Positions 1 through 64,000 of a DNA stretch of 64,000 bases are shown piece after piece. The stretch spans positions 15,224,385-15,288,384 of the forward strand of contig NC_092705.1 of assembly GCF_964275005.1 (NCBI RefSeq). Reading direction: 5' to 3'. The translations under genes were made by a program, and so were the position numbers. The notes beneath the pieces are model-generated. The model saw only the letters and a list, made by a program, of their open reading frames with translations, had not been told where the DNA came from and ran no database searches. Position 1 is the stretch's first letter. Each line of letters opens with the position of its first letter. Origin of the DNA: Diadema setosum. Its lineage: Eukaryota > Echinodermata > Echinoidea > Diadematoida > Diadematidae.

Positions 1-216
1 CTTAAATCCTAAATACATGCTCGCCTGTTCATCCAATTTTAAACCTAGGTCAAGGAAGGTGAACATTCAACACCTTTGTGACAAACTTGTCATTTTAATA
101 TTTTGCCAATTTTGTGAAAATGTAATCACACATTGTCCACATGTACTATCTAGACCTATTAGGAGAATCATGCATATGGCGGAGGCGTACCAGTCGCCAT
201 AGCGACATTTCTAGTT
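1..216 (-). repeat. End of a dispersed repeat family, truncated by the window edge
   Basis: Read on the minus strand this starts with AACTAGAAATGTCGC and continues through a GCGACTGGTACGCCTCCGCCAT-like stretch. It matches the start of the longer plus-strand copy at 43158-44256. The small open frame inside it has no protein-like features. Copy relationship is seen directly; the class of element is unknown. Confidence 0.7.
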
Positions 217-359
217 GTACTTGAATCTATAGACGGGCCCCACCATTTTCTATTATGTTACTAATCTTGTACTCATATATTCATATTTACTGGAAGTAAA
301 TGTCATTCATCCTGACACCTGAATCTGTAAGAAAAATAAAACACCCCCAAAAATAAAAA

Positions 360-620
360 TAAACCAGTATCCCACAGTGTGTTCATATTGTGTTGTGTTC
401 ACATAGTTACAGTCAACTATGTGAAAACGCTCGAATTTAACAGTGTGAAGATGATTTCACACTGTGGTGTGGTTTTTCACAGAGAGTTCACATAGTAATG
501 TTCCGTTTCACACTGTGATTTGATTCACAGTGTGCTTACGATGTAAAAAGGCTCGAATTTAACAGTGTAAAGAGATTTCACACTGTGTTCACGATGTGTT
601 ATGTACAAAGAATCGATATT
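360..620. repeat. Cluster of CACAGTGTG / TTCACACTGTG motifs
   Basis: Within about 260 bp the words CACAGTGTG, TTCACACTGTG, TTCACATAGT and GCTCGAATTTAACAGTGT recur in both orientations. The phrase around GCTCGAATTTAACAGTGT occurs twice, about 125 bp apart. This is a degenerate minisatellite with palindromic cores, not coding. Its function is unknown. Confidence 0.55.
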
Positions 621-1007
621 TACATAATTTTTCTTCATCATTATATTACCACAGCAGTAAACCATGATATTACTGTCAAATTTACATGATTTTGGCTCTA
701 AATGGACCGGAGCATGACTGCAAGCAACTGAATATTACGCAATACACCGAATTGGACATTTCAACTTTCAACTTTCAACTTTCAACTTTATTTTCACCTC
801 CATCAAAAGCATTTAAAACACAGTAATAGGTCATTTGGTCAAAAAAATATTTTCCGTCATACTGATCCAGTGTTATGTTGCTGTATAATAACATGCTCGT
901 GTCCATTTACACAACTAATTCGGGGGAGGAGGAACACTTTATTTTTTTTTTTTTACTTTATGAAGGCGTGTGGCCTGTTGCATTTATCGTTTTACCCAGC
1001 AAAAACT

Positions 1008-1373
1008 CGGATTGTTTGTTTGTTTGTTTGTTCATTTTCCATCTGTGAAGATGGCTGGATAGCCCATGTTCAGCTATGTTAAGCTGGTCTTCCATGGGGT
1101 CCAGTTGGATGTGAGGTGGGACCACTTCACCGAGTTAAACACCCTGCTCTTTGCGATGAATGAACGAAGCGGGTTCTTTTACGTGCATGAGTTGTTACTC
1201 TCTCATACACGGGACCTCTCCATTTCATGTCCTATCCGAGGGACAGAGTGTTTTGCCTCTTGCTAGAGGGGACGGTATGCTTACACACAACATTGCTCAG
1301 TCCAGACTCGGGTTCGAACCCGGGCCGCGTGATGGTGAGGCAGACGCGCTACCGACTGAGCCAACTCACCGCC
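1008..1373 (-). mobile_element. tRNA-derived SINE, copy 1
   Basis: On the minus strand the element begins GGCGGTGAGTTGGCTCAGTC. It has a good RNA polymerase III A box (TGGCTCAGTCGG) and B box (GGTTCGAACCC), followed by an unrelated body and a 3' tail of AAAC-type repeats (TTTG units on plus at 1012-1032). It matches the plus-strand copy at 34352-34752 along nearly its whole length. Open frames in it are shadows. The promoter boxes are visible; mobilisation by a LINE partner is inferred from the family type. Confidence 0.85.
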
Positions 1374-2523
1374 CTGAAGGATTGATTTTTAAAAGAATTT
1401 TTCCTGTGTTAAAGTCAATGGCAGCATCATATACTAACGCGAGTTTTCAGTTTTTACCACAGTTTTTCTCAGATTAAACGTTTCATTCAGCAGGCCCCTG
1501 ACGTATCTTGGAAGATGTATTTTGTACGGACAATAACCGCTTTTCTCACAATATGCAGAATTTAGAATTGTATGTGTGACAGGAGTTGCATAAAATAAAA
1601 CGAAATGAAATGTAAAATAGCCGCTTTAAGACAGCCGCTTTCATCACTTTACGGAAAGCAAAGTTCGGAGTCATTTTATGTGGGATACTGTCGGGAACTA
1701 GAATTTTAAACAATCATATACTTGTAATTTGCTTGTTAACTGACAAATTGCCAGTGTGGTCATACTGAACCACTGCTGGCGGTCTTTTGGTGGCCTGTTT
1801 GTTTTAGAAGGATTTCCTTGTTTCGTATAATCTTCAAATATTTGCTACAGTGTTTTCTAAGATGCTTGGAGTGGCATGGATATTTCTGCTATACTTCAAT
1901 GTAATTGAAACGAAATACATGTACCTCCGGAATATAAAAAGGTATCTGTATTTTCTTCAAGGGAGAGAGTTTTTGAGTAGGCCTACTCGAGCGTTTGCTT
2001 GCTTGTTTGTTTGCTGTTATTTGTTTGTTTGTTTTTTAGTGTTCGCGGTTTCTTTTAAGTGTTCGTTGAATTCGCAGTTTTTGCAACTCACATTTTGGAT
2101 TAAGTTTATGCTTATCAGTCTCGTAGTCAGAATGGGCTTACTGTATACCTAAAGAGAACGAAAGGAAGAACATTGAATCCGCAAGGACACGTTAGATCTC
2201 GAATGTGGGAATATTCTTGTATTGTGGCGTTTCTGGATGTCTGTTGGACGAAGGACCTTAATGAGGTGATTTCGGTTTAATTGCAAGTATGGAATGAGTG
2301 TCGGGGATTGTAATAGCTTGGTCACACAACATGTAGATCCATTGTCACACTCAACGATTACCGCATAAGACAATTCCGTAACAACATCTTATAGGCAACA
2401 AACAGCCACAGTTTAACATCACTCATCAATATTGATTATGTCAAAGCTGGCATCTTAAAAAAAAAATCTTGCATGGTTCCAAATTGTGCTTTTCGTTCAA
2501 TTCACAACCATGGTGATACTAAC
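1374..2523. other. Intergenic DNA, no gene seen
   Basis: AT-rich sequence with a short TTTG run near 2000-2035. The longest frames (about 75-100 codons) lack recognisable motifs, splice context or unusual codon bias. No structured repeat was noticed. Confidence 0.4.
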
Positions 2524-2673
2524 CTGGCATTTCAGTTGTCTTTGCGGTCACGAAGTCCAAACCTTCAAAATATCTTGTAGTGTCTTTGTGATATTTCGGC
2601 ACGCGATACCATAGGCCTTCATGCCAGATATTGCTTTGCAAATTCCAACCGAGTACTGGGATCCATGGTGCCC
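2524..2673 (-). CDS. Candidate internal exon, possibly lipoxygenase-like
   Basis: A 150-bp open exon on the minus strand with a plausible acceptor (CTGTCTACAG before 2673) and donor (CCAG then GTTAGT after 2524). It has two leftover bases at its 5' side and one at its 3' side. The peptide includes WHEGLWYRVPKYHKD followed by FEGLDFVTAK. From memory, this resembles the part of animal lipoxygenases just before the catalytic domain, where a Trp-Gly pair, a basic-Asp-Leu-Pro-Arg stretch and a Gly-x-Asp-Phe motif occur in that order, but six or so residues would be missing. No further exons of such a gene were found to its left, or between it and the main lipoxygenase. It could also be an exon of an unrelated gene or a chance frame. 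Confidence 0.35.
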
Positions 2674-2743
2674 CTGTAGACAGCAAACAGAGCATCACAT
2701 TATTCATTACTGATATGTAGGCCTTTGTAAGTTTGCTCGTTAA

Positions 2744-3114
2744 GGGGATGGCATAGTTTTGGTTGAGATTGGGATTCAGGTTTTGCCTTTTTACGAGATA
2801 ATTAGAAACCACTTAAATACAAAGAATATGAGAAAGCATGTAAGTCTAAGAGGAATTCAGTTTATTGATGTTTTTTTAAATGGCTGAGATACCAAAAAGT
2901 AAAGTGGTCCTAATAAAAGGTGGGATCCACCCTTTATTAGGACCTCTTTGTTTTTAGATATCTCAGCCATTTCACAACCAATTTTCGTCAAAACAATGAA
3001 CTCTGAATTTCTCTTAGAATTGCGTACTCTTTGATATTATAATAAGTGATTTCTAATTATCTCGTAAAAAGTTAAGGCCTGAATTTCCATCAGAATCAAA
3101 ACTATACCATCCCT
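2744..3114. mobile_element. Palindromic MITE flanked by TTAA
   Basis: The two halves are long imperfect inverted repeats. The outer ends read GGGGATGGCATAGTTTTGG and the complement of AAACTATACCATCCC. The centre is a hairpin around GGTGGGATCCACC with arms CCTAATAAA/TTTATTAGG at 2910-2945. TTAA lies at both borders (2740-2743 and 3115-3118), as expected for piggyBac- or Kolobok-type insertion. No coding capacity. A second partial copy of the same end begins at 3142. Confidence 0.75.
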
Positions 3115-3180
3115 TTAATAAGGTATCCGATACCTTATTAAAGGGATGGTATAGTTTTGGTTGAGATGGAATGATTGTAC
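3115..3180. mobile_element. Partial second copy of the TTAA MITE, joined by a small palindrome
   Basis: A 30-bp near-perfect palindrome (TTTAATAAGGTATCC and its complement) separates the 2744-3114 element from another start of the same terminal sequence, AAGGGATGGTATAGTTTTGG. After about 40 bp the match stops. This looks like a truncated head-to-tail or inverted neighbour. Confidence 0.6.
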
Positions 3181-3861
3181 AGTAATTGTACATGTTACTC
3201 TTTCTGTCAGTTTCACGTATCCACAATTGCCAGCTTTACCTCCCTATTTCTGTCATTCGGATCACTTCTCTTAATGCATGAATCAGCACTTTCTACCTGT
3301 ATTCATGCATAATGTATTTGATGATTACATTTTCATAATCTAGAACTCATCCGAACGAGATCGCTGAAAAAAAGGTTCACCAGAGTCTTGAAAAGTGCAT
3401 CCCTCTGACCTCCCTTCCTATACCAAGCATTGCATTAACCTCATTTTCTGTCCGTAGCAGTATATGTGTACACTACCATGACTACTGCACGCCTCTATCG
3501 ACGATGCTGTTGCTGATATTCATTCCTCCGGTGTTTCTATATTTAAACTGAACCTTTAAAGCAGGCAAATTAAGTTCCCATCAGCATAAAATATCGCTAC
3601 TAATTGACAAATTGCCCTTCATCGAAAACACTACGATTCTTAATTTGTGAGTAACAGCCAAGATAATATCCGATGGTAAGTATAGTTAAAACACTTAGTC
3701 CAGTTGACGGTTCCAAATAGTCCCTATACATGACCTGGAAAAGTTGTTAAGTACAAAGTTTTTTTGCTGATGCGTTCTAGAAGGGTATTGAAATAAAATT
3801 AGCTTGGTTGCCATCTTGGCAACCTTGGGTAACTTCCTTTTTCATAAGCCTAATTAGCATG

Positions 3862-3905
<44 letters not shown>

Positions 3906-4481
3906 TGAGACGTGTTACAGTTGCCGAATATAATCGTTTCAAATAATGAATGTATTATCCAGACAATGATGAAGAGGAGAAGGAGGGGAGGGAGCGAGCT
4001 CATCCTCCGGAGGAGAAAATACCTCTACTTTCATCAATAGTATACATGTACAAATGAAATTACAAATTACGACCGCATTTTACGTCGTTGATAAAAGTTT
4101 GTGTGGACTCGCGTGTGTTTGTGTGTGCCTGTTCACATGTGTGTGTGTGTGTGTGTGTGTGCATCTGTGTTTATGTGTCAAAAAAGAGTATGAGCATGTA
4201 GACACCCCCTTTCCAAAGTGAACATGCCTCTACTGAATTGTTATAATGATGATGAATTTTAGACTACTGATAAACGTGAGGCTGTAAGGCGCAGATAACG
4301 GGGGTGCATGAGGGCGGATAGGATGGGCATTTAGACAATTCAGGGTCATAATGTACTTGACCTCAACACACACAGTCACACATAATATTATCTAATATGC
4401 GCATACGAATCAACGCACGCATAACACAGTATAAAATTAGCTACAACAACGTATTTTGTCACTGCAAGTATTTTACTTTAC
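3181..4481. other. Intergenic DNA with simple repeats
   Basis: No convincing coding exon. Contains a poly-T run (about 3868-3902) and a GT microsatellite (about 4119-4161). Confidence 0.4.
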
Positions 4482-4870
4482 AATCGGAATTACGAGCCAT
4501 ATTTCATTTTCGGATCTGCTAACCTTATTTCATTTTCGGATTACAAGCCTTATTTCAATTTCGGATTAACGAACCTTATTTCATTTTCAGATTAACGCAC
4601 GTTCGGAATAACGAACCTTATTTTATTTTCGGATTAACAAACCTTCGGAAAAACGAGCCTTATTTCATTTTCGGATGAACAAATCTTCGAAATTACGAAC
4701 ACTATTACATTTTCGGATTAACGAACTTTCGGAATAACGAACCTTATTTCATTTTCTGATTAACGCGCCTTTGGAATAACGAAACCTATTTCATTTTCCG
4801 CTTAATGAACCTTCGGAATAACAAACCTTGTGTCATTTTCAGATTAACAAACCTTCGGAATAACAAACTG
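4482..4870 (+). repeat. Minisatellite, unit about 40 bp
   Basis: Roughly ten to twelve degenerate units built from TTCGGAATAACGAACC, TTATTTCATTTTC and GGATTAACGAACC. Substitutions are scattered through every unit, so the array is old. It is flanked by unrelated unique sequence. No coding frame persists across it. Confidence 0.8.
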
Positions 4871-5301
4871 TAACCACCGAATCAATCTACAATGACGTTC
4901 CTACTGGGTACCATTATCAACCCTGAATGGAGAGCAACAACGTGGATAAAATGTCTCTCATTTCTGTATAGAAATGATTACAAAATGTTTGAATTTCCTT
5001 TTTTCTTTGAAGAAGAAGAACATGATAATTATAACATCAAATTTGCCATTTCAGCTAAATATCAGTAACCTTAAGGTTGTCCTTGGCCATAATTGCCAAA
5101 AACCTAATCAGCATGTTTGTCTATTCATGTCAGTCCTTTTCCGCCAATTTTCATATTCACTGAACATTTTTAGCCAAAATAATAGCCCCAGAATGCTATT
5201 TTAGGGACCTCTGACCTTAGGCAAACTTGTCCCCCCCCCCCCAAAAAAAAAAATAATAAATAAAAATAAAAATAAAAATAACCAACAAAACCCAACAAAA
5301 C

Positions 5302-5332
<31 letters not shown>

Positions 5333-6884
5333 ACAAAATTTCACTGCAAAATACATCTGCCAGGAGTCTAGTAATTCCTGCTGGTTTTACCTTCGTTATC
5401 AATTAGCAGCTGTCTGTATGACTATAAAGGACCACATAGCTCAGGCTTTTGAATTCATCACAGGGGTCCCCGACTCCTCAAGTATAACAAGTGAATCAGT
5501 AATTACGCGATGCGTAATATGGATATGTATACACGCCGAAAGTGTAGATCTGTGGAATAGCACGAATGTTTGTAATTTGTGATAGTTCCTTCTAGATAAA
5601 TAATATTAACAGAATAGAAACCAGCAGTCATAATCTGTATGTAGAAGTAACATTTGTTTCTAACCCTATATAAACTGTGGTATTTTTGAGATTTTGAGGA
5701 TTGGGGGAAGGAGGGAGGGGCATGATGTCCCCCCAAGATCTCGGCCATGGAATGTCTGATTGTTGCCAAACTCGGCATGCACCTAGCGTATGACGTACTT
5801 TACAAGAGTGCATAGTATACTTTACAAAAATTACCATAATTTTCTAATTAAGGCTAATCAGTTATACAAATGCTAATTTTCATGGATTTCGGGGGTTTAC
5901 TTTGTGCCAATATGGTTATCTAGTGATCCCTTTTATTGTAAAATATGTTTAAGGACGTTGTTCAACATGTATTTGTAAAAAAACTGAAAAATTAGGTAAT
6001 TATTTAAACAACAATAATAACAATACTCGTTATACCGAAAATCTAGTATCTTGGTATTTCTTATGATTACTATTGTTTTACTTGTAATGTTTTCTATTGT
6101 TTTTTTCTATTGTTAATGTTTTGTAATATATTTTATGAATAGAAAAATTGATTTTAACTTCAGATCAGATCTTAATAGCTGAAAATTAGACTGTGCAAGA
6201 AAAATGAAAGTAACACATTAGAATCTTGCAAAACCTCATTCATTTTACACATAACTTCATACAAATACGCCGTTTTAAAATGTTAAGTAACGCCATAACT
6301 GCTACAGGTATAATACGCATATTAGGTATCAAAAGATGCATGGAACTCTAAAACAAAGTAATGAAATCTCGGAACGAGATCTTATAAATTCTGGAAGTTT
6401 TTGACGAAATTGTAATATAAATTTGCATAATTCATGAGACCTATGATGTATTGTGATTGGTATCACATTTCATATTTCCATAATATTGGAATTTTTAGTT
6501 TGCAGGGCGATGATAAATCTATGATAAACAATGATATTACAGGCAAAAGCTTGTGCATAGCCATAATTACTTCACATTTTGGTCCTTCAGGAAATTACAG
6601 CCAAGAAAACTCCAATTTCATCCATTAATATATTCTTAACTGAAGTTGGAACATAAAAACATGCCAAATCTGATGGACATGGTTGTAAGTTTACGGTTGC
6701 CATGGCAACCAGGCACCAGCAATATCGGACAGAGCGTAATTAGGTTTCAAATGTTTGCAATAAAATTTTAGGAAAAGTAACCAAATTTGGTTGAAATCGG
6801 GTAAAGTGCATAGCAGTGGCAAATGAAAATACGGTATCGGGGGTACAATGTGCCTCCTTGGGCTTTATAGGGTTAAGCATTTGT
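4871..6884. other. Intergenic DNA, no gene seen
   Basis: AT-rich. Contains a poly-C run followed by A-rich AAAAT and AAAAC repeats (about 5230-5340). Frames of up to about 90 codons show low complexity or no motif. Confidence 0.4.
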
Positions 6885-7015
6885 AAGTAGTAGGTGGGAA
6901 CGACTTAGAATCGTAAGTCGTGGGAACGACTTAGTAAGTCGAGGGAACGACTAAGGCTCCTTAAGTCGTGGGAACGACTTAGTGAGTCGAGGGAACAACT
7001 TATAGGAAAAATACA
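6885..7015 (+). repeat. Short tandem array with GGGAACGACTTAG units
   Basis: Five or six copies of a 20-25 bp unit containing GTCGTGGGAACGACTTAGT. GTCG and CGAC halves make each unit partly self-complementary. It lies directly upstream of a LINE protein remnant. Confidence 0.65.
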
Positions 7016-7086
7016 TCATTTCTTGCCATGTCCCTTTAGGGGCTCCGTATGCGTGTGTAGCAGCCATCAAGTTCTTTAGCAATTTT

Positions 7087-7308
7087 TTGTTCGCTTTGCC
7101 GGCCTCTGCTTCAGGAGCAATGAGTGTGTTTCCAAACTGTTTACACTGGATGCCCAAGCATGGGAGCAGGAAACCAGGCAGACCAGTGATCAACTTTGTT
7201 GACATGCTTAAGAGAGACACTGGTCTAGACACCAACGAGATAAAGACCGCAATGCTGGACAGACAAACTTGGAGTGCCATTGTGGATCGAGAACACCACT
7301 CGAATTAA
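7087..7308 (+). pseudogene. LINE ORF2 C-terminal remnant
   Basis: The frame ends with SRKPGRPVINFVDMLKRDTG, then an acidic/amphipathic stretch, DRQTWSAIVD and a stop. The sequence Arg-Lys-x-Gly-Arg-Pro, then a helix containing an Asp-Thr-Gly pair, then Asp-Arg-x-x-Trp, is the usual ending of many invertebrate LINE reverse-transcriptase polyproteins. Reverse transcriptase and endonuclease domains are absent, so this is a 5'-truncated dead copy. Family resemblance is from memory. Confidence 0.6.
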
Positions 7309-7324
7309 GCAAGTAGGCACATGG

Positions 7325-7417
7325 TATATGGTATGGCCGGTCCCACGTTTTCAAAAGCGAGGGGTGGGCACTTCACACTTCTGGTGCCACTTCCGGGTTT
7401 CATCAGCTGACAAGCAC

Positions 7418-7454
<37 letters not shown>

Positions 7455-7710
7455 GGGGGTCTTCAGCGCAACTTCTCTGTAGGGTGCCACTTTCAGCGCA
7501 AAAACAGAGCTCACACTTCAAGGTTTCTATCTATACATGATTTATATTGTTCTGGTGCCACTTACGCAAAAAATGGGGGGGGGGGGGGGCAAAGTGGTGA
7601 CACCTTATGAATTCCTTTGTATGGTGCAAATAAAGTGTGTGTGTGGGGGGGGGGGGGGGGAGGGGAGCCCGAGCCCCGCCCCCCCCCCCCCCCGTTCCGC
7701 CGGCCCTGAA
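7325..7710 (+). repeat. Homopolymer-rich repeat with CCACTTCCGGGTTTCAT core
   Basis: Begins near CCACGTTTTCAAAAGCGAGG and contains TGGTGCCACTTCCGGGTTTC. It has an A run (7419-7446), several G runs of 10 or more, a C run, and ends CGTTCCGCCGGCCCTGAA. The same start, core and end occur at 10160-10432, and the core occurs at 9625-9725 and 30527-30600. Frames through the homopolymers are artefacts. Assembly errors are likely in the long G and A runs. Confidence 0.6.
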
Positions 7711-8584
7711 TAGTACCATCTACAGAACTATTAAGCATTAGTATATGCAAATTAGCACACTTTGCTAATTTGCATGTGTTAGACACTTGCATCATTTCCA
7801 AATGTTACTGTTAAGAATGGATTCCTCTTCAAAGAAAACCATTGAAAAATTGTATTATCCGTGTTTTCAGGCTTCCTAGATTAGAAATAGCAACATATTC
7901 CATATTATGCTAATTAGCTGAATATAATAATTAGACTAATAAAGATAATTGCCGAAGGCTGTTAAGCTGCTTCTAGAACACGAATCAACAAAAAACCCAA
8001 AACAACAGCAACAACAACAACAACAACAAAACCTTGTATTTAACAACTTTTCCTGGTCTGAGAAACATCTACCCGACTGTGTCGATGAAAAGCAATTTGT
8101 CAATCAGTTGCAGCAACTGAAAGAATTATTATCACTTGTGAATGAGAAGGAGGTTCAACTGTTTGTCCCTTGCAATGGCAGTGTGAGTTATGCAAAATTA
8201 TTTATGTGGTTTGTAAGTCAGAGAAGTATATTAACGAAGACAAAAGCAACAACAACAACAACTAAAACCACAGTGCCTGTGCGTTGTATTTGAAAAGACT
8301 ACGCTTCTAGAAATTCGCTTTGCTTTTGCAAGCCCAGATTTAACAAAAACAACAACAATTACAGCAACAACAAAATTCTGCTCTAATCGTAGCATGGACT
8401 ATAATGTGTCAATGTATATCAATTTGGGGGATGGCACGTGTACAGAATAATGATGATGGTTTTAAAAAAGCTTAGTACATGTATCATGAAATATCATATT
8501 TTCACTTCAAACCTTCAAAGGCTGGTCACATTTCTGATGAAATGATATCGATTCGTGTAAATTGTCAACTGAAACGGAACGGTG
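7711..8584. other. Intergenic DNA with CAA microsatellite
   Basis: A 114-codon plus frame (7949-8293) contains a Gln run from a CAA repeat and a Thr run from another. The intervening 60 residues have no motif or splice support, so it is not called as a gene. Confidence 0.4.
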
Positions 8585-8698
8585 CCAGGTAAAAATGTCA
8601 GAGGTAAAAATGTCAGAGGTAAAAATGTCAGAAGTAAAAATGTCAGAGGTAAAATGTCAGGCATTTTTACCTCTGACATTTTTACCTCTGACATTATT
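8585..8698. repeat. Tandem AGGTAAAAATGTCAG units followed by inverted units
   Basis: Five direct copies of AGGTAAAAATGTCAG (8587-8660, slightly varied) are followed at once by two to three copies in reverse complement (CTGACATTTTTACCT). The region can fold into a long hairpin. The middle GTCAGGCATTTTTACC marks the turn. Confidence 0.85.
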
Positions 8699-9624
8699 AC
8701 ACCGAATCAACGGAACTAGGGTGCACATAGTATATTCACGAAACAAACATGGAAAATGATATATGCCTATATTTCAACACTATTGTTAATTGATCATCAT
8801 TGGTTATGACAATAAGTATACATTAAATGTTTACCTGATAGAAGTGTCACAATAATGGGGAAAAATAAGCCGTGCATTCGGTTCTCCATCTCAAGTAACA
8901 GTAGTGTTGCTATAACCTGATGAAAACGTTGGAGGTTGGAAAAGGTTCGGGTCCCCACTTGACTACTGCGAAGGTTACACTCGTATTAGTATAGGACCAA
9001 TAATGATACTCCCTTGGTAGGACTGGAAAATATTCTGCTGCACACTGCCGGTTGTGTTTACAACAATTTAACGTCTTTGAAGCTCCCGCCTTTGGCAATG
9101 TTCATACACATTAGTCTGTCCAAATAATGCAATTAACTACCTCACGGATATTATCAAACTTTTAGGACGCATGTGGAAAAAACAAATGCATCTGCGACTG
9201 GGATAATATATTCGATGTGTGCAGCGCCCGAGGAAAAGATACACTTCCTATACTGTCACACGCACGGCGATGAAACCTGGTCGGCCATCACTTCATGTAC
9301 GGAAAACTTCATGGAAAGGCGTAGCCTTGTGATGTTTCAAGGCTGCCTCAGTTGCTGAACTTATGGCCCCACGTATGGCTCAACGATATGATACTCCGTA
9401 TTTTGTGAAATACCCTTCACCTTTAATAGATAACAGCAAAGTGGATTAAAAGTGGTTGACCATGAGATGGCTGACAGTCTCCCTCTACGTCCTCCACAAG
9501 GTTAGAGACAAAGGCGTAATTGTTGCTGCCATGGTCCACCTAATCAACTAATAGGCCTACATCGTTTCGCGCCAACTCACGGGGACAGTTTACGTTTCGG
9601 TTGAGAGGGTCTTCCAGAAATAAA
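8699..9624. other. Intergenic DNA, no gene seen
   Basis: Two short frames on opposite strands (8910-9098 minus, 9173-9358 plus) show no recognisable domain. No repeat structure noticed. Confidence 0.35.
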
Positions 9625-9725
9625 CAGGACCGGATCCAGGAATTCTGTAAAGGGGGAGGGGGGGGGGGGGGAGGGGCGGCGGCGGCGCAAACAATATTTC
9701 TGGTGCTACTTCCGGGTTTCATTTC
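9625..9725 (+). repeat. Fragment of the homopolymer-rich repeat
   Basis: Contains a G-rich run and TGGTGCTACTTCCGGGTTTC as in 7325-7710 and 10160-10432. Truncated on both sides. Confidence 0.5.
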
Positions 9726-10159
9726 ATTTTTTTTTTCATTTTATTTCTTTTGTTTTAACAACAAATAAAGAGAGGGCGCGCGCCCGCTGGATCCGTCACT
9801 GATAAAGGTACCTATGTATTTGTCATAAAAAAGATAGAAACCATTATGTGAAACTTAAAAAAGCAACAACAACAAAGGTTTAGTAGATACAAAATACATG
9901 CAGTTAAAAGATTAAAAACAAGCAAACAAACAAACATACAAAACAAAAAGTCAACCGAAGATACAAATCAAGCTGGTCATGATAAACGGTATAGGGGCAC
10001 AGACGGATGCAATACAGATGGATCATGACAGATCGATCTATCTACTGTTTTAGGCTCTATTGACACTTGACGATTTATGCTGTATGCCTCAGAATGTGGG
10101 TATTAAGGATGTATAGTAGGCTGTTCTGCGGCATGTGGTGTCTTTAAGGAGAATCACCG

Positions 10160-10432
10160 CCTGCGGAACGTTTTCAAAAGTAGGGGGGGGGGCACTTTCG
10201 GGTTTCATGAGCTAACATGAAAAAAAGGCATTCAGCGCAACTTCTGGTGCCACTTCCGGGTTTCTTCAGCTGACAAGCAAAAAAAAAAAAAAAAAAAAAA
10301 GGTCTTCAGCGCAAAAGAAAAGGGGGGCCAGTTAGTGACACCTTATGTATTCGTTTGTATGGTGCAAAAAAACAAAAAAAAAAAAGTGGGGGGGGGGGGG
10401 GGGAACGCCCCCTCCGGTTCCGCCGGCCCTGA
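10160..10432 (+). repeat. Second full copy of the homopolymer-rich repeat
   Basis: Starts CGGAACGTTTTCAAAAGTAG, contains CTGGTGCCACTTCCGGG and A and G runs, and ends GGTTCCGCCGGCCCTGAA. Same order of blocks as 7325-7710. Confidence 0.6.
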
Positions 10433-10454
10433 AAATACCCAAATAATGTAAATA

Positions 10455-10735
10455 CATGTAGATTGAGTGAATGCAGCAGTATACTGTAGTAGAACAGAAT
10501 ACATCAAAGAAGAATGAGAAAACTCGGACTATCTGTTCAAAAATTATGACTTATTAAAGTCTGGCAGTGATGTCATTTCTGGATGAGGAGACTAAACTGT
10601 TCGTGACGCTATAAGCATGGAAGGCATAAGGAAAATAATGACGAGAATTCAACATGCTTTCATTTTTCTATAGCAAAATGAAAAGGCACTTGACTTACAT
10701 CTTTCAAAAAACAGGGGAATTATACAACTCTTAAC
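10455..10735. mobile_element. Diverged partial copy of the long TTAA palindromic MITE
   Basis: The run GATTGAGTGAATGCAGCAGT, followed about 85 bp later by TGTTCAAAAATTATGAC and then TGGATGAGGAGACTA, parallels the left half of the element at 26836-27415 and of the one at 55594-58462. The second half is missing or too diverged to see. Confidence 0.55.
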
Positions 10736-12135
10736 ATGTTAGAATCTAGGGGGGGGGGGGGGGAGTAATTTTTGTATATTTTTTAACCTTCGGAATCGTC
10801 ATTACGTTTTCTTTATATCGTAGTTCATTGTATGTTCAACGTCACGAATGTAATATTTTCATCCAGCGATGGCTGAGCCGAATTTCACAAATTTTGAAGT
10901 GATTCTTTTTTTTTTTGAATAATTTCCCCCAAACTTCGTTGATATGTATTCTACTGAACTTGCCGCATTTTACTTAATCCTTATACGGTAGTTATATCTG
11001 GGATTCATTCCCCTCTGACAGATTTGTTTAGCCACGATGCTTCTTGGGTAAAACGTCACCCGTTTAATCTTGATGGCTGAATGGATAATAACGGAATAAA
11101 GACAATTCCATATGAGGCAAATACAATACACATGTATCACGCGTTTCCATGACACATTTACACAAATTATATCAGTAAGCACCATTTGCCCTTTGCCCGT
11201 TCGTCACACAGTGGCCGTATGCCATACTCAAAGTCAGACTGTTATCAGTGAATAGACTTCATTGTTATATGCATGTACAAACTAATGTGTAATATGGTGC
11301 AATGACGACTGCTCGCTTTCCATACCTCTTGCCGTTTTCTGTCGGGCCATGTCAGATTGTTTGCTGGTAACCACTCATATGAATTATGACAAACAAAATA
11401 CACTGCTAAAAGTCTTTCAGGCTTATCCCAACTTACCCAACAGCCACTGAAGCAAATACGAGATCTATTAGAAACCCATCATGTATTATCTTCATTCGTA
11501 TTTACTAAATTTGTTCATCTTTATCTTTGTACAAAGTATTCAAAACCCTCAACCAATGAAGTAACATAAAGGTATTTAAGATCATTATGTATACCACTAC
11601 ACCATAAAACTGTTACTGTCAAGAATAATTATAATGAAAACAAAGTTCTGATGCACAAAAACTTACTACTATAAATAACATGACGGCCGTCCCGTGGAAA
11701 GAACTGGGAGTAAAAAAAAGAAAAGAAAAAAGAAAAGAAACCTGAAGCCAATAGATAGCAAAAGGTGCATACAAAGATAAAATTTGAATTCTGCAAATCA
11801 TGTAAAAACTGCAGGGACTATCCACGTTTTGGCTATGAGACACGAAACTATGCAGTCATTTAAATGTAATGGTTTCACAACGCATAATGTAAGTTTCCCC
11901 GGGCTTTAGGACGTTTCTTGGCAAAATTAACGTGACAAACAGACCACCTATAGTACCTGACGCAACTTGCAATGTGTAGGCCTATATGTATTACTCTTCA
12001 CAACTCTTATCAACCATTGTCTTTTTTTTTTTTGTGAACCTTGACATAATTTGACAAGATTATGCTAGTCTCTGGACATGCATTAAAACGGGATCAGTAC
12101 TACTGTACTTACTACAACATGTGGACTACGAATTA

Positions 12136-12140
<5 letters not shown>
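10736..12140. other. Intergenic DNA, no gene seen
   Basis: Unremarkable AT-rich DNA with a G run (about 10750-10763). No exon-like segment with splice borders was recognised. Confidence 0.4.
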
Positions 12141-12173
<33 letters not shown>

Positions 12174-12215
12174 GTACGTATATACATATATATAATATAT
12201 GTTATATATATATAT
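12141..12215. repeat. (TC)n(TA)n microsatellite
   Basis: A CT run passes into TA repeats with interruptions. It flanks the hairpin element at 12216-12446. Confidence 0.8.
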
Positions 12216-12440
12216 GATACTTGTAGTCCGCGTGTTGGTACCAGTATAGAAAAGATGACGAAGTAGAAAGTGGTAATGCATTTTGACAGTCCAACGGTGC
12301 TATTTATTCAGATCAAATTTTCGACGAATACATTGTCATTGTTGACCCTGAGGAAGAGGAATGTATTCGTCGAAAATTTGGTCTAAATAAATAGCACCGT
12401 TGGACTGTCAAAATGCATTACCACTCTACTTCGTCATCTT

Positions 12441-12446
<6 letters not shown>
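12216..12446. mobile_element. Hairpin MITE with about 90-bp arms
   Basis: The left arm (about 12247-12335) and right arm (about 12357-12446) are close reverse complements, sharing GACAGTCCAACGGTGC and TTCGACGAATACATT. The outer left part reads GATACTTGTAGTCCGCG then TTGGTACCAG. A one-armed relative lies at 53672-53822. It is embedded in TA microsatellite on both sides, a common insertion context. No coding capacity. Confidence 0.8.
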
Positions 12447-12502
<56 letters not shown>

Positions 12503-12505
12503 TTG

Positions 12506-12588
<83 letters not shown>

Positions 12589-12652
12589 ATGTATATATGT
12601 ATATATATAACATATACATAAATATGAGATATATATATATATATATATATAT
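12447..12652. repeat. Long (TA)n microsatellite
   Basis: About 200 bp of TA dinucleotides with TATG and CATAATG interruptions. The Tyr/Ile open frame through it is an artefact. Confidence 0.9.
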
Positions 12653-13325
12653 CTTCTGACTCGGAAGTTTTTAGGGGTGTTCAGTCATTCCGACCTTCAC
12701 AATCAATAGCCTGCTTCGCGAATTGTAACTAAGAAGCAATTGGATTCTTCAATGTAAGAACAACCAACTTTGGCTATTATCGTTGGGGACTCTTCGCGAA
12801 GTAGACTGATTAAAATACTGATTTACAGTTCATTATGTGTACACAATTGACAACTCAGAAATATCATGTTATATCGGTTTTTTTTTTGTATATGGTCTCT
12901 TACATTCAGGAATTCAATTAGGTGAGCATTTTACACACACACACCCATGCACACATGCACAAAGTTTGTAAGATTGATTTAAGGTGAGACATAAAGAAAT
13001 GTATTTAGTAACACGCCTCATGAAAACTGTAAAGTTTCTGCTCTTTACACTGTGTACTATGTATTGCGATGTATAGATAATTTATGTGGACTGGAGTTAG
13101 TTAAGTTAACGTATTATTGTTTTGTGAATGGATGCAAGTTCTATTCTTCAAACAAGAAACCAGTAACACTGACATTATAACAATATGTAAATATATAAAT
13201 ACATATACAATATAATATGAATGCATGTATAATTATATATATGTATATATATGTGTGTATATATATATATATACATGCATATATACACATATACATATTT
13301 CATATTATATACATACCAATATTAA
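12653..13325. other. Intergenic DNA, no gene seen
   Basis: AT-rich with short AC and TA tracts. No exon recognised. Confidence 0.4.
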
Positions 13326-13689
13326 AGGCATAATTTACTATTCGCAGATGAAACAAAAACCAGCATTAGTGCTTTAAAATAGTTCTAAAATGTGAGTTAG
13401 GGATAAGATTAACCATCATTGTAAAAAACTGAATCCGTATAATCGATGTTAAGTATTGTTAAATACACAAAATGTGAACAATAGTTATAATAAAAATGTT
13501 TCCAGACTAAACCGTCTACAGTTATGGTTCATTGAGAAAAATATTGATATCTCCGTACATTTTAGGCTTTATTGCGAAAATTTTATATGGTAGGATTTTT
13601 TTGATACAACAGGCCTATTCATATGCATCAAAATAATGTGGTATTTTGAACATTTTTTACATCACTGCTCACAAAGGTAAACTGGACCT
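13326..13689. mobile_element. TTAA-flanked MITE family M1, copy 1
   Basis: Begins AGGCATAATTTAC and ends GGTAAACTGGACCT, with TTAA on both sides (13322-13325, 13690-13693). Inside are TAAACCGTCTACAGTTATGG and AACATTTTTTACATCACTG, shared with copies at 22618-22981, 47877-48216, 49036-49398 and 61259-61607. No open frame. TTAA target choice points to piggyBac- or Kolobok-type transposases acting in trans. Confidence 0.85.
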
Positions 13690-13693
13690 TTAA

Positions 13694-14640
13694 CTTATAT
13701 AGTTTTAGAGTAGTTTGACAGAGCTCACTGCGATAAACATTATACATGTGTCATTATTCGCGAGAAATGACAGACGACACTGGAAACATTGATTACAGCT
13801 CAATCCACTTAAATTGTTGATTTGAGTACAATATGAAGCAAGAAATGCAATACAAGCCCAAAATACTTTTTTTAAACCCTCGTGTAGCTAGGTAATAAAG
13901 AGGAATTATATTGAAATCTGAACCTATAAATGTCTATATAAGATAACGTAATCTTCATTTGTGAACCTACAGTTAGTGACTATTCAAATAATAATAAACC
14001 TCTACATGAATAATAACCTAAATCAAGGTTTAAGTTGTTTAAATGTTCGTGTTTCAGCGTTTGAGATTTGCTGTCGTTAAAATAGCTTTGTCACAATTAC
14101 TCTAGCTTCACTGTACCTAAAGAATATTAACAACACATGAATGTATGCTATCAAGTAAGGTTTGAATGCGCCTTAATTGAAAGGTGTTATTACTCTGATT
14201 ATCTTACTTAACTAACTTACTGAGATATAATATAATCATGTAAACTGTTATGAGTTCGCAAAAATCGCAATCAATATATATAATGGTATACTTCACAGCT
14301 ATTTCCCTTACTTCTTTAACTAACTTTATCATTTTATTTGTCAAATAATATGCTGATCAACGCAAAGGAATGTGATTATATCAACTATGGAATTACATGC
14401 ACTTTTCACTGCATATATCTGTGTCCAGCAAGCATACTATTAAATACTAATAATCCGGCTAAAATAATGCATCTCACGAATATGAAATCGTATACCACCC
14501 AAAATAACCTCTACGTAGGCCTAATATCCACTAGCTATGTAACATGATATTATATTCATAAGCATTAACACGGCAGAGTATGATGAATATCACCTGTATA
14601 ATATTAGTGTTATTCCTTTCTTAAATCCTTGATTATAAGT
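13694..14640. other. Intergenic DNA, no gene seen
   Basis: AT-rich, no motifs. The 69-codon frame at 14338-14547 has no recognisable features. Confidence 0.4.
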
Positions 14641-15062
14641 ATTTATTTATTCAGTTTTCTTTACCCAGGGTAGCCCCATCAGTGGTTTACACACTGATGT
14701 TATCCTAGGGGGCCCTGCAACAGAATGACAAAATATAACAGTTCAACAAACACAAAATAACAAATCAAGGACATTCCTTTTAACATCATAACATCAACAC
14801 AATATCAATACTCTATATAAATGAAGAAATGCAAAATCAATCCTTGGCGATAATAATACACAAACTCATATTATTTGAGAAAAAAAAATACCTTAACATT
14901 AAACAGGAATATAAAAAATACCCGAATTCTACCCAAAGTCAGATATGTATGCTCTTACGAACGCTTGAAGAGAGGTGGCGTTTCGGACTTCAGCGGGGAG
15001 CTGATTCCAAATACATGATGCATAGTGTGAAAACGATTTTTTTCCTGCTTGAGTTTTAACTT
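14641..15062 (-). pseudogene. LINE 3' fragment (ORF2 C-terminus plus 3' UTR)
   Basis: On the minus strand a frame near 14930-15055 reads KKSFSHYASCIWNQLPAEVR and continues NATSLQAFV. This is the Trp-Asn-x-Leu-Pro-x-x-(I/V)-Arg block typical of the C-terminus of CR1/L2/jockey-like reverse-transcriptase proteins. Downstream (14641-14720) is a UTR-like segment with GGCTACCCTGGG. The copy is 5'-truncated. Confidence 0.65.
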
Positions 15063-16514
15063 GTGGAATTATGAGAGTGATACTAAATCATGTGAAAAAA
15101 ATACATGACATCCTTTAAACACCTTTCAGTTGTAAACTGTTATAAATCCACTAGTTCATCATTTACTCTCCAGTCTCCAATAACAATCATGTGCCCATAT
15201 CATATTTACTGTACACTTACAAACTCCACTCATGTTGGTATTTTTTTTTCTTTCATCAGAACTTCACTGTAAATCAACACTGTTACTGAACACTGATACA
15301 TTATTACAATCACCTCACGACATAAATTATAGCTAAGGACACTACTTCTGCACTTCGGTGCAATGTAAGCTTATTTTTCTACCTTATTACAAGCATATAC
15401 ACAGCTTATAAATCCTCTCTACTCCCGTACTTGAATTCTACTTTGCCTGTTCTTTACATATAAAAAAGAACAATAAACCTCTTGTGTCTTGAGTTACATG
15501 GGCTACCTATACTGGCAGTATGAATCTCGGCAAACCTTACTGTTTGCTCGGACTAGAAAACTGCTTGAAATCACTACTTACTGCTATATAGTACACATCA
15601 AATAATGCTAATAAAAATAAACGGCATATAACTACAATTGTCTGTTTAACCAATTGGACCTGATTGTTGTCCTATCACTAAAATCCGAAACCTTCCTGCA
15701 GAAAGTGTCCCCCCCCCAAAAAAAAAAGAAGAAAAAAATTACAATCAACTTTTCGTATTGATAACACCCAAAATGATTATACTGCCTAAATGCTACTTTA
15801 GGGTCTTAAAATATAACATCTTTGCTCTATTTCGCAGAAAACCCCATTCAATTTGGTTAAGGAGTCACAGCAGAAATGTGGAATGTTGGAAAGCATGTCA
15901 TGAGTCTGATTCTTCCAAGTTTAGCACTTCGATGCTTTTGTGTGTGAATACAATAGGCAGAACTTGGAGGGAAGAGATTCTTGACATCCTCTACAAAATT
16001 CCTCATTTCTCTTTGACCACAGAAGCAAATCGAATGGAGTTTTCTGTAAGATGTGGGCAATGAGTTATAGTTTCATACCCTGAATTTGTATTTGGATTGA
16101 TTCACTGTTTTTAAAGATATCATTGCGGAGGGTCCCGCTGTATTTCTTATTTATTTATTTATTTATTTATTATTATTATTATTATTATTTATTTATTTTT
16201 TTTTTTTTTTGGGGGGGGGACATACGGTATTTGAACTTCTCTGCAAAATCAATATACAATAGCTTTGATGTTATGAACAAACAGTTCTTGTCTTGACCAC
16301 AAGGGGAGATGGGCCTGGGTAGTGTAAACACAACCTTCTGAGAAAGAGAGAGTTGATTATATTCTTAAATACGCCTAAAGCCCTTTCTAACAGTATAATA
16401 TATGCGTAATATTGTATGGTATATTGTAAAGTATATAGTGATTCGATTGATGCCTTGAGACAGTTTGCCTCTTAATACTCCAATTTTCCAAACTCAACGT
16501 GATAATAGTAATGA
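15063..16514. other. Intergenic DNA with unassigned frames
   Basis: A plus frame (15758-16063) and its minus shadow (15857-16060) lack motifs. An ATTT/ATT microsatellite and T and G runs occupy about 16145-16220. No gene is called. Confidence 0.35.
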
Positions 16515-16765
16515 TAATAATAATATCTTATTTATCCAGGATAGGCCTCGTCAGTGTTGCCACTGCTCCACCAGAGGACCCTGTCATTATTATTGCCCTA
16601 GCGTTGCCAGGTATCCATTTATACACCTGGGTCGAGAGGGACATGATGGGGAAAAAAACATCTTCTCCATAAATTGTGGTCGCGCACTGATCGGGAATTG
16701 ATCTCAGATCCTCCGATAGAGAGTCGAGAGTCTCTTACCACCTAACCACAGCGCCCCCACATGAT
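16515..16765. repeat. Dispersed repeat with conserved TTATCCAGGATAGGCC start
   Basis: Contains TTATTTATCCAGGATAGGCC, then CACTGCTCCACCAGAGGACC, GCCAGGTATCCATTTATACA and a closing CCACCTAACCACAGCGCCCC. The arrangement recalls a common invertebrate LINE/SINE-type tail with a tRNA-like end. Recognised from general familiarity only. Confidence 0.5.
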
Positions 16766-17347
16766 GACACTCGCCATATCATAAAATTCTACAGGGGCTC
16801 TGTACTTGATGATCAGAAGAGCCATTATCTACCCGAGGTTTTTAGATTTCAGAATATGTAATAGAATTAGGGGTCATTGTCCATCATAACGAGCTGCGAT
16901 GGATTTATGCACTTGTTCTCACACATTTACTCTGTGTATCGCCGTTGACATAGAAAGTTCAACTTTGACGGGCCCATCATATTGATGTCAGTGTTTTTAT
17001 ACATGTATAAATTGCTGTCCTGTTTGGTGTAACACAAATTTGAAAAACTGGAAAAAATGCAGGAAAATAATTCGTGGAACTTTTACAATGTGGAGACCCC
17101 CATTCCTTGACATTAAGCTGTGTTATTGTTTCTGTTTCTTTTTGTCGATCATTCCATTGTTTGCCTTCATAACAACAACAAAAAAATGACAGTGATTGTC
17201 ACATCAAGATTATTTCCTAACGCTGATGGATAAGCTGTGTTTAAACGTAGATCCGACATTCAAGAACCATTGCTCAACATTCATTGCGGATAAAAGGCAG
17301 ATTAACAGAGACTATAATTCAAGCCAACTATATATTGTAATTGGATT

Positions 17348-17462
17348 CTAGATGCTGATAGCGTTAGGGATGTCACTTGGGTGAAGGCAAGTGTATTTCT
17401 CTTCTCGTGACGTGTTCCTCTCGTCAATCATCCCTCCAATCTTCTCCAGGTCGGCTTGGAAC
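17348..17462 (-). CDS. Lipoxygenase, terminal exon with stop
   Basis: Reads FQADLEKIGGMIDERN, then SREEKYTCLHPSDIPNAISI and a TAG stop (17348-17350 on plus). The ending x-P-N-x-I-S-I is the hallmark C-terminus of animal lipoxygenases; the final Ile carboxylate is an iron ligand. The acceptor CATACCACAG precedes the exon at 17463-17464. One leftover base (G) completes a Gln codon begun by CA at the end of the 20391 exon, so phases agree. No canonical AATAAA was seen soon after the stop. It is separated from the next exon by about 2.9 kb containing ATTT microsatellites and a MITE. Confidence 0.93.
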
Positions 17463-17522
17463 CTGTGGTATGAGAAAAACCAATCATTACACCCAATGTC
17501 ACCAACTTTGTACGTGCCAACA

Positions 17523-17549
17523 CATTTTATTTATTTATTATTTATTCCT

Positions 17550-17596
<47 letters not shown>

Positions 17597-17640
17597 TCTA
17601 TTCAATTATGTATTTATGTATGTATCTATCTATTTATTTC
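17523..17640. repeat. (ATTT)n microsatellite
   Basis: Imperfect TTTA repeats with GTAT and CTAT variants, in the last lipoxygenase intron. Frames of Ile/Tyr/Leu through it are artefacts. Confidence 0.9.
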
Positions 17641-17757
17641 TTTTTTTTATTATTACTTGTAGAAAATCCGATGTACGGACCGGAGCGGACGCTCGCGAAC
17701 GTGAATGTGTGTGTGGCGCTTGGCTAGTCGACACGTTACAATGGGGGTGGCAGCGCC

Positions 17758-18237
17758 GTGCTTGGAGGAATATCATGTTCACATAATTTCCCGCGTTTTG
17801 TGTTCTGTGTGCAGGTGACAGAAATCGGTTTAAATCTACAGTTGAGATGTAATCTAGGACCTTATCATTCCTTGGCAACATTATTTCAGTTGATTACCTG
17901 TGTACTATACGTGTATGCAAGCGCCCGATTGCAGACAGCAGGTGGCAAGCGACCGTTGCGACCATTTACATTATTTCTACCTGGTAAGGATATGCACCAG
18001 TCCGACTCGAGCCATCATCGACAAATGAGACGGAATGTGGAATATATTAAATTGGTTATTTTTGCTCCCAAATATAACAGTTATGTTGTTCATAAGGCTG
18101 CTACGTATCTACATAATGTCTCACATATACAAAAGTATCTTGAGAATATATTGAAAATGATGGCGAGAAACAAGAGCTTGATTTTAAAGGAATTCACAGT
18201 ATATTATTTTCACACTGTTGCCGACGGCAAACAGTGA
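17758..18237 (+). other. 159-codon open frame of unknown status in the lipoxygenase intron
   Basis: The longest complex frame in the window, on the plus strand, antisense to the lipoxygenase. It has a hydrophobic stretch near residues 45-60 (LATLFQLITCVLYVYASA) and a basic C-terminal half. No domain is recognised and no start context or splice evidence supports it. It may be chance or part of an unrecognised repeat. Confidence 0.2.
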
Positions 18238-18780
18238 AGGTCAACGACTCAAATTCTCGTTGGTAGTCTCATCACGTGATAGTTCTGTAAAGATTGTACA
18301 CGTTCCTTGTGGCAGCAATTGTGACAGGGTAGTCTAACTTTACTGCAAAAGTTCTTCAGATGTGCTCAACCAATGAGCAAGATTCCTATATCACAAAAAT
18401 GGGCAGAATCTCTACTTTCTGGAACCGTCCACCCCAAGTTCGTGCGACCCTCCGTTCCCGAGATATCTCGTGTGGAAGAATTGCAAGATGGCAAAATATG
18501 ATCAAATTCGCCAAATTTGGACTGTTCGTCATAGACAAATCTACTCATGAGGTACTTTTCTGATCAAAAGTGCGTCACTGCTACAAATGTTACAATAATG
18601 ATATATACACACAAATAATCCCTGAAGTGTATACTTTCAGAATCCGGGCACCCCAAGTTTGACACTTTGATAGTTAAAAAGTTATGGAAGATTTTGTGGA
18701 AAGATGCGTCGATTTTTGACCAGTTTTACGTGTTGTATAGCGTTCGCGCGGAAGCGCGTATTCGCAGATGACCAAAAGTT
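18238..18780. other. Intronic DNA, no gene seen
   Basis: Short frames on both strands at 18360-18563. The sequence between 18400 and 18760 has mixed composition and phrases such as CACCCCAAGTTCGTGCGACC and CACCCCAAGTTTGACAC, suggesting an old internally repeated segment of unknown type. Confidence 0.3.
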
Positions 18781-18785
18781 TTCGA

Positions 18786-18956
<171 letters not shown>

Positions 18957-19499
18957 ATTCGTCAGGACTTGTGCACTCGACATGAGAGGGCAGTGTTCTA
19001 GTCATAACCTTCATTCCATGAAAAATTCAAAAGCTCAACCATTATTGCCATCGAGTCATTCGGTTGGATTGTATCATTGTTTTTACTTGTAATTAAATTC
19101 ATGAAATTATCTGAGACGGGCACGCCATTGTGGTTCATGCTCAAATTACATGTTATGAAGTCGGTGGTCATAAAAGGAAGAAAACAAACCGACTATGGCT
19201 ATCCATAACTTTTTCTTTTTTATATCATTTACTCCAATGAACTGGGGCAATTCTCGCTATCGCCAATGACGTAAAACACTCCTGCGCACGCTGAAGAGCT
19301 CTGTCACAGGTGCACTGTGGGATTCCTCGGTCCCTTGTTCGCTTCCTGTTGTTTCACGCGAGTCGCAGTTCCCATATGATTCAATAGAGTTCTCTGTCTG
19401 CTTTTCCGTTGTTTCCTTTTTTCATGGCTATAATTCAGCTTGAAAGAGTTGAAAGTGTCTAATCTTTACTGATTTGCAGTCACTAGAGTCATGGTTCAC

Positions 19500-19650
19500 T
19501 ACTGCAAGGCTTCAATATGCTGCAGAGACTCCAACTCTCCCGTTTTCGACGGGAGATCTCCCGCCGAAAACCCATTTTTGCAAAATCTCCCGTTCTCCCG
19601 CTTGAGATTTAATTTCTCCCGCCCTGGCTCTGTGTCTCCCGTTGGAAAGG
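19500..19650. repeat. Cluster of CTCCCG motifs
   Basis: Within 150 bp TCTCCCG occurs about seven times, once as a near-palindrome TCTCCCGTTTTCGACGGGAG. Surrounding DNA is ordinary. Confidence 0.45.
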
Positions 19651-20213
19651 ATTTCTTACTTATTGCTATTGTATGTTGAAAAAATAAGCCTTAGATAGCA
19701 CCAGTAGACAGCATCTAGAACCCTAGGACTTGGCGCTTCGCACACATCAACTTGGAGTTGGAGTCTCTACGCTGGTCACATGGAAAGCGAAGAAATCTTC
19801 AACAAAATACCTCTTTATAAAGACAGAGCGTGATGTAAGTGCATGTGCAGCCAAAACCGGGGCATGTTTGTCCCATGAGCTATCCCATAATGCATCTACG
19901 TATTGGCGATGCCCTCAATTATCAAATCTGTCTAGTTTAGCATCTAGCAAATTCATATCTGTAAAAAGCGATAACGCATTACAAAATGTGCCTTACCCTT
20001 TCTCTCCTCTGTGCATATAATATATATATATATATATATATATAATTTCATTTTATTTATCTATCTATTTATCAATTTTTTTTTTTGGCCCAGCATAAGT
20101 CATACACAATAAATTTGAAAGGAGTACCGGAGCTCATTTAGATGAAATACATATCGCAATGGTAACTGAATTTAAATAGAATTTAATCACCGCTAAAACA
20201 CATACTTGACTCC

Positions 20214-20370
20214 AGGGTCCCGTTTCACAAAACTTGTTATCCTGCAGTAACAACTGGCACATTTCTACGACAAATATGCTTTCAGCCAATCAGATGCAAC
20301 GATTTCCGTAGCTTATAACAACTATCGTAACTTGTTACTGATAATAAGTTTGGTGAAAAGGGGCCCAGGA
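20214..20370. mobile_element. Short MITE with GGGCCCxTTTCACxAAACTTGTTA ends
   Basis: Left end GGGTCCCGTTTCACAAAACT and right end complementary to AGTTTGGTGAAAAGGGGCCC form imperfect inverted repeats around a 110-bp core. It lies about 20 bp from the donor of the lipoxygenase penultimate exon. Confidence 0.65.
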
Positions 20371-20390
20371 GGCAGGTAGGTGGCACTCAC

Positions 20391-20467
20391 TGTTTGAGCG
20401 AGGAGCAGCCATGGGGGTCGTACAGGTAACACATCTCGAAATCTCCCAAGGCCTTTGTGTCCCGGGT
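20391..20467 (-). CDS. Lipoxygenase, 3' half of penultimate exon, downstream of the transposon
   Basis: On the minus strand, after the target-duplication bases, the frame reads TRDTKALGDFEMCYLYDPHG then CSSLK and the first two bases of a Gln codon, ending at donor GTGAGT (20385-20390). The motif LGDFE.x.Y.YDP is characteristic of the C-terminal region of invertebrate lipoxygenases, downstream of the LPD block. Bases 20459-20467 are one copy of the 9-bp target duplication. Joined without that copy to 28485-28580, the exon is 164 bp and keeps the reading frame into the terminal exon. Confidence 0.9.
20459..20467. repeat. Left 9-bp target site duplication (GTCCCGGGT)
   Basis: Identical to 28485-28493 and immediately outside the inverted termini of the 8-kb element. 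Both copies encode the Thr-Arg-Asp of the interrupted exon on the minus strand. Confidence 0.9.
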
Positions 20468-20690
20468 GCGATTTTTTTTTCCGTAACCCTAACGCGTCGA
20501 AATTGCCTATTGTGTCACTTGAGCAAAGACTATCAGTGTACTGGCTGGTTTTGTACGCATGCGCTTGGACTTAGTTATGCATACTGTACTGCTATACAGT
20601 ATGTACACATATACCAGTGGCATGGTCGTCTGCTAACACAGAATCAGATTCGAATGTGAATGGCACGCCCTTCAAACATAACAAGTAGGT
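20468..20690. repeat. Left inverted terminal repeat of the 8-kb element
   Basis: Outer 35 bp identical to the complement of 28450-28484. Similarity weakens inward but CACAGAATCAGATTCGAATG at about 20637-20656 recurs in the right arm at about 28345-28365. Confidence 0.8.
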
Positions 20691-20771
20691 GTGTGTGTGT
20701 GTGTGCGTGTGTGTGCGTGTGTGTGTGTATGTGTGTGTGCGTATGTGTGTGTGTGTGTGTGTGTGTGTGTT
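20691..20771. repeat. (GT)n microsatellite at inner border of left terminal repeat
   Basis: GT repeats with GC and AT interruptions. A CA tract in the mirror position (28260-28302) suggests it belonged to the element. Confidence 0.85.
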
Positions 20772-21591
20772 TAAAAAAGAAGGTGATTCAGTAGCACAAT
20801 TAGTGAGTGCGTAAGGCAGATATGGATTGGCTTGAAGAAAGCCTTTTCTGAGATATTCATGCAGAATTCTATGTCAAGTAACACGCTACGCATGGTATGA
20901 TTTGTATATATAGGCCTATATTGTATACTGTGTGTGAGAAAAATATGATTTAGAAGCACAAGAGATAAGCATTCAGGTGCTTATTTTTGTTCAAATTCAT
21001 TTCATTGTAAACATGGGCCTGATATCGATGAAATTCTAATAAAGAATATATTTTTTTTTGTGTGTATTATTCTGTTGGCACTGCAAGTATACACTCAACA
21101 GTAACACGTTCCCATTAATCGAAGTTCCAGAGGAAAATGAGAAGTGAGGACACAAGTCGTACATGGTAAATTGGAGCTTTATTTGAAGACGTTTCACATG
21201 AGCAAGCCGTTTAGCAAGTATATCATTTTACAAAACTCAGCACTCGGTATATCGTGTACAACATAAGCAGGGAGGTGACTCACCTTGCTGGTATATTAGC
21301 AGGGAGGTGAGACTAAAATTCTCTCACCTCCCTGGTACACGGGAGGGTGCCTTTTTCAATCAAAGTTACAAATCACTGGTCACTTTCACTGACAGCGATC
21401 ACTTGTGTTCAGATTATTTATGGGCTGCCTTACGCGGCAGCCTCAAAAGTGGAGTGAGCGTCAGGTGGTGTCCGTTGACAAGCCACGAATGATTTTTTTT
21501 TTTTATTTTTTTTTGTGGGGGGGGGGAAGAGTAGGATAATAGTGCTGCATGATATAATGATGTGTACATAGGCCGTGAGGTAAAAGAAATT

Positions 21592-22610
21592 TCATTTCAA
21601 TTCAATTCAATTCGATTTTATTGTCCGTTTCTGGAAATTTGTTTTGTTAGCATGCATACAAGTTACATCGATACATACAATATACAGAGCACACGTTTAA
21701 CATGGATACACATGATAAACACGCAAGAGATATACAGCAATACAATGTCAATGTCATTGTCAGAAATATATAACATTAAAGAAATATTAATCTGTATAAA
21801 TCAACGTTGTGTTGGGTGTGGTGTGCATTAACATACACAAGTGTGTAAACATGTATCAGATTTATAATAACTATATAAAACTTTTGAACAATATAAATCA
21901 ATACATCTTTACGTCTAAATAAGTGATGGTATTAAAAATCTCGAAGGCTATTTATGTGCGTGTGTGTGCGTGTATATGTGTATACGTGTGTGAACGTACA
22001 AAAATGTAAGTTTATGTTTTTTGACAAAACCGTATAAATTACATCCATACGATTGTTCTTTTGCTTTTGTTTTACAAAGATGCTGTATGATATAGTAATT
22101 TGCTAGTCAACTGTTAGGATGGCGTTAACAGCTGTCTGTGAAGGGTTAGTGTATAGGATCGCATTCTGTTGTATAACATAAAAAATCTACGGTTTAAAGA
22201 TGTTAAAAGCAATGACAGTATTCAGTGAAACATTGTGCCAACATCGATCCATGTGACGTTTACATGAATGGTAAGTCCAGCGTGGCACGACATAACTATG
22301 TGCATGTATAAGGTTGAGCCAACATTGGTTCGAAACCCAGATGTTGACTCCACTAGGAATTAATCACCTACACTGTTCAAAAATTCATTCTGCCCCCCTC
22401 CCCCGCAGAAAAGTGGTGTTTTGATGTGCTCGTCACTTAATTTATGAAGAGTATTTTGATAATTTGTAAAGAAATCATTGAGAAATTTATTTGAAATGTA
22501 TTTTCCATGATGTTTTGATGAAGTAATAGAACTGATGTCACAAAGGTTATTTGTAAAATATTTGGAGTGATTACTATAGAGGATGAATTTGAAATGGAAT
22601 ACAAACATGT
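21592..22610 (-). mobile_element. LINE 3' end with TTGAA tail, extent uncertain
   Basis: On the minus strand the segment ends AATAAAATCGAATTGAATTG and closely resembles the tails at 42020-42056 and 50975-51005. Upstream sequence to about 22610 may be the rest of the LINE but no reverse-transcriptase motif was recognised. It lies inside the 8-kb element. Confidence 0.5.
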
Positions 22611-22617
22611 ATTTTAA

Positions 22618-22981
22618 AGGTCCTGTTTACCGTTGAGAACAGTGATTTAAAAAATGTTCAAGATATCACTTTTGATGCATATTATGTGTAGGTCATTTCG
22701 TTGTATCACAAAACATCCCACCATATAAAACGTTTTCAATAAAGCATGAAATATAAGGAGATATCACTAGTTTTCTCACTAAACCATAACTGTAGACGGT
22801 TTAATCTGGAAACGTTTTTATTATAACTATTGTACACATTTTGTATATCTAAAAATACATAACATCGATGATAATGGTTCAAATATTTACATTGGTTGTT
22901 TCTATCCCTACGCACATTTAAGAACTATTTTGAAGCACCAATGCTGGGTTTTTGTTTCATATGCAAAAGGAAATGATGCCT
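22618..22981. mobile_element. TTAA-flanked MITE M1, copy 2
   Basis: Begins AGGTCCTGTTTACC next to TTAA (22614-22617) and ends GGAAATGATGCCT next to TTAC. Contains AAACCATAACTGTAGACGGT. It is inverted relative to copy 1 and nested in the 8-kb element. Confidence 0.8.
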
Positions 22982-23153
22982 TTACGTTAGAATATGAAAT
23001 TTTGCATACATGTACTTTTTTTTTCTATTCTCTTGTATAGGAAGTCGCTGGAAACGTCATAGATTGCCTGATTTTCTTGATCGATTATAATTTGTTGAAA
23101 ATTAGAATGATGCCTTTCTTAAGAAAGTTTTCCTCAATCTTTAACCAATAATA

Positions 23154-23167
23154 TTTTCTTATTTGCC

Positions 23168-23202
<35 letters not shown>
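23154..23202. repeat. Poly-T run
   Basis: About 30 consecutive T after TTGCCAAGG. Probably a microsatellite or the A-tail of an unrecognised retroelement. Confidence 0.6.
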
Positions 23203-23203
<1 letters not shown>

Positions 23204-23519
23204 AGTTATCTTTAGTTTGGACTTCCCCTTACTTTAGGTTTCAAACACAGACATGTAAATTCATCTATTTCAACGTTTGACGTTGTATCTCAGGTCAGCA
23301 AAAGTTGTCGATTTCTACAGCCTGGATGCATTAGGATGCGTGCAGAAAATGCACAGAAATTTGTTAGGAAAAACATATAGCACTAATAGTCATATGAGCG
23401 GTTGAATTGGCAGAAAGGGATGAAACAAACTTTATGAACATCCCAGCTGGCAGACGGAGGTCAATAAGACTTCTCAATTTGGTTGCAACTACATGGTCAA
23501 AGTTGTCGCAAGTCTTAAA

Positions 23520-25215
23520 ATGACAAGAAAATTACGTGATTTCAACGTCTCTTTGAAACGAATTTATCACGTCATGTTATGGACCTCCTGATGTGTTACG
23601 TCAGTTTTCCGACATATTTATTACCTAATATTGGTGACATATTGATGACGTAAAGTTTACGTCAATTTTGCGACGTAATTTTTACGTCATAAACACGTAT
23701 TAATGACGCAATCTACGTTGGTTTGCAACGTATTCATAGCGTTATCTAAATGACGTCTTAATACCGTAATATATACTTTGTTTTACAACGCATTTATGAC
23801 GTCATATGAGCGACGTATTAACGTGAAATTTTCTTCAGTTTTGAGACGTATTTATGACGTCATATTAGCGACGAACTAAAGACGTAAAATTCAAGCCAAT
23901 TTTGTGACGTATTATTCACGTCGTATTTACGACGCATAAGTGAAGTAAAATTTACGTTGCTTTGCAACGTATTTATCACATCATATTAATGACGTATTAT
24001 AACGTGAAATTTAGGCTACACTGTTTTGGGACGTATATATGACGTTATATTAGCGACATGTGAACGTTATGTTCCCGTCAGTTTGCGACGTCTTCGTGAC
24101 GTCATATAATTAGGCCTACGAATTATAGAGTTTTATAGTTATATCAGTTTGCTTTGCAACGTGTTTATCACGTCATATTAATGACGTATTATAACTCTAA
24201 ATTTACGTTGTTTTGCGACGTATCTATAACGTTGCATTAGCGACATATTAACGTTATGTTCACGTCAATTTTGCGACGTCTTCATGACGTCATATAATTA
24301 GGCCTACGAATTATAGTTTTGTAGTTATATCAGTTTGTTTTGCAACGTATTTATCACGTCATATTAATGACGTATTATAACGTTAAATTTATGTTGTTTT
24401 GCGACGTATTTATGACGTTATTATATATAAGCGACATATTAACGTTATGTTTACGTACGTTTTTCGACGTCTTTATAACGTCATATAGTTAGGCCTACTA
24501 ATTATAGAGTTTTATAGAGTTATATCAGTTTGCTATGCGACATGCTGTCGTCAGAATGACGACATTTTCACGTCATTACTGTCGTCAGAAAGACGTCGAA
24601 ACTGTCAACAATAAGACGAATTTTTGTTCAAATGGAAGATATAAAAATGACGTCATTATTTAGACTTCAGAAAGGCGCAATAATTGTCGTTTGTTTAACG
24701 TAAATAAGCAAAGAAAGCCAGACATCATTTAGACGTCTTAAACTGATGCCAGAAAGTCGTATTTCTGCTCTAATGGATGACGTCTAAAAGACGACATATT
24801 TGTGACGTCTTTCTGACGTCTGGGTTGTTATACAAAGACGTCATAAAGACGTGTAAATTACTAATTTAAAGACGAGACCGACGTCAAAAAAATCTTTTAG
24901 ACGAAAATAAACAAAGATACTGGATGTCATATAAACGTTTCAAACTGACGTCAATATGTCGTATTTTTGCTCAAATGGAAGTTGTCCAAAAGACGTCATT
25001 GGTGGTCATATAAGAGTCGTCTTAATGACGTGTAAATCACAATTCTAAAGACAAGATGTACGTCAGAACGTCATGAGCACGTCGTTTACACGTCAATTCA
25101 TGACTTTTTAACGTATATTGGAAAAGAAAACAAGGAATACATCTGAAAGACGCCTTTTCTTCAAGAACAAGGGAAATGGACGTGATTTTGACGTCATTTT
25201 GAAGTCGTGGCCATT
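23520..25215. repeat. 1.7-kb degenerate array saturated with GACGT/ACGTC
   Basis: Almost every 15-30 bp contains GACGT, ACGTC or AACGT. Larger units such as GTATTTATGACGTCATAT, GCGACATATTAACGTTATG and TAGGCCTACGAATTATAG recur at about 190-bp spacing between 24050 and 24530. The perfect palindrome TGACGTCA occurs at least five times (for example near 23797, 23858, 24098, 24286, 24650). Later units (24540-25210) use AGACGTC and GACGTCTT more. No coding frame runs through it. It sits in the middle of the 8-kb transposon. Confidence 0.85.
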
Positions 25216-25680
25216 TGGTTTATCAGTATTTCAGTTTAAGATCTAATAAAGCGCTTGTGAGCACCTCAAGGTACAATCATGATAAAAATCTAACCTACCC
25301 TACTCCTGCAAATGTCCTAAGCCTTACATCTACGTCTACCACCTATTCATATATAGTTGCTAGCACTGTTGTATCACGTTTAAGGGGAAAAATTTGTAAC
25401 GCTTTATGACATGGTTACTAAACTAGGTCACAGCAGGCTCAATCTTGAAATATATATGTGTTCATAAAACACGCTGAAGTTTGAATAACAAACATTTTTT
25501 AACAATAGAGCGCACAATTTCTGACACTTTAATGATTATGACCAGAATGTTTACTTTTTCAGACGTGAACAACGACCAGCTGTGACCTCGCTTTCAATTT
25601 CTTTCAGAATAACTCTTGATTATCATACGTTTTTTACTTTAGCATACACAAAACTTTGCAAGTAACGATATACTGCACAC

Positions 25681-25820
25681 CTACCACACCCACACAAACA
25701 CATAAACACACAAACACACATTGCACGCACTCGCACATACACACAAAGACACACACATAAAGTGCATGGAAGGTGCAATCATTGCACTTTCAGGCACCCG
25801 CCCTCGAGTTTTCGGTGCAA

Positions 25821-25853
<33 letters not shown>
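25681..25853. repeat. Two CA-rich microsatellite tracts
   Basis: CACA-type repeats at 25681-25760 and a clean (AC)n at 25827-25853. Frames of Cys/Val or His/Thr are artefacts. Confidence 0.85.
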
Positions 25854-25854
<1 letters not shown>

Positions 25855-26359
25855 TTGCAACATTGCTGATAGATTCCGTACTTTTGTCCAGGCTTGGTAT
25901 GGAGCTATATAGGTGACCATAATATGATGGCTATCATCGTTTAAAGGTATATCAGTTTCCTATAAATGCATATCATAAAAACGCGTAAGTAGCGTCTGTG
26001 ACTCTGAACAGATGCTTGATATTCCAACTTAATGAAAAGACCTTAAATTTGGCTAATATCGGGTAGATTAATTTTCTTTTGGTTATCCTTCACCATTAGA
26101 ATAAATGAAATTAATTGATTTTGTGCCAAATAACAACACATTATAAAACGATCGTTTCAAGTCGCTTCCACAAATGTGTATTATTACTCATAAACTCATG
26201 AACCCACCTGGGAATCTGATACCGGTTAATGCCAGGTGATTGTTTCTATAATATATCGATCATGAAGTTTCATAAAAAGTTACGAGTATAAGAAGAACTC
26301 GAGTTTTGGAGCGCGCTCGGTAACCAGCTAACACGTGTGAATGCGGCTAGTGTTCTTAC

Positions 26360-26395
26360 AAACAAACAAACAAACAAACAAACAAACAAACAAAT
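26360..26395. repeat. (AAAC)n microsatellite
   Basis: Nine CAAA units between GTGTTCTTA and TCAGTG. Possibly a SINE tail without a recognisable body. Confidence 0.8.
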
Positions 26396-26835
26396 CAGTG
26401 TTTTAATATTCAATCATGAATTATCTTCATCATTTCATTGAATCGACTTACAATAAGGGTGCTAGGCCATGTGGGCATTAAAGGGAGGGATCGAGTAGGA
26501 TATATTGATAGTCGCAATGCTTTTTAGACTGATGACAATTATGAAGCTGAAAATATGCAAGAGATTTCGTGAAGTTGTTGATGGATTGGTGACATGAAAA
26601 AAAAAGTATTGATAGTGCAATACGGTGGAGGATATAATTGCTTGTGGAAATATGTATGCGATGGTAATACGAGTAGCAATCATGGTGATGATGATGATGA
26701 TAAGATGATATCCAGTTGTGAAATGATAGTAATGATGTTTATGGTCGATCCCACAGAACTCTTTTCTGTGATCGATCCCTCAGTTTTATAATCTAATTGA
26801 AGCAATGATGGTCGTGATGATTGCTTGATATTAAA

Positions 26836-27415
26836 GGAAAACAAAACCCAAAAGAGAAATATGGATTGAGTGAACGCAGCAACATTAGTAAAAGTTTGAG
26901 GAAAATCCGACAACCGATGCAAAAATTATTCATTTTTCTAGTTTTGGTGTTGTAATCACTGGATAAGGAGACTATTAGAGTCCATGACGTCATGTGTGGA
27001 CAACAATGTAAAGAAAACATGAAGAGAATTCTACAAAGAAATCATTTTTCATGAAAATTACACATTCCATCAACTTAACTGATACAATGTACTGACATAA
27101 GTTATGTTAAAGGCAGTAATCATTCCCCCTACTTTCTGAAAGCGGTTTTTATAGTCAAATGTTCTTTCATTACGCAAGAAAAGTGAAAAAAAGTTTTATG
27201 ATTTTCTTTATATTTTCTTTATGTTGTTGTCCACACATGATATCATGAACTCAAGTATCCCCTTATCCAGTTGTACCAACATCAAAACGTTAAAAATGCT
27301 TAACTTTTGCATCTTTTACAATATTGTGCGATTTTCCTTTAACTGTCACTGATGTGTTTTACTAATGTTGCTGCTTTCACTCAATCCACATTTCTCTTTG
27401 GGTTTGGGTTTCCTT
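26836..27415. mobile_element. Long TTAA-type palindromic MITE M2, intact copy
   Basis: Starts AGGAAAACAAAACCCAAAAG after TTAA and ends in the complementary CTTTGGGTTTGGGTTTCC. The halves share GATTGAGTGAACGCAGCA / CTGCTTTCACTCAATCC, GTTTGAGGAAAATC and CATGACGTCATGTGTGGACA / TGTCCACACATGATATCATG. Same family as 55594-58462 (interrupted) and 10455-10735 (partial). This copy shows what the interrupted one looked like before insertion. Confidence 0.8.
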
Positions 27416-28071
27416 CACTGATGGTCGTTTTGGTAGAGGTAACGAGGCACTTGATGAGGAGAACTATAGGGTTGGCAATGATAAAGTGAACGTCCAAAAA
27501 TATAGACCTCTTATATTTATATTGATAGATCAATTCAAACCGTCCGTGATATTAGAATTTTAAATGAAAATGAGTTGCTGTTTGCTTTATAAATGTTGTT
27601 TCAAAATGCTTTTATAAAGCTGATTGAATTAATATATCAATATAGAGATTTTATCGATCGAAATCAATGATTACTCTCCCCCATCTTCATCTTGGATGTT
27701 AGTGCATGAGAATTTAATCATATCTGATCTACATGAACCTGAACTAAAAAGGAGCGTATACTACGCCTTTCTGAATCATTTCTTATTAAAGCACAATCAT
27801 CGTGAGGTTGGAGAAGTATAAACCCAAATTAACCAAGTAGTGTATTCATGTTACCCAATTAGACATAATGCCCACTTCGAATCTGATTCTGCGTGGCTTA
27901 ATAAACATGATCAAAGTTAACAATAGCAATTGCTGCAGTTGTACGCCTACATAGGCCTATATAATACTTATATCATAATTCATTCCAAGCTTAGATTTCC
28001 AATTTACTTTTGCAAGATATTGATGAAAACTTCGAGTTTGCATCTTGTACTCCATGACTGAATTTCTCTTT

Positions 28072-28147
28072 TCTAATGTTTCATCGAGACGCTCAGCGCT
28101 TAGAAACATTGTAATAAGCGCTTTATAAATGAAATTTATTATTATCT
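28072..28147 (+). mobile_element. LINE-type 3' tail with GCGCTTTATAAATG
   Basis: TTAGAAACATTGTAATAAGC, GCTTTATAAATGAAA and a short ATT run resemble the tail at 36830-36915 (GCGCTATATAAAAACC then ATT repeats). Only the end of the element is present. Confidence 0.5.
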
Positions 28148-28259
28148 TGCGAGACAAGAGGGAAAGTGTAAGCAGACGGCGAACAAACCCACAGGAATAC
28201 CAGCAGACGGCAAAGCAGAACGCGATGCCGATGGCGAAATGGAAACACGCACATATCCA

Positions 28260-28260
28260 C

Positions 28261-28302
<42 letters not shown>
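28260..28302. repeat. (CA)n microsatellite at inner border of right terminal repeat
   Basis: Twenty or so CA units, mirror-placed to the GT tract at 20691-20771. Confidence 0.9.
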
Positions 28303-28303
<1 letters not shown>

Positions 28304-28484
28304 GCCGTTGTTATGACAGTTCACAAGGCGGCGTGCCATTCTCACATTCTAATCTGATTCTGTGGTTGGCAGAGGACCATGGTACTTAACACAAGTATCG
28401 CAACCAACTAGTACTCTGATAGTCTTTGCTCAAGTGCCACAATTGGCACTTTCGACGCGTTAGGGTTACGGAAAAAAAAATCGC
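28303..28484. repeat. Right inverted terminal repeat of the 8-kb element
   Basis: Ends GGGTTACGG-A9-TCGC, the complement of the left end. Read on minus from the lipoxygenase exon it adds about 32 codons and then a TAA stop near 28386. Confidence 0.85.
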
Positions 28485-28493
28485 GTCCCGGGT
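28485..28493. repeat. Right 9-bp target site duplication (GTCCCGGGT)
   Basis: Perfect copy of 20459-20467 at the other border of the element. Confidence 0.9.
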
Positions 28494-28580
28494 GCTGAGC
28501 AGCTTGGTGAAAGTCATGACGCTTAGGGTCTCTTCTAGGTCAGGTAGTTGCTGCAAGATGTCCTTCTCCGTCAAAGGAGT
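28485..28580 (-). CDS. Lipoxygenase, 5' half of penultimate exon, upstream of the transposon
   Basis: After acceptor CCCGTCCAG (28581-28582) the exon opens in phase 0 with TPLTEKDILQQLPDLEETLS and VMTFTKLLSTRD. The block D-x-L-P-D followed by a hydrophobic helix ending in LLS is conserved in animal lipoxygenases after the third His/Asn ligand exon. There is no usable donor before the transposon boundary, so the coding sequence runs straight into the insertion and meets a stop about 32 codons later. The missing remainder is at 20391-20458. Confidence 0.92.
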
Positions 28581-29065
28581 CTGGACGGGATTCCCGAGCG
28601 GGATTAGAGAACAAAGTTTTCTATGCTATGAACAGCTGATAAAATTGCCCACCAAGAGTTTCCCAGAGAAGTACTTGTCGTTTGTTTCTTTGTTTGTTTG
28701 AAAGCCATAGAGTTAGATAACAGGTGATAAACACAACAAACATTAATCAATCCAGCAAATGTCGAAATTTGGTCAATTCGTTGTGAAATGCCAGGGGTGG
28801 ATATAAATCTGCGTTTATTCTATTGCATGATTTCCATTTTACGTAAGTCGCATGCTGGATTTTCTCCGATCCTAGTCTCAAGCGAGGGTGACATTCCAAC
28901 GTACCAACAATGTACATTACGGGTCCTAACCCTTTTCTTAAAATTCAGGAGCAAATATCATTATGTTTAACAAAGGAGGACAAAATAAACATTAAAAGAC
29001 TGTTTCTTTAGTATCGAAAATATAAAAACGAGAAAGAGAAAAAAGTGTTTATCCCTTGAACACAC

Positions 29066-29239
29066 CTTGTCGCGAGGCGGCTGGCCGTGCAGCCTAGCGG
29101 GATAGCTCGGAGGGAAACCATACTGGTCGTATTGACCAAAGTTGGCTGCTGCATGGCCCGCGCTGCAGATGAAGACAAAGTTGGTAACTGTTTCTGCCAC
29201 TTCATCAGTGGTGAGGAACTGGCCGCTGTTGGGTAGTCC
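29066..29239 (-). CDS. Lipoxygenase exon with third His and Asn iron ligands
   Basis: A 174-bp exon, phase 0 on both sides: acceptor CCGTCCCAG, donor AAG then GTGTG. The 58 residues include FVFICSAGHAAANFGQYDQY and end in GQPPRDK. His and Asn of HAAAN are the third and fourth protein iron ligands of lipoxygenases. The following GQY and the Pro-rich end match the family pattern (NFGQY, then F-x-P-N-x-P, then PPP). No frame damage is visible. Confidence 0.96.
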
Positions 29240-29667
29240 CTGGGACGGACAAAAATTGTAACAAGACATGCAAGCTGAATTCCGTAGTGACAGTGACATT
29301 CCCATTTGTAGACAGGAATGAACAATGATTTCCTTTTTTTTTTTTTAAATAAGATCTCTCCTTCTATATGCTCCTCCGATGGAACCAATGAAAAACCAGC
29401 CATTATAGAATGTTATGATGTGGCAATTTGTATTTTACAGGACCACAGACTGTTCAATGATTTCCAAGTGTGTCAGTTGAATTCACGGTGCTAAGTTACC
29501 AATCGCCTGAATTTGAATGAGAGCCTTTGTGTGCTTGTATAAAACGTCTTTATGTTTGTTTGAAAAGCATAATTCATTCAGTCATTAATCACTAATATCT
29601 GGAGAGTTCAAGAAGGTCCGTCATCACATAGAACAACAATATAATCTGAAGAGAATGCCACACCTAC

Positions 29668-29759
29668 CTGCATACCAACCGTCGCCTCCTCTTCGTTTTT
29701 CGGCTCCCCTCCAAGAAACCTACCCCATTCCTGCAACTCTTTGTCTTGTTGGATCTTCT
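29668..29759 (-). CDS. Lipoxygenase short exon (ELQEW block)
   Basis: A 92-bp exon too short for simple frame searches. It opens with two bases that complete a Glu codon from the 31632 exon and reads KIQQDKELQEWGRFLGGEP then KNEEEATVGMQ, ending at a strong donor CAG then GTAGGT. The pattern D-x-E-L-Q-x-W sits just upstream of the G-(F/L)-P segment in the family. Acceptor is GATTCATCAG. Phases on both sides match the neighbours exactly. Confidence 0.92.
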
Positions 29760-30127
29760 CTGATGAATCTATTGAATAGCATAGAGAACAGACTAGTGAC
29801 AGCTCTTTCCAATGACCATCCCGTTTTCAGCAAGTTGCTGTTTTTAAATACACTTTCAACGATTTTAGAAGTGAATTTCTTTTGTTCACACTCAAAGCTC
29901 ATTTTAAAAACATGGTTGGTGCACGGGGGAAAAATAGCCAAAGAAGTTTCATTATCAAACTAATTCGGGATATTTATTTTATAGTAGGCCTACCCAAATG
30001 ATGTTTACGTGAATGACCTAATGCATTTCAAGTTTTGTGGTATGAAGACGGGAGACGTAATCGTGACATCGGGTGGAAAGATGATTCGCCTTTTCATCTC
30101 CCTGTGCCAGATTAGCCATTCAGGATT

Positions 30128-30260
30128 ATTTCAATTTCATTTTCAATTTCAATTTCATTTTTTGTTCATATTTCTCAATGCAAAAATACATCAAATATAA
30201 CAAAATTAAATACCCCGCTAGGAGGCATAATATTACAAAATGAAACAGGGCATACATGAT
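30128..30260 (-). mobile_element. LINE 3' tail fragment
   Basis: On plus it begins TTTCAATTTCATTTTCAATT, i.e. a TTGAAA-type tail on the minus strand, followed by A-rich DNA. Resembles the tail at 50975-51005. Intronic. Confidence 0.45.
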
Positions 30261-30526
30261 ATCCAGCTATATATTCTCGGAGACATATATAGAATATTGC
30301 AACATATAAACATAGTGGTTGATCTATGAAAGTTGGAATCTGAGCATGAATGCTAAAGAAATATGAAGGAACATAATTAAAAGCAAGATTGTCGAGCGTA
30401 GATCCCAGTTAAAATCATTATCTTCAGGCCTGTAACTATAGGATTAATGGGAGCATTCAGAATCAGAAAAAGTGGAACATTTTAGTTCAAGTTTGTGCTT
30501 AGTTTAGTTATTAAATTAAATAGGGG

Positions 30527-30640
30527 CGCAAACACAATATTTCTCGTGCCACTTCCGGGTTTCATCGGCTGACAAAAAAAAAAAACCCAAAAAACAACAA
30601 CAACAAGCAAACAAACAAACAAACAAACAAACAAACAAAA
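30527..30640 (+). repeat. Fragment of homopolymer-rich repeat plus (AAAC)n
   Basis: GGCGCAAACACAATATTTCT and CGTGCCACTTCCGGGTTTCA match 9695-9720 and 10240-10270. It ends in CAAA repeats. In a lipoxygenase intron. Confidence 0.5.
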
Positions 30641-31333
30641 GCCAAGTTAAGGACCTTATCATTCACTGCATGGCCTGTCGATACTGGACATCCAGAGCTT
30701 GTATAACCTGATAACTGCAAATTTGAATCACACATCTGATACGGAAAAAAACCCAAACTTTTTTAAGTATAGTTTACGAAGGCAGCTTTTTGCTTGAATA
30801 TGTCTGGATATCAGAATCAAATCTGACATAAAAGGTTTGTAACGCTTATAAAATAATCCTTGAAGGAAGCACTTGGCCGCATAACATGGGGAAGATCCGA
30901 AGGCTCACAGACTCACAAACATACATAAACACAACCCGTTTTTGAATGAATTTGATCCTGCCATTAAAAAAAAATAATAATAATAATAAAAAAAGGTGGA
31001 TGACAGAAATCAAAGATGAAGATGGAAAGAATCTGATAGCCAAAACAAGAAACAGAAGGTCTAAGAAACGGGTTCGAAAAATTACCTAAAGTCACTCAGT
31101 AGTTTGAGATGTCAGGTCTGAACGACTGATTCACACAAGATTTGACGTGTCTTCTCGAGTAAGGAAAGAAAGCAAGTACCTATTGGCTGACTGCATTAGA
31201 TCGATAAGCGATTAGAGGACATTTTATCCCGGATGAACACTCAGCTGCCTCTGACTAGACCCTACCAACAGGAATGTTGATCAGTATAAAATTTGTTTCA
31301 CTTATTTATTTGGTAAGCACTGACTTTGTGTTG

Positions 31334-31337
<4 letters not shown>

Positions 31338-31426
<89 letters not shown>

Positions 31427-31446
31427 TGTGTGTGTGTGTGTGTGTA
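31338..31446. repeat. (TA)n(TG)n microsatellite
   Basis: About 50 bp of TA followed by about 55 bp of TG with one TA break. Intronic. Confidence 0.95.
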
Positions 31447-31631
31447 TTTCTTTCTAATTGATATTTTTTTCTCAAGAAAATAAGATTTACCAAGGCTCCT
31501 TTCTCTCTCCCTCTCCCTCTCTTATTCTTGATTGAAACCAATCATTTCACTTATCTTGAATTTAGCCTTCTTCATTACATCTCGCTCTCATTTCTCCTGG
31601 ATTACAGCCATGCAGACGTCCAGTGACTAAC

Positions 31632-31891
31632 CGTAGTAACTGTCAATGATGCGCTTTACGTAGTCGAAAATAGCTCTGCGAATAAGCACCGCGTCGTCTC
31701 GGTAGTGGTAATTTGGAAGTACTTCCGGGTCAGCCACTCTCCTGTCCTCAAGGTCAGCGAGGAGGGATCCCTGCACATCGAGTCGCCATTTCTTCCACCT
31801 TCGTTTGATGATTTCGAACATTCCGATACGTCCAATGGTCATGGTGGTGTCCACCCACCCACCCTCAGAAACCAGCTCATTTACGGCAAGA
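31632..31891 (-). CDS. Lipoxygenase exon (LPNYHYRDD block)
   Basis: A 260-bp exon with acceptor TTGGCCTTCAG and donor TACG then GTTAGT. It encodes LAVNELVSEGGWVDTTMTIG, then a basic helix, ADLEDRRV, LPNYHYRDDA and a helix ending DYVKRIIDSYY. The Y-Y-R-D-(D/G)-x-x-x-W/R-x-A-I helix and the preceding L-x-x-R-G/V stretch are typical of the lipoxygenase catalytic core. The residue that controls S/R stereochemistry in some lipoxygenases should lie near the DTTMTIG segment; I cannot assign it without an alignment. Reading frame is intact and both phases match. Confidence 0.95.
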
Positions 31892-32499
31892 CTGAAGGCC
31901 AAAATAACAGAATATAAGCTTATATTGTACGTAGGGCCTTTTTGCCATTTTCGAATTACTTATCACATCAACGTACGAACAACTGTTTGAATTGGTACTC
32001 CTAGCTAAAGCACGATGCATATTATTAGTTATTGATCCAACGATTTCAGGTGAATATAACTAGATATTGTTGAACAAAGTCAGGGGAAAACACAAACATG
32101 TAACTACAGCTATATAAGATCAAATATTTTCTATCGTTTTTAACACGTGTAAATGTACAATAAACTTTTTAAAAAAATATTTTTAGGACGTTCAGAAAGT
32201 TATGAATATGGAAATCATTCTAACCCCATTTTGAATTATCTTCCATGAGGCGCGACAAATGATAACTTGTTTCACAATTAACAGATAGATGGTACTACGC
32301 CAGTAATCTTTTTCGGGAATATTCCATTATTCCCTTCCGTAAGGTAAATGAGTTCGTATTTTAAGCAAAGTTTGTATTCGTTTTCATTTTGTTGTGGTTA
32401 CTTAGGTTGTTGACAGAGGCACGGTTTTCAAATGGCCAAATACAATTTGTCAATGAGCTTGCAAAAGAGATAACTTTTCCTCTATTTCCCCCCCCCCCT

Positions 32500-32513
32500 C
32501 TCTCTCTCTCTCT

Positions 32514-32566
<53 letters not shown>

Positions 32567-32578
32567 ATATATATATAT
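32500..32578. repeat. (TC)n(TA)n microsatellite
   Basis: C run, CT repeats and TA repeats in an intron. Confidence 0.9.
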
Positions 32579-32661
32579 TTGCTTTGTCGGGAAAAGCAAG
32601 TGTCTAAATTGTTAAAATCTCGCAAAACTAAAAAAAAAAAAAACTAAAAAAGTAATACCTC

Positions 32662-32967
32662 ATGAGGCTATATTTTGTTAGATATTTAGCATTATTTTTA
32701 TTTCATTTTGCAGTTGTTTTGTCATTGACCGGAGGAGTGTTAGTAGATTCTTCGTTGAATTATAGGCGTAGACTTTTTAATTGCTTTGCAAAAGGACAAA
32801 TTTCTAGATACACCTGTGTGCCCATTCATTTGCCTAAAGTTATGTTGTGTAGCTTCACTGGCAACATCTTGTATGGTTTACTAGTTCAGTTGTGTATTGG
32901 CTATCAAAAGGACTATCTCAGAAACCATCATCGGATGAGAATCCCAGAATACCACACCAAATGTTAG
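32662..32967 (+). other. 101-codon frame in a lipoxygenase intron, unknown
   Basis: Hydrophobic N-terminus (LALFLFHFAVVLSLTGGVLV) that could look like a signal peptide, then Cys- and Tyr-containing sequence without a recognisable domain. Antisense to the lipoxygenase. No promoter or splice evidence; probably chance. Confidence 0.15.
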
Positions 32968-33102
32968 ATAGGACATTGGCAGACTAATTCAGTAGTATGC
33001 AAAGATGTTTTGCGTCGAGTTGAGAAATATATGCTTACATAATATTTATATGCGTAAATATGATATTGTAATTGTTATAAGATACGAATTTACATAAAGA
33101 TA

Positions 33103-34004
33103 TATTCAGCAAAAAAAAAAATAAAAACAATTTTTCAAGCTCACATTTCCAATAGAATATTAGGCTACATGTTGATAGTTTATACGCCATGATAAAGGCA
33201 ATTTAATTGACTATCAACATGGTAGGTCGTTAAATCTTTATACATGAGTTAACACATCTGTCTTTTTTCATCCAAGGCGCAAAAGTAAAAAATTGCAAGG
33301 ATGAACAAGATTAGTTCTTATTCATGCGTACGTTATCTTCCATATAACAAAGAATAAAAGAGAAATAAAACACAATAAGAAACACAGATTAATTTGGAAA
33401 AAAACTACCCATTGATCTCTATGTCTTTGAAGCCACTAAAGCTAAAGAAAGGCAAGAAATAACGGAGAAAAGGAAGAATCTTCTGTCAAACCAAAATTCA
33501 AATGACATTACAGAAGGGGCGATATTAACAAAAACAGTAGAAGAATTTGAAATAAAATGTTGAATTTGTCTCATGAATTCGTAAATTCCTAAATTAAAAG
33601 AGTAAAATATTTTGTGTCCATTTTATCACCTTTGCGGCTTACTTCCTTTGTCATTTGAATTGGAGTTGACAGACACGTCGTATTTCCCCTTTACTCTCCC
33701 ATTTTGTTCTTGTTTGAGGATATACAGAGATCCCTAATTGTCTTTTTTATCATTGCTATCTTGGAAGGCATTTGCAAATGAATGACTAACTGCCAAATTC
33801 TGCATATTTATGTTAATTTTGTGCCCTTGAGGACAAAAACGAATGTGTTCACTCATTTCCCCTTGTATCAAACTACCAGGTAGATAGCCCATTAGACAAA
33901 CTTTAGTATGGTATACATATCCGACGCAAAGATTTTTATTAACATCTTTTATGAAATATCTGCACTGGAAAACGTGTTAGTTATCTTTCTTTTTTCTGAG
34001 TGTA
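33103..34004. mobile_element. Palindromic MITE M3, copy A
   Basis: Left end TTCAGCAAAAAA-rich and right end complementary (TTTTTTCTGAGTGTA). Internal halves mirror each other: GGCAATTTAATTGACTATCA and GATAGCCCATTAGAC; AAGGCGCAAAAGTAAAAAATTG and GTGCCCTTGAGGACAAAAAC. A closer-kept relative is at 54081-55070. TA at the borders is compatible with a Tc1/mariner-type origin. Confidence 0.65.
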
Positions 34005-34104
34005 CAGACAGATATTTGAGAGTACATGTACCATGTACGTATGTGGTCGTATGTGAATGTGTATTCAAAGGACACACACACCCATGGCGCGACATTTGCC
34101 CAAT

Positions 34105-34348
34105 AATTCCGATAAACTGGGTTCATTGCTGAAAATTCAGTTTATTGGTCGATAAACAAAGTTTTTCGAGACAAAACTGTGTTTATCGAGCGATAAACTC
34201 AGTTTATCGATAAACTTTGTTAATCAACTGAAAAGAGGAACTATGTCTATCGTGATAAACTTAGTTTATAACTCGATTTAACAAAAGTTTCTCTCGAAAA
34301 ATTGAGTATATCGACTGATAAACAAAGTTTTCAGCGATAGACGAAGTT
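34105..34348. repeat. Cluster of GATAAACnnAGTTTATCG palindromic motifs
   Basis: CGATAAACTCAGTTTATCG, GATAAACAAAGTTT, GATAAACTTAGTTTAT and related words recur about every 25-40 bp. The SINE at 34352 follows at once. Many units are inverted-repeat pairs, so the DNA can form several small hairpins. Confidence 0.65.
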
Positions 34349-34351
34349 CAC

Positions 34352-34752
34352 GGCGGTGAGTTGGCTCAGTCGGTAGCGCGTCTGCCTCACGATCACTCGG
34401 CCCGGGTTCGAACCCGAGTCTGAACTGAGCAATGTTGTGTGTAAGCATACCGTCCCCTCTAGCAAGAGGCAAAACACTCTGTCCCTCGGACAGGACATAA
34501 AATGGAGGTCCCGTGTATGAGAGTAACAACTCATGCACGTAAAAGATCCCGCTTCATTCATTCATTCATTCATCGTAAAGAGCAGGGTGTTTAACCCGGT
34601 GAAGTGGTCCCACCTCAAATCCAACTGGACCCCATGGAAGACCACCTTATCAACGTAGCTGACTATGGGCTATCCAGCCATCTTCTCAGAATTGATGGAA
34701 AATGAACAAACAAACAAACAAACAAACAAACAAACAAACAAACAAACAAACA
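34352..34752 (+). mobile_element. tRNA-derived SINE, copy 2
   Basis: GGCGGTGAGTTGGCTCAGTC head, A box at 34362-34373, B box GGTTCGAACCC at 34405-34415, body shared with 1008-1373, extra CATT units near 34556-34573, and an AACA-repeat tail ending at about 34752. It lies in a lipoxygenase intron in antisense orientation, only about 36 bp from the donor of the 34788 exon. Confidence 0.9.
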
Positions 34753-34787
34753 TATTAATCATGGGATAAATGGCGCGCCATACACAC

Positions 34788-35002
34788 TTGTTTATGGCGA
34801 GGAGAAAGAGGAAGTGAGGAGCTAGGAGACGGAAGACCGGATGGGATGGAGACAAACATCGATGCGTTGCCAAGGCGATTGATTCTCCTACATAGTGAGT
34901 GAAGCCCAGATGGACAGCCGACTCGTGGACCGAGGCATCGGCGTTGTTGAAGTAACACTTGGCCAGGAGCCAGGTGTACTCGGGATCAGACGGGTAGAAA
35001 AC
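34788..35002 (-). CDS. Lipoxygenase exon with first two His iron ligands
   Basis: A 215-bp exon: acceptor AAATGAAACAG, donor AACAA then GTGTGT. It reads [20 protein letters not shown], then [20 protein letters not shown] and a helix ending [18 protein letters not shown]. The two His separated by four residues in HESAVH are the first iron ligands. [12 protein letters not shown] and HP-x-(F/Y)-(K/R)-LL-x-PH are diagnostic of animal lipoxygenases. Starts in phase 0 and ends in phase 2, matching both neighbours. Confidence 0.97.
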
Positions 35003-35200
35003 CTGTTTCATTTAAAATATCAACGTATAACTACCATTATCAACTTTATCATCATCATCATCATCATCATCATATTTGAGTGATTTGGTCATTTTAGTAA
35101 TAGAAAACAGCAAACTTAATAGCCTAGATAGACGTTTGACATCAAAGCTTCACTCTTGGTTACCTGATTGTTGCAGATTTTACTCTCCCCCTGCACGTAC

Positions 35201-35779
35201 TGTTGTGTAGCGGTGTTTCGCTACTCGGGATCGGTTAATATTTTTGAGAGGTACACACAGTAAAAATGAGTGGCGACACAGTTCAGTTAAGTTTCCATGT
35301 GCACTTTATTTGAGAGGCGTTTGGAGCCGATCCTCTCTCTTAGAGCGTCAGAATCCAACTCTTGTTCTCTGCATGTTACACAACTTGTAATCCACTTCAT
35401 GCATTCAGTCACGAGGGTTAGACTGTTACACCAGTTACACTGTTCTAACACACCTTGAATGGGTGAACGGGGGTGGAGTCTTTGTGTTAAAGAGGGGTTT
35501 TAATTGGGCAAAACTTTGGTTGTTATAGGAACAAAGGCAGGACTAGTTTTATAGAGGAGGTAGTATTCTTGGATTTGGATTTAACAACAATTCTAGGTAA
35601 TCAATGGGGGAAGGGCAGGATGTTAGGTTTGGCTTAGCCTGGTCGTAAATTAGATGGGGCTAGAAGGATGAGGTGGAGAGTATTGGTAGTGGTCATCGAC
35701 TGGTCTGAGGGGAAGAGATATATCCGGTCATAGTGGAATGGGAGGGAGTAGTGATAACTTTGTGTATCATTACACAATA
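35201..35779. mobile_element. Probable solo LTR with GTAC duplication
   Basis: A 579-bp block begins TGTTGTGTAGCGG and ends TTACACAATA. The termini are imperfect inverted repeats (TGTTGTGTA and TACACAATA), and GTAC flanks both ends (35197-35200, 35780-35783). No coding frame. The size, the short terminal inverted repeat and the 4-bp duplication fit a solo LTR, although the 3' end is not the usual CA. Intronic. Confidence 0.5.
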
Positions 35780-36328
35780 GTACAAAATTCATGACAAAAT
35801 AAACGCTTTCTATTGTATTTCATTTAGGGACAGCTGGCGGCATGTCGCCTGTTTTATTTCTCTGAACACTAGCATGTCATGATGTACTACACAACAAGTT
35901 GTGCATATTAGGGTAGCAACAAATATAATTAAGATTCTTTCTCAGTGACACAAGGCAGGCTGGTTGAAACTTCGAGGAACACGAATCTAAGGATATGAGG
36001 TTTGCTAATATTAATCGACGGTAACTTATCGTCCTACGGGTGTCTCCAGATACCTAGCTAATCTCCTGCCTCTCAACACGACGTCACTCGTGGCAATTCT
36101 TGATAGCTATGAGGACGTCATGACTTTAATTTTATTTCATTCTGTGAAACACACATCAACACAGCTTTTCGGTATTATTCTCTGGTTCACAGCTATTGGG
36201 CATTAAAAAAAAGATTTAAAAGTCATTGTCAACCGAAATCTATTTCCCGCACTTTAGGTTCGCACTTGGCAACTGTGCGAAGTAGGTGGAGCCAAGGAGG
36301 TGTGCCATACCTCCTTGATTGAACTTAC

Positions 36329-36424
36329 TGGATTGTTTGGGGCTGGATCTTGGAAGAGCTGGATTGCTATTGGCATCAGGTGCTTGGATTTATCGACGAA
36401 GAACAAGGCCATGGGAGCACAAAT
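36329..36424 (-). CDS. Lipoxygenase exon (MPIAIQL block)
   Basis: A 96-bp exon in phase 0 on both sides. It encodes ICAPMALFFVDKSKHLMPIA followed by IQLFQDPAPNNP, with acceptor TTGTTCTCAG and consensus donor GTAAGT. C/A-AP-x-x-LF, then (L/M)-x-PIAIQL-x-Q and NP before the DPE..W exon, is the expected lipoxygenase order. Confidence 0.96.
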
Positions 36425-36479
36425 CTGAGAACAAGAGTGTGGATGATTGATATAAGGCATCACCATTTAGTACATCGAT

Positions 36480-36915
36480 GGCTAAATAATGATTATAATA
36501 ATAATAGAAATAATACTAATACTAATACTATTATTATTATTATTATTATTATTATTCATTATTAATATCATTATTATTATTGCTATTACTATCACCATAC
36601 TACTATAACTATTATCATCATCATCCATGATACAAATCGGTGAACTGGAAAATTCCTTGACGTTTTAGAACAATAAAGACCAAAACGTCCTGAGCGCCCT
36701 TCAGACTGAGTGGCAGTGGCTCAAACGAGTCACAAAAATGGCTGCGACTGGCTGGAATGCTCCCCAGGGAGTGGAGAATGAGCACTGTTAGTGCTGGTTG
36801 GAAATAATGTATCCAGTGACCGGGGTAATAATAGTCTGTAAAGCGCATTGAAACCCTGAAGTGCGTGAAATGCGCTATATAAAAACCAGCTATTATTATT
36901 ATTATTATTATTCTC
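36480..36915 (+). mobile_element. LINE-type 3' end with ATT repeats
   Basis: AAT/ATT microsatellite (36490-36620) precedes a segment with GTGGAGAATGAGCACTGTTA, CTGTAAAGCGCATTGAAACC and TGCGCTATATAAAAACC, closing in an ATT run (36890-36912). The GCGCTATATAA-then-ATT ending is a recurrent LINE/SINE tail type in invertebrates. Class uncertain. Confidence 0.5.
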
Positions 36916-37214
36916 TTCTTGACTTTTACAAGTAGGCCTATGTCCAAATGAATATATGAACAGGCATTATCATTAATCTACCTATAGATATACCAAAACC
37001 TACATCGATATAGTAACCCGAAGAGGACATAACCATTGCCCTTCAATAATCATCTCACTTTCAGTAAACATGTTAAAACGAGTCTTTATTCGACAGAGAA
37101 AGGATTCAACAACAAAAAATTATGTACACATTGTTAATCCACTTTAAGGTGACCTGACGTTGAATGAAACACAGTCCATAGATATTGAAATGTGATGACA
37201 GCCAACCCACTCCT

Positions 37215-37216
<2 letters not shown>

Positions 37217-37274
<58 letters not shown>
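37217..37274. repeat. (GT)n microsatellite
   Basis: Nearly perfect GT repeat with one GC break, in a lipoxygenase intron. Confidence 0.95.
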
Positions 37275-37275
<1 letters not shown>

Positions 37276-37530
37276 AACATGCAAAAGACAGCGGAACAAA
37301 AGCGATGGAGTGAGTATATCAAGACTGGTTGATAAAAGATGATGAGTAAGAAAACAGAAATAATCTACGATGCTTATGTATTGAAATTTCCTAGTTGTAT
37401 CTATCAAGAATGATAAAAAATCGCAAGCATCGATTACAAAGCTCTAGCTCTTATCATGATCGTCATCAATACAATGTTCTTTGTTGTTTTATTCTCGCAA
37501 AAAAAAAAACGATGATGGCACTGTGCTCAC

Positions 37531-37655
37531 CGTCCTTCCGTCCGTACACGGGAGGTCCTTTAAGAAGTTGTAGTTGACGATGAAGAGCCGTTTCCTTGCG
37601 ATGGCCTCGTCGATGGTCATGTTCTCGATAAGCGGCTGAACGTCCCTTTCGTTCA
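37531..37655 (-). CDS. Lipoxygenase, most 5' exon recognised
   Basis: A 125-bp exon: acceptor AGTTTCGCAG, donor ACG then GTGAGC. It encodes VNERDVQPLIENMTIDEAIA, RKRLFIVNYNFLKDLPC and TDGRT. V-x-x-x-x-V-x-P-x-(L/I)-E then (L/I)-x-E-x-I-x-x-x-(R/K)-LF-I-V-(D/N)-Y is the usual lipoxygenase sequence about 100 residues before the first iron ligand. It begins with two leftover bases, so an upstream exon ending in one base must exist. The region encoding FG.QFLNG.NP, the start of the catalytic domain and the PLAT domain were not found to the right. Confidence 0.94.
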
Positions 37656-39015
37656 CTGCGAAACTACATCGTGTGATAATGTGACTGACGTGAGGTAGAT
37701 ATTAATCTCTCTCTCTATCAAAACGTTTGTATTTCTCCATCTGGTCTAGTTCCATACATTGTATTATAAGCTACACATTGTATGATTACAGCATTGGATT
37801 TATGCACCATGTTTTTAACATTTCTTTTACTTGCTATTGGGATGTCTGTATTCCGATTTGCTTATCTTCACAAGGTGCTGATTTCTCCTCATGATTAATG
37901 ATAAAAAGCAGGGTTGCTCAAGCCATCGTACAAGTCTTGCTACTATGTTTGTCAGTTTTGTTGACTGCCAGTCAACATTGGTAAAAAGAACAGAGGGAAC
38001 AACCAGAAATCATAGAATATTATTTGTCCTTTTGTGGTGGTAATCTGAATTATCTTGCGTGCGATCACGATTCGATTAAAATGTAATGTAATAAGACCAT
38101 GAGGAGGGACAAATCCACATGAAATTATAATTTTTGGTTTAATTGATTCAGACATTAAATCCATTAGATTTGAAATTAATAATCTTATTTGGATTTGTCC
38201 CTCCTCATGGTCTATTAGATAACTTTTTAATCCAAAGAATTTAGAGTGTGGAGTCGCTGCTCGGACAAAAAAATAGTTAAGTTCTGCGTAAGAGAATGAT
38301 CCATTGAATTCTATTCTGCCATTATCTATCGATAAGTCAACACAAACAACAAGCAACAAACTTATTGAACGACTTTATTTCGAGTTTTTATCATCAGCAA
38401 CCATTTATAAAAGCTGTAAGGGTGTAAGGGGGGGGGGGGTACCTATACATAGAAAGAGGTGTAGGTTGTGGGTGCATTAATCCGGAAGACTGTTGTAAGC
38501 GTAAACTGAAAGACATCTTTCCAGCAATCTGCCTGATTGTAATGCTCATACGGGCAAAAGCATATTTCCATAACTAAACTAGGCTGTAGTTACGAGGAAA
38601 TTATACTCGACAGCTGGAGAAGAAAAACCAAACTTAAAGACACCCAGTCGCGAGGATACATGGACATATTTCAGCCGCGGGCGGCAGCACGTAAACTCGC
38701 TTCCGAAGTTGCTACGAAGCGAAATGTGTGTGTGCGCAAGATATCCCTAAAGCAATGTATCGCGCTATAGTATCTCGTTTGCTCGCTTGATTGATCTGAG
38801 CGCGGGGAGTACGTTTTGTGTAATGTGAATTGAATGTATGGTATACTGTATGTACTGTGAACATGTGTGATGCAATGTTCGCATGAGCTATAGTAGCTAG
38901 CTGCCTATACTTCGTACGACTACAGTGTACGCCTTCTCTTCATCGCACCGTCGATTGTCGTCACTCGTTAACTACACTGCAATCGTCAGATCAGATTATA
39001 TATAGGTAGGGTGGC
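37656..39015. other. Presumed lipoxygenase upstream intron or 5' flank, no exon seen
   Basis: Includes a 135-codon minus frame (37952-38359) without motifs. It spans two complementary arms, ACCATGAGGAGGGACAAATC at about 38096-38115 and GATTTGTCCCTCCTCATGGT at about 38191-38210, so it is probably a small hairpin element. A G run lies at about 38430. Confidence 0.4.
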
Positions 39016-39019
39016 CATC

Positions 39020-39148
39020 ATGGACGATGACATATCGTCATGGGTAGCGGATATTACCGCCGAGTTGTCCATTCTGAACGCGGACGATTGGGTCGGAGAC
39101 CCTGTGTCTTGTATGGTAGCCCTACTACATATCGACCACCCTTATTGA
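39020..39148 (+). CDS. Short acidic open frame, possible first exon, unknown
   Basis: ATG at 39020 opens MDDDISSWVADITAELSILN and continues ADDWVGDPVSCM before a stop. The first 30 residues look protein-like (acidic, amphipathic), but there is no clear consensus donor. It may belong with the Cys-rich frame 0.5 kb downstream on the same strand. Function unknown. Confidence 0.25.
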   Translation: MDDDISSWVADITAELSILNADDWVGDPVSCMVALLHIDHPY

Positions 39149-39556
39149 AACCGACCGCGTATAATTCGCGCACTGAACACTAAATAGTACGCACTTCTCT
39201 GCGCGCAAAGCACATAAAAATGGATTGGCTTTGAATGTAGATGAGGATGGTGTGGGAAAACGCGATAATTCATTGTTCATTAATGGTTTTAATCAAGGAC
39301 AAAATTTCGAATGAATATTTTCACCGAATCGTAATGACAGCACAATGTAATGTCTATGGAAGTTTCTAAAAGGCTTCTAAAAAGCTTCGTACAACACCGG
39401 TGTTCAATACAACTCGGTTTGCGTGCATTGTCAATGCAAAAACATTTTACCGCGGGGAGCTAGGAAACGAGGCCACGCAAGTTCGTCGGCGATATTTTTG
39501 CACTGAAACTTCGAATCGAAAATTGACGTAGGTCAAGTTTTTTTACGTGAATTTCA

Positions 39557-39763
39557 GTGTTAAATATTCTTATCAAGCAGATAAACATTAGGCGGTCGAT
39601 TAGTAGTAGGTCCAACCATACTTGCCCTGGCGTGTGTAAATTCAGGACGGGGAAGCGACTGTGCCCGTGCAGGGCCAACGGCCACAGTTGCACTGCACAG
39701 TGTACCTGTGGCCGTGGTAGAAGGGGGCCGTGCACCAACCGACATACCTTCAAGTCGAAGTAG
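39557..39763 (+). CDS. Cys-rich segment, unknown
   Basis: From about residue 20 the frame reads HTCPGVCKFRTGKRLCPCRA, then NGHSCTAQCTCGRGRRGPCT, and stops after a short basic tail. Spacing of C-x-C-x3-G-x2-C-x3-C-x-C recalls small Cys-rich zinc-binding segments (CXC/tesmin-like) that also terminate several transposon-encoded proteins. The preceding 20 residues may be intron. Could be the last exon of an unrecognised plus-strand gene or a transposon remnant. Confidence 0.4.
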   Translation: MLNILIKQINIRRSISSRSNHTCPGVCKFRTGKRLCPCRANGHSCTAQCTCGRGRRGPCTNRHTFKSK

Positions 39764-40211
39764 GGCCTAATAGATAAACTAGAATCTATTATTGTTAGAT
39801 CTATCATCTTTGAACCTATAGTTCCCCTGTTTAAACGTTAGAGTTCTACCAGATCTATTGGGTTAGACTACATGTATGATGGAGCTTGCGATAGATCTAT
39901 TCATTTTTTTTTAAAATTTATTTGCAAATCCTAAATCATATTCTTGGGGAATTTGCATAACATGATTGATATGAAAAACTTCTCATTTAATGGGACTAAT
40001 GACATTAAACTGACCCAGCAAATGTCATTTCAATTACGGCATTATCATAATTTGACATAAATGAGAACTTAGAGAAGTTTTTCGCGGAATTATACATAGA
40101 AAAATAGGCCTACTTGTCGATCAAACGCAAATGCCCTAAAGTTACTGATACTAGATTAGAAAAAGTCATTCCACTTCAATCATTGATTCATGTGTAGACT
40201 TCTACTTACAC

Positions 40212-40532
40212 ATCATCTGGATCTGGATTCCTTGAAGTTGTTGACTTGGCCAGGTGGGGTTGCTTGATTGGCGTAAGCCGTGGCAACACAATTCCACCGT
40301 GCATGTCGTAACACGAATTTGCACATTCTAAATGAAAATTCCTGCAAAACTGTTCATGCAACTCCAGCAAGTGGAAAGCAAATTTTTCATCGGCACGCTG
40401 ACGCTGAAGCCTCCCCCTCTGGTCTCTTACTTGTCCTCCAGCCAAGAACATGTCTCTCTGCGTTCTCCACTCGTCGATAGCGTCAAACAAGTAGATACGT
40501 TGCCTCGAGTTGGACGGCTGTTTGATCTCCAT
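40212..40532 (-). CDS. Candidate first exon of an uncharacterised protein
   Basis: ATG at 40532 opens a 107-residue frame that ends at a strong donor (GATGT then GTAAGTAGA, at 40206-40211). It begins MEIKQPSNSRQRIYLFDAID and continues EWRTQRDMFLAGGQ, a basic stretch, ADEKFAFHLLELHEQFCRN and CANSCYDMHGGI. The RIYLF..AIDEW and ADEKFAFHLLELH pieces recall an unnamed N-terminal module in invertebrate proteins of transposon-like character, where a Tyr-Leu/Phe start and an FAxxLLxLE helix occur together. No downstream exon was identified on the minus strand. Confidence 0.45.
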
Positions 40533-41400
40533 TGTGAGGTTTCATTACTAAACCAAAGCCAAAGCTAAGCCGAAACAGTACAGCACTTTTTATTGCAAAC
40601 AGTACACGCATACCACACACAATATTGATATTGGAATACCGGTACCGACGACTTTCTATCATCTTTGTTATGTTACGATCCGGCCCAACGTACTGTAAGC
40701 TGTACGTATAACACATGCAGCTGATCACTGACGCAGCAGACAACATTGCACGATGAGATCATAACAACCTGCCATATGTATGGCCATATGCATTGCAACT
40801 TGCTATACATGAAGCTTAGAGTTTTAATATTTCTTCATCAAAGCATATTTATAAATACCAAATATTAAACAACGTAATATATGAATAATTTATGATATTG
40901 TTATATAATATTTTCAGACATTTTGAAATATTATTGCTTAGATTGCTGAAATTGGCACCATAGTGCATATAAACAGAGACTGGAGCCAAGATACGTACGT
41001 ACGTACGTACACCCGACAGCTCTCACTACTTGTTGTGTCGCGGACCGGGAGAGATTTTCATGCGCATGGCTGTTGTGCGGTTTTGTGCATGCACCCATTC
41101 GGCCCCATTCGGTAGGTATTCGGGCGTCCATGTTGAAATTACAGTGGACAGCTCGCACGGCGCTCGTGCCCCATCTGGTTTTCGCTGGTGCGCTGCGTAG
41201 CGTCGTGTTCGGCATTCGGTACGTACGGGGGTACAATAACGGGAGGAGCAGCTTGTCGTGCTTTTCTACAGAGCTGCGAATCGCCTGCGACGACCGGCTG
41301 CCTTTAAAACAAGTGTTATGAAGATTGCAAGATTAATTGGCGTGTAAATTGTGAGCTGAGATATTACAGACTCGGCGAAGACTTTCCACTTTTCAAATTT
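40533..41400. promoter_or_regulatory. Possible promoter region of the 40532 exon
   Basis: Sequence just upstream of the minus-strand ATG is less repetitive and locally CpG-richer (especially 41035-41300) than its surroundings. It contains the perfect run (ACGT)n at about 40993-41010. No TATA box or initiator can be assigned with confidence. Confidence 0.2.
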
Positions 41401-41414
41401 TCAAATCACGCAGA

Positions 41415-41448
<34 letters not shown>

Positions 41449-41810
41449 GACCGACAGACACACAAAATCAGTAATTTATTATTTGATCTATTTTCCTCAA
41501 ACATTTTTTTAAGGACTTGCCTGATTTTTCTGTTCCTTTTAAAATCGACATATTCCTGTCTTGACATAGCCATTTCTGCGCATGTGTGTTTATGCACGTG
41601 CGTTGTGAAAGCGACTGAACTTGTGTTAGGAGTTCTCCATTGCAGTGAAATCCTGGTGGAATGAGAACAACTCGGTTTTTTTTTCCTCGAGTATGATCGT
41701 ATGAAATTTTCTTCCCAAGACCATAATAACCTTCCCTTTCCCTTTTCCCCCCTTTCCACTTTTTTTTTTCATCCCGCACACTTGTAGTTAAGTTTTCACC
41801 TTTTTTTTTC

Positions 41811-42056
41811 TTCCTGTGAGGTGCCCACGTTGAACAAGCATAGTCTTTTGAGTGGGTACCTCCACTTTTTTTTCGCAGAATGTATAAATACGTCTGTATG
41901 AAAAATGCCTAATTTTGTAATGCTTATTGACAAATGTTATTCTTTGCTATCTATTATATGTATCATTCCTTCAAACGCATGTCGAATCTACATTTTTTGT
42001 ACATTCTGTTGAAAGAAGTGAAAATAAAACCTTTGAATTGAATTGAATTGAACCTG
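41811..42056 (+). mobile_element. LINE 3' UTR with TTGAA tail, family L1x
   Basis: TGTGAGGTGCCCACGTTGAA and GTGGGTACCTCCACTTTTTT match 50742-50800. It ends AATAAAACCTTTGAATTGAA with TTGAA repeats. This is the truncated 3' end of the same LINE family that carries the reverse-transcriptase remnant at 47605-50400. Confidence 0.75.
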
Positions 42057-42299
42057 TCCGAAATATATCTGGATTTAGCTGCAATTAAACGGCCACATCC
42101 AGCAAAGAAACTGTGTGTGTGTCTAATGTGTGTAGCGTGACCCCATCATTAACGGCTTACAACAATAGTAATAAAAATATAATTTTGTTAGCTCCGGCGG
42201 TGTGTTTATTTGACTCCTAAGTTATTACTCTTGATATCTATCTGTACATATATAAATATATATCATAAATGCAGGGATTTCTAGTCCTAGTTTTCTAGT

Positions 42300-43090
42300 T
42301 TTCTAGTTTTCCAACATTCTGGTTGGAAAACGTTTCAAAATGATCTTATTCGTACATTGTCAGCATTACAACAGAAGAGAGTCAGTCTCGGTAATTGTAT
42401 TTCGCAATATCGAAATTTACATGCGTCGAAATTCTCGAAATTCCCTTATCATAATTGACTAAGCTCTTGATATCTATTGATACACTTACCAAGTTTCTGT
42501 TAATTCTCCGACAAAAACAAACCAAAACCCATGCAGAGCATTAAAAAAAAAAAAAAAACGCGATTCAGGTTACGAGAACTCACAACCAGGAAATTCAATC
42601 ACGCAAAGCAACACTCAAAGAAATGGTTTCGGCTTTTGAGATGTAGGGTGCTATGACATACTTTTAAGCTGTAAGAATAACTTTCTTTTTCTTTCATGCT
42701 GAAGTCCCATTTACCTCTAGTGTATGAACATTCTTAAACCGGAAATTCCCATGTATATCATCTATAAATGGTGAAAAATGGAAAGCAATATTGGTGGTTT
42801 TGCTCTATTTCGAGGTTGCTGAATCCAAATCAGCATGATGCAGCCGGATACTACCCATGCATTTTCTTCAATAAATGGTGAAAAATTGAAAACATTTTAT
42901 TTCTCGAGGCCGCTGAATCCGAATCTCTATTTTGCGCATTTTGTATCCTTGAGGCTTTTGAGATATTGAAGATCACTGCCACACTGGCCATCAAACGGAC
43001 ATAATTTCCTTTTAAATTGTTAAAAGAAATGAGAATATAGCTGCATGGTTTTACCCTTTTTCGAGGGAGTGGAAGGCATTGGACTCTGTA
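42300..43090. repeat. Duplicated segment, copy A
   Basis: Shares long blocks in the same order with 52655-53650, including TTGACTAAGCTCTTGATATC, CACTTACCAAGTTTCTGTTA, CACGCAAAGCAACACTCAAA and TGCTGAATCC. About 80-90 percent alike by eye, with insertions. Origin (element or segmental duplication) unclear. Confidence 0.75.
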
Positions 43091-43117
43091 GGATTTCGAG
43101 GTATTTGAAATGTTCCC

Positions 43118-43157
43118 CCAAACAAACAAACAAACAAACAAACAAACAAACAAACAA
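43118..43157. repeat. (AAAC)n microsatellite
   Basis: Nine CAAA units immediately before the 43158 repeat. Confidence 0.9.
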
Positions 43158-44256
43158 AACTAGAAATGTCGCTATAGCGACTAGTATGCATCCGCCATAA
43201 TGCGTGACATAATTGGCAAAATATTAAAATGACGAGTTTGTCACAATTAATGTGTTCAGATTTAATTGCATGAATGGTTATATTGTCTATGAGTGCAGGT
43301 ATTTGGTGATTTAAGGATTTTTACCTGACGTTAACCCTTTTACAAGTTTATGCATTGAGTAATTTTCAAGGTATGGAGAAAAGGTGTAATTTCAGTATTA
43401 ACAGTAAAATAATAGCATTTTAACCTGACCTTTGACCTTATGGCCCTGGAATTCCCAGGAGAAACAATGTCAGGTAGAACATGATATACTATTCATGATG
43501 ATACCTGGAGTCACTTTATATTGAGAGATATGGAGGAAGAAGTGAAATCTAGCACTTTCACTTGACCTTTCATCTATGATCCTTTAGCAAGAAACTTCCC
43601 AGAGAATCTCTGTTGGGTAATGAATGTAGGCCTAATATGAAGTTTCAATAAAAATGATGCAGGCATTGCAGAAATGTGAGGGAAAAGTGAAATTTTGAGG
43701 AGTTGACCTTAACCTCTGTGCTCTGACCTTGGACCCATGACCCCCAAATTCCTTATATGATCACTGCCAGTCAGTACATGCATATAATTATAAAAAGTTC
43801 AATGAAGATATCTCGAGCCATTTGCGAGGTATGGAGAAAAAAGATGACATTTTGATATCTTTACTTAACCTTTGACCTTTGACCTTTAACCTCATGACCC
43901 CAAACTTTTTGTGGAGAATCTCCATTTGGTAGTACATGTACATATACACTAAGTTTCAAGAAAATATCTTCAGGCGTTGCATAGATATGGGGGAAATACT
44001 GAAATTTTGAGCATTAAGACCTTGACATTTGACCTTGAGCATGTGCACCCGAAAATTGTGGGCACTCTTTCGCCCACTTATACAATACATGCCGAGTTTC
44101 GTTAGGATACTTCGAACGTTTTTTTAAGTTACGCTCTCCTCAAAATTTATTAGAGACGGAAGGACAGACGGAAGGACAAACGGAAGGACGGATGGACGGA
44201 CGAACGGAATACCCGAAAACATAATGCCTCAGGTGACACTTCGTGGCGGAGACACA
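43158..44256 (+). repeat. 1.1-kb dispersed repeat with TGACCTTTGACCTT runs
   Basis: Begins AACTAGAAATGTCGCTATAG (as the complement of 1-216). It contains at least four blocks with TTGACCTTTGACCT separated by about 120 bp, then GGAAGGACGGA repeats (44158-44210), and ends ATAATGCCTC, GTGGCGGAGACA. The 3' part recurs at 60130-60363. It is internally periodic, as if built by tandem expansion of a 110-130 bp unit. No long frame. Confidence 0.75.
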
Positions 44257-44274
44257 AAAACTAAAAAATGTCAA

Positions 44275-44333
44275 TAATAGTGATGATGGTGATGATGATA
44301 TTGATAATGATAATAATGATAATGATAATAATG

Positions 44334-44386
<53 letters not shown>

Positions 44387-44390
44387 AACG

Positions 44391-44431
<41 letters not shown>

Positions 44432-44435
44432 AACG

Positions 44436-44476
<41 letters not shown>

Positions 44477-44480
44477 AACG

Positions 44481-44521
<41 letters not shown>

Positions 44522-44540
44522 TATTATTATTATGATAATA
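44275..44540. repeat. (AAT/GAT)n microsatellite
   Basis: AAT and GAT triplets with three near-identical 54-bp higher-order blocks (GATAATGATAATAACGATAA). The Asn/Asp, Ile and Tyr frames are artefacts. Confidence 0.95.
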
Positions 44541-44587
44541 ATCATAACAATGTCTGTGAATGTTCTCCGTCATCCAGGTAAAGTATC

Positions 44588-44793
44588 TCATGAACTATAG
44601 CGATAAATCTGGTCAACTGGACTTACTTGAAATCTGGAGTAGCGACGTTTCACGTCAGGCCTGTCCTGGTCAACAACCATCTGCCGCCAAAGATCAGTCG
44701 GCCTGATGAAGCGTCCCGCAGAGGACGTGAAACGTCGCTACTTCAAATTACAAGTAAGTCCAGTTGACCAAATTTACCGATATAGTTCATGAA
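44588..44793. mobile_element. Hairpin MITE inserted in an AAT microsatellite
   Basis: Arms 44588-44660 and 44724-44793 are complementary: CTGGTCAACTGGACTTACTT against AAGTAAGTCCAGTTGACC, and GTAGCGACGTTTCACGTC against its complement. TTCATGAACTATA lies at the ends. AAT-type repeats lie on both sides. Confidence 0.8.
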
Positions 44794-44932
44794 TAATAGT
44801 AATAATGATAATGATAATGATAATAACAACAACAATGGTAACAATAATAATGACAATAATAACAATAATAATGACAATAATAATAATAATAATAGTAATA
44901 ATAATAATGATGATAATAATGATAATAGTGGT
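44794..44932. repeat. (AAT/AAC/GAT)n microsatellite
   Basis: Triplet repeats on the far side of the hairpin element; probably one array originally with 44275-44540. Confidence 0.95.
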
Positions 44933-44934
44933 GG

Positions 44935-45680
44935 CCACTTGTACAAGTGTATAGCGCTCATGGCGCTTCAAGATTGAAAAGATAGGTATATACATGTATA
45001 GCTGTTTAAACATGACAACAACAGTAGAAATTGGCAAACAGCAAACAAACATATAACAACAAAATACAAAAAAAAAAAAATACAATTGTCCGGAACGTAA
45101 ATGAGACCAATTACAGTCCTCAGTGTGAGAGGAACAGATACGTTCTAAATTTGAATTTGAATATCTTTGTAAATGGCTGTTGCCTTAACTTGATTGATAA
45201 CTGATTCCACAATATTGGTTCTATAACGGAGAAAGCACGATCACCCCATCCGGGTGTTTTACTCTGGGTGTATGTAGTAACAATTCATCTGATGCTGAAC
45301 GTAGAATTTGTGTCGGATTGTATTTTTGATCAGAGTTACTTAGGTATACGGGGGAAAAAGAATGAACTGTATGATGTGCTAATAACAGAATCTTGTCGTG
45401 GTGAAATGTTGTGTTTAATTTCTGATTATGGCGCTTTTGCGGTTGTTGAATCGTTGTCCAAAGTTCGTCGCTTCCCCGATGTAGGCAGCCATTGTTTGAA
45501 TATAACCTGTACACTACGTTCTTGCTGTTGCTGTCCGCTGACGTCGGACAGAGGGTGTGGCCGGATCCAAGTTTGATTTATGCATCTGTGATTAGATGGT
45601 TGCATATCTGACATCGGTTGTTCCCAAATTTTTGGTTTCCAGTAGGTCTGATTGCTTTTTGGGCTTAGACACAAATGCAT
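44935..45680 (-). pseudogene. LINE 3' fragment with ORF2 C-terminus
   Basis: On the minus strand, after one frameshift, the peptide reads YNPTQILRSASDELLLHTPR, then GDRAFSVIEPILWNQLSIKL and FKFRTYLFLSH stop (about 45320 down to 45110). L-R-S-A-S and GDRAFSV.AP.LWN.LP are the standard C-terminal block of CR1/L2/jockey-like LINE proteins. 3' UTR continues to about 44935 (TTGAAGCGCCATGAGCGC). It is 5'-truncated and frameshifted. Confidence 0.75.
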
Positions 45681-45687
45681 TCAATAG

Positions 45688-46610
45688 GCACGGTGTCTCA
45701 CCCCCTAAATTTAATATCAACGCTAAATATAATATCGACCCTAAATGTATTACACCTTAACCCTAATTGTAATAACAATCTTAAATGAAATACATTTTAA
45801 CGCCAAATGTAATAATCGAGTCAACCCTAAATGTAATACATTTTAACCCTAAATGTAATATCGCCCCTAAGTGTAATACATCTTAACTCTATATGTAATA
45901 AATGTCTAATAAATGTAATAACAACCCTAGATCTACAAATCTATACATTTTAACCCTAAATGTAATAACGGCGCTAAATGTAATAATCCAGTCAACCCTA
46001 AATGTAATACATTTTAACCCTAAATGTATTAAGCGGAGACAACCATAAATGTAATAAAATCGACCCTAAATGTAATACATCTTAACCCTAAATACAATAA
46101 CGACCCTAAATGCAATACACCTTAACCCTAAATGTAATATCGATCCTAAATGTAATAACGACCCTAATTGTAATACACCTTAACCCTAATCTAATGTAAT
46201 AACGACCCTTAATGTAATACATGTCAACCCTAAATGTAATATCGACCCTTAATGTAATACTTTTTAACCCTAAATGTAATATTGACCCTAAATGTAATAC
46301 ATCTTAACGCTAAATGTAATAACAACCCTAAATGTAATACAATTTAACGCGAAATGTAATAACTATCCTAAATGTAATTCATGTCAACCCTATTAGATGT
46401 AATACATTTTAACGCTAAATCTAATTACGACGCTAAATTTAGTACACCTTAAGCTTTTAAACTGTAATCACACCCCCTAAATGTATTACATTAACGCTAA
46501 GTATAATAATCGAGTGAACCAAAACTGTAATAACCAGAGACAACCTTATCAAAATATATAGCATGTCAATCCTAAATGTAACACTTTTTGACCCCTCAAT
46601 CTAATATCCA
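45688..46610 (+). repeat. Left arm: degenerate ACCCTAAATGTAATA array
   Basis: About 50 imperfect units, often paired as a 15-mer plus a 7-8 bp spacer (CATTTTA or CGA). The hexamer CCCTAA, which equals the telomeric repeat complement, appears in most units, but the period is not 6, so this is not a telomere tract. Confidence 0.9.
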
Positions 46611-47604
46611 TCCCTTTTCTGTATGAGATACTAGGATTTCGAATGAATTATGTTAAAAGGAGCTTTAGTGGTCGTCAGTTTTATCATGCAATAGGCAATG
46701 GCAAAAGCACATTGAATTTATTCTTGGTTTTCTCATACAGCTTTTTCGGCCTTCCAAATTGCAGCATAACATGTATCCATTACTCCACGTTCTGCAATTG
46801 ATATCATTATCGAGTCAACAGTTCAGGCTTCGCTCAAAGTAAGTTTGCCTTACTCAAACATTCATATAACATAGAAAAGTCAATGATAAAAATGGTGATT
46901 CAAAGATGATAAAAAATACATCTATTTCCTTTTGCTTTATGGGCAATTTTGAATTTATTTCGTGTGCCCTCCCCACGACCAATTGCCCCAGTGTCGTGTC
47001 AATAAGTATAGCAGTGATTGCCAGGAGTAGTGAACAATGTCATGAGGCTAATATTTCGGACAGTGATTTAAGCCCTGTCAATGTGTGGCAGATATTTCGC
47101 TATTGAAAGGCTATATAGATAATGATGGTTCATAAAAATTTGGCGACATCTTTCTAAATCTTTCTAATTTCTAATTTTCTAAATCTACCAGTGCTCGCTC
47201 TATCATCCAGTTTCATCAGTAGGCATATGTGTTTTTTCTTGCAATATTATTCACATTCAGAATTTCCTTGTAAAGAATTTTTGCCCATTTTTTCTTTTTC
47301 TTAAAAACTGTAAAAAATCATGAACACTGAATGAAGATTGGAATACAAAATGTTTGTGTGATTGTAAGATAAAGGTAATAGATTGAAAAACTGTCACATG
47401 GACCTAGGAACTAATAAGACAAACAACAAAACAAATCTAAGCAACTATTGCTGCTCTTGAATGCTATAGAAGGTTTCGTCATATCCCCTACCCCCTGACC
47501 TTTTGCCCAATATTCTGCGTTGATTACGCTCTCTATATTATAATGAGGTGTATTATGTTTAGGGTCGTAATTACATTTAACGTTCTGAAACAACATAATT
47601 TTAG

Positions 47605-47872
47605 TACAAATTCTCAGTTTAGTTTTCGTAAGAAGCCACTCATGCTCTCTCAAGTTTCGTTGAAAGAGTGGCTCATGGAATTGACCACCACTCTCATATT
47701 TGATTAGCATTTTCTTGGACTTCTCCAAGGCCTTCGATACAACTAATGATATTTTGCTTTTCAGTTATCACATTATGGGATTCGTGGGAAGGCCTTGGAG
47801 TGGTTCAAGAGTTATTTATTTAATAGAAGACAGTTTGTCAAAAAAAAAATGATAACTCATTGATCAGAGAAG
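47605..47872 (+). pseudogene. LINE reverse-transcriptase remnant, middle part (first duplicate)
   Basis: Allowing frame changes, pieces read FLDFSKAFDTTND, then SHYGIRGKALEWFKSYLFNR and RQFV. D-F-x-K-A-F-D and HYGI.G.-W-F-x-SYL-x-R-Q are reverse-transcriptase blocks of jockey/CR1-like LINEs. An M1 MITE interrupts immediately after REVK. Confidence 0.75.
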
Positions 47873-47876
47873 TTAA

Positions 47877-48216
47877 GGGTCCAGTTTACCTTTGGGAGCA
47901 GTGATTTCAAAGATGTTCAAGATATCACGTTTGATGCGTATGTATAGGTCTGTTGTATCACAAAACATCCTGCCATATACGATTTTCGCAATAAAGCCTA
48001 AAATATTAGGAGATATCAGTGTTTTTCTCAATAAACCGTAACTGTAGACGGTTTAGTCTGAAAATGATTTACCATAACTATTGTTCACAATTTGTGAATT
48101 TTAAAAACACTTAACATCGATTATACAGATTCAAATTTTTTACAGTGGTTGTTTCTATCTCTAACTCACATTTTGGGTTTGGGTTTTTGTTCATCTGCAA
48201 ATGGTAAATTTTGCCT
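47877..48216. mobile_element. TTAA-flanked MITE M1, copy 3
   Basis: GGGTCCAGTTTACC start with TTAA at 47873-47876, end TTTTGCCT with TTAA at 48217-48220. Inserted in the LINE and duplicated with it (compare 49036-49398). Confidence 0.85.
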
Positions 48217-48235
48217 TTAAAAAATGAATGAATAA

Positions 48236-49398
48236 TGTTAAAAGGAGCTTTCGTGGACGTCAGTTTCATCATGCAATAGGCAATGGCAAAAGCGCATTGA
48301 ATTTATTCTTGGTTTTCTCGTACAGCTTTTTCGGCCTTCCAAATTGCAGCATAACATGTATCCATTACTCCACGTTCTGCAATTGATATCATTATCGAGT
48401 CAACAGTTCAGACTTCGCTCAAAGTAAGTTTGCCTAACTCAAACATTCATATAACATAGAAAAGTCAATGATGAAAATGGTGATTCAAAGATGATAAAAA
48501 AGACATCTATTTCTTTTTGCTTTATGGGCAATTTTGAATTTATTTCGTGTGCCCTCCCCACGACCAATTGCCCCAGTGTCGTGTCAATAAGTATAGCAGT
48601 GATTGCCAGGAGTAGTGAACAATGTCATGAGGCTAATATTTCGGACAGTGATTTAAGCCCTGTCAATGTGTGGCAGATATTTCGCTATTGAAAGGCTATA
48701 TAGATAATGATGGTTCATAAAAATTTTGCGAAATCTTTCTAAATCTTTCTAATATAGTAAAGTAAAGTACAAATTCTCAGTTTAGTTTTCGTAAGAAGCC
48801 ACTCATGCTCTCTCAAGTTTCGTTGAAAGAGTTGCTCATGCAATTGACCACCACTCTTTGATTAGCATTTTCTTGGACTTCTCCAAGGCTTTCCATACAA
48901 CTAATGATATTTTGCTTTACAGTTATCACATTATGGAATTCGTGGGAAGGCCTTGGAGTGGTTCAAGAGTTATTTATTTAATAGAAGACAGTTTGTCACA
49001 AAAAAAAAAGATAACTCATTGATCAGAGAAGTTAAGGGTCCAGTTTACCTTTGGAAGCAGTGATTTCAAAGATGCTCAAGATATCACATTTGATGCGTAT
49101 GTATAGGTCTGTTGTAATACAAAATATCCTGCCATATACGATTTTCGCAATACAGCCTAAAATATTTGGAGATATCAGTATTTTTCTCAATAAACCGTAA
49201 CTGTAGACGGTTTGGTCTGAAAAAAATCTATCATAACTATTGTTCACATTTTGTGAATTTTAAAAACATTTAACATATATCGATTATACAGATTCAAATT
49301 TTTACAGTGGTTGTTTCTATCCCTAACTCACATTTTAGAACAATCTTAAAGCACTAATGCTGGGTTTTTGCTTCATCTGCAAATGGTAAATCATGCCT
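48236..49398 (+). repeat. Tandem duplication, second copy
   Basis: Starts TTAAAAGGAGCTTTCGTGG. The 48491-48691 frame differs from 46906-47106 by a single residue, and the LINE fragment and M1 MITE follow in the same order. High similarity shows the duplication is recent compared with the LINE. Confidence 0.85.
49036..49398. mobile_element. TTAA-flanked MITE M1, copy 4
   Basis: Splits the LINE frame between REVK (before) and GVPQESLLGPLLF (after), with TTAA on both sides (49032-49035, 49399-49402). Confidence 0.85.
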
Positions 49399-49402
49399 TT
49401 AA

Positions 49403-51004
49403 ATATGGGGTTCCTCAGGAAAGTCTGTTAGGGCCATTGTTATTCATTATTTATATCAATGATTTTTTTTTTGTCATGTATCTGATGCTCTTTCATTTAT
49501 ACATTTTGGCAACGATACTAATGTATGTCTAGTTCACAGTGATATTGATGTCCTTGTACAAAAAGTTAATAGCGAATTAAAGACAGTAACAAATTGGGTT
49601 AGAGCTAATAAGCTCTCGTTGAATGTTCAGAAAACGAAATATATGCTTTTTAGTAATGCTGTTGGCACTTTAAGTACAGACATAGTTTGGGATGACACTC
49701 CTTTAGAAAGAGTTTCACATTTTAAATTCCTTGGTGTTATTGTAGATGAGAAACTTTCTTGGAAATTGCATATCGATTATATTTGTAATGTAATTTCACG
49801 TAATATAGGCGTTATTAATAGACTAAACTTGTGTTTACCTAAAAAACATTACTTATGTTATACTTCTCATTGATATTGCCTTACCTCAATTATGGAGATT
49901 TAGCACCAAACGCACCAAAATTTGTTGGATAGAGTGTTCCTTTTGCAAAAGAAAGCTCTTCGTGCCATTTGTTATTCTCCCATGCGTTCTCATATAGATG
50001 CACTGTTTGCTTCTAATAAGTTGTTACAAATTAGAGATTAGTTTGTATTCAATTTAGGACAATTTATGTACATGTATAACAATAACTCTCTTCCTGATGT
50101 TTTCCATTCCATGTTCCTAAAAAAAAAAAAACCCAGTCATTTCATGAATATCCAACTCGACGTTCTAATGAATATCATTTACCTCTTTTTCGTACGATTT
50201 TAGCCAAGAACACATTTGTCTTTACTGGCCCAAGTTATTGGAATTTCCTGCATCCCGATATTAAAAATGCCCCCTCTATACTCATTCAAAATGAAACTGA
50301 AATGTTTTCTATTACAATCTTATAATTCTACTGAATTGAACTAACCAGCTGTTATAACTCATTATCTAAGAACCTACGTCTTCACGTATTGATTGTAAGT
50401 ATACTTTAGCTCCTGTATTTTATACTCATATAATGCTACAATATTTCTCCGATTATATCTCTATTGCCTTGTTCTTTCTCGCGTTACTTTTTTCCACTCT
50501 CTCAACATACTTCTTACGAGATCGCTGTCTCTGTTGAACGTTTTTGTCTGTTCTGTTCTTTTCTATTATGTTTGCTTTGCCTCATTTTGTCTCATCTCAT
50601 AGTCAACTCTCCGTTGTACTGTTACTCCTACTCCAGTCTCGTTTCATATTTATATGTATGTATATCTGCCTGTTTTGTTGATCTCTCTTTCTAGTGGGCT
50701 TCCAGACGTTTTCTTTGCTCTCAACTAATGTTTTTTTTTTTTTCTCTGAGGTGCCCACATTCTACAAGCTTTGTTTTTTTAGTGGGTCCCTCCATTTTTC
50801 GAATTTTGCATACTGTTTAGTTACTTCTAATCATTTGAGTTTTATGATAGAGTATAATTATTGTATGGTAGTACAATCATTGTACATTCATTTCATGTTA
50901 CATATAAACGCACCTTAATTTCTGTTACCCCCCCCCCCCAAAAAAAGGTGATGTTTATATGTTTCTGTCGAAAAATGAAATAAAACATTGAAATTGAAAT
51001 TGCA
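49403..51004 (+). pseudogene. LINE reverse-transcriptase remnant, C-terminal part and 3' UTR
   Basis: After the MITE the frame resumes with GVPQESLLGPLLFIIYINDF. Then, with frame shifts, FGNDTN replaces the usual F-A-D-D-T-N catalytic motif, followed by VNSELKTVTNWVRANKLSLN, VQKTKYMLFSN and FKFLGVIVDEKLSWKLHIDY. Further pieces (NYGDLAPNA, LQKKALRAICYSP) extend to about 50060. The 3' UTR from about 50740 matches 41811-42056 and ends AAATAAAACATTGAAATTGA. The lost Asp pair and stops show it is inactive. Jockey/CR1-like from motif order. Confidence 0.85.
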
Positions 51005-51748
51005 ATTTGAATTGAACATTAGAATGTATTACATTAGATAGGGTTCATATAAATTACTTTTATTATTTTGATTACATTTTGCATTAAAATGTATTACATT
51101 TAGGGATGTTATTACAATTAGGGTCGATATTACATTTAGCGTCAAGATGTACCTCATTTAGGGTCGATATTGCATTAACGGTTGAAATGTATTACATTTA
51201 GTAGGGTTGTTATTACATTTAGGGTTGTTATTAAATTTAGGGTTAAGGTGTATTACATTTAGGGCCTTTTTTTACATTTAGCGTTGAAGATGTATTACAT
51301 TTAGGGTCGATGTTACATTTAGGGTTGTTATTACATTTAGGGTTGACATGTATTACATTTAGGGTTGTTTCGATTATTACATTTAGGGTTAAAATCTATT
51401 ACATTAAGGGTTCTTATTTCATTTAGGGTTAAGGTGTATCACATTTAACGTCGTTATTACATTTAGCGTTATAATGTATCATGTTTAGGGCCGTTATTAC
51501 ATCTAGGGTTGACATGTATTACATTTAGGGTCGTTATTACTTTTCGGGTAAAGAAGTATTACATTTAGGGGGTAACTTGTATATATTACTTTCAGGGTTG
51601 TCTCCGGGTATTACGTTTAGGGTTGACTGGATTATTACATTTAGGGTTAAAATGTATTACATTTAGGATTGTTATTACGTTTGGGGTTACGGTGTATTAC
51701 ATCTGGGGTCGATATTACATTTAGCGTTGATATTACATTTAGGGGTGA
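51005..51748 (-). repeat. Right arm: inverted ACCCTAAATGTAATA array
   Basis: Reads TATTACATTTAGGGT on plus, about 40 imperfect units. Its outermost 60 bp mirror the outermost 60 bp of the left arm unit by unit. Confidence 0.9.
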
Positions 51749-51754
51749 TGAGAG

Positions 51755-52125
51755 CTACAGTTTATTTATTTATTTATTTATTTTTTTGTATGGAAGTTGT
51801 TAATCATTTCCTCACTTCACTCCACCTCCACGACGAACTTCACGAATGACTTCACGAATGGAATGTATACCAAAAAAAAAAAAAAAAGGATCCAATTCTA
51901 TCGAACATTAAAGTTTTACGTGTTTTCGCAGAAGTTATCACATTAAACCGAAAGTGTAGCTGAAATGAAAGCTACAGTTTATTTTTTTTTTTTGTATGGA
52001 AGCTGTTAATCATTTCCTCACGTCACTCCACCTCCACGACGAACTTCACGAATGGAATGTATTCAAAAAAAGGATCCAATTCTATCGAATATTAAAGTTT
52101 TACGTGTTTTCGCAGAAGTAATGTT
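51755..52125. repeat. Tandem duplication of about 200 bp
   Basis: GAAAGCTACAGTTTATT, TGTATGGAAG(T/C)TGTTAATC, CCACCTCCACGACGAACTTC and AAAGTTTTACGTGTTTTCGC occur twice in order (51760-51945 and 51972-52122). It borders the right arm of the foldback element. Confidence 0.8.
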
Positions 52126-52374
52126 GAAGAAGGTGTCATTGACTCACAACTTTGTCATTGGTTTGTGCATACAAGTTGCCATGGTTTAGCAAGTAAAACC
52201 GTTGATGCTTGAAATAAAAATTGCTAGGCTATTGATGTACCATACCAACTTGTGGATAATTACCGTTTGTTATACTTAGGGGTATTTCAATGGGAGCGTC
52301 ATGAGATTATGAATATCTGCTATTATGAACAGCACGTGAGGTTGCTTCTTTTGTAACTTTCTTCTTTTTTTTTT

Positions 52375-52665
52375 GAAAAAAAAAAACCACATTTCAATTT
52401 TGTCTAACCCCACACAGTCTTAAAATAAATTCCCTTTGTATCACGTGCATTCTGAAATTGAAATGTAATCGAATTTCTCGCAAACGGGAACTTACATTCC
52501 ATGTTAGAGTTGATATTCATTAGATTCTGAAAGGCGCAGTCGTGTGTTGCGTATGTGAGCATAGCTATGTTTATGTGCATTCTGAAATTGAAATGTTATC
52601 GAATTTATTTATTTTAAGACGATGTGGGGGTAGACAAAATTGAAATGTTTTTTTTTTTTTTAGTC
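52375..52665. mobile_element. MITE with about 55-bp inverted repeats
   Basis: AAACCACATTTCAATTTTGT at the left and ACAAAATTGAAATGTTTTTT at the right are complementary, extended by TCTAACCCCACACAGTC / GACGATGTGGGGGTAGA and TTAAAATAAATTC / GAATTTATTTATTTTAA. The phrase GTGCATTCTGAAATTGAAAT is repeated directly inside. Confidence 0.75.
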
Positions 52666-53650
52666 AATATTTTGGTTGGGAAACGTTTGTAAATTATCTT
52701 CTTCGCACATTGACAACATTACAGTCTCGGTAGTTGTACTTCGCAAAATCGAAATTTGCATGCATCGAAATTGTCGAAATTCCCTTGTCATAATTGACTA
52801 AGCTCTTGATATCTATTGATACACTTACCAAGTTTCTGTTAGTTCTCTGACAAAAACAAACCAAACCTAGAACATTAAAAAAAAACCCGCACAAATCAGG
52901 AAATTTAATCACGCAAAGCAACACTCAAAGAGATGGTTTAGGCTTTTGAGATGTAGGGTGCTAGGACATGCTTTTTAAGCTGTAAGAATAACTTTCTTTT
53001 TCTTTCATGCTGAAGTCCCATTTACCTGTAGTGTATGAACATTCTTAAAGCTATTGTGAAAATGCTCCACAGGTGTTCTAGTGCAATAGAGTGCATTAAT
53101 GTTTAGATTACTTACACATAAAAATGTTTATGCAGTTCTGGTTTGTCGCAGTATCTGCTAAAATGATGAGCATTGCCATGATTGTGGAAAGCCCTGAGCG
53201 GTCTGTGATGAAGGAGATTAGTCTGGGTGCCAAATTTTGGGGCTTAACCTTGTTTTGCCCTCTGTCCCATATCTTTTAATGGTTTTTATCCTATTTTGAG
53301 GTTGCTGAATCCGAATCTGGATGATGCAACTCTTGCATCCTTGAGGGCTTTGAGATATTCATGATGGCCCCAAAATGGGAAACCAAACTGAAAATTCCTA
53401 TGTATATTTCCATCTGAATAATGAAAATTGAAAATAATTGGTGGTTGTGCGCTATTTCGAGGGTGCTTGTGGGTTTTGATATATTCAAGATGGCTGCAAA
53501 AATGGCGGCCAAAACCGGAAATTCCTATATATTTCCATCTGAATGGTGAAAAATTAAAAACAATATTGGTGGTTTTGCTGTATTTCGAGGTTGCCGAATC
53601 GAAATCAGCATGATGCAGCTCCTACATCCTTAAGGAGTTTGAGACATTCA
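52655..53650. repeat. Duplicated segment, copy B
   Basis: Same block order and orientation as 42300-43090. Copy B carries an extra stretch (about 53045-53280) and an internally repeated part (GCTGAATCCGAATC, GGAAATTCCTATGTATAT). Confidence 0.75.
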
Positions 53651-53671
53651 AGATGGCCGCAATAATTCTGA

Positions 53672-53819
53672 ATGCAGAATTATTGTTGACCCTGAGGAAG
53701 ACGAATGTATCGTCGAAAATTTAGTCTGAATAAATAGCATTGTTGGACTGTCAAAATGCATTACCACTCTACTTCTTCATCTTTTCTTTACTGGTACCAA
53801 CAAGCGGACAACAAGTATC

Positions 53820-53822
<3 letters not shown>
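53672..53822. mobile_element. One arm of the 12216-type hairpin MITE
   Basis: GTTGACCCTGAGGAAG, then TCGTCGAAAATTTAGTCTGA and GGACTGTCAAAATGCATTAC, then GGTACCAACAAGCGG match 12340-12446 and the complement of 12216-12246. It ends in a TA microsatellite (53824-53863). Confidence 0.75.
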
Positions 53823-53864
<42 letters not shown>

Positions 53865-53865
<1 letters not shown>

Positions 53866-54080
53866 TTATTTATTTATTTCTAATCTTTTGTCAGGGTAGT
53901 CCATTCACCAATAAATAGTGGTCTTCCATGGAGCCCTGAATAATATTGATGAACATATGTACATTAAATAGCAAAACGTATATACAGAAGATGACATAAT
54001 ACAGTGTAGATACATACCAGCATACTGTACATTGCAAAGTAACATAAAAAAGTACATAAGAGTATACATAAGAGTATATT
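53865..54080 (-). mobile_element. Possible LINE 3' end
   Basis: TTATTTATTTCTAATC, TTTGTCAGGGTAGTCCATTC and TGGAGCCCTGAATAATATTG parallel the start of 14641-14720 (CCCAGGGTAGCCCCATC). Only the tail region is present. Confidence 0.4.
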
Positions 54081-55070
54081 TTTAAAAAGCAAGTAAACAC
54101 TTTTTCGAGTTCATATTTTTTGTAGAAGATTTTGATGAAAATTAATGTATTATATACCATATAAAAGGTAATTTAATTGCCTATCAAGTTAGTAGGTTGA
54201 TACAAAGGGAAATTTTACGCATGAGTGAACACATTCATTTTTGCCCGCCAAGATACAAAAGTAAAAATTGCAACATTTGACAAGTTGTCTTTCATTTGGT
54301 AATGCCCTTCAAGATAACAATGACAATAAAAAGCCTTTTTAAAACAATGATAGACATAAATGAAATAGCATAAACAAGTTTTTGTTCTCTTTATCTCTTT
54401 ATAATCTCAAACAGAAACAAAATGGGAAATTAAAGGAGGAAAATGAGAATTTCTTGTCAGCTTAAATTTCAAACGACATGGGGAGTAATGGCATGAAGAT
54501 GATTAAATAAACAAAATTTCCTTATTTTAGTCTTTTCAATTAGTAAGTCAAAGATTCATGACATAAATCTAAGAACCAAATATCATTTACAATTCTCCTA
54601 ATTTGAAAACAAATTTGAATTTCTACGATTTTTGTTAATATTTCCTCGTCTCTTATTTCATTTGAATTTTGGCTTGCCCCAAGATTCTTCTTTTTTCTCC
54701 CTCATTTTTTGCCTTTATTGATATTTGGGCGTCAAAGATATTGTAGAGATCAAAGGTTCATTTTTGCAACTCAAGTCCATGTGTCTAATTGTGTTAAATT
54801 TGTCTTTTGTTCCCATTGTTGCATGGAGGAGCACTTGCGCATGAATGACAACTCGTTCAATTTTGCAATTTTTGCTTTTGTGCCTTGGAAGAGAAAAACA
54901 AAGGTGTTCACTCATGCGTAAAGTTTCCCATTTTATTTTTATAGACCTACTAGGCCGATAGCCAATTAAATAACCTTCAATATGGTACATAATACATTAA
55001 GTTTTAGCCAAATATTCTATGAGAAATATAAACTTGAAAAAGTGTTTACTTTCTTTTTTTGCTGAGTGTA
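54081..55070. mobile_element. Palindromic MITE M3, copy B
   Basis: AAGCAAGTAAACACTTTTTC at the left and GAAAAAGTGTTTACTTTCTT then GCTGAGTGTA at the right are complementary. Mirror blocks include AGGTAATTTAATTGCCTATC / GATAGCCAATTAAATAACCT and CATGAGTGAACACATTCATT / AAAGGTGTTCACTCATGCG. The 70- and 91-codon frames inside are MITE sequence, not genes. Confidence 0.8.
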
Positions 55071-55207
55071 TATATATATATTATATATAATGGATTGGAA
55101 GAGGTTCATCGTGGTGAAGAATGAATGAAGAAAGTAATCAGTTGTCTCTCGATGTGCAAACGTTGAGAGGTTGCGACGTTTCGACTGCAAACTGCTAGTC
55201 TTCGTCA

Positions 55208-55292
<85 letters not shown>

Positions 55293-55300
55293 GTATATAC
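55071..55300. repeat. TA microsatellites around a short GACGTTTCGACTG-type element
   Basis: About 120 bp with TTGCGACGTTTCGACTGCAA and CTAGTCTTCGTCAGGC lies between TA tracts (55066-55092 and 55210-55292). Confidence 0.7.
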
Positions 55301-55930
55301 ACTTACACATACACACACTTATAAGAGTGTGGCATGTATACAATATTCGGTCTGAAAATGTGGTGCATTGTACATGTACAGGGAATCGGCACTAGTTTAC
55401 ATGAATACCATTTAATCTATGTGTGTAGATTGTCTAACTCATAATGAATTCTGTTTCATAGAAATAATCTATTCCTTGCTAGTTGTCAGATGTACTTCAC
55501 ATAAGTAGGCTTATTGTGTGAGTACATGTATATTGCATCCTGAAATCACTTCCATCACTTCATCGCAGTACATGTAACACACTGAAGACTTAAAGGACAA
55601 ATCCGCCTTCATATACATAAGGATTGAGAGAATGCAGCAATATCACTAGAACACATCAGTGAAAGTTTGAGGAAAAATCAGACAAACCGTTCAAAAGTTC
55701 AGTTTCAGTGTCACCATTGCTTAATGAGAATACTACTATAGTGTATGACATCACATGCATAGAACAATATAAGGAAAATATAAAGACAGTTCCCTAAAAT
55801 TTCAATTTTTAAAAAAAGTACATATTCCCTCGACTCGCTACTGACATATGTTTAGGGGTAATATCATTCCCCCTGCCTTCTGAAAAAGGCAAGTCAAGTA
55901 CTTTATTATTATGCCAGAAAAGTGAAAATA

Positions 55931-58263
55931 CAGTTAAACTCGCATAAGTCGATCTTCTCGGGACTGAGCAAAACACATCGACTTAGGCGAGTTTCGACTT
56001 GTACGTAAGTCGAAAAAAAATCGACTTAAAGTTACACCACACGTACATAATGTATAATGTACATGTATGTTGTCTACTCTGGAGCCGAGAGCTGGAGCGG
56101 TGTGCCCGATATTTGCCCTTCAGCAAGACACTTTATCCACATTGATGCAGGCCAGGTCTCCACACTAACTTTTATTTTGGTGGCCCCAAAATGATTGATT
56201 TTTATTTTTTGGTGGCGCGAACAAAAAAAAAAAAGAAAACAAGCAAAACTAAATCGGTCCTACGTTCGGTCCGAAAGTTACCGTTATTTATTTCTGATTG
56301 TAAAAGCAATCATCCACCATTTACAAGTATTTCAACACCTTCCGGAGCCGAATGTTGCCGTTAATCATTTTCAAATGTAAAAACAAGCAACCGACATTCA
56401 TTCTAGGATCTTACGGAGCTGAATATCATCCTTATTCATTTCCGAACGTGAAAGCACACATCCGCTTTTTATTTCATCATCTAAATGAGCCGATTGATAC
56501 CGTTAATCATTTCCAAATGTAAAAGAAACAATCTGTTACTTATTTTAGCATCGTACGGAGCAGAATATTACCGTTATTCGATCTCCAAATTCAAAAGCAA
56601 ACACCCGACATTTATTTTATGATCGTAAGGAGCCGAATGTTACTGCTATCCACTTCCGAAAGTGTAATGAATCATCTGACATTTATTTTGGCATCTTCAG
56701 GAGTCGAATGTCACATGCTATTTACTTTCGAACGTAAAAGCGAACTTTAGGCAATTATTTCATCATCGTACCGAGTTGAATACCATAGTTATTCATTTCC
56801 GAACGCCAAAGCAAACATTCAACATTTATTTTAGCATCTTCCGGAGCTGAATGTTATTGCTATTTACTTTCGAACATAAAAGCAAACATAAGACATTCAT
56901 TTTATCATCGGACGGAGTTGAATACTATTGTTATTCATTTCCGAACGTTAAAGTAAATATCAAACATTAACTTAACCATCAAACGCAGCTAAATGTTACT
57001 GTTATTCATTTCGAAATTTAAAAGCAAACATCCGACAGTTATTTAGCATCGTATGGAGAAGAATATTACTGCTATTCACTTCCGAACGTAAAAACAATCA
57101 TCTGACATTTATTTTAGCATCTTCTGGAGCCGAATGTTATTGCTATTTACTTTCGAAAGTAAAAGCAAACACCCGACATTTATCTCATCGTCGTACGAAG
57201 GTGATTATTATTGTTATTCATTTCCGAACGTCAAAGGGATAATTCGACATTTACTTTAGCATCTTCCGGAGCTGAATGTAATTGTTATTTACTTTCGAAC
57301 GTAAAAGTAAACATCCGGCATTTATTTTATCATCTTATGGAGTTGAATATCATTATTTTTCATATCCGAACGTCAAAGCAAACATTCGACATTTATTTCA
57401 GCATCTTCCGGATACTTTTTTTTTTATCCTTATTCATTTCCGAACGCAAAATCAAATCTCTGACATTCCAAAAGTATAAGCAAACATCCGACATTTATTT
57501 TAGTATTATACGGAATCGAATATTACCGTTATTCATTTCCAAAATTAAAAGAGCAAACATCTGACATTTATTCAGCATCTTATGGAACCGATTGTTACCG
57601 CTTCATTTCCAAAACTGAAGGCAAACATTCGGCTTTTTTGGTGGCCCGGCGTGCGTTTTTGGTGACCCCGGTCGCAAATTAACCATTCGCGAAATCGTGA
57701 TTCGATTCGCGAAAAGACTCCGCTAAATATAAGGCATAGATCGCTACACTCGGCAGGGGCTACGTCGTCCTTTCACCAGGTCTCGTTACAAAACCAAAAT
57801 CTCGCGTGAGTTCTTGCGTTACCTATCGTTAATGTTAACGAAACATCGTTAATTTGCGCTAGGGATCGTTACTCATCGTTGCTACAAACGTTAATTTTCC
57901 CGATCGTTAGTTTGCGTTACTAACGATTCAGGTGAAACCGCTTGCGTTAATGAAACGTTAATGTTTATTTACGCAGTTTCTTTTGGTATATACTGTATGT
58001 AAACAAAAACTGGCGTCTCGTGATTTTGACAGTGATTTATTACACAATAAAATGTTATTCGACTTAGGCACAGTGAATTCAATGGTTTTTCCGTGAAAGT
58101 GTTCTTGGAATTTCATCGACTTAAGCGAGTATTCGACTTAAAAAATTCGACTTATGAGTGAATTAATACACGTAAGTCAATGGGGAAAAATCGGGACTTT
58201 TTAAAATTATCGACTTGCGCGATTATTCGACATATGCGATGTCGACTTAGGCGAGTTTAACTG
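55931..58263. mobile_element. TA-flanked pogo/Tigger-like non-autonomous element
   Basis: Ends CAGTTAAACTCGCATAAGTC (left) and the complement of GACTTAGGCGAGTTTAACTG (right) match at 20 of 21 positions or so, with TA at 55929-55930 and 58264-58265. CAGT-starting ends with TA duplication are typical of Tc1/mariner, and the AAACTCG sequence recalls pogo/Tigger termini. Extra TCGACTTA copies lie inside each end. No transposase; the interior is a satellite plus about 350 bp rich in AACGTTA words (57800-57970). Confidence 0.8.
56265..57630. repeat. Internal tandem array, unit about 70-75 bp
   Basis: About 18 diverged units with the order GTTATTCATTTCCGAACG, TAAAAGCAAACATCCGACAT, TTATTTTAGCATC and TTCCGGAGCCGAATG. 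Alternate units seem to use ATTCATTTCC and ATTTACTTTC, hinting at a dimeric higher-order repeat. Lies wholly inside the pogo-like element. Confidence 0.9.
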
Positions 58264-58466
58264 TATGTTGAATTTTCTTTATTCTTTCTTTATACATTCT
58301 ATGCATGTGACATCACAAGCTGTAGTAGTCTTCTCATCCAGACAGGCCAGCACTGAAACTTTTGAACGGTTTGTCCGATTTTTCCTCAAACTTTCATTGA
58401 TGTGTTCTTCTGATATTGCTGCATTCTCTCAATCCTTATGTATATAAAAGTGGATTTGTCCTTTAA

Positions 58467-60129
58467 TTAAGTAATGACAAAGAAGCAACAGTCACGTCAG
58501 AAATCAGTCATGTTATAAAACTATTTATAGTCAAATCAACTATGAAAATGAAAGCTCTAGAAAATAAACTCTTCTCATACAAATGTTCAGTCACATGACT
58601 AAAGGCACCTACATAAATCTTTGCAGACAAACAAACTTTAAAACACAAATACGCTGGTCTTAAATGAGTACAATGAAAATGGTTTCATTACAATACAAGC
58701 CTGCAAGCAAGCATACATATTCACTGTCATTTAGGCTTTAGATAGAGTCTACATTCATCTTCTAAGAGAAGATTAATACAAGATACATGTATATAGATAT
58801 CTATTTGTTCTTTTTTTTTTCTTTTTGTCTAAGAGCGGACAGAGCATTCTGATCAGGATCTTATCCAGGAAAAGAAAATTCAGGTCAGGAAAAGAAAAAT
58901 TATTCCATGCAAACCACATTTTAACTAATGAAGAATGCCAGCATTCAAATATAATCAACCTGCAATATTTCACACTATCGTTACATTTGTTGAAATCCCC
59001 CTCTTGTTCCAAACAACTTGGTGCTTTGTATTAATTATCCTTATACAAAATATTTTTAATTACACGTTGTAAAATGAAAACTCTTACTTTTTGTTTAACT
59101 TCAAAACTTGAAGTCGATCCACACATAAATCTCAATTTCATTCAGGCTTGAGATTATAATTGTCTTACCGTGGTATTTGCATATTCTATTGCACATAAAA
59201 AACTTTACATGAAACACCTAATTCGTCACATGAAGTTATTTGGTATCTTACATTGGACTTCTGGCTCCCCCCCCCCCCCCCAAAAAAAAAAAAACAAAAA
59301 CAAACAAACAAACAAAAAAACAAAACAAAACAACTAACAACAACAAACAAACAAGCAAACCCACAAAAACATACAAATTTTCGATTATGGGAGAGAATTT
59401 GCATAACTGAACTTACATGGCAAATTGTGTAGATGTAGAAGTGAACCATACTGTAAAAGCATAGTAGTTGGGGAATGTAACAAAAGTCGTGGCATAGGAC
59501 TACACGCACTGAAAATAGTTTTTTTGGCAAGATAGGGTGATACAGCAGACTAACTTCACACATGGTTTCAACATGTTTAATGCTAAAACATAGTTCTCAG
59601 ACAAGCTCAAAATTCATCTTCCACCATTTGGACTTTGCTTGCAATATACTGAAAGGCTCTACAAAGAAACTAGTCTGGCTGATGCGATTTGCTAGGATAT
59701 TAATGAGTTGTTTTGGAGTATTTTGAGATCAAAAGTGTGAAATCATTTTGGTCATAATACACCACTTTTATTCCTGGAGTGACCTTTCCATTCAGCAGTG
59801 GGTTGGTAGAATGTCCAAGCATATGTTGATCGAATAATTGTGCCCTAACAGCAGTAATGAACTGCATGTAGTGAACATGCTGCTACATGTGATGCAGCGA
59901 GGAGCTTGTGTGATTGATACTGCCATGGCTATTGTATATTGTAATTGATGTACACAAATACAGAGCATCATATAGCAACCACAATCGGGTATGCCCTGAG
60001 ATTGCATTACTCCTGCCGTAACTTTTTTGGCTAAAAAATTTGTAATTTTTGTCTTTACCCAACTGAAATTGTGTAATCATAGCGATATTTTACAAAGTTC
60101 TTATAATATGCGCATGTCTACTGTTTCAG
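58467..60129. other. Probably 3' flank or 3' UTR of the BRCT gene, no exon seen
   Basis: AT-rich. Contains a C run and AAAC repeats (59270-59360). AATAAA on the minus strand near 59766 could serve as polyadenylation signal for the gene ending at 61999, but the distance is long and repeats intervene. Confidence 0.3.
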
Positions 60130-60363
60130 AATAAAAATTTCATGATTTGACCTTGACCTTTGCCCTTTGACCTTTTGCCGATTTCACCCAAAATCTAATC
60201 AAATCATTGCCCCATCATACTTCATACTTGGACCAAGTTTGGTAAAATTCCAGTAAATATTACTCAAGTTATCGCGTAAACGAAAGCGGACGGACGTACG
60301 GACGGACGGACGGACAACCCGAAAACATAATGCCTCCGGCACCACTACGTGGCGGAGGCATAA
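60130..60363 (+). repeat. 3' part of the 43158-type dispersed repeat
   Basis: TTTGACCTTGACCTTTGCCC, GGACGGACGGACGGAC and CCGAAAACATAATGCCTCCG, GTGGCGGAGGCATAA match 44020-44256. Confidence 0.75.
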
Positions 60364-60379
60364 TAAACACAGAAGATAA

Positions 60380-60840
60380 CAAGGATCTGTCTGTGGAGAC
60401 CTTGTCGCAGCCTGTATGTGAAGTGAGCTTGCAAAGTGTCTTTCTGTGGCAGCCTTCAGCTGCCTTAATTCATGTGAGAATATTTTATGTCTCCTCCTGC
60501 AGTTGACTTGTGGCATACTCATGCTAAACCGTTATGCTAATTACATTGTGGCAGCCTTCTCACAGCCTTGACTGTAACCTGTACCAGTATGCAGCAAGTC
60601 TGCGGCAAAGATTCTTTCTGCACCAACCTTGCCGCTATATGGATACCTTCCCGCTGCCTGAACTATTCTGCGGCAGATCTGCCACAAACTGTTTCTGCTG
60701 CATACTAGTATGCGGCAGGTCTGCAGCAAAGTTTAGTTTTGCTGCATACTCCGGCTTACTCTTGCTGCAGACTGAAAAGTCTGCAGCAGATGTGCGGGAA
60801 GTCTGCAGCAGATCTGCCACATACTTTTCATTTTCTTATG
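60380..60840. repeat. GTCTGCAGCAGATCTGCC-type degenerate array
   Basis: Words CTGCGGCA, CTGCAGCA, GATCTGCCACA and TGCTGCATACT recur every 20-40 bp, in both orientations. GC-richer than its surroundings. Frames read across it on both strands but are periodic and motif-free. Confidence 0.65.
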
Positions 60841-61258
60841 GGTAGACATGCATGCCCAAATAAATTCAGTGGAAAAAAGAATTTAGAACTTAAGACTGGA
60901 GTGTAATAAAGATAGGTGTCAAACACGTGACACAGCCCTTCATTTTCTATGAGAGTTAGTTGTCCTTATTTCAGTTGGCAAAATATCTGAGTTTGGACAA
61001 CCCTTTAATCAGAGTGAAGTCTATGTTATCTTTGTGCCATGTTTGCATCATCATGCATGGTACAGCTTCAGCCCTGTAGTCATGATGGGGGACATACTGT
61101 AAAACATGATATTTTCGCGAATTGGAGCCCACGGCCTTTTGCGCTGCATGAAATTTTTGCGTGTTGCTGATAACATTCAATACATATAGTGTAGACAAGA
61201 ATTTTCACATGCATTTTGATTTCGCAAATCTTGGCTCTCGCGAAATTTGCGAAATTAA

Positions 61259-61607
61259 AGGCATAATTTACCATTTGCAGATGAAAGCATTAGTGCTTTA
61301 AAATAGTTCTAAAATGTGAGTTAGGGATAGAAACAACCACTGTCAAAATTTGAATCCGTATAATCGATGTTAAGTGTTGTTAAATACACAAAATGTGAAC
61401 AATAGTTATAATAAAAATGTTTCCAGACTAAACCGTATACAGTTACGGTTTACTGAGAAAAACCCTGATATCTCCTTATATTTTAGGTTTTATTGCAAAT
61501 ATTTCATATGGTAGGATGTTTTATGATACAACAGATCTACACGTATGCATCAAATGTGATATCTTGAACATTTTTGAAATCACTGCTCCCAAAGGTAAAC
61601 TGGACCT
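61259..61607. mobile_element. TTAA-flanked MITE M1, copy 5
   Basis: AGGCATAATTTACC start and GGTAAACTGGACCT end, TTAA at 61255-61258 and 61608-61611. Same orientation as copy 1; the best-kept ends of the five copies. Confidence 0.9.
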
Positions 61608-61998
61608 TTAAAATGCATGCGAACATTCCTCGTTTTACAGTACTTTTCTACCGACTACACCATACACTGGTATTGCTCATAGGACATAGGTAAAAATGCC
61701 CTGAGAAAGACACTACTTCATGCAATACATGCATTCTTAAAAACTTAATAATACCAGCTCATCTTACTCAACTGGCACTACAAGGCATCTTTAGGCCTCA
61801 CAATATACACCGTAATATAATGTGATCAAGATTATATCATGATCTCATGGTTTATATGATCATTGGAGAATGATGTTCAGAAAACTCTCTATTGCTATTA
61901 AACCATGTATGTACATGAGGGCATGAATAGATGGCAGAACTAAGGCAATACAAAACTATTTCAGCATCTGCTGCATGCAGTGGACCGTGGCCAATATG

Positions 61999-62115
61999 TC
62001 ATTCGATTGAGTAATGGCTTTCTGGTTGGATGCATTGCTGGGCAACACTGTCCCACACCCATCCAGACGATACCACTTTCACTGTGGGATAATAAGCTGT
62101 CACCGAGGTGGGTTC
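61999..62115 (-). CDS. BRCT-domain protein, terminal exon with stop
   Basis: Acceptor CCCAATTGCAG then EPTSVTAYYPTVKVVSSGWV and WDSVAQQCIQPESHYSIE, TGA at 61999-62001. The pattern V-K-V-V-x-x-x-W-V-x-D-S-(I/V)-x-x-x-x-x-x-x-E-x-x-Y is the C-terminal half of a BRCT domain (strand, the invariant Trp helix, then the closing Y). Phase 0, matching the 62994 exon. The protein ends right after the domain, as in DNA ligase IV and some other repair proteins; which family member this is cannot be told from the fragment. Confidence 0.8.
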   Translation of the reverse strand, partial: EPTSVTAYYPTVKVVSSGWVWDSVAQQCIQPESHYSIE

Positions 62116-62993
62116 CTGCAATTGGGAGGGGACAAAAATAACACAAAAGCAAGATACTGATAACGGATCTGACGTTCTGTGATTGGCCTCTGCAAATGAA
62201 CAAACAAACACAAATTTGCATGCCATTATTATACGTAGATATGAAAATACTTCAGGAATTTTTTAAAGGTCACATGAAAATTTTTTTGCACGACATCCTT
62301 GTGGAAAGTTGTCGAGGAGATCTCATCCACATGATGGTCTGCTGAAACTACAGCACAGAATATAATATGCTGGAAAAGTGTCAAGATGATTGCAGGCCTG
62401 CCAACCACCATGTGAAACCCCTACATTGAAGTCAAAATATCTGCACAAGGTGAATGCTTAGTGTATGAAATTTGGGCATCAAGGCACTTCAAATGAGTCA
62501 TGTGAGCCATGCATAAACTGATCTAATGAATAGACTGCACCGGTTTTGGCATTACTTCTTCCACGATAGGTTTACAGAGCACAAATCCAGAGTTGTCAAC
62601 CCTCCAAACTGGATAAACCCAATGACACACAGCACAGCAAACAAACAAACAAGCAAACAAACATATTGTGAAGGTCACGACATATTTTGAGTGAAAAATT
62701 GGGAAATTTAGTTGGCTTGCTGTATCAAATTTACAACAAAACAATTACACATTTCTCTATTACAACCATATTTTCTTATATTCAATGAACGAGACATATA
62801 AAATATTACACAAGAATTTTAGTTTGCACTCAACTTGGAAGGTCTTGAAAGACCTGTTTTTGGACATAATTTTTGTATTTTTTTTTTCATTGGAAAGTAT
62901 TAACTCAGTCACGCATCACTTTGATCACATGTCTGCATAAGGAGTGAGCTATAAATCTACTGTCTTCTCAGAACAAGGACATTTTATACTTAC

Positions 62994-63054
62994 ATCATCA
63001 TACTCATCTGGCACAATGAGATGCGTTGTGCTGTCATCACATTTGTCTTGCACA
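62994..63054 (-). CDS. BRCT-domain protein, internal exon
   Basis: A 61-bp exon, acceptor CACTTACAACGGCAG and donor GATGAT then GTAAGT. It encodes VQDKCDDSTTHLIVPDEYDD. C-x-x-x-T-T-H-L-I-V is the central beta-strand of BRCT domains. One leftover base at its 5' side. Joins in phase 0 to the terminal exon. Confidence 0.8.
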
Positions 63055-63851
63055 CTGCCGTTGTAAGTGAGAAAGAGTCAAGGACAAAAATACATGCCAG
63101 CATGATGCAAAAATTAAAAGCTCATGTTCACACGTTGCCACACTTCATGCAATATCTCTCTGAAAACGCATTCACTGATGATTAACCATGTGTTGCATTT
63201 GCAAATTTGCATGTGGATTTCATCCACCTGGTGAAAATAATTTATGCCAATAAAATTACTGGTTATCTGCAAAGAAAAATGTAACTGTCTTGTATTCTGG
63301 AGAGTGTCATAATCACGCTTGCAAGAAAAATTACTCTACCATTGTCACAAGTCTTGTGTTGTGCAGACTGCTTCAAATTTTGTCATGAATCTTGTGTTGT
63401 GCTCAAATTTAGCTCAGTTTTGTACATGCTCCTTTCTCACTTTGCCTGGCAAAAGCTTGGAATTTCTTAGAGTTTATCATATAGTGCCTTTCCACTAGGT
63501 CTTGGCGCAAAGAGGGCTCAACAGCTTATCACAACACACTTGAATCAGTACAAAATTACAATGTACCTACCTAAAAACTTTTTTTTTTTTTTTTTTTGAG
63601 GAGCAGACATAACTCACTGTGCCCTTTGAAAGTAAGGAAAAAAACAAACAAACTCAGATCTTGATTTTTCCCATAATAAAGAACATTTCGTTTGGCAGCT
63701 TTATTGGCATTATGGGCAAATGAGATTATAAAAGTTATTGGATTGAGTGAAGCAGTTATTACAGAAACATGGTCAAAGCGCACAATGCTGCATGCATCTA
63801 AAGTTTACACACCAACTTTGGGCAGCATGCTAAGAATTACAAACTGCTAAC

Positions 63852-64000
63852 AAAGGATATGCTATGATGTAGCGGCGAAGTCTCTTCCTCTCCACCTCTC
63901 CAAATCCCTCCTGGATGCAGGCGACCACGCCCGACAGGAAGTTGGCCAGTCCAGCTCCGGCATTGGCTTCTTCAGACCTTTCCTTCCCATTCCCGTCATG
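63852..64000 (-). CDS. BRCT-domain protein, upstream exon, cut by the window edge
   Basis: The minus frame reads SEEANAGAGLANFLSGVVAC, then IQEGFGEVERKRLRRYIIAY. F-L-x-G-V-V-A-x-(I/V) followed by an amphipathic R-K-x-L-R-x-x-I helix is a typical start of a BRCT domain, and the next exon supplies the following strand. The donor is uncertain: the best-phased choice (CCTTT then GTTAGC) is weak and no Gly-Gly pair is seen, so a tiny exon may be missing between 63054 and 63852. Confidence 0.65.

Follow-up and report, generated by a model that had tools for sequence, protein, structure and literature searches.

A young inverted-repeat transposon within a coding exon of a damaged lipoxygenase gene in the sea urchin Diadema setosum

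The window, a stretch of 64,000 nucleotides of Diadema setosum DNA, carries a lipoxygenase gene on its minus strand. The first exon present, e2 (37531-37663), starts at about codon 270 of P0001, the closest Diadema antillarum protein (688 codons), and is followed by e3 (36329-36424), e4 (34788-35002), e5 (31632-31891), e6 (29668-29768) and e7 (29066-29239), by an exon lying in two halves, e8a (5' half, 28485-28580) and e8b (3' half, 20391-20458), and by the last exon, e9 (17348-17462), which ends in the C-terminal Ile and the stop codon. The seven exons other than the split one are open and bordered by GT/AG, in agreement with a previous claim that they show no damage. The iron ligands of lipoxygenases we take to be three His, an Asn and the C-terminal Ile, of which two His would lie in e4 and the third His and the Asn in e7. 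The joined protein, 415 codons long with 393 identical to P0001, matches PF00305 of Pfam with an E value of 7.7e-61 and keeps all five presumed ligand positions, whose columns read H/H/H/N/I in 119-121 of 121 aligned sequences, the window's gene counted. In a structure search, the short open reading frame of e8a alone had no match among solved structures; a longer exon and the joined protein were both matched.

The exon halves are separated by a non-coding transposon with terminal inverted repeats (TIRs), 8017 bp in length (20468-28484), with its ends and target-site duplication (TSD) read directly and all boundaries of the cut exon confirmed at base level. Both element ends bear GCGA-T9-CC-GTAACCC in mirrored orientation, and the 9-bp sequence GTCCCGGGT stands in identical copies on the plus strand at 20459-20467 and at 28485-28493, the latter being also the end of e8a; these are its only two occurrences in the window, where 0.08 were expected. 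Removal of the element and of one TSD copy leaves an exon of 164 bp that is entered in phase 0 and left in phase 2, thereby fitting both neighbours. The earlier note had proposed, from these very ends, duplication and phases, a DNA transposon within a coding exon, and the TSD, the TIRs and the frame-fitting exon bear this out; the 9 bp are a genuine target-site duplication, and 9-bp duplications were read at other copies too. Misjoins occur at repeats of this kind, present in many almost identical copies, and the assembly could have connected two loci through the element, the exon halves then deriving from different genes. Both halves, however, carry the same TSD and complement each other in frame and length, they match P0001 at 30 of 33 and 25 of 26 residues, and for neither was a second copy of comparable identity found on another contig, all of which makes such an artefact extremely unlikely.

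The left TIR (20468-20770, plus strand) aligns with the right end over 82 bp without gaps and with 6 mismatches, then in a gapped match over about 240-285 bp, and ends in a GT microsatellite; the right TIR (28245-28484, minus strand) holds the corresponding CA microsatellite. Between them lie a nested dispersed repeat of ~370 bp (22606-22984, plus strand), of which the window has five copies, an ACGT-rich stretch (23560-25210, plus strand) that is partly a 186-bp tandem array and has a CpG observed/expected ratio of 2.31, and a nested imperfect palindrome (26834-27415).

Reading through from e8a, the frame runs into a stop once exactly 32 codons of the element have been read, as had been predicted approximately, with loss of the last 60 residues and of the C-terminal Ile; no active enzyme would therefore be expected from the mRNA. 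Skipping of exon 8 was ruled out as a rescue because its length, 164 bp, is not divisible by three. The exon is uninterrupted in all 120 homologues examined (out of 305 matches), the length difference at the insertion site being zero in every one of them, and the matching exon of the C3 paralogue in the D. setosum genome is likewise uninterrupted. The frame would nonetheless survive if the element were spliced out as an intron, from a GT located 15 bp inside one end to an AG that lies 21 bp within the opposite end, so that these 15 and 21 nt and the 9 nt of the TSD added 15 in-frame residues. This outermost pair is the only one in frame and stop-free among 126 nearby donor/acceptor pairs, although, as the acceptor must follow the last in-frame stop, one passing pair is weak evidence. 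None of the 60 codons downstream of the insertion shows a lineage-specific change, which would fit splicing, but a very recent insertion explains this equally well. The donor, TCC/GTAACC, fits the metazoan consensus at 4 of 9 positions, compared with 7-8 of 9 for the seven donors of the gene itself, which besides is without 5' exons. Introners derived from DNA transposons, as described in PMC9860276, resemble the D. setosum element in having a TSD, TIRs and possible splice sites close to the ends, and one family of them adds residues of element and TSD; the families, however, have median lengths of 30-654 nt, against 8 kb and a poor donor here. An introner family would also be expected to have many copies placed as introns in genes; of 33 open reading frames in the flanks of copies (32 of them from other copies), the 10 compared with Pfam, a small sample, had no match. 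Removal by splicing is thus very unlikely in our judgement.

The same note had called the lipoxygenase gene otherwise intact, which our analysis does not support: the first ~269 of the 688 codons (P0001 numbering), including the PLAT domain and the start, are absent from the 66 kb upstream of e2. With an N-terminal profile, no significant match to the 5' exons was obtained in 66 kb upstream (26 kb in the window and the next 40 kb), and neither these exons nor the PLAT domain and the complete N-terminus were found at E <= 0.001 on the window's contig, C22; on the C3 exons the profile scored E values of 6e-68, 4e-18, 2e-11 and 0.05. The large N-terminal exon is present at five other lipoxygenase loci (one on C3, two each on C15 and C20) and not on C22, the closest one found being that on C3, at 73%. 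Two candidate remnants were discarded: the segment 43142-44164, considered as a leftover of the 5' flank for its similarity to DNA immediately preceding the C3 paralogue, belongs to a dispersed repeat that also occurs twice in the 40 kb upstream, and the peptide RLHGCNPGEMR in intron 5, considered as a displaced N-terminal exon, had an E value of 0.33 and was taken as chance. The gene may instead be intact upstream, with its 5' exons either past an extremely long intron or in sequence that the assembly lost. The exons in the window are free of stops and past constraint was strong, and the prediction for the closest D. antillarum protein includes an N-terminus, which would agree with such an arrangement. 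P0001, against which the missing part is measured, is a predicted model, and its N-terminus is unusual relative to that of P0002, a D. setosum paralogue, in having an extra leader and lacking one stretch. However, at the four of the five other loci that yielded both exons, ~0.6-1.7 kb separates the counterpart of e2 from the exon before it, and this, together with the negative searches in 66 kb and on C22 and with nothing closer than the exon on C3, renders upstream intactness unlikely. The genome itself may still have the 5' exons if misassembly caused their loss, and the gene could then again be described as otherwise intact. As read from this assembly, the lipoxygenase should not be counted as functional, although the prediction for a close D. 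antillarum gene includes both ends.

Comparison with the C3 paralogue gave a dN/dS of 0.132 over 415 codons, indicating that this lipoxygenase copy was constrained during most of its history; the ratio is higher, 0.41, in exon e9. The window copy showed no sign of decaying faster than P0001, with 5 specific changes against 10 in P0001 and 7 undecided. Two window-specific residues are unusual, G196R, where G is found in 104 of 119 other sequences, and W314R, where R is found in none of the 119, and these might reflect an earlier relaxation of constraint.

The inserted element is one copy of a family that is young in D. setosum. The best 40 of 372 first-look candidates for the left end (93 bp) are all 98-100% identical, and 40 interiors (521 bp) scored among 226 candidates range from 85 to 100% identity. 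Since copies were drawn from those best 40 of 372, of which 30 were read, the true copy numbers may be higher than those counted, and young copies are over-represented. The four nearest of the 29 other copies compared differ from that of the window by 2/1418, 5/1414, 7/1415 and 8/1403 substitutions. The heterozygosity of the species is reportedly 2.1%, and the distance to the nearest compared copy (0.14%) lies far under this figure. This distance and the unchanged downstream codons support well the recent insertion that had been proposed, which may be polymorphic, although gene conversion among copies could make the apparent age too young. Because selection usually removes transposons from exons, so fresh a copy points to a family recently or currently active in a widespread reef sea urchin. 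Our literature searches retrieved no description of this 8-kb element family, none of 696 candidates among annotated proteins scored for TIR peptides, and the TIR 22-mer was absent from viral contigs. Copies of 17 kb were considered as autonomous partners and rejected: in the 8 kb read of one of them, C3:47337620, the sequence is colinear with the 8-kb element before giving way to a nested retroelement, recognised by eye on the basis of its open reading frames.

The family displays a strong preference for GC-rich target sites. Among 30 left TSDs, the window's included, S-C-N-G-S occupies positions 3-7 in 24, compared with 1.6% of adjacent-flank positions, and 29 have C at position 4 and likewise 29 have G at position 6; these sites belong to the copies of highest identity and are therefore not independent of subfamily. 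Right ends were sought for 19 other copies, 14 of which could be read: the duplication is 9/9 in 11 and 8/9 in one, two mismatch the left TSD, and the remaining five fall outside the short stretch. The palindromic SCNGS core is 3.6 times denser in the exons than in the introns of this lipoxygenase gene, which provides one reason why an exon was hit; GC-rich exons would thus be natural targets of the family.

The element yielded no transposase: of the 17 open reading frames of at least 70 aa that overlap its region, the 10 compared with Pfam gave no family over the cut-off. Among the closest known systems are the Mutator-like elements (MULEs), typified by maize Mu, shared features being the TSD of 9 bp, within the 8-11 bp of MULEs, TIRs of hundreds of bp and the existence of non-autonomous members. 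In the D. setosum copies no transposase was seen: PF10551, the MULE domain, occurs at 27 places in the genome, none within mapped copies as checked by eye, and the element terminus was absent at the two of these places that were inspected. Maize Mu inserts more often in exons than in introns and favours GC-rich regions, according to PMC2774946 and PMC6446971; the authors ascribe the exon bias to the 5'-most exons and not to GC, and its target consensus, SW::SWNNNNNWS::WS, is weak against the strong SCNGS core found here. The element can also be likened to the foldback types, such as Tetris of Drosophila virilis, Tm1 of Meloidogyne and TU of sea urchin (the last known here from citation alone), for which PMC4079207 and PMC3169594 report long TIRs, a TSD of 8-10 bp and copies devoid of coding capacity. 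Foldback TIRs are, however, very long and made of short tandem repeats, whereas the D. setosum TIR consists of ~80 tight bp and a looser part, its short tandem arrays being limited to the GT/CA microsatellite of the inner TIR, and the interior of the element is common to its copies.

Taken together, we consider it highly probable that a copy of a young cut-and-paste family sits in exon 8 of a doubly damaged lipoxygenase gene. The family would be mobilised by a transposase not seen in the 8-kb copies, which may cut with a 9-bp stagger around the palindromic core, the pattern being visible in the target sites and the enzyme deduced from it. A gene under long constraint would then have been recently and doubly damaged, by the insertion and by whatever left its 5' exons missing from the assembly. 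It is tempting to go further and speculate, as a rather doubtful proposition, that a transposase of undescribed type reads SCNGS in this stagger, with GC-rich exons of an AT-rich genome as its default target, and is still jumping; were this true, the lipoxygenase insertion would be a segregating null allele and one of many exon insertions. From the strong target motif it can be predicted, in a testable way, which genes are hit, and the high copy number of the family provides ready material for insertion-polymorphism mapping.

The lipoxygenase exon carries a true, very recent insertion by a member of a young transposon family with a pronounced target motif, and as assembled here the gene hit is also without its 5' exons. 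The kind of event is ordinary, its interest being the youth of the family and its target specificity. The gene occupies eight minus-strand exons, one of them split: e2 (37531-37663; start set at 37663, not 37655, from the homologues' residues preceding NERD), e3 (36329-36424), e4 (34788-35002), e5 (31632-31891), e6 (29668-29768), e7 (29066-29239), e8 (28485-28580 plus 20391-20458, split by the element) and e9 (17348-17462). Counted from NERD, the joined exons give 415 stop-free codons whose product matches PF00305 (E 7.7e-61) and keeps the five iron-ligand positions: four precede the insertion, and the C-terminal Ile follows it. Reading of both junctions placed the target-site duplication (TSD) GTCCCGGGT at 20459-20467 and 28485-28493, with 8017 bp (20468-28484) between the two copies; this 9-mer has no further occurrence in the window (shuffling expectation 0.08). 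The element ends mirror each other gaplessly over 82 bp with 6 mismatches, and a gapped match pairs about 240 bp of the right end with about 285 bp of the left, running into GT/CA microsatellites. The 8-kb element within the exon, its mirrored ends and its perfect 9-bp duplication, as described in the earlier note, were all recovered. The same can be said of the rejoined exon 8, which measures 164 bp and whose phases (0 at entry, 2 at exit) match the needs of the neighbouring exons, and of the predicted read-through from the first exon half, which runs 32 codons into the element before a stop, hence ending ahead of the Ile ligand. Comparison with homologues and with a paralogue also agreed: the segment around the site is as long as the window exon with a single TSD copy in all 120 aligned homologues (those listed, out of 305 matches), and the exon 8 counterpart on C3, another contig of this genome, can be aligned at the DNA level straight through the insertion site with no net insertion.

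Splicing could in principle remove the element in frame with 15 residues added, as one of the 126 donor/acceptor pairs near its ends would do, and a precedent is described for introners in which both splice sites are present and codons from element and TSD are added (PMC9860276). Nonetheless, this is unlikely because the donor fits the consensus at only 4/9 positions, against 7-8 in the gene's own donors.

The best protein match to the joined exons is the Diadema antillarum protein P0001 (393/415 residues identical). The D. setosum protein P0002 matches contig C3 at 100% in 8 of 12 aligned rows, the remaining four overrunning exon edges; P0003, a second D. setosum protein among the listed homologues, was assigned to C15. 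Judged by identity, P0001 would most simply be the orthologue of the window gene (contig C22) and P0002 a paralogue. The dN/dS of 0.132 against the C3 paralogue (415 codons, dS 0.543; 0.41 for e9 alone) indicates that constraint acted on the window copy through most of its past. When P0002 served as outgroup, 5 changes were specific to the window copy and 10 to P0001, 7 being undecided, so that faster evolution of the window copy than of P0001 was not seen; two of its five changes are unusual, G196R (G in 104/119 others) and W314R (R in 0/119). None of the window-specific changes falls in the 60 codons past the insertion. The damage is therefore recent.

The claim that the gene is otherwise intact was not supported. 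Tblastn with P0001 and P0002 found every exon from residue ~270 onward, but residues 1-269 had no significant match in the 26.3 kb upstream. With a profile drawn from 29 listed homologues, most of them from echinoderms, nine C-terminal pieces scored E 3e-6 to 2e-43, while the best E was 0.29 for the N-terminal part and 1.1 for that part in the next 40 kb upstream; in the C3 gene it retrieved N-terminal exons at E 6e-68, 4e-18, 2e-11 and 0.05. A whole-genome search with P0001 (E <= 0.001), a yardstick with a predicted N-terminus that is itself somewhat unusual, located the large N-terminal exon once on C3 and twice each on C15 and C20, and not on C22. In four of these five loci, those in which both neighbours were identified, the exon preceding the e2 counterpart lies about 0.6 to 1.7 kb off. 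These searches indicate that the C22 gene, as assembled, lacks ~269 codons, among them the start and the PLAT domain; misassembly may be the cause.

The left 93 bp of the element retrieved 372 first-look candidates genome-wide, and all 40 scored were 98-100% identical over the full 93 bp, 7 of them at 100% with the window copy counted; an interior 521 bp retrieved 226 candidates (85-100% in the 40 scored). These figures place the element in a young family. Over the first 1.5 kb, microsatellite left out, the nearest of 29 other copies, on C17, differs from the window copy at 2/1418 bases, followed by 5/1414, 7/1415, 8/1403, 10/1415 and 10/1415. Together with the lack of window-specific changes in the 60 downstream codons, this upholds the recent insertion proposed earlier. 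Since such divergence is far under the allelic divergence of the species (heterozygosity 2.07-2.15% as reported in the D. setosum genome paper, PMC11066563), a segregating insertion is plausible, barring gene conversion between copies. One 17-kb copy, of which 8 kb were read, is 97.9% identical to the window element over 2.7 kb and 93.4% over 3.2 kb in an overlapping row; beyond the colinear part it holds, by eye from reverse-transcriptase-like ORFs, a nested retroelement. Two copies of ~17 kb (C3:7635857-7653132 and C3:7690504-7707782) face opposite ways at a distance of 37 kb, and their TSDs differ (CTCCAGGAG versus GGCCGGCTG, each 9/9).

Among the 30 left ends that were read, counting that of the window, TSD position 4 is C and position 6 is G in 29/30 each, and C or G occupies position 3 in 30/30 and position 7 in 26/30; 24/30 TSDs carry the complete S-C-N-G-S core, which occurs at 1.6% of positions within the 100 bp alongside and at 0.5% of those in the window. 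For 19 copies the right end was looked for as well: the left TSD was matched 9/9 in 11 and 8/9 in one, mismatched in two (L049 and L056), and the right end lay outside the short stretch read in five; a twentieth right-end stretch had no left partner. At the L056/L089 site (C10 near 39118073), a right end and its 9 bp are followed immediately by GCGATT, which suggests two adjoining family members and may explain one mismatch. Left flanks average 50% GC over their first 100 bp and 39-43% further out. Because SCNGS is denser in the lipoxygenase exons (20.2 per kb) than in the introns (5.6 per kb), exon insertion is what the target preference would predict. Ten flank ORFs of other copies, tested out of 33 collected, contained no Pfam domain, so for those copies an exon hit is a prediction.

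The 9-bp TSD and long terminal inverted repeats suit the Mutator superfamily (PMC6446971), of which the family is a candidate member. According to PMC2774946, maize Mu is located in GC-rich regions and hits exons more than introns, a bias that the authors ascribe to 5'-most exons and not to GC itself; the Mu target consensus (SW::SWNNNNNWS::WS) is weak, in contrast to the strong core of this family. The element has no long ORF, and ten of its ORFs, read from stop to stop and 70 aa or longer, ends and microsatellites excluded, gave no match above the curated cut-off. The MULE domain occurs at 27 places in the genome, by eye none within mapped copies, and the family terminus was absent at the two inspected. 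As no gene was seen in the copies, they would be mobilised in trans.

Within the transposon, 23560-25210 is ACGT-rich (42 per kb versus 2-5 elsewhere), with a CpG observed/expected of 2.31, seven TGACGTCA motifs and partly a 186-bp tandem array, and 26834-27415 is an imperfect palindrome with arms 74-89% alike. A dispersed repeat of ~370 bp with TTAA..AGG / CCT..TTAA-like ends has five window copies (13321-13696, 22606-22984, 47870-48220, 49029-49402 and 61254-61619), 79-87% alike in most pairs and one of them inside the transposon; a further relative occupies part of a C3 paralogue intron. The internally repetitive 43142-44164 is shared with the DNA immediately preceding the start of the C3 lipoxygenase gene and recurs twice within the 40 kb that lie upstream of the window. 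Two pairs of direct repeats (46641-47168 and 48226-48753, 97.5%; 47603-48221 and 48766-49403, 90.8%) look like a recent tandem duplication. Long self-similar arrays span 56271-57637, 45702-46594 and 51011-51750, the last two mutually inverted, and the plus-strand ORFs 49463-49873 and 7006-7308 resemble, by eye, reverse-transcriptase fragments.
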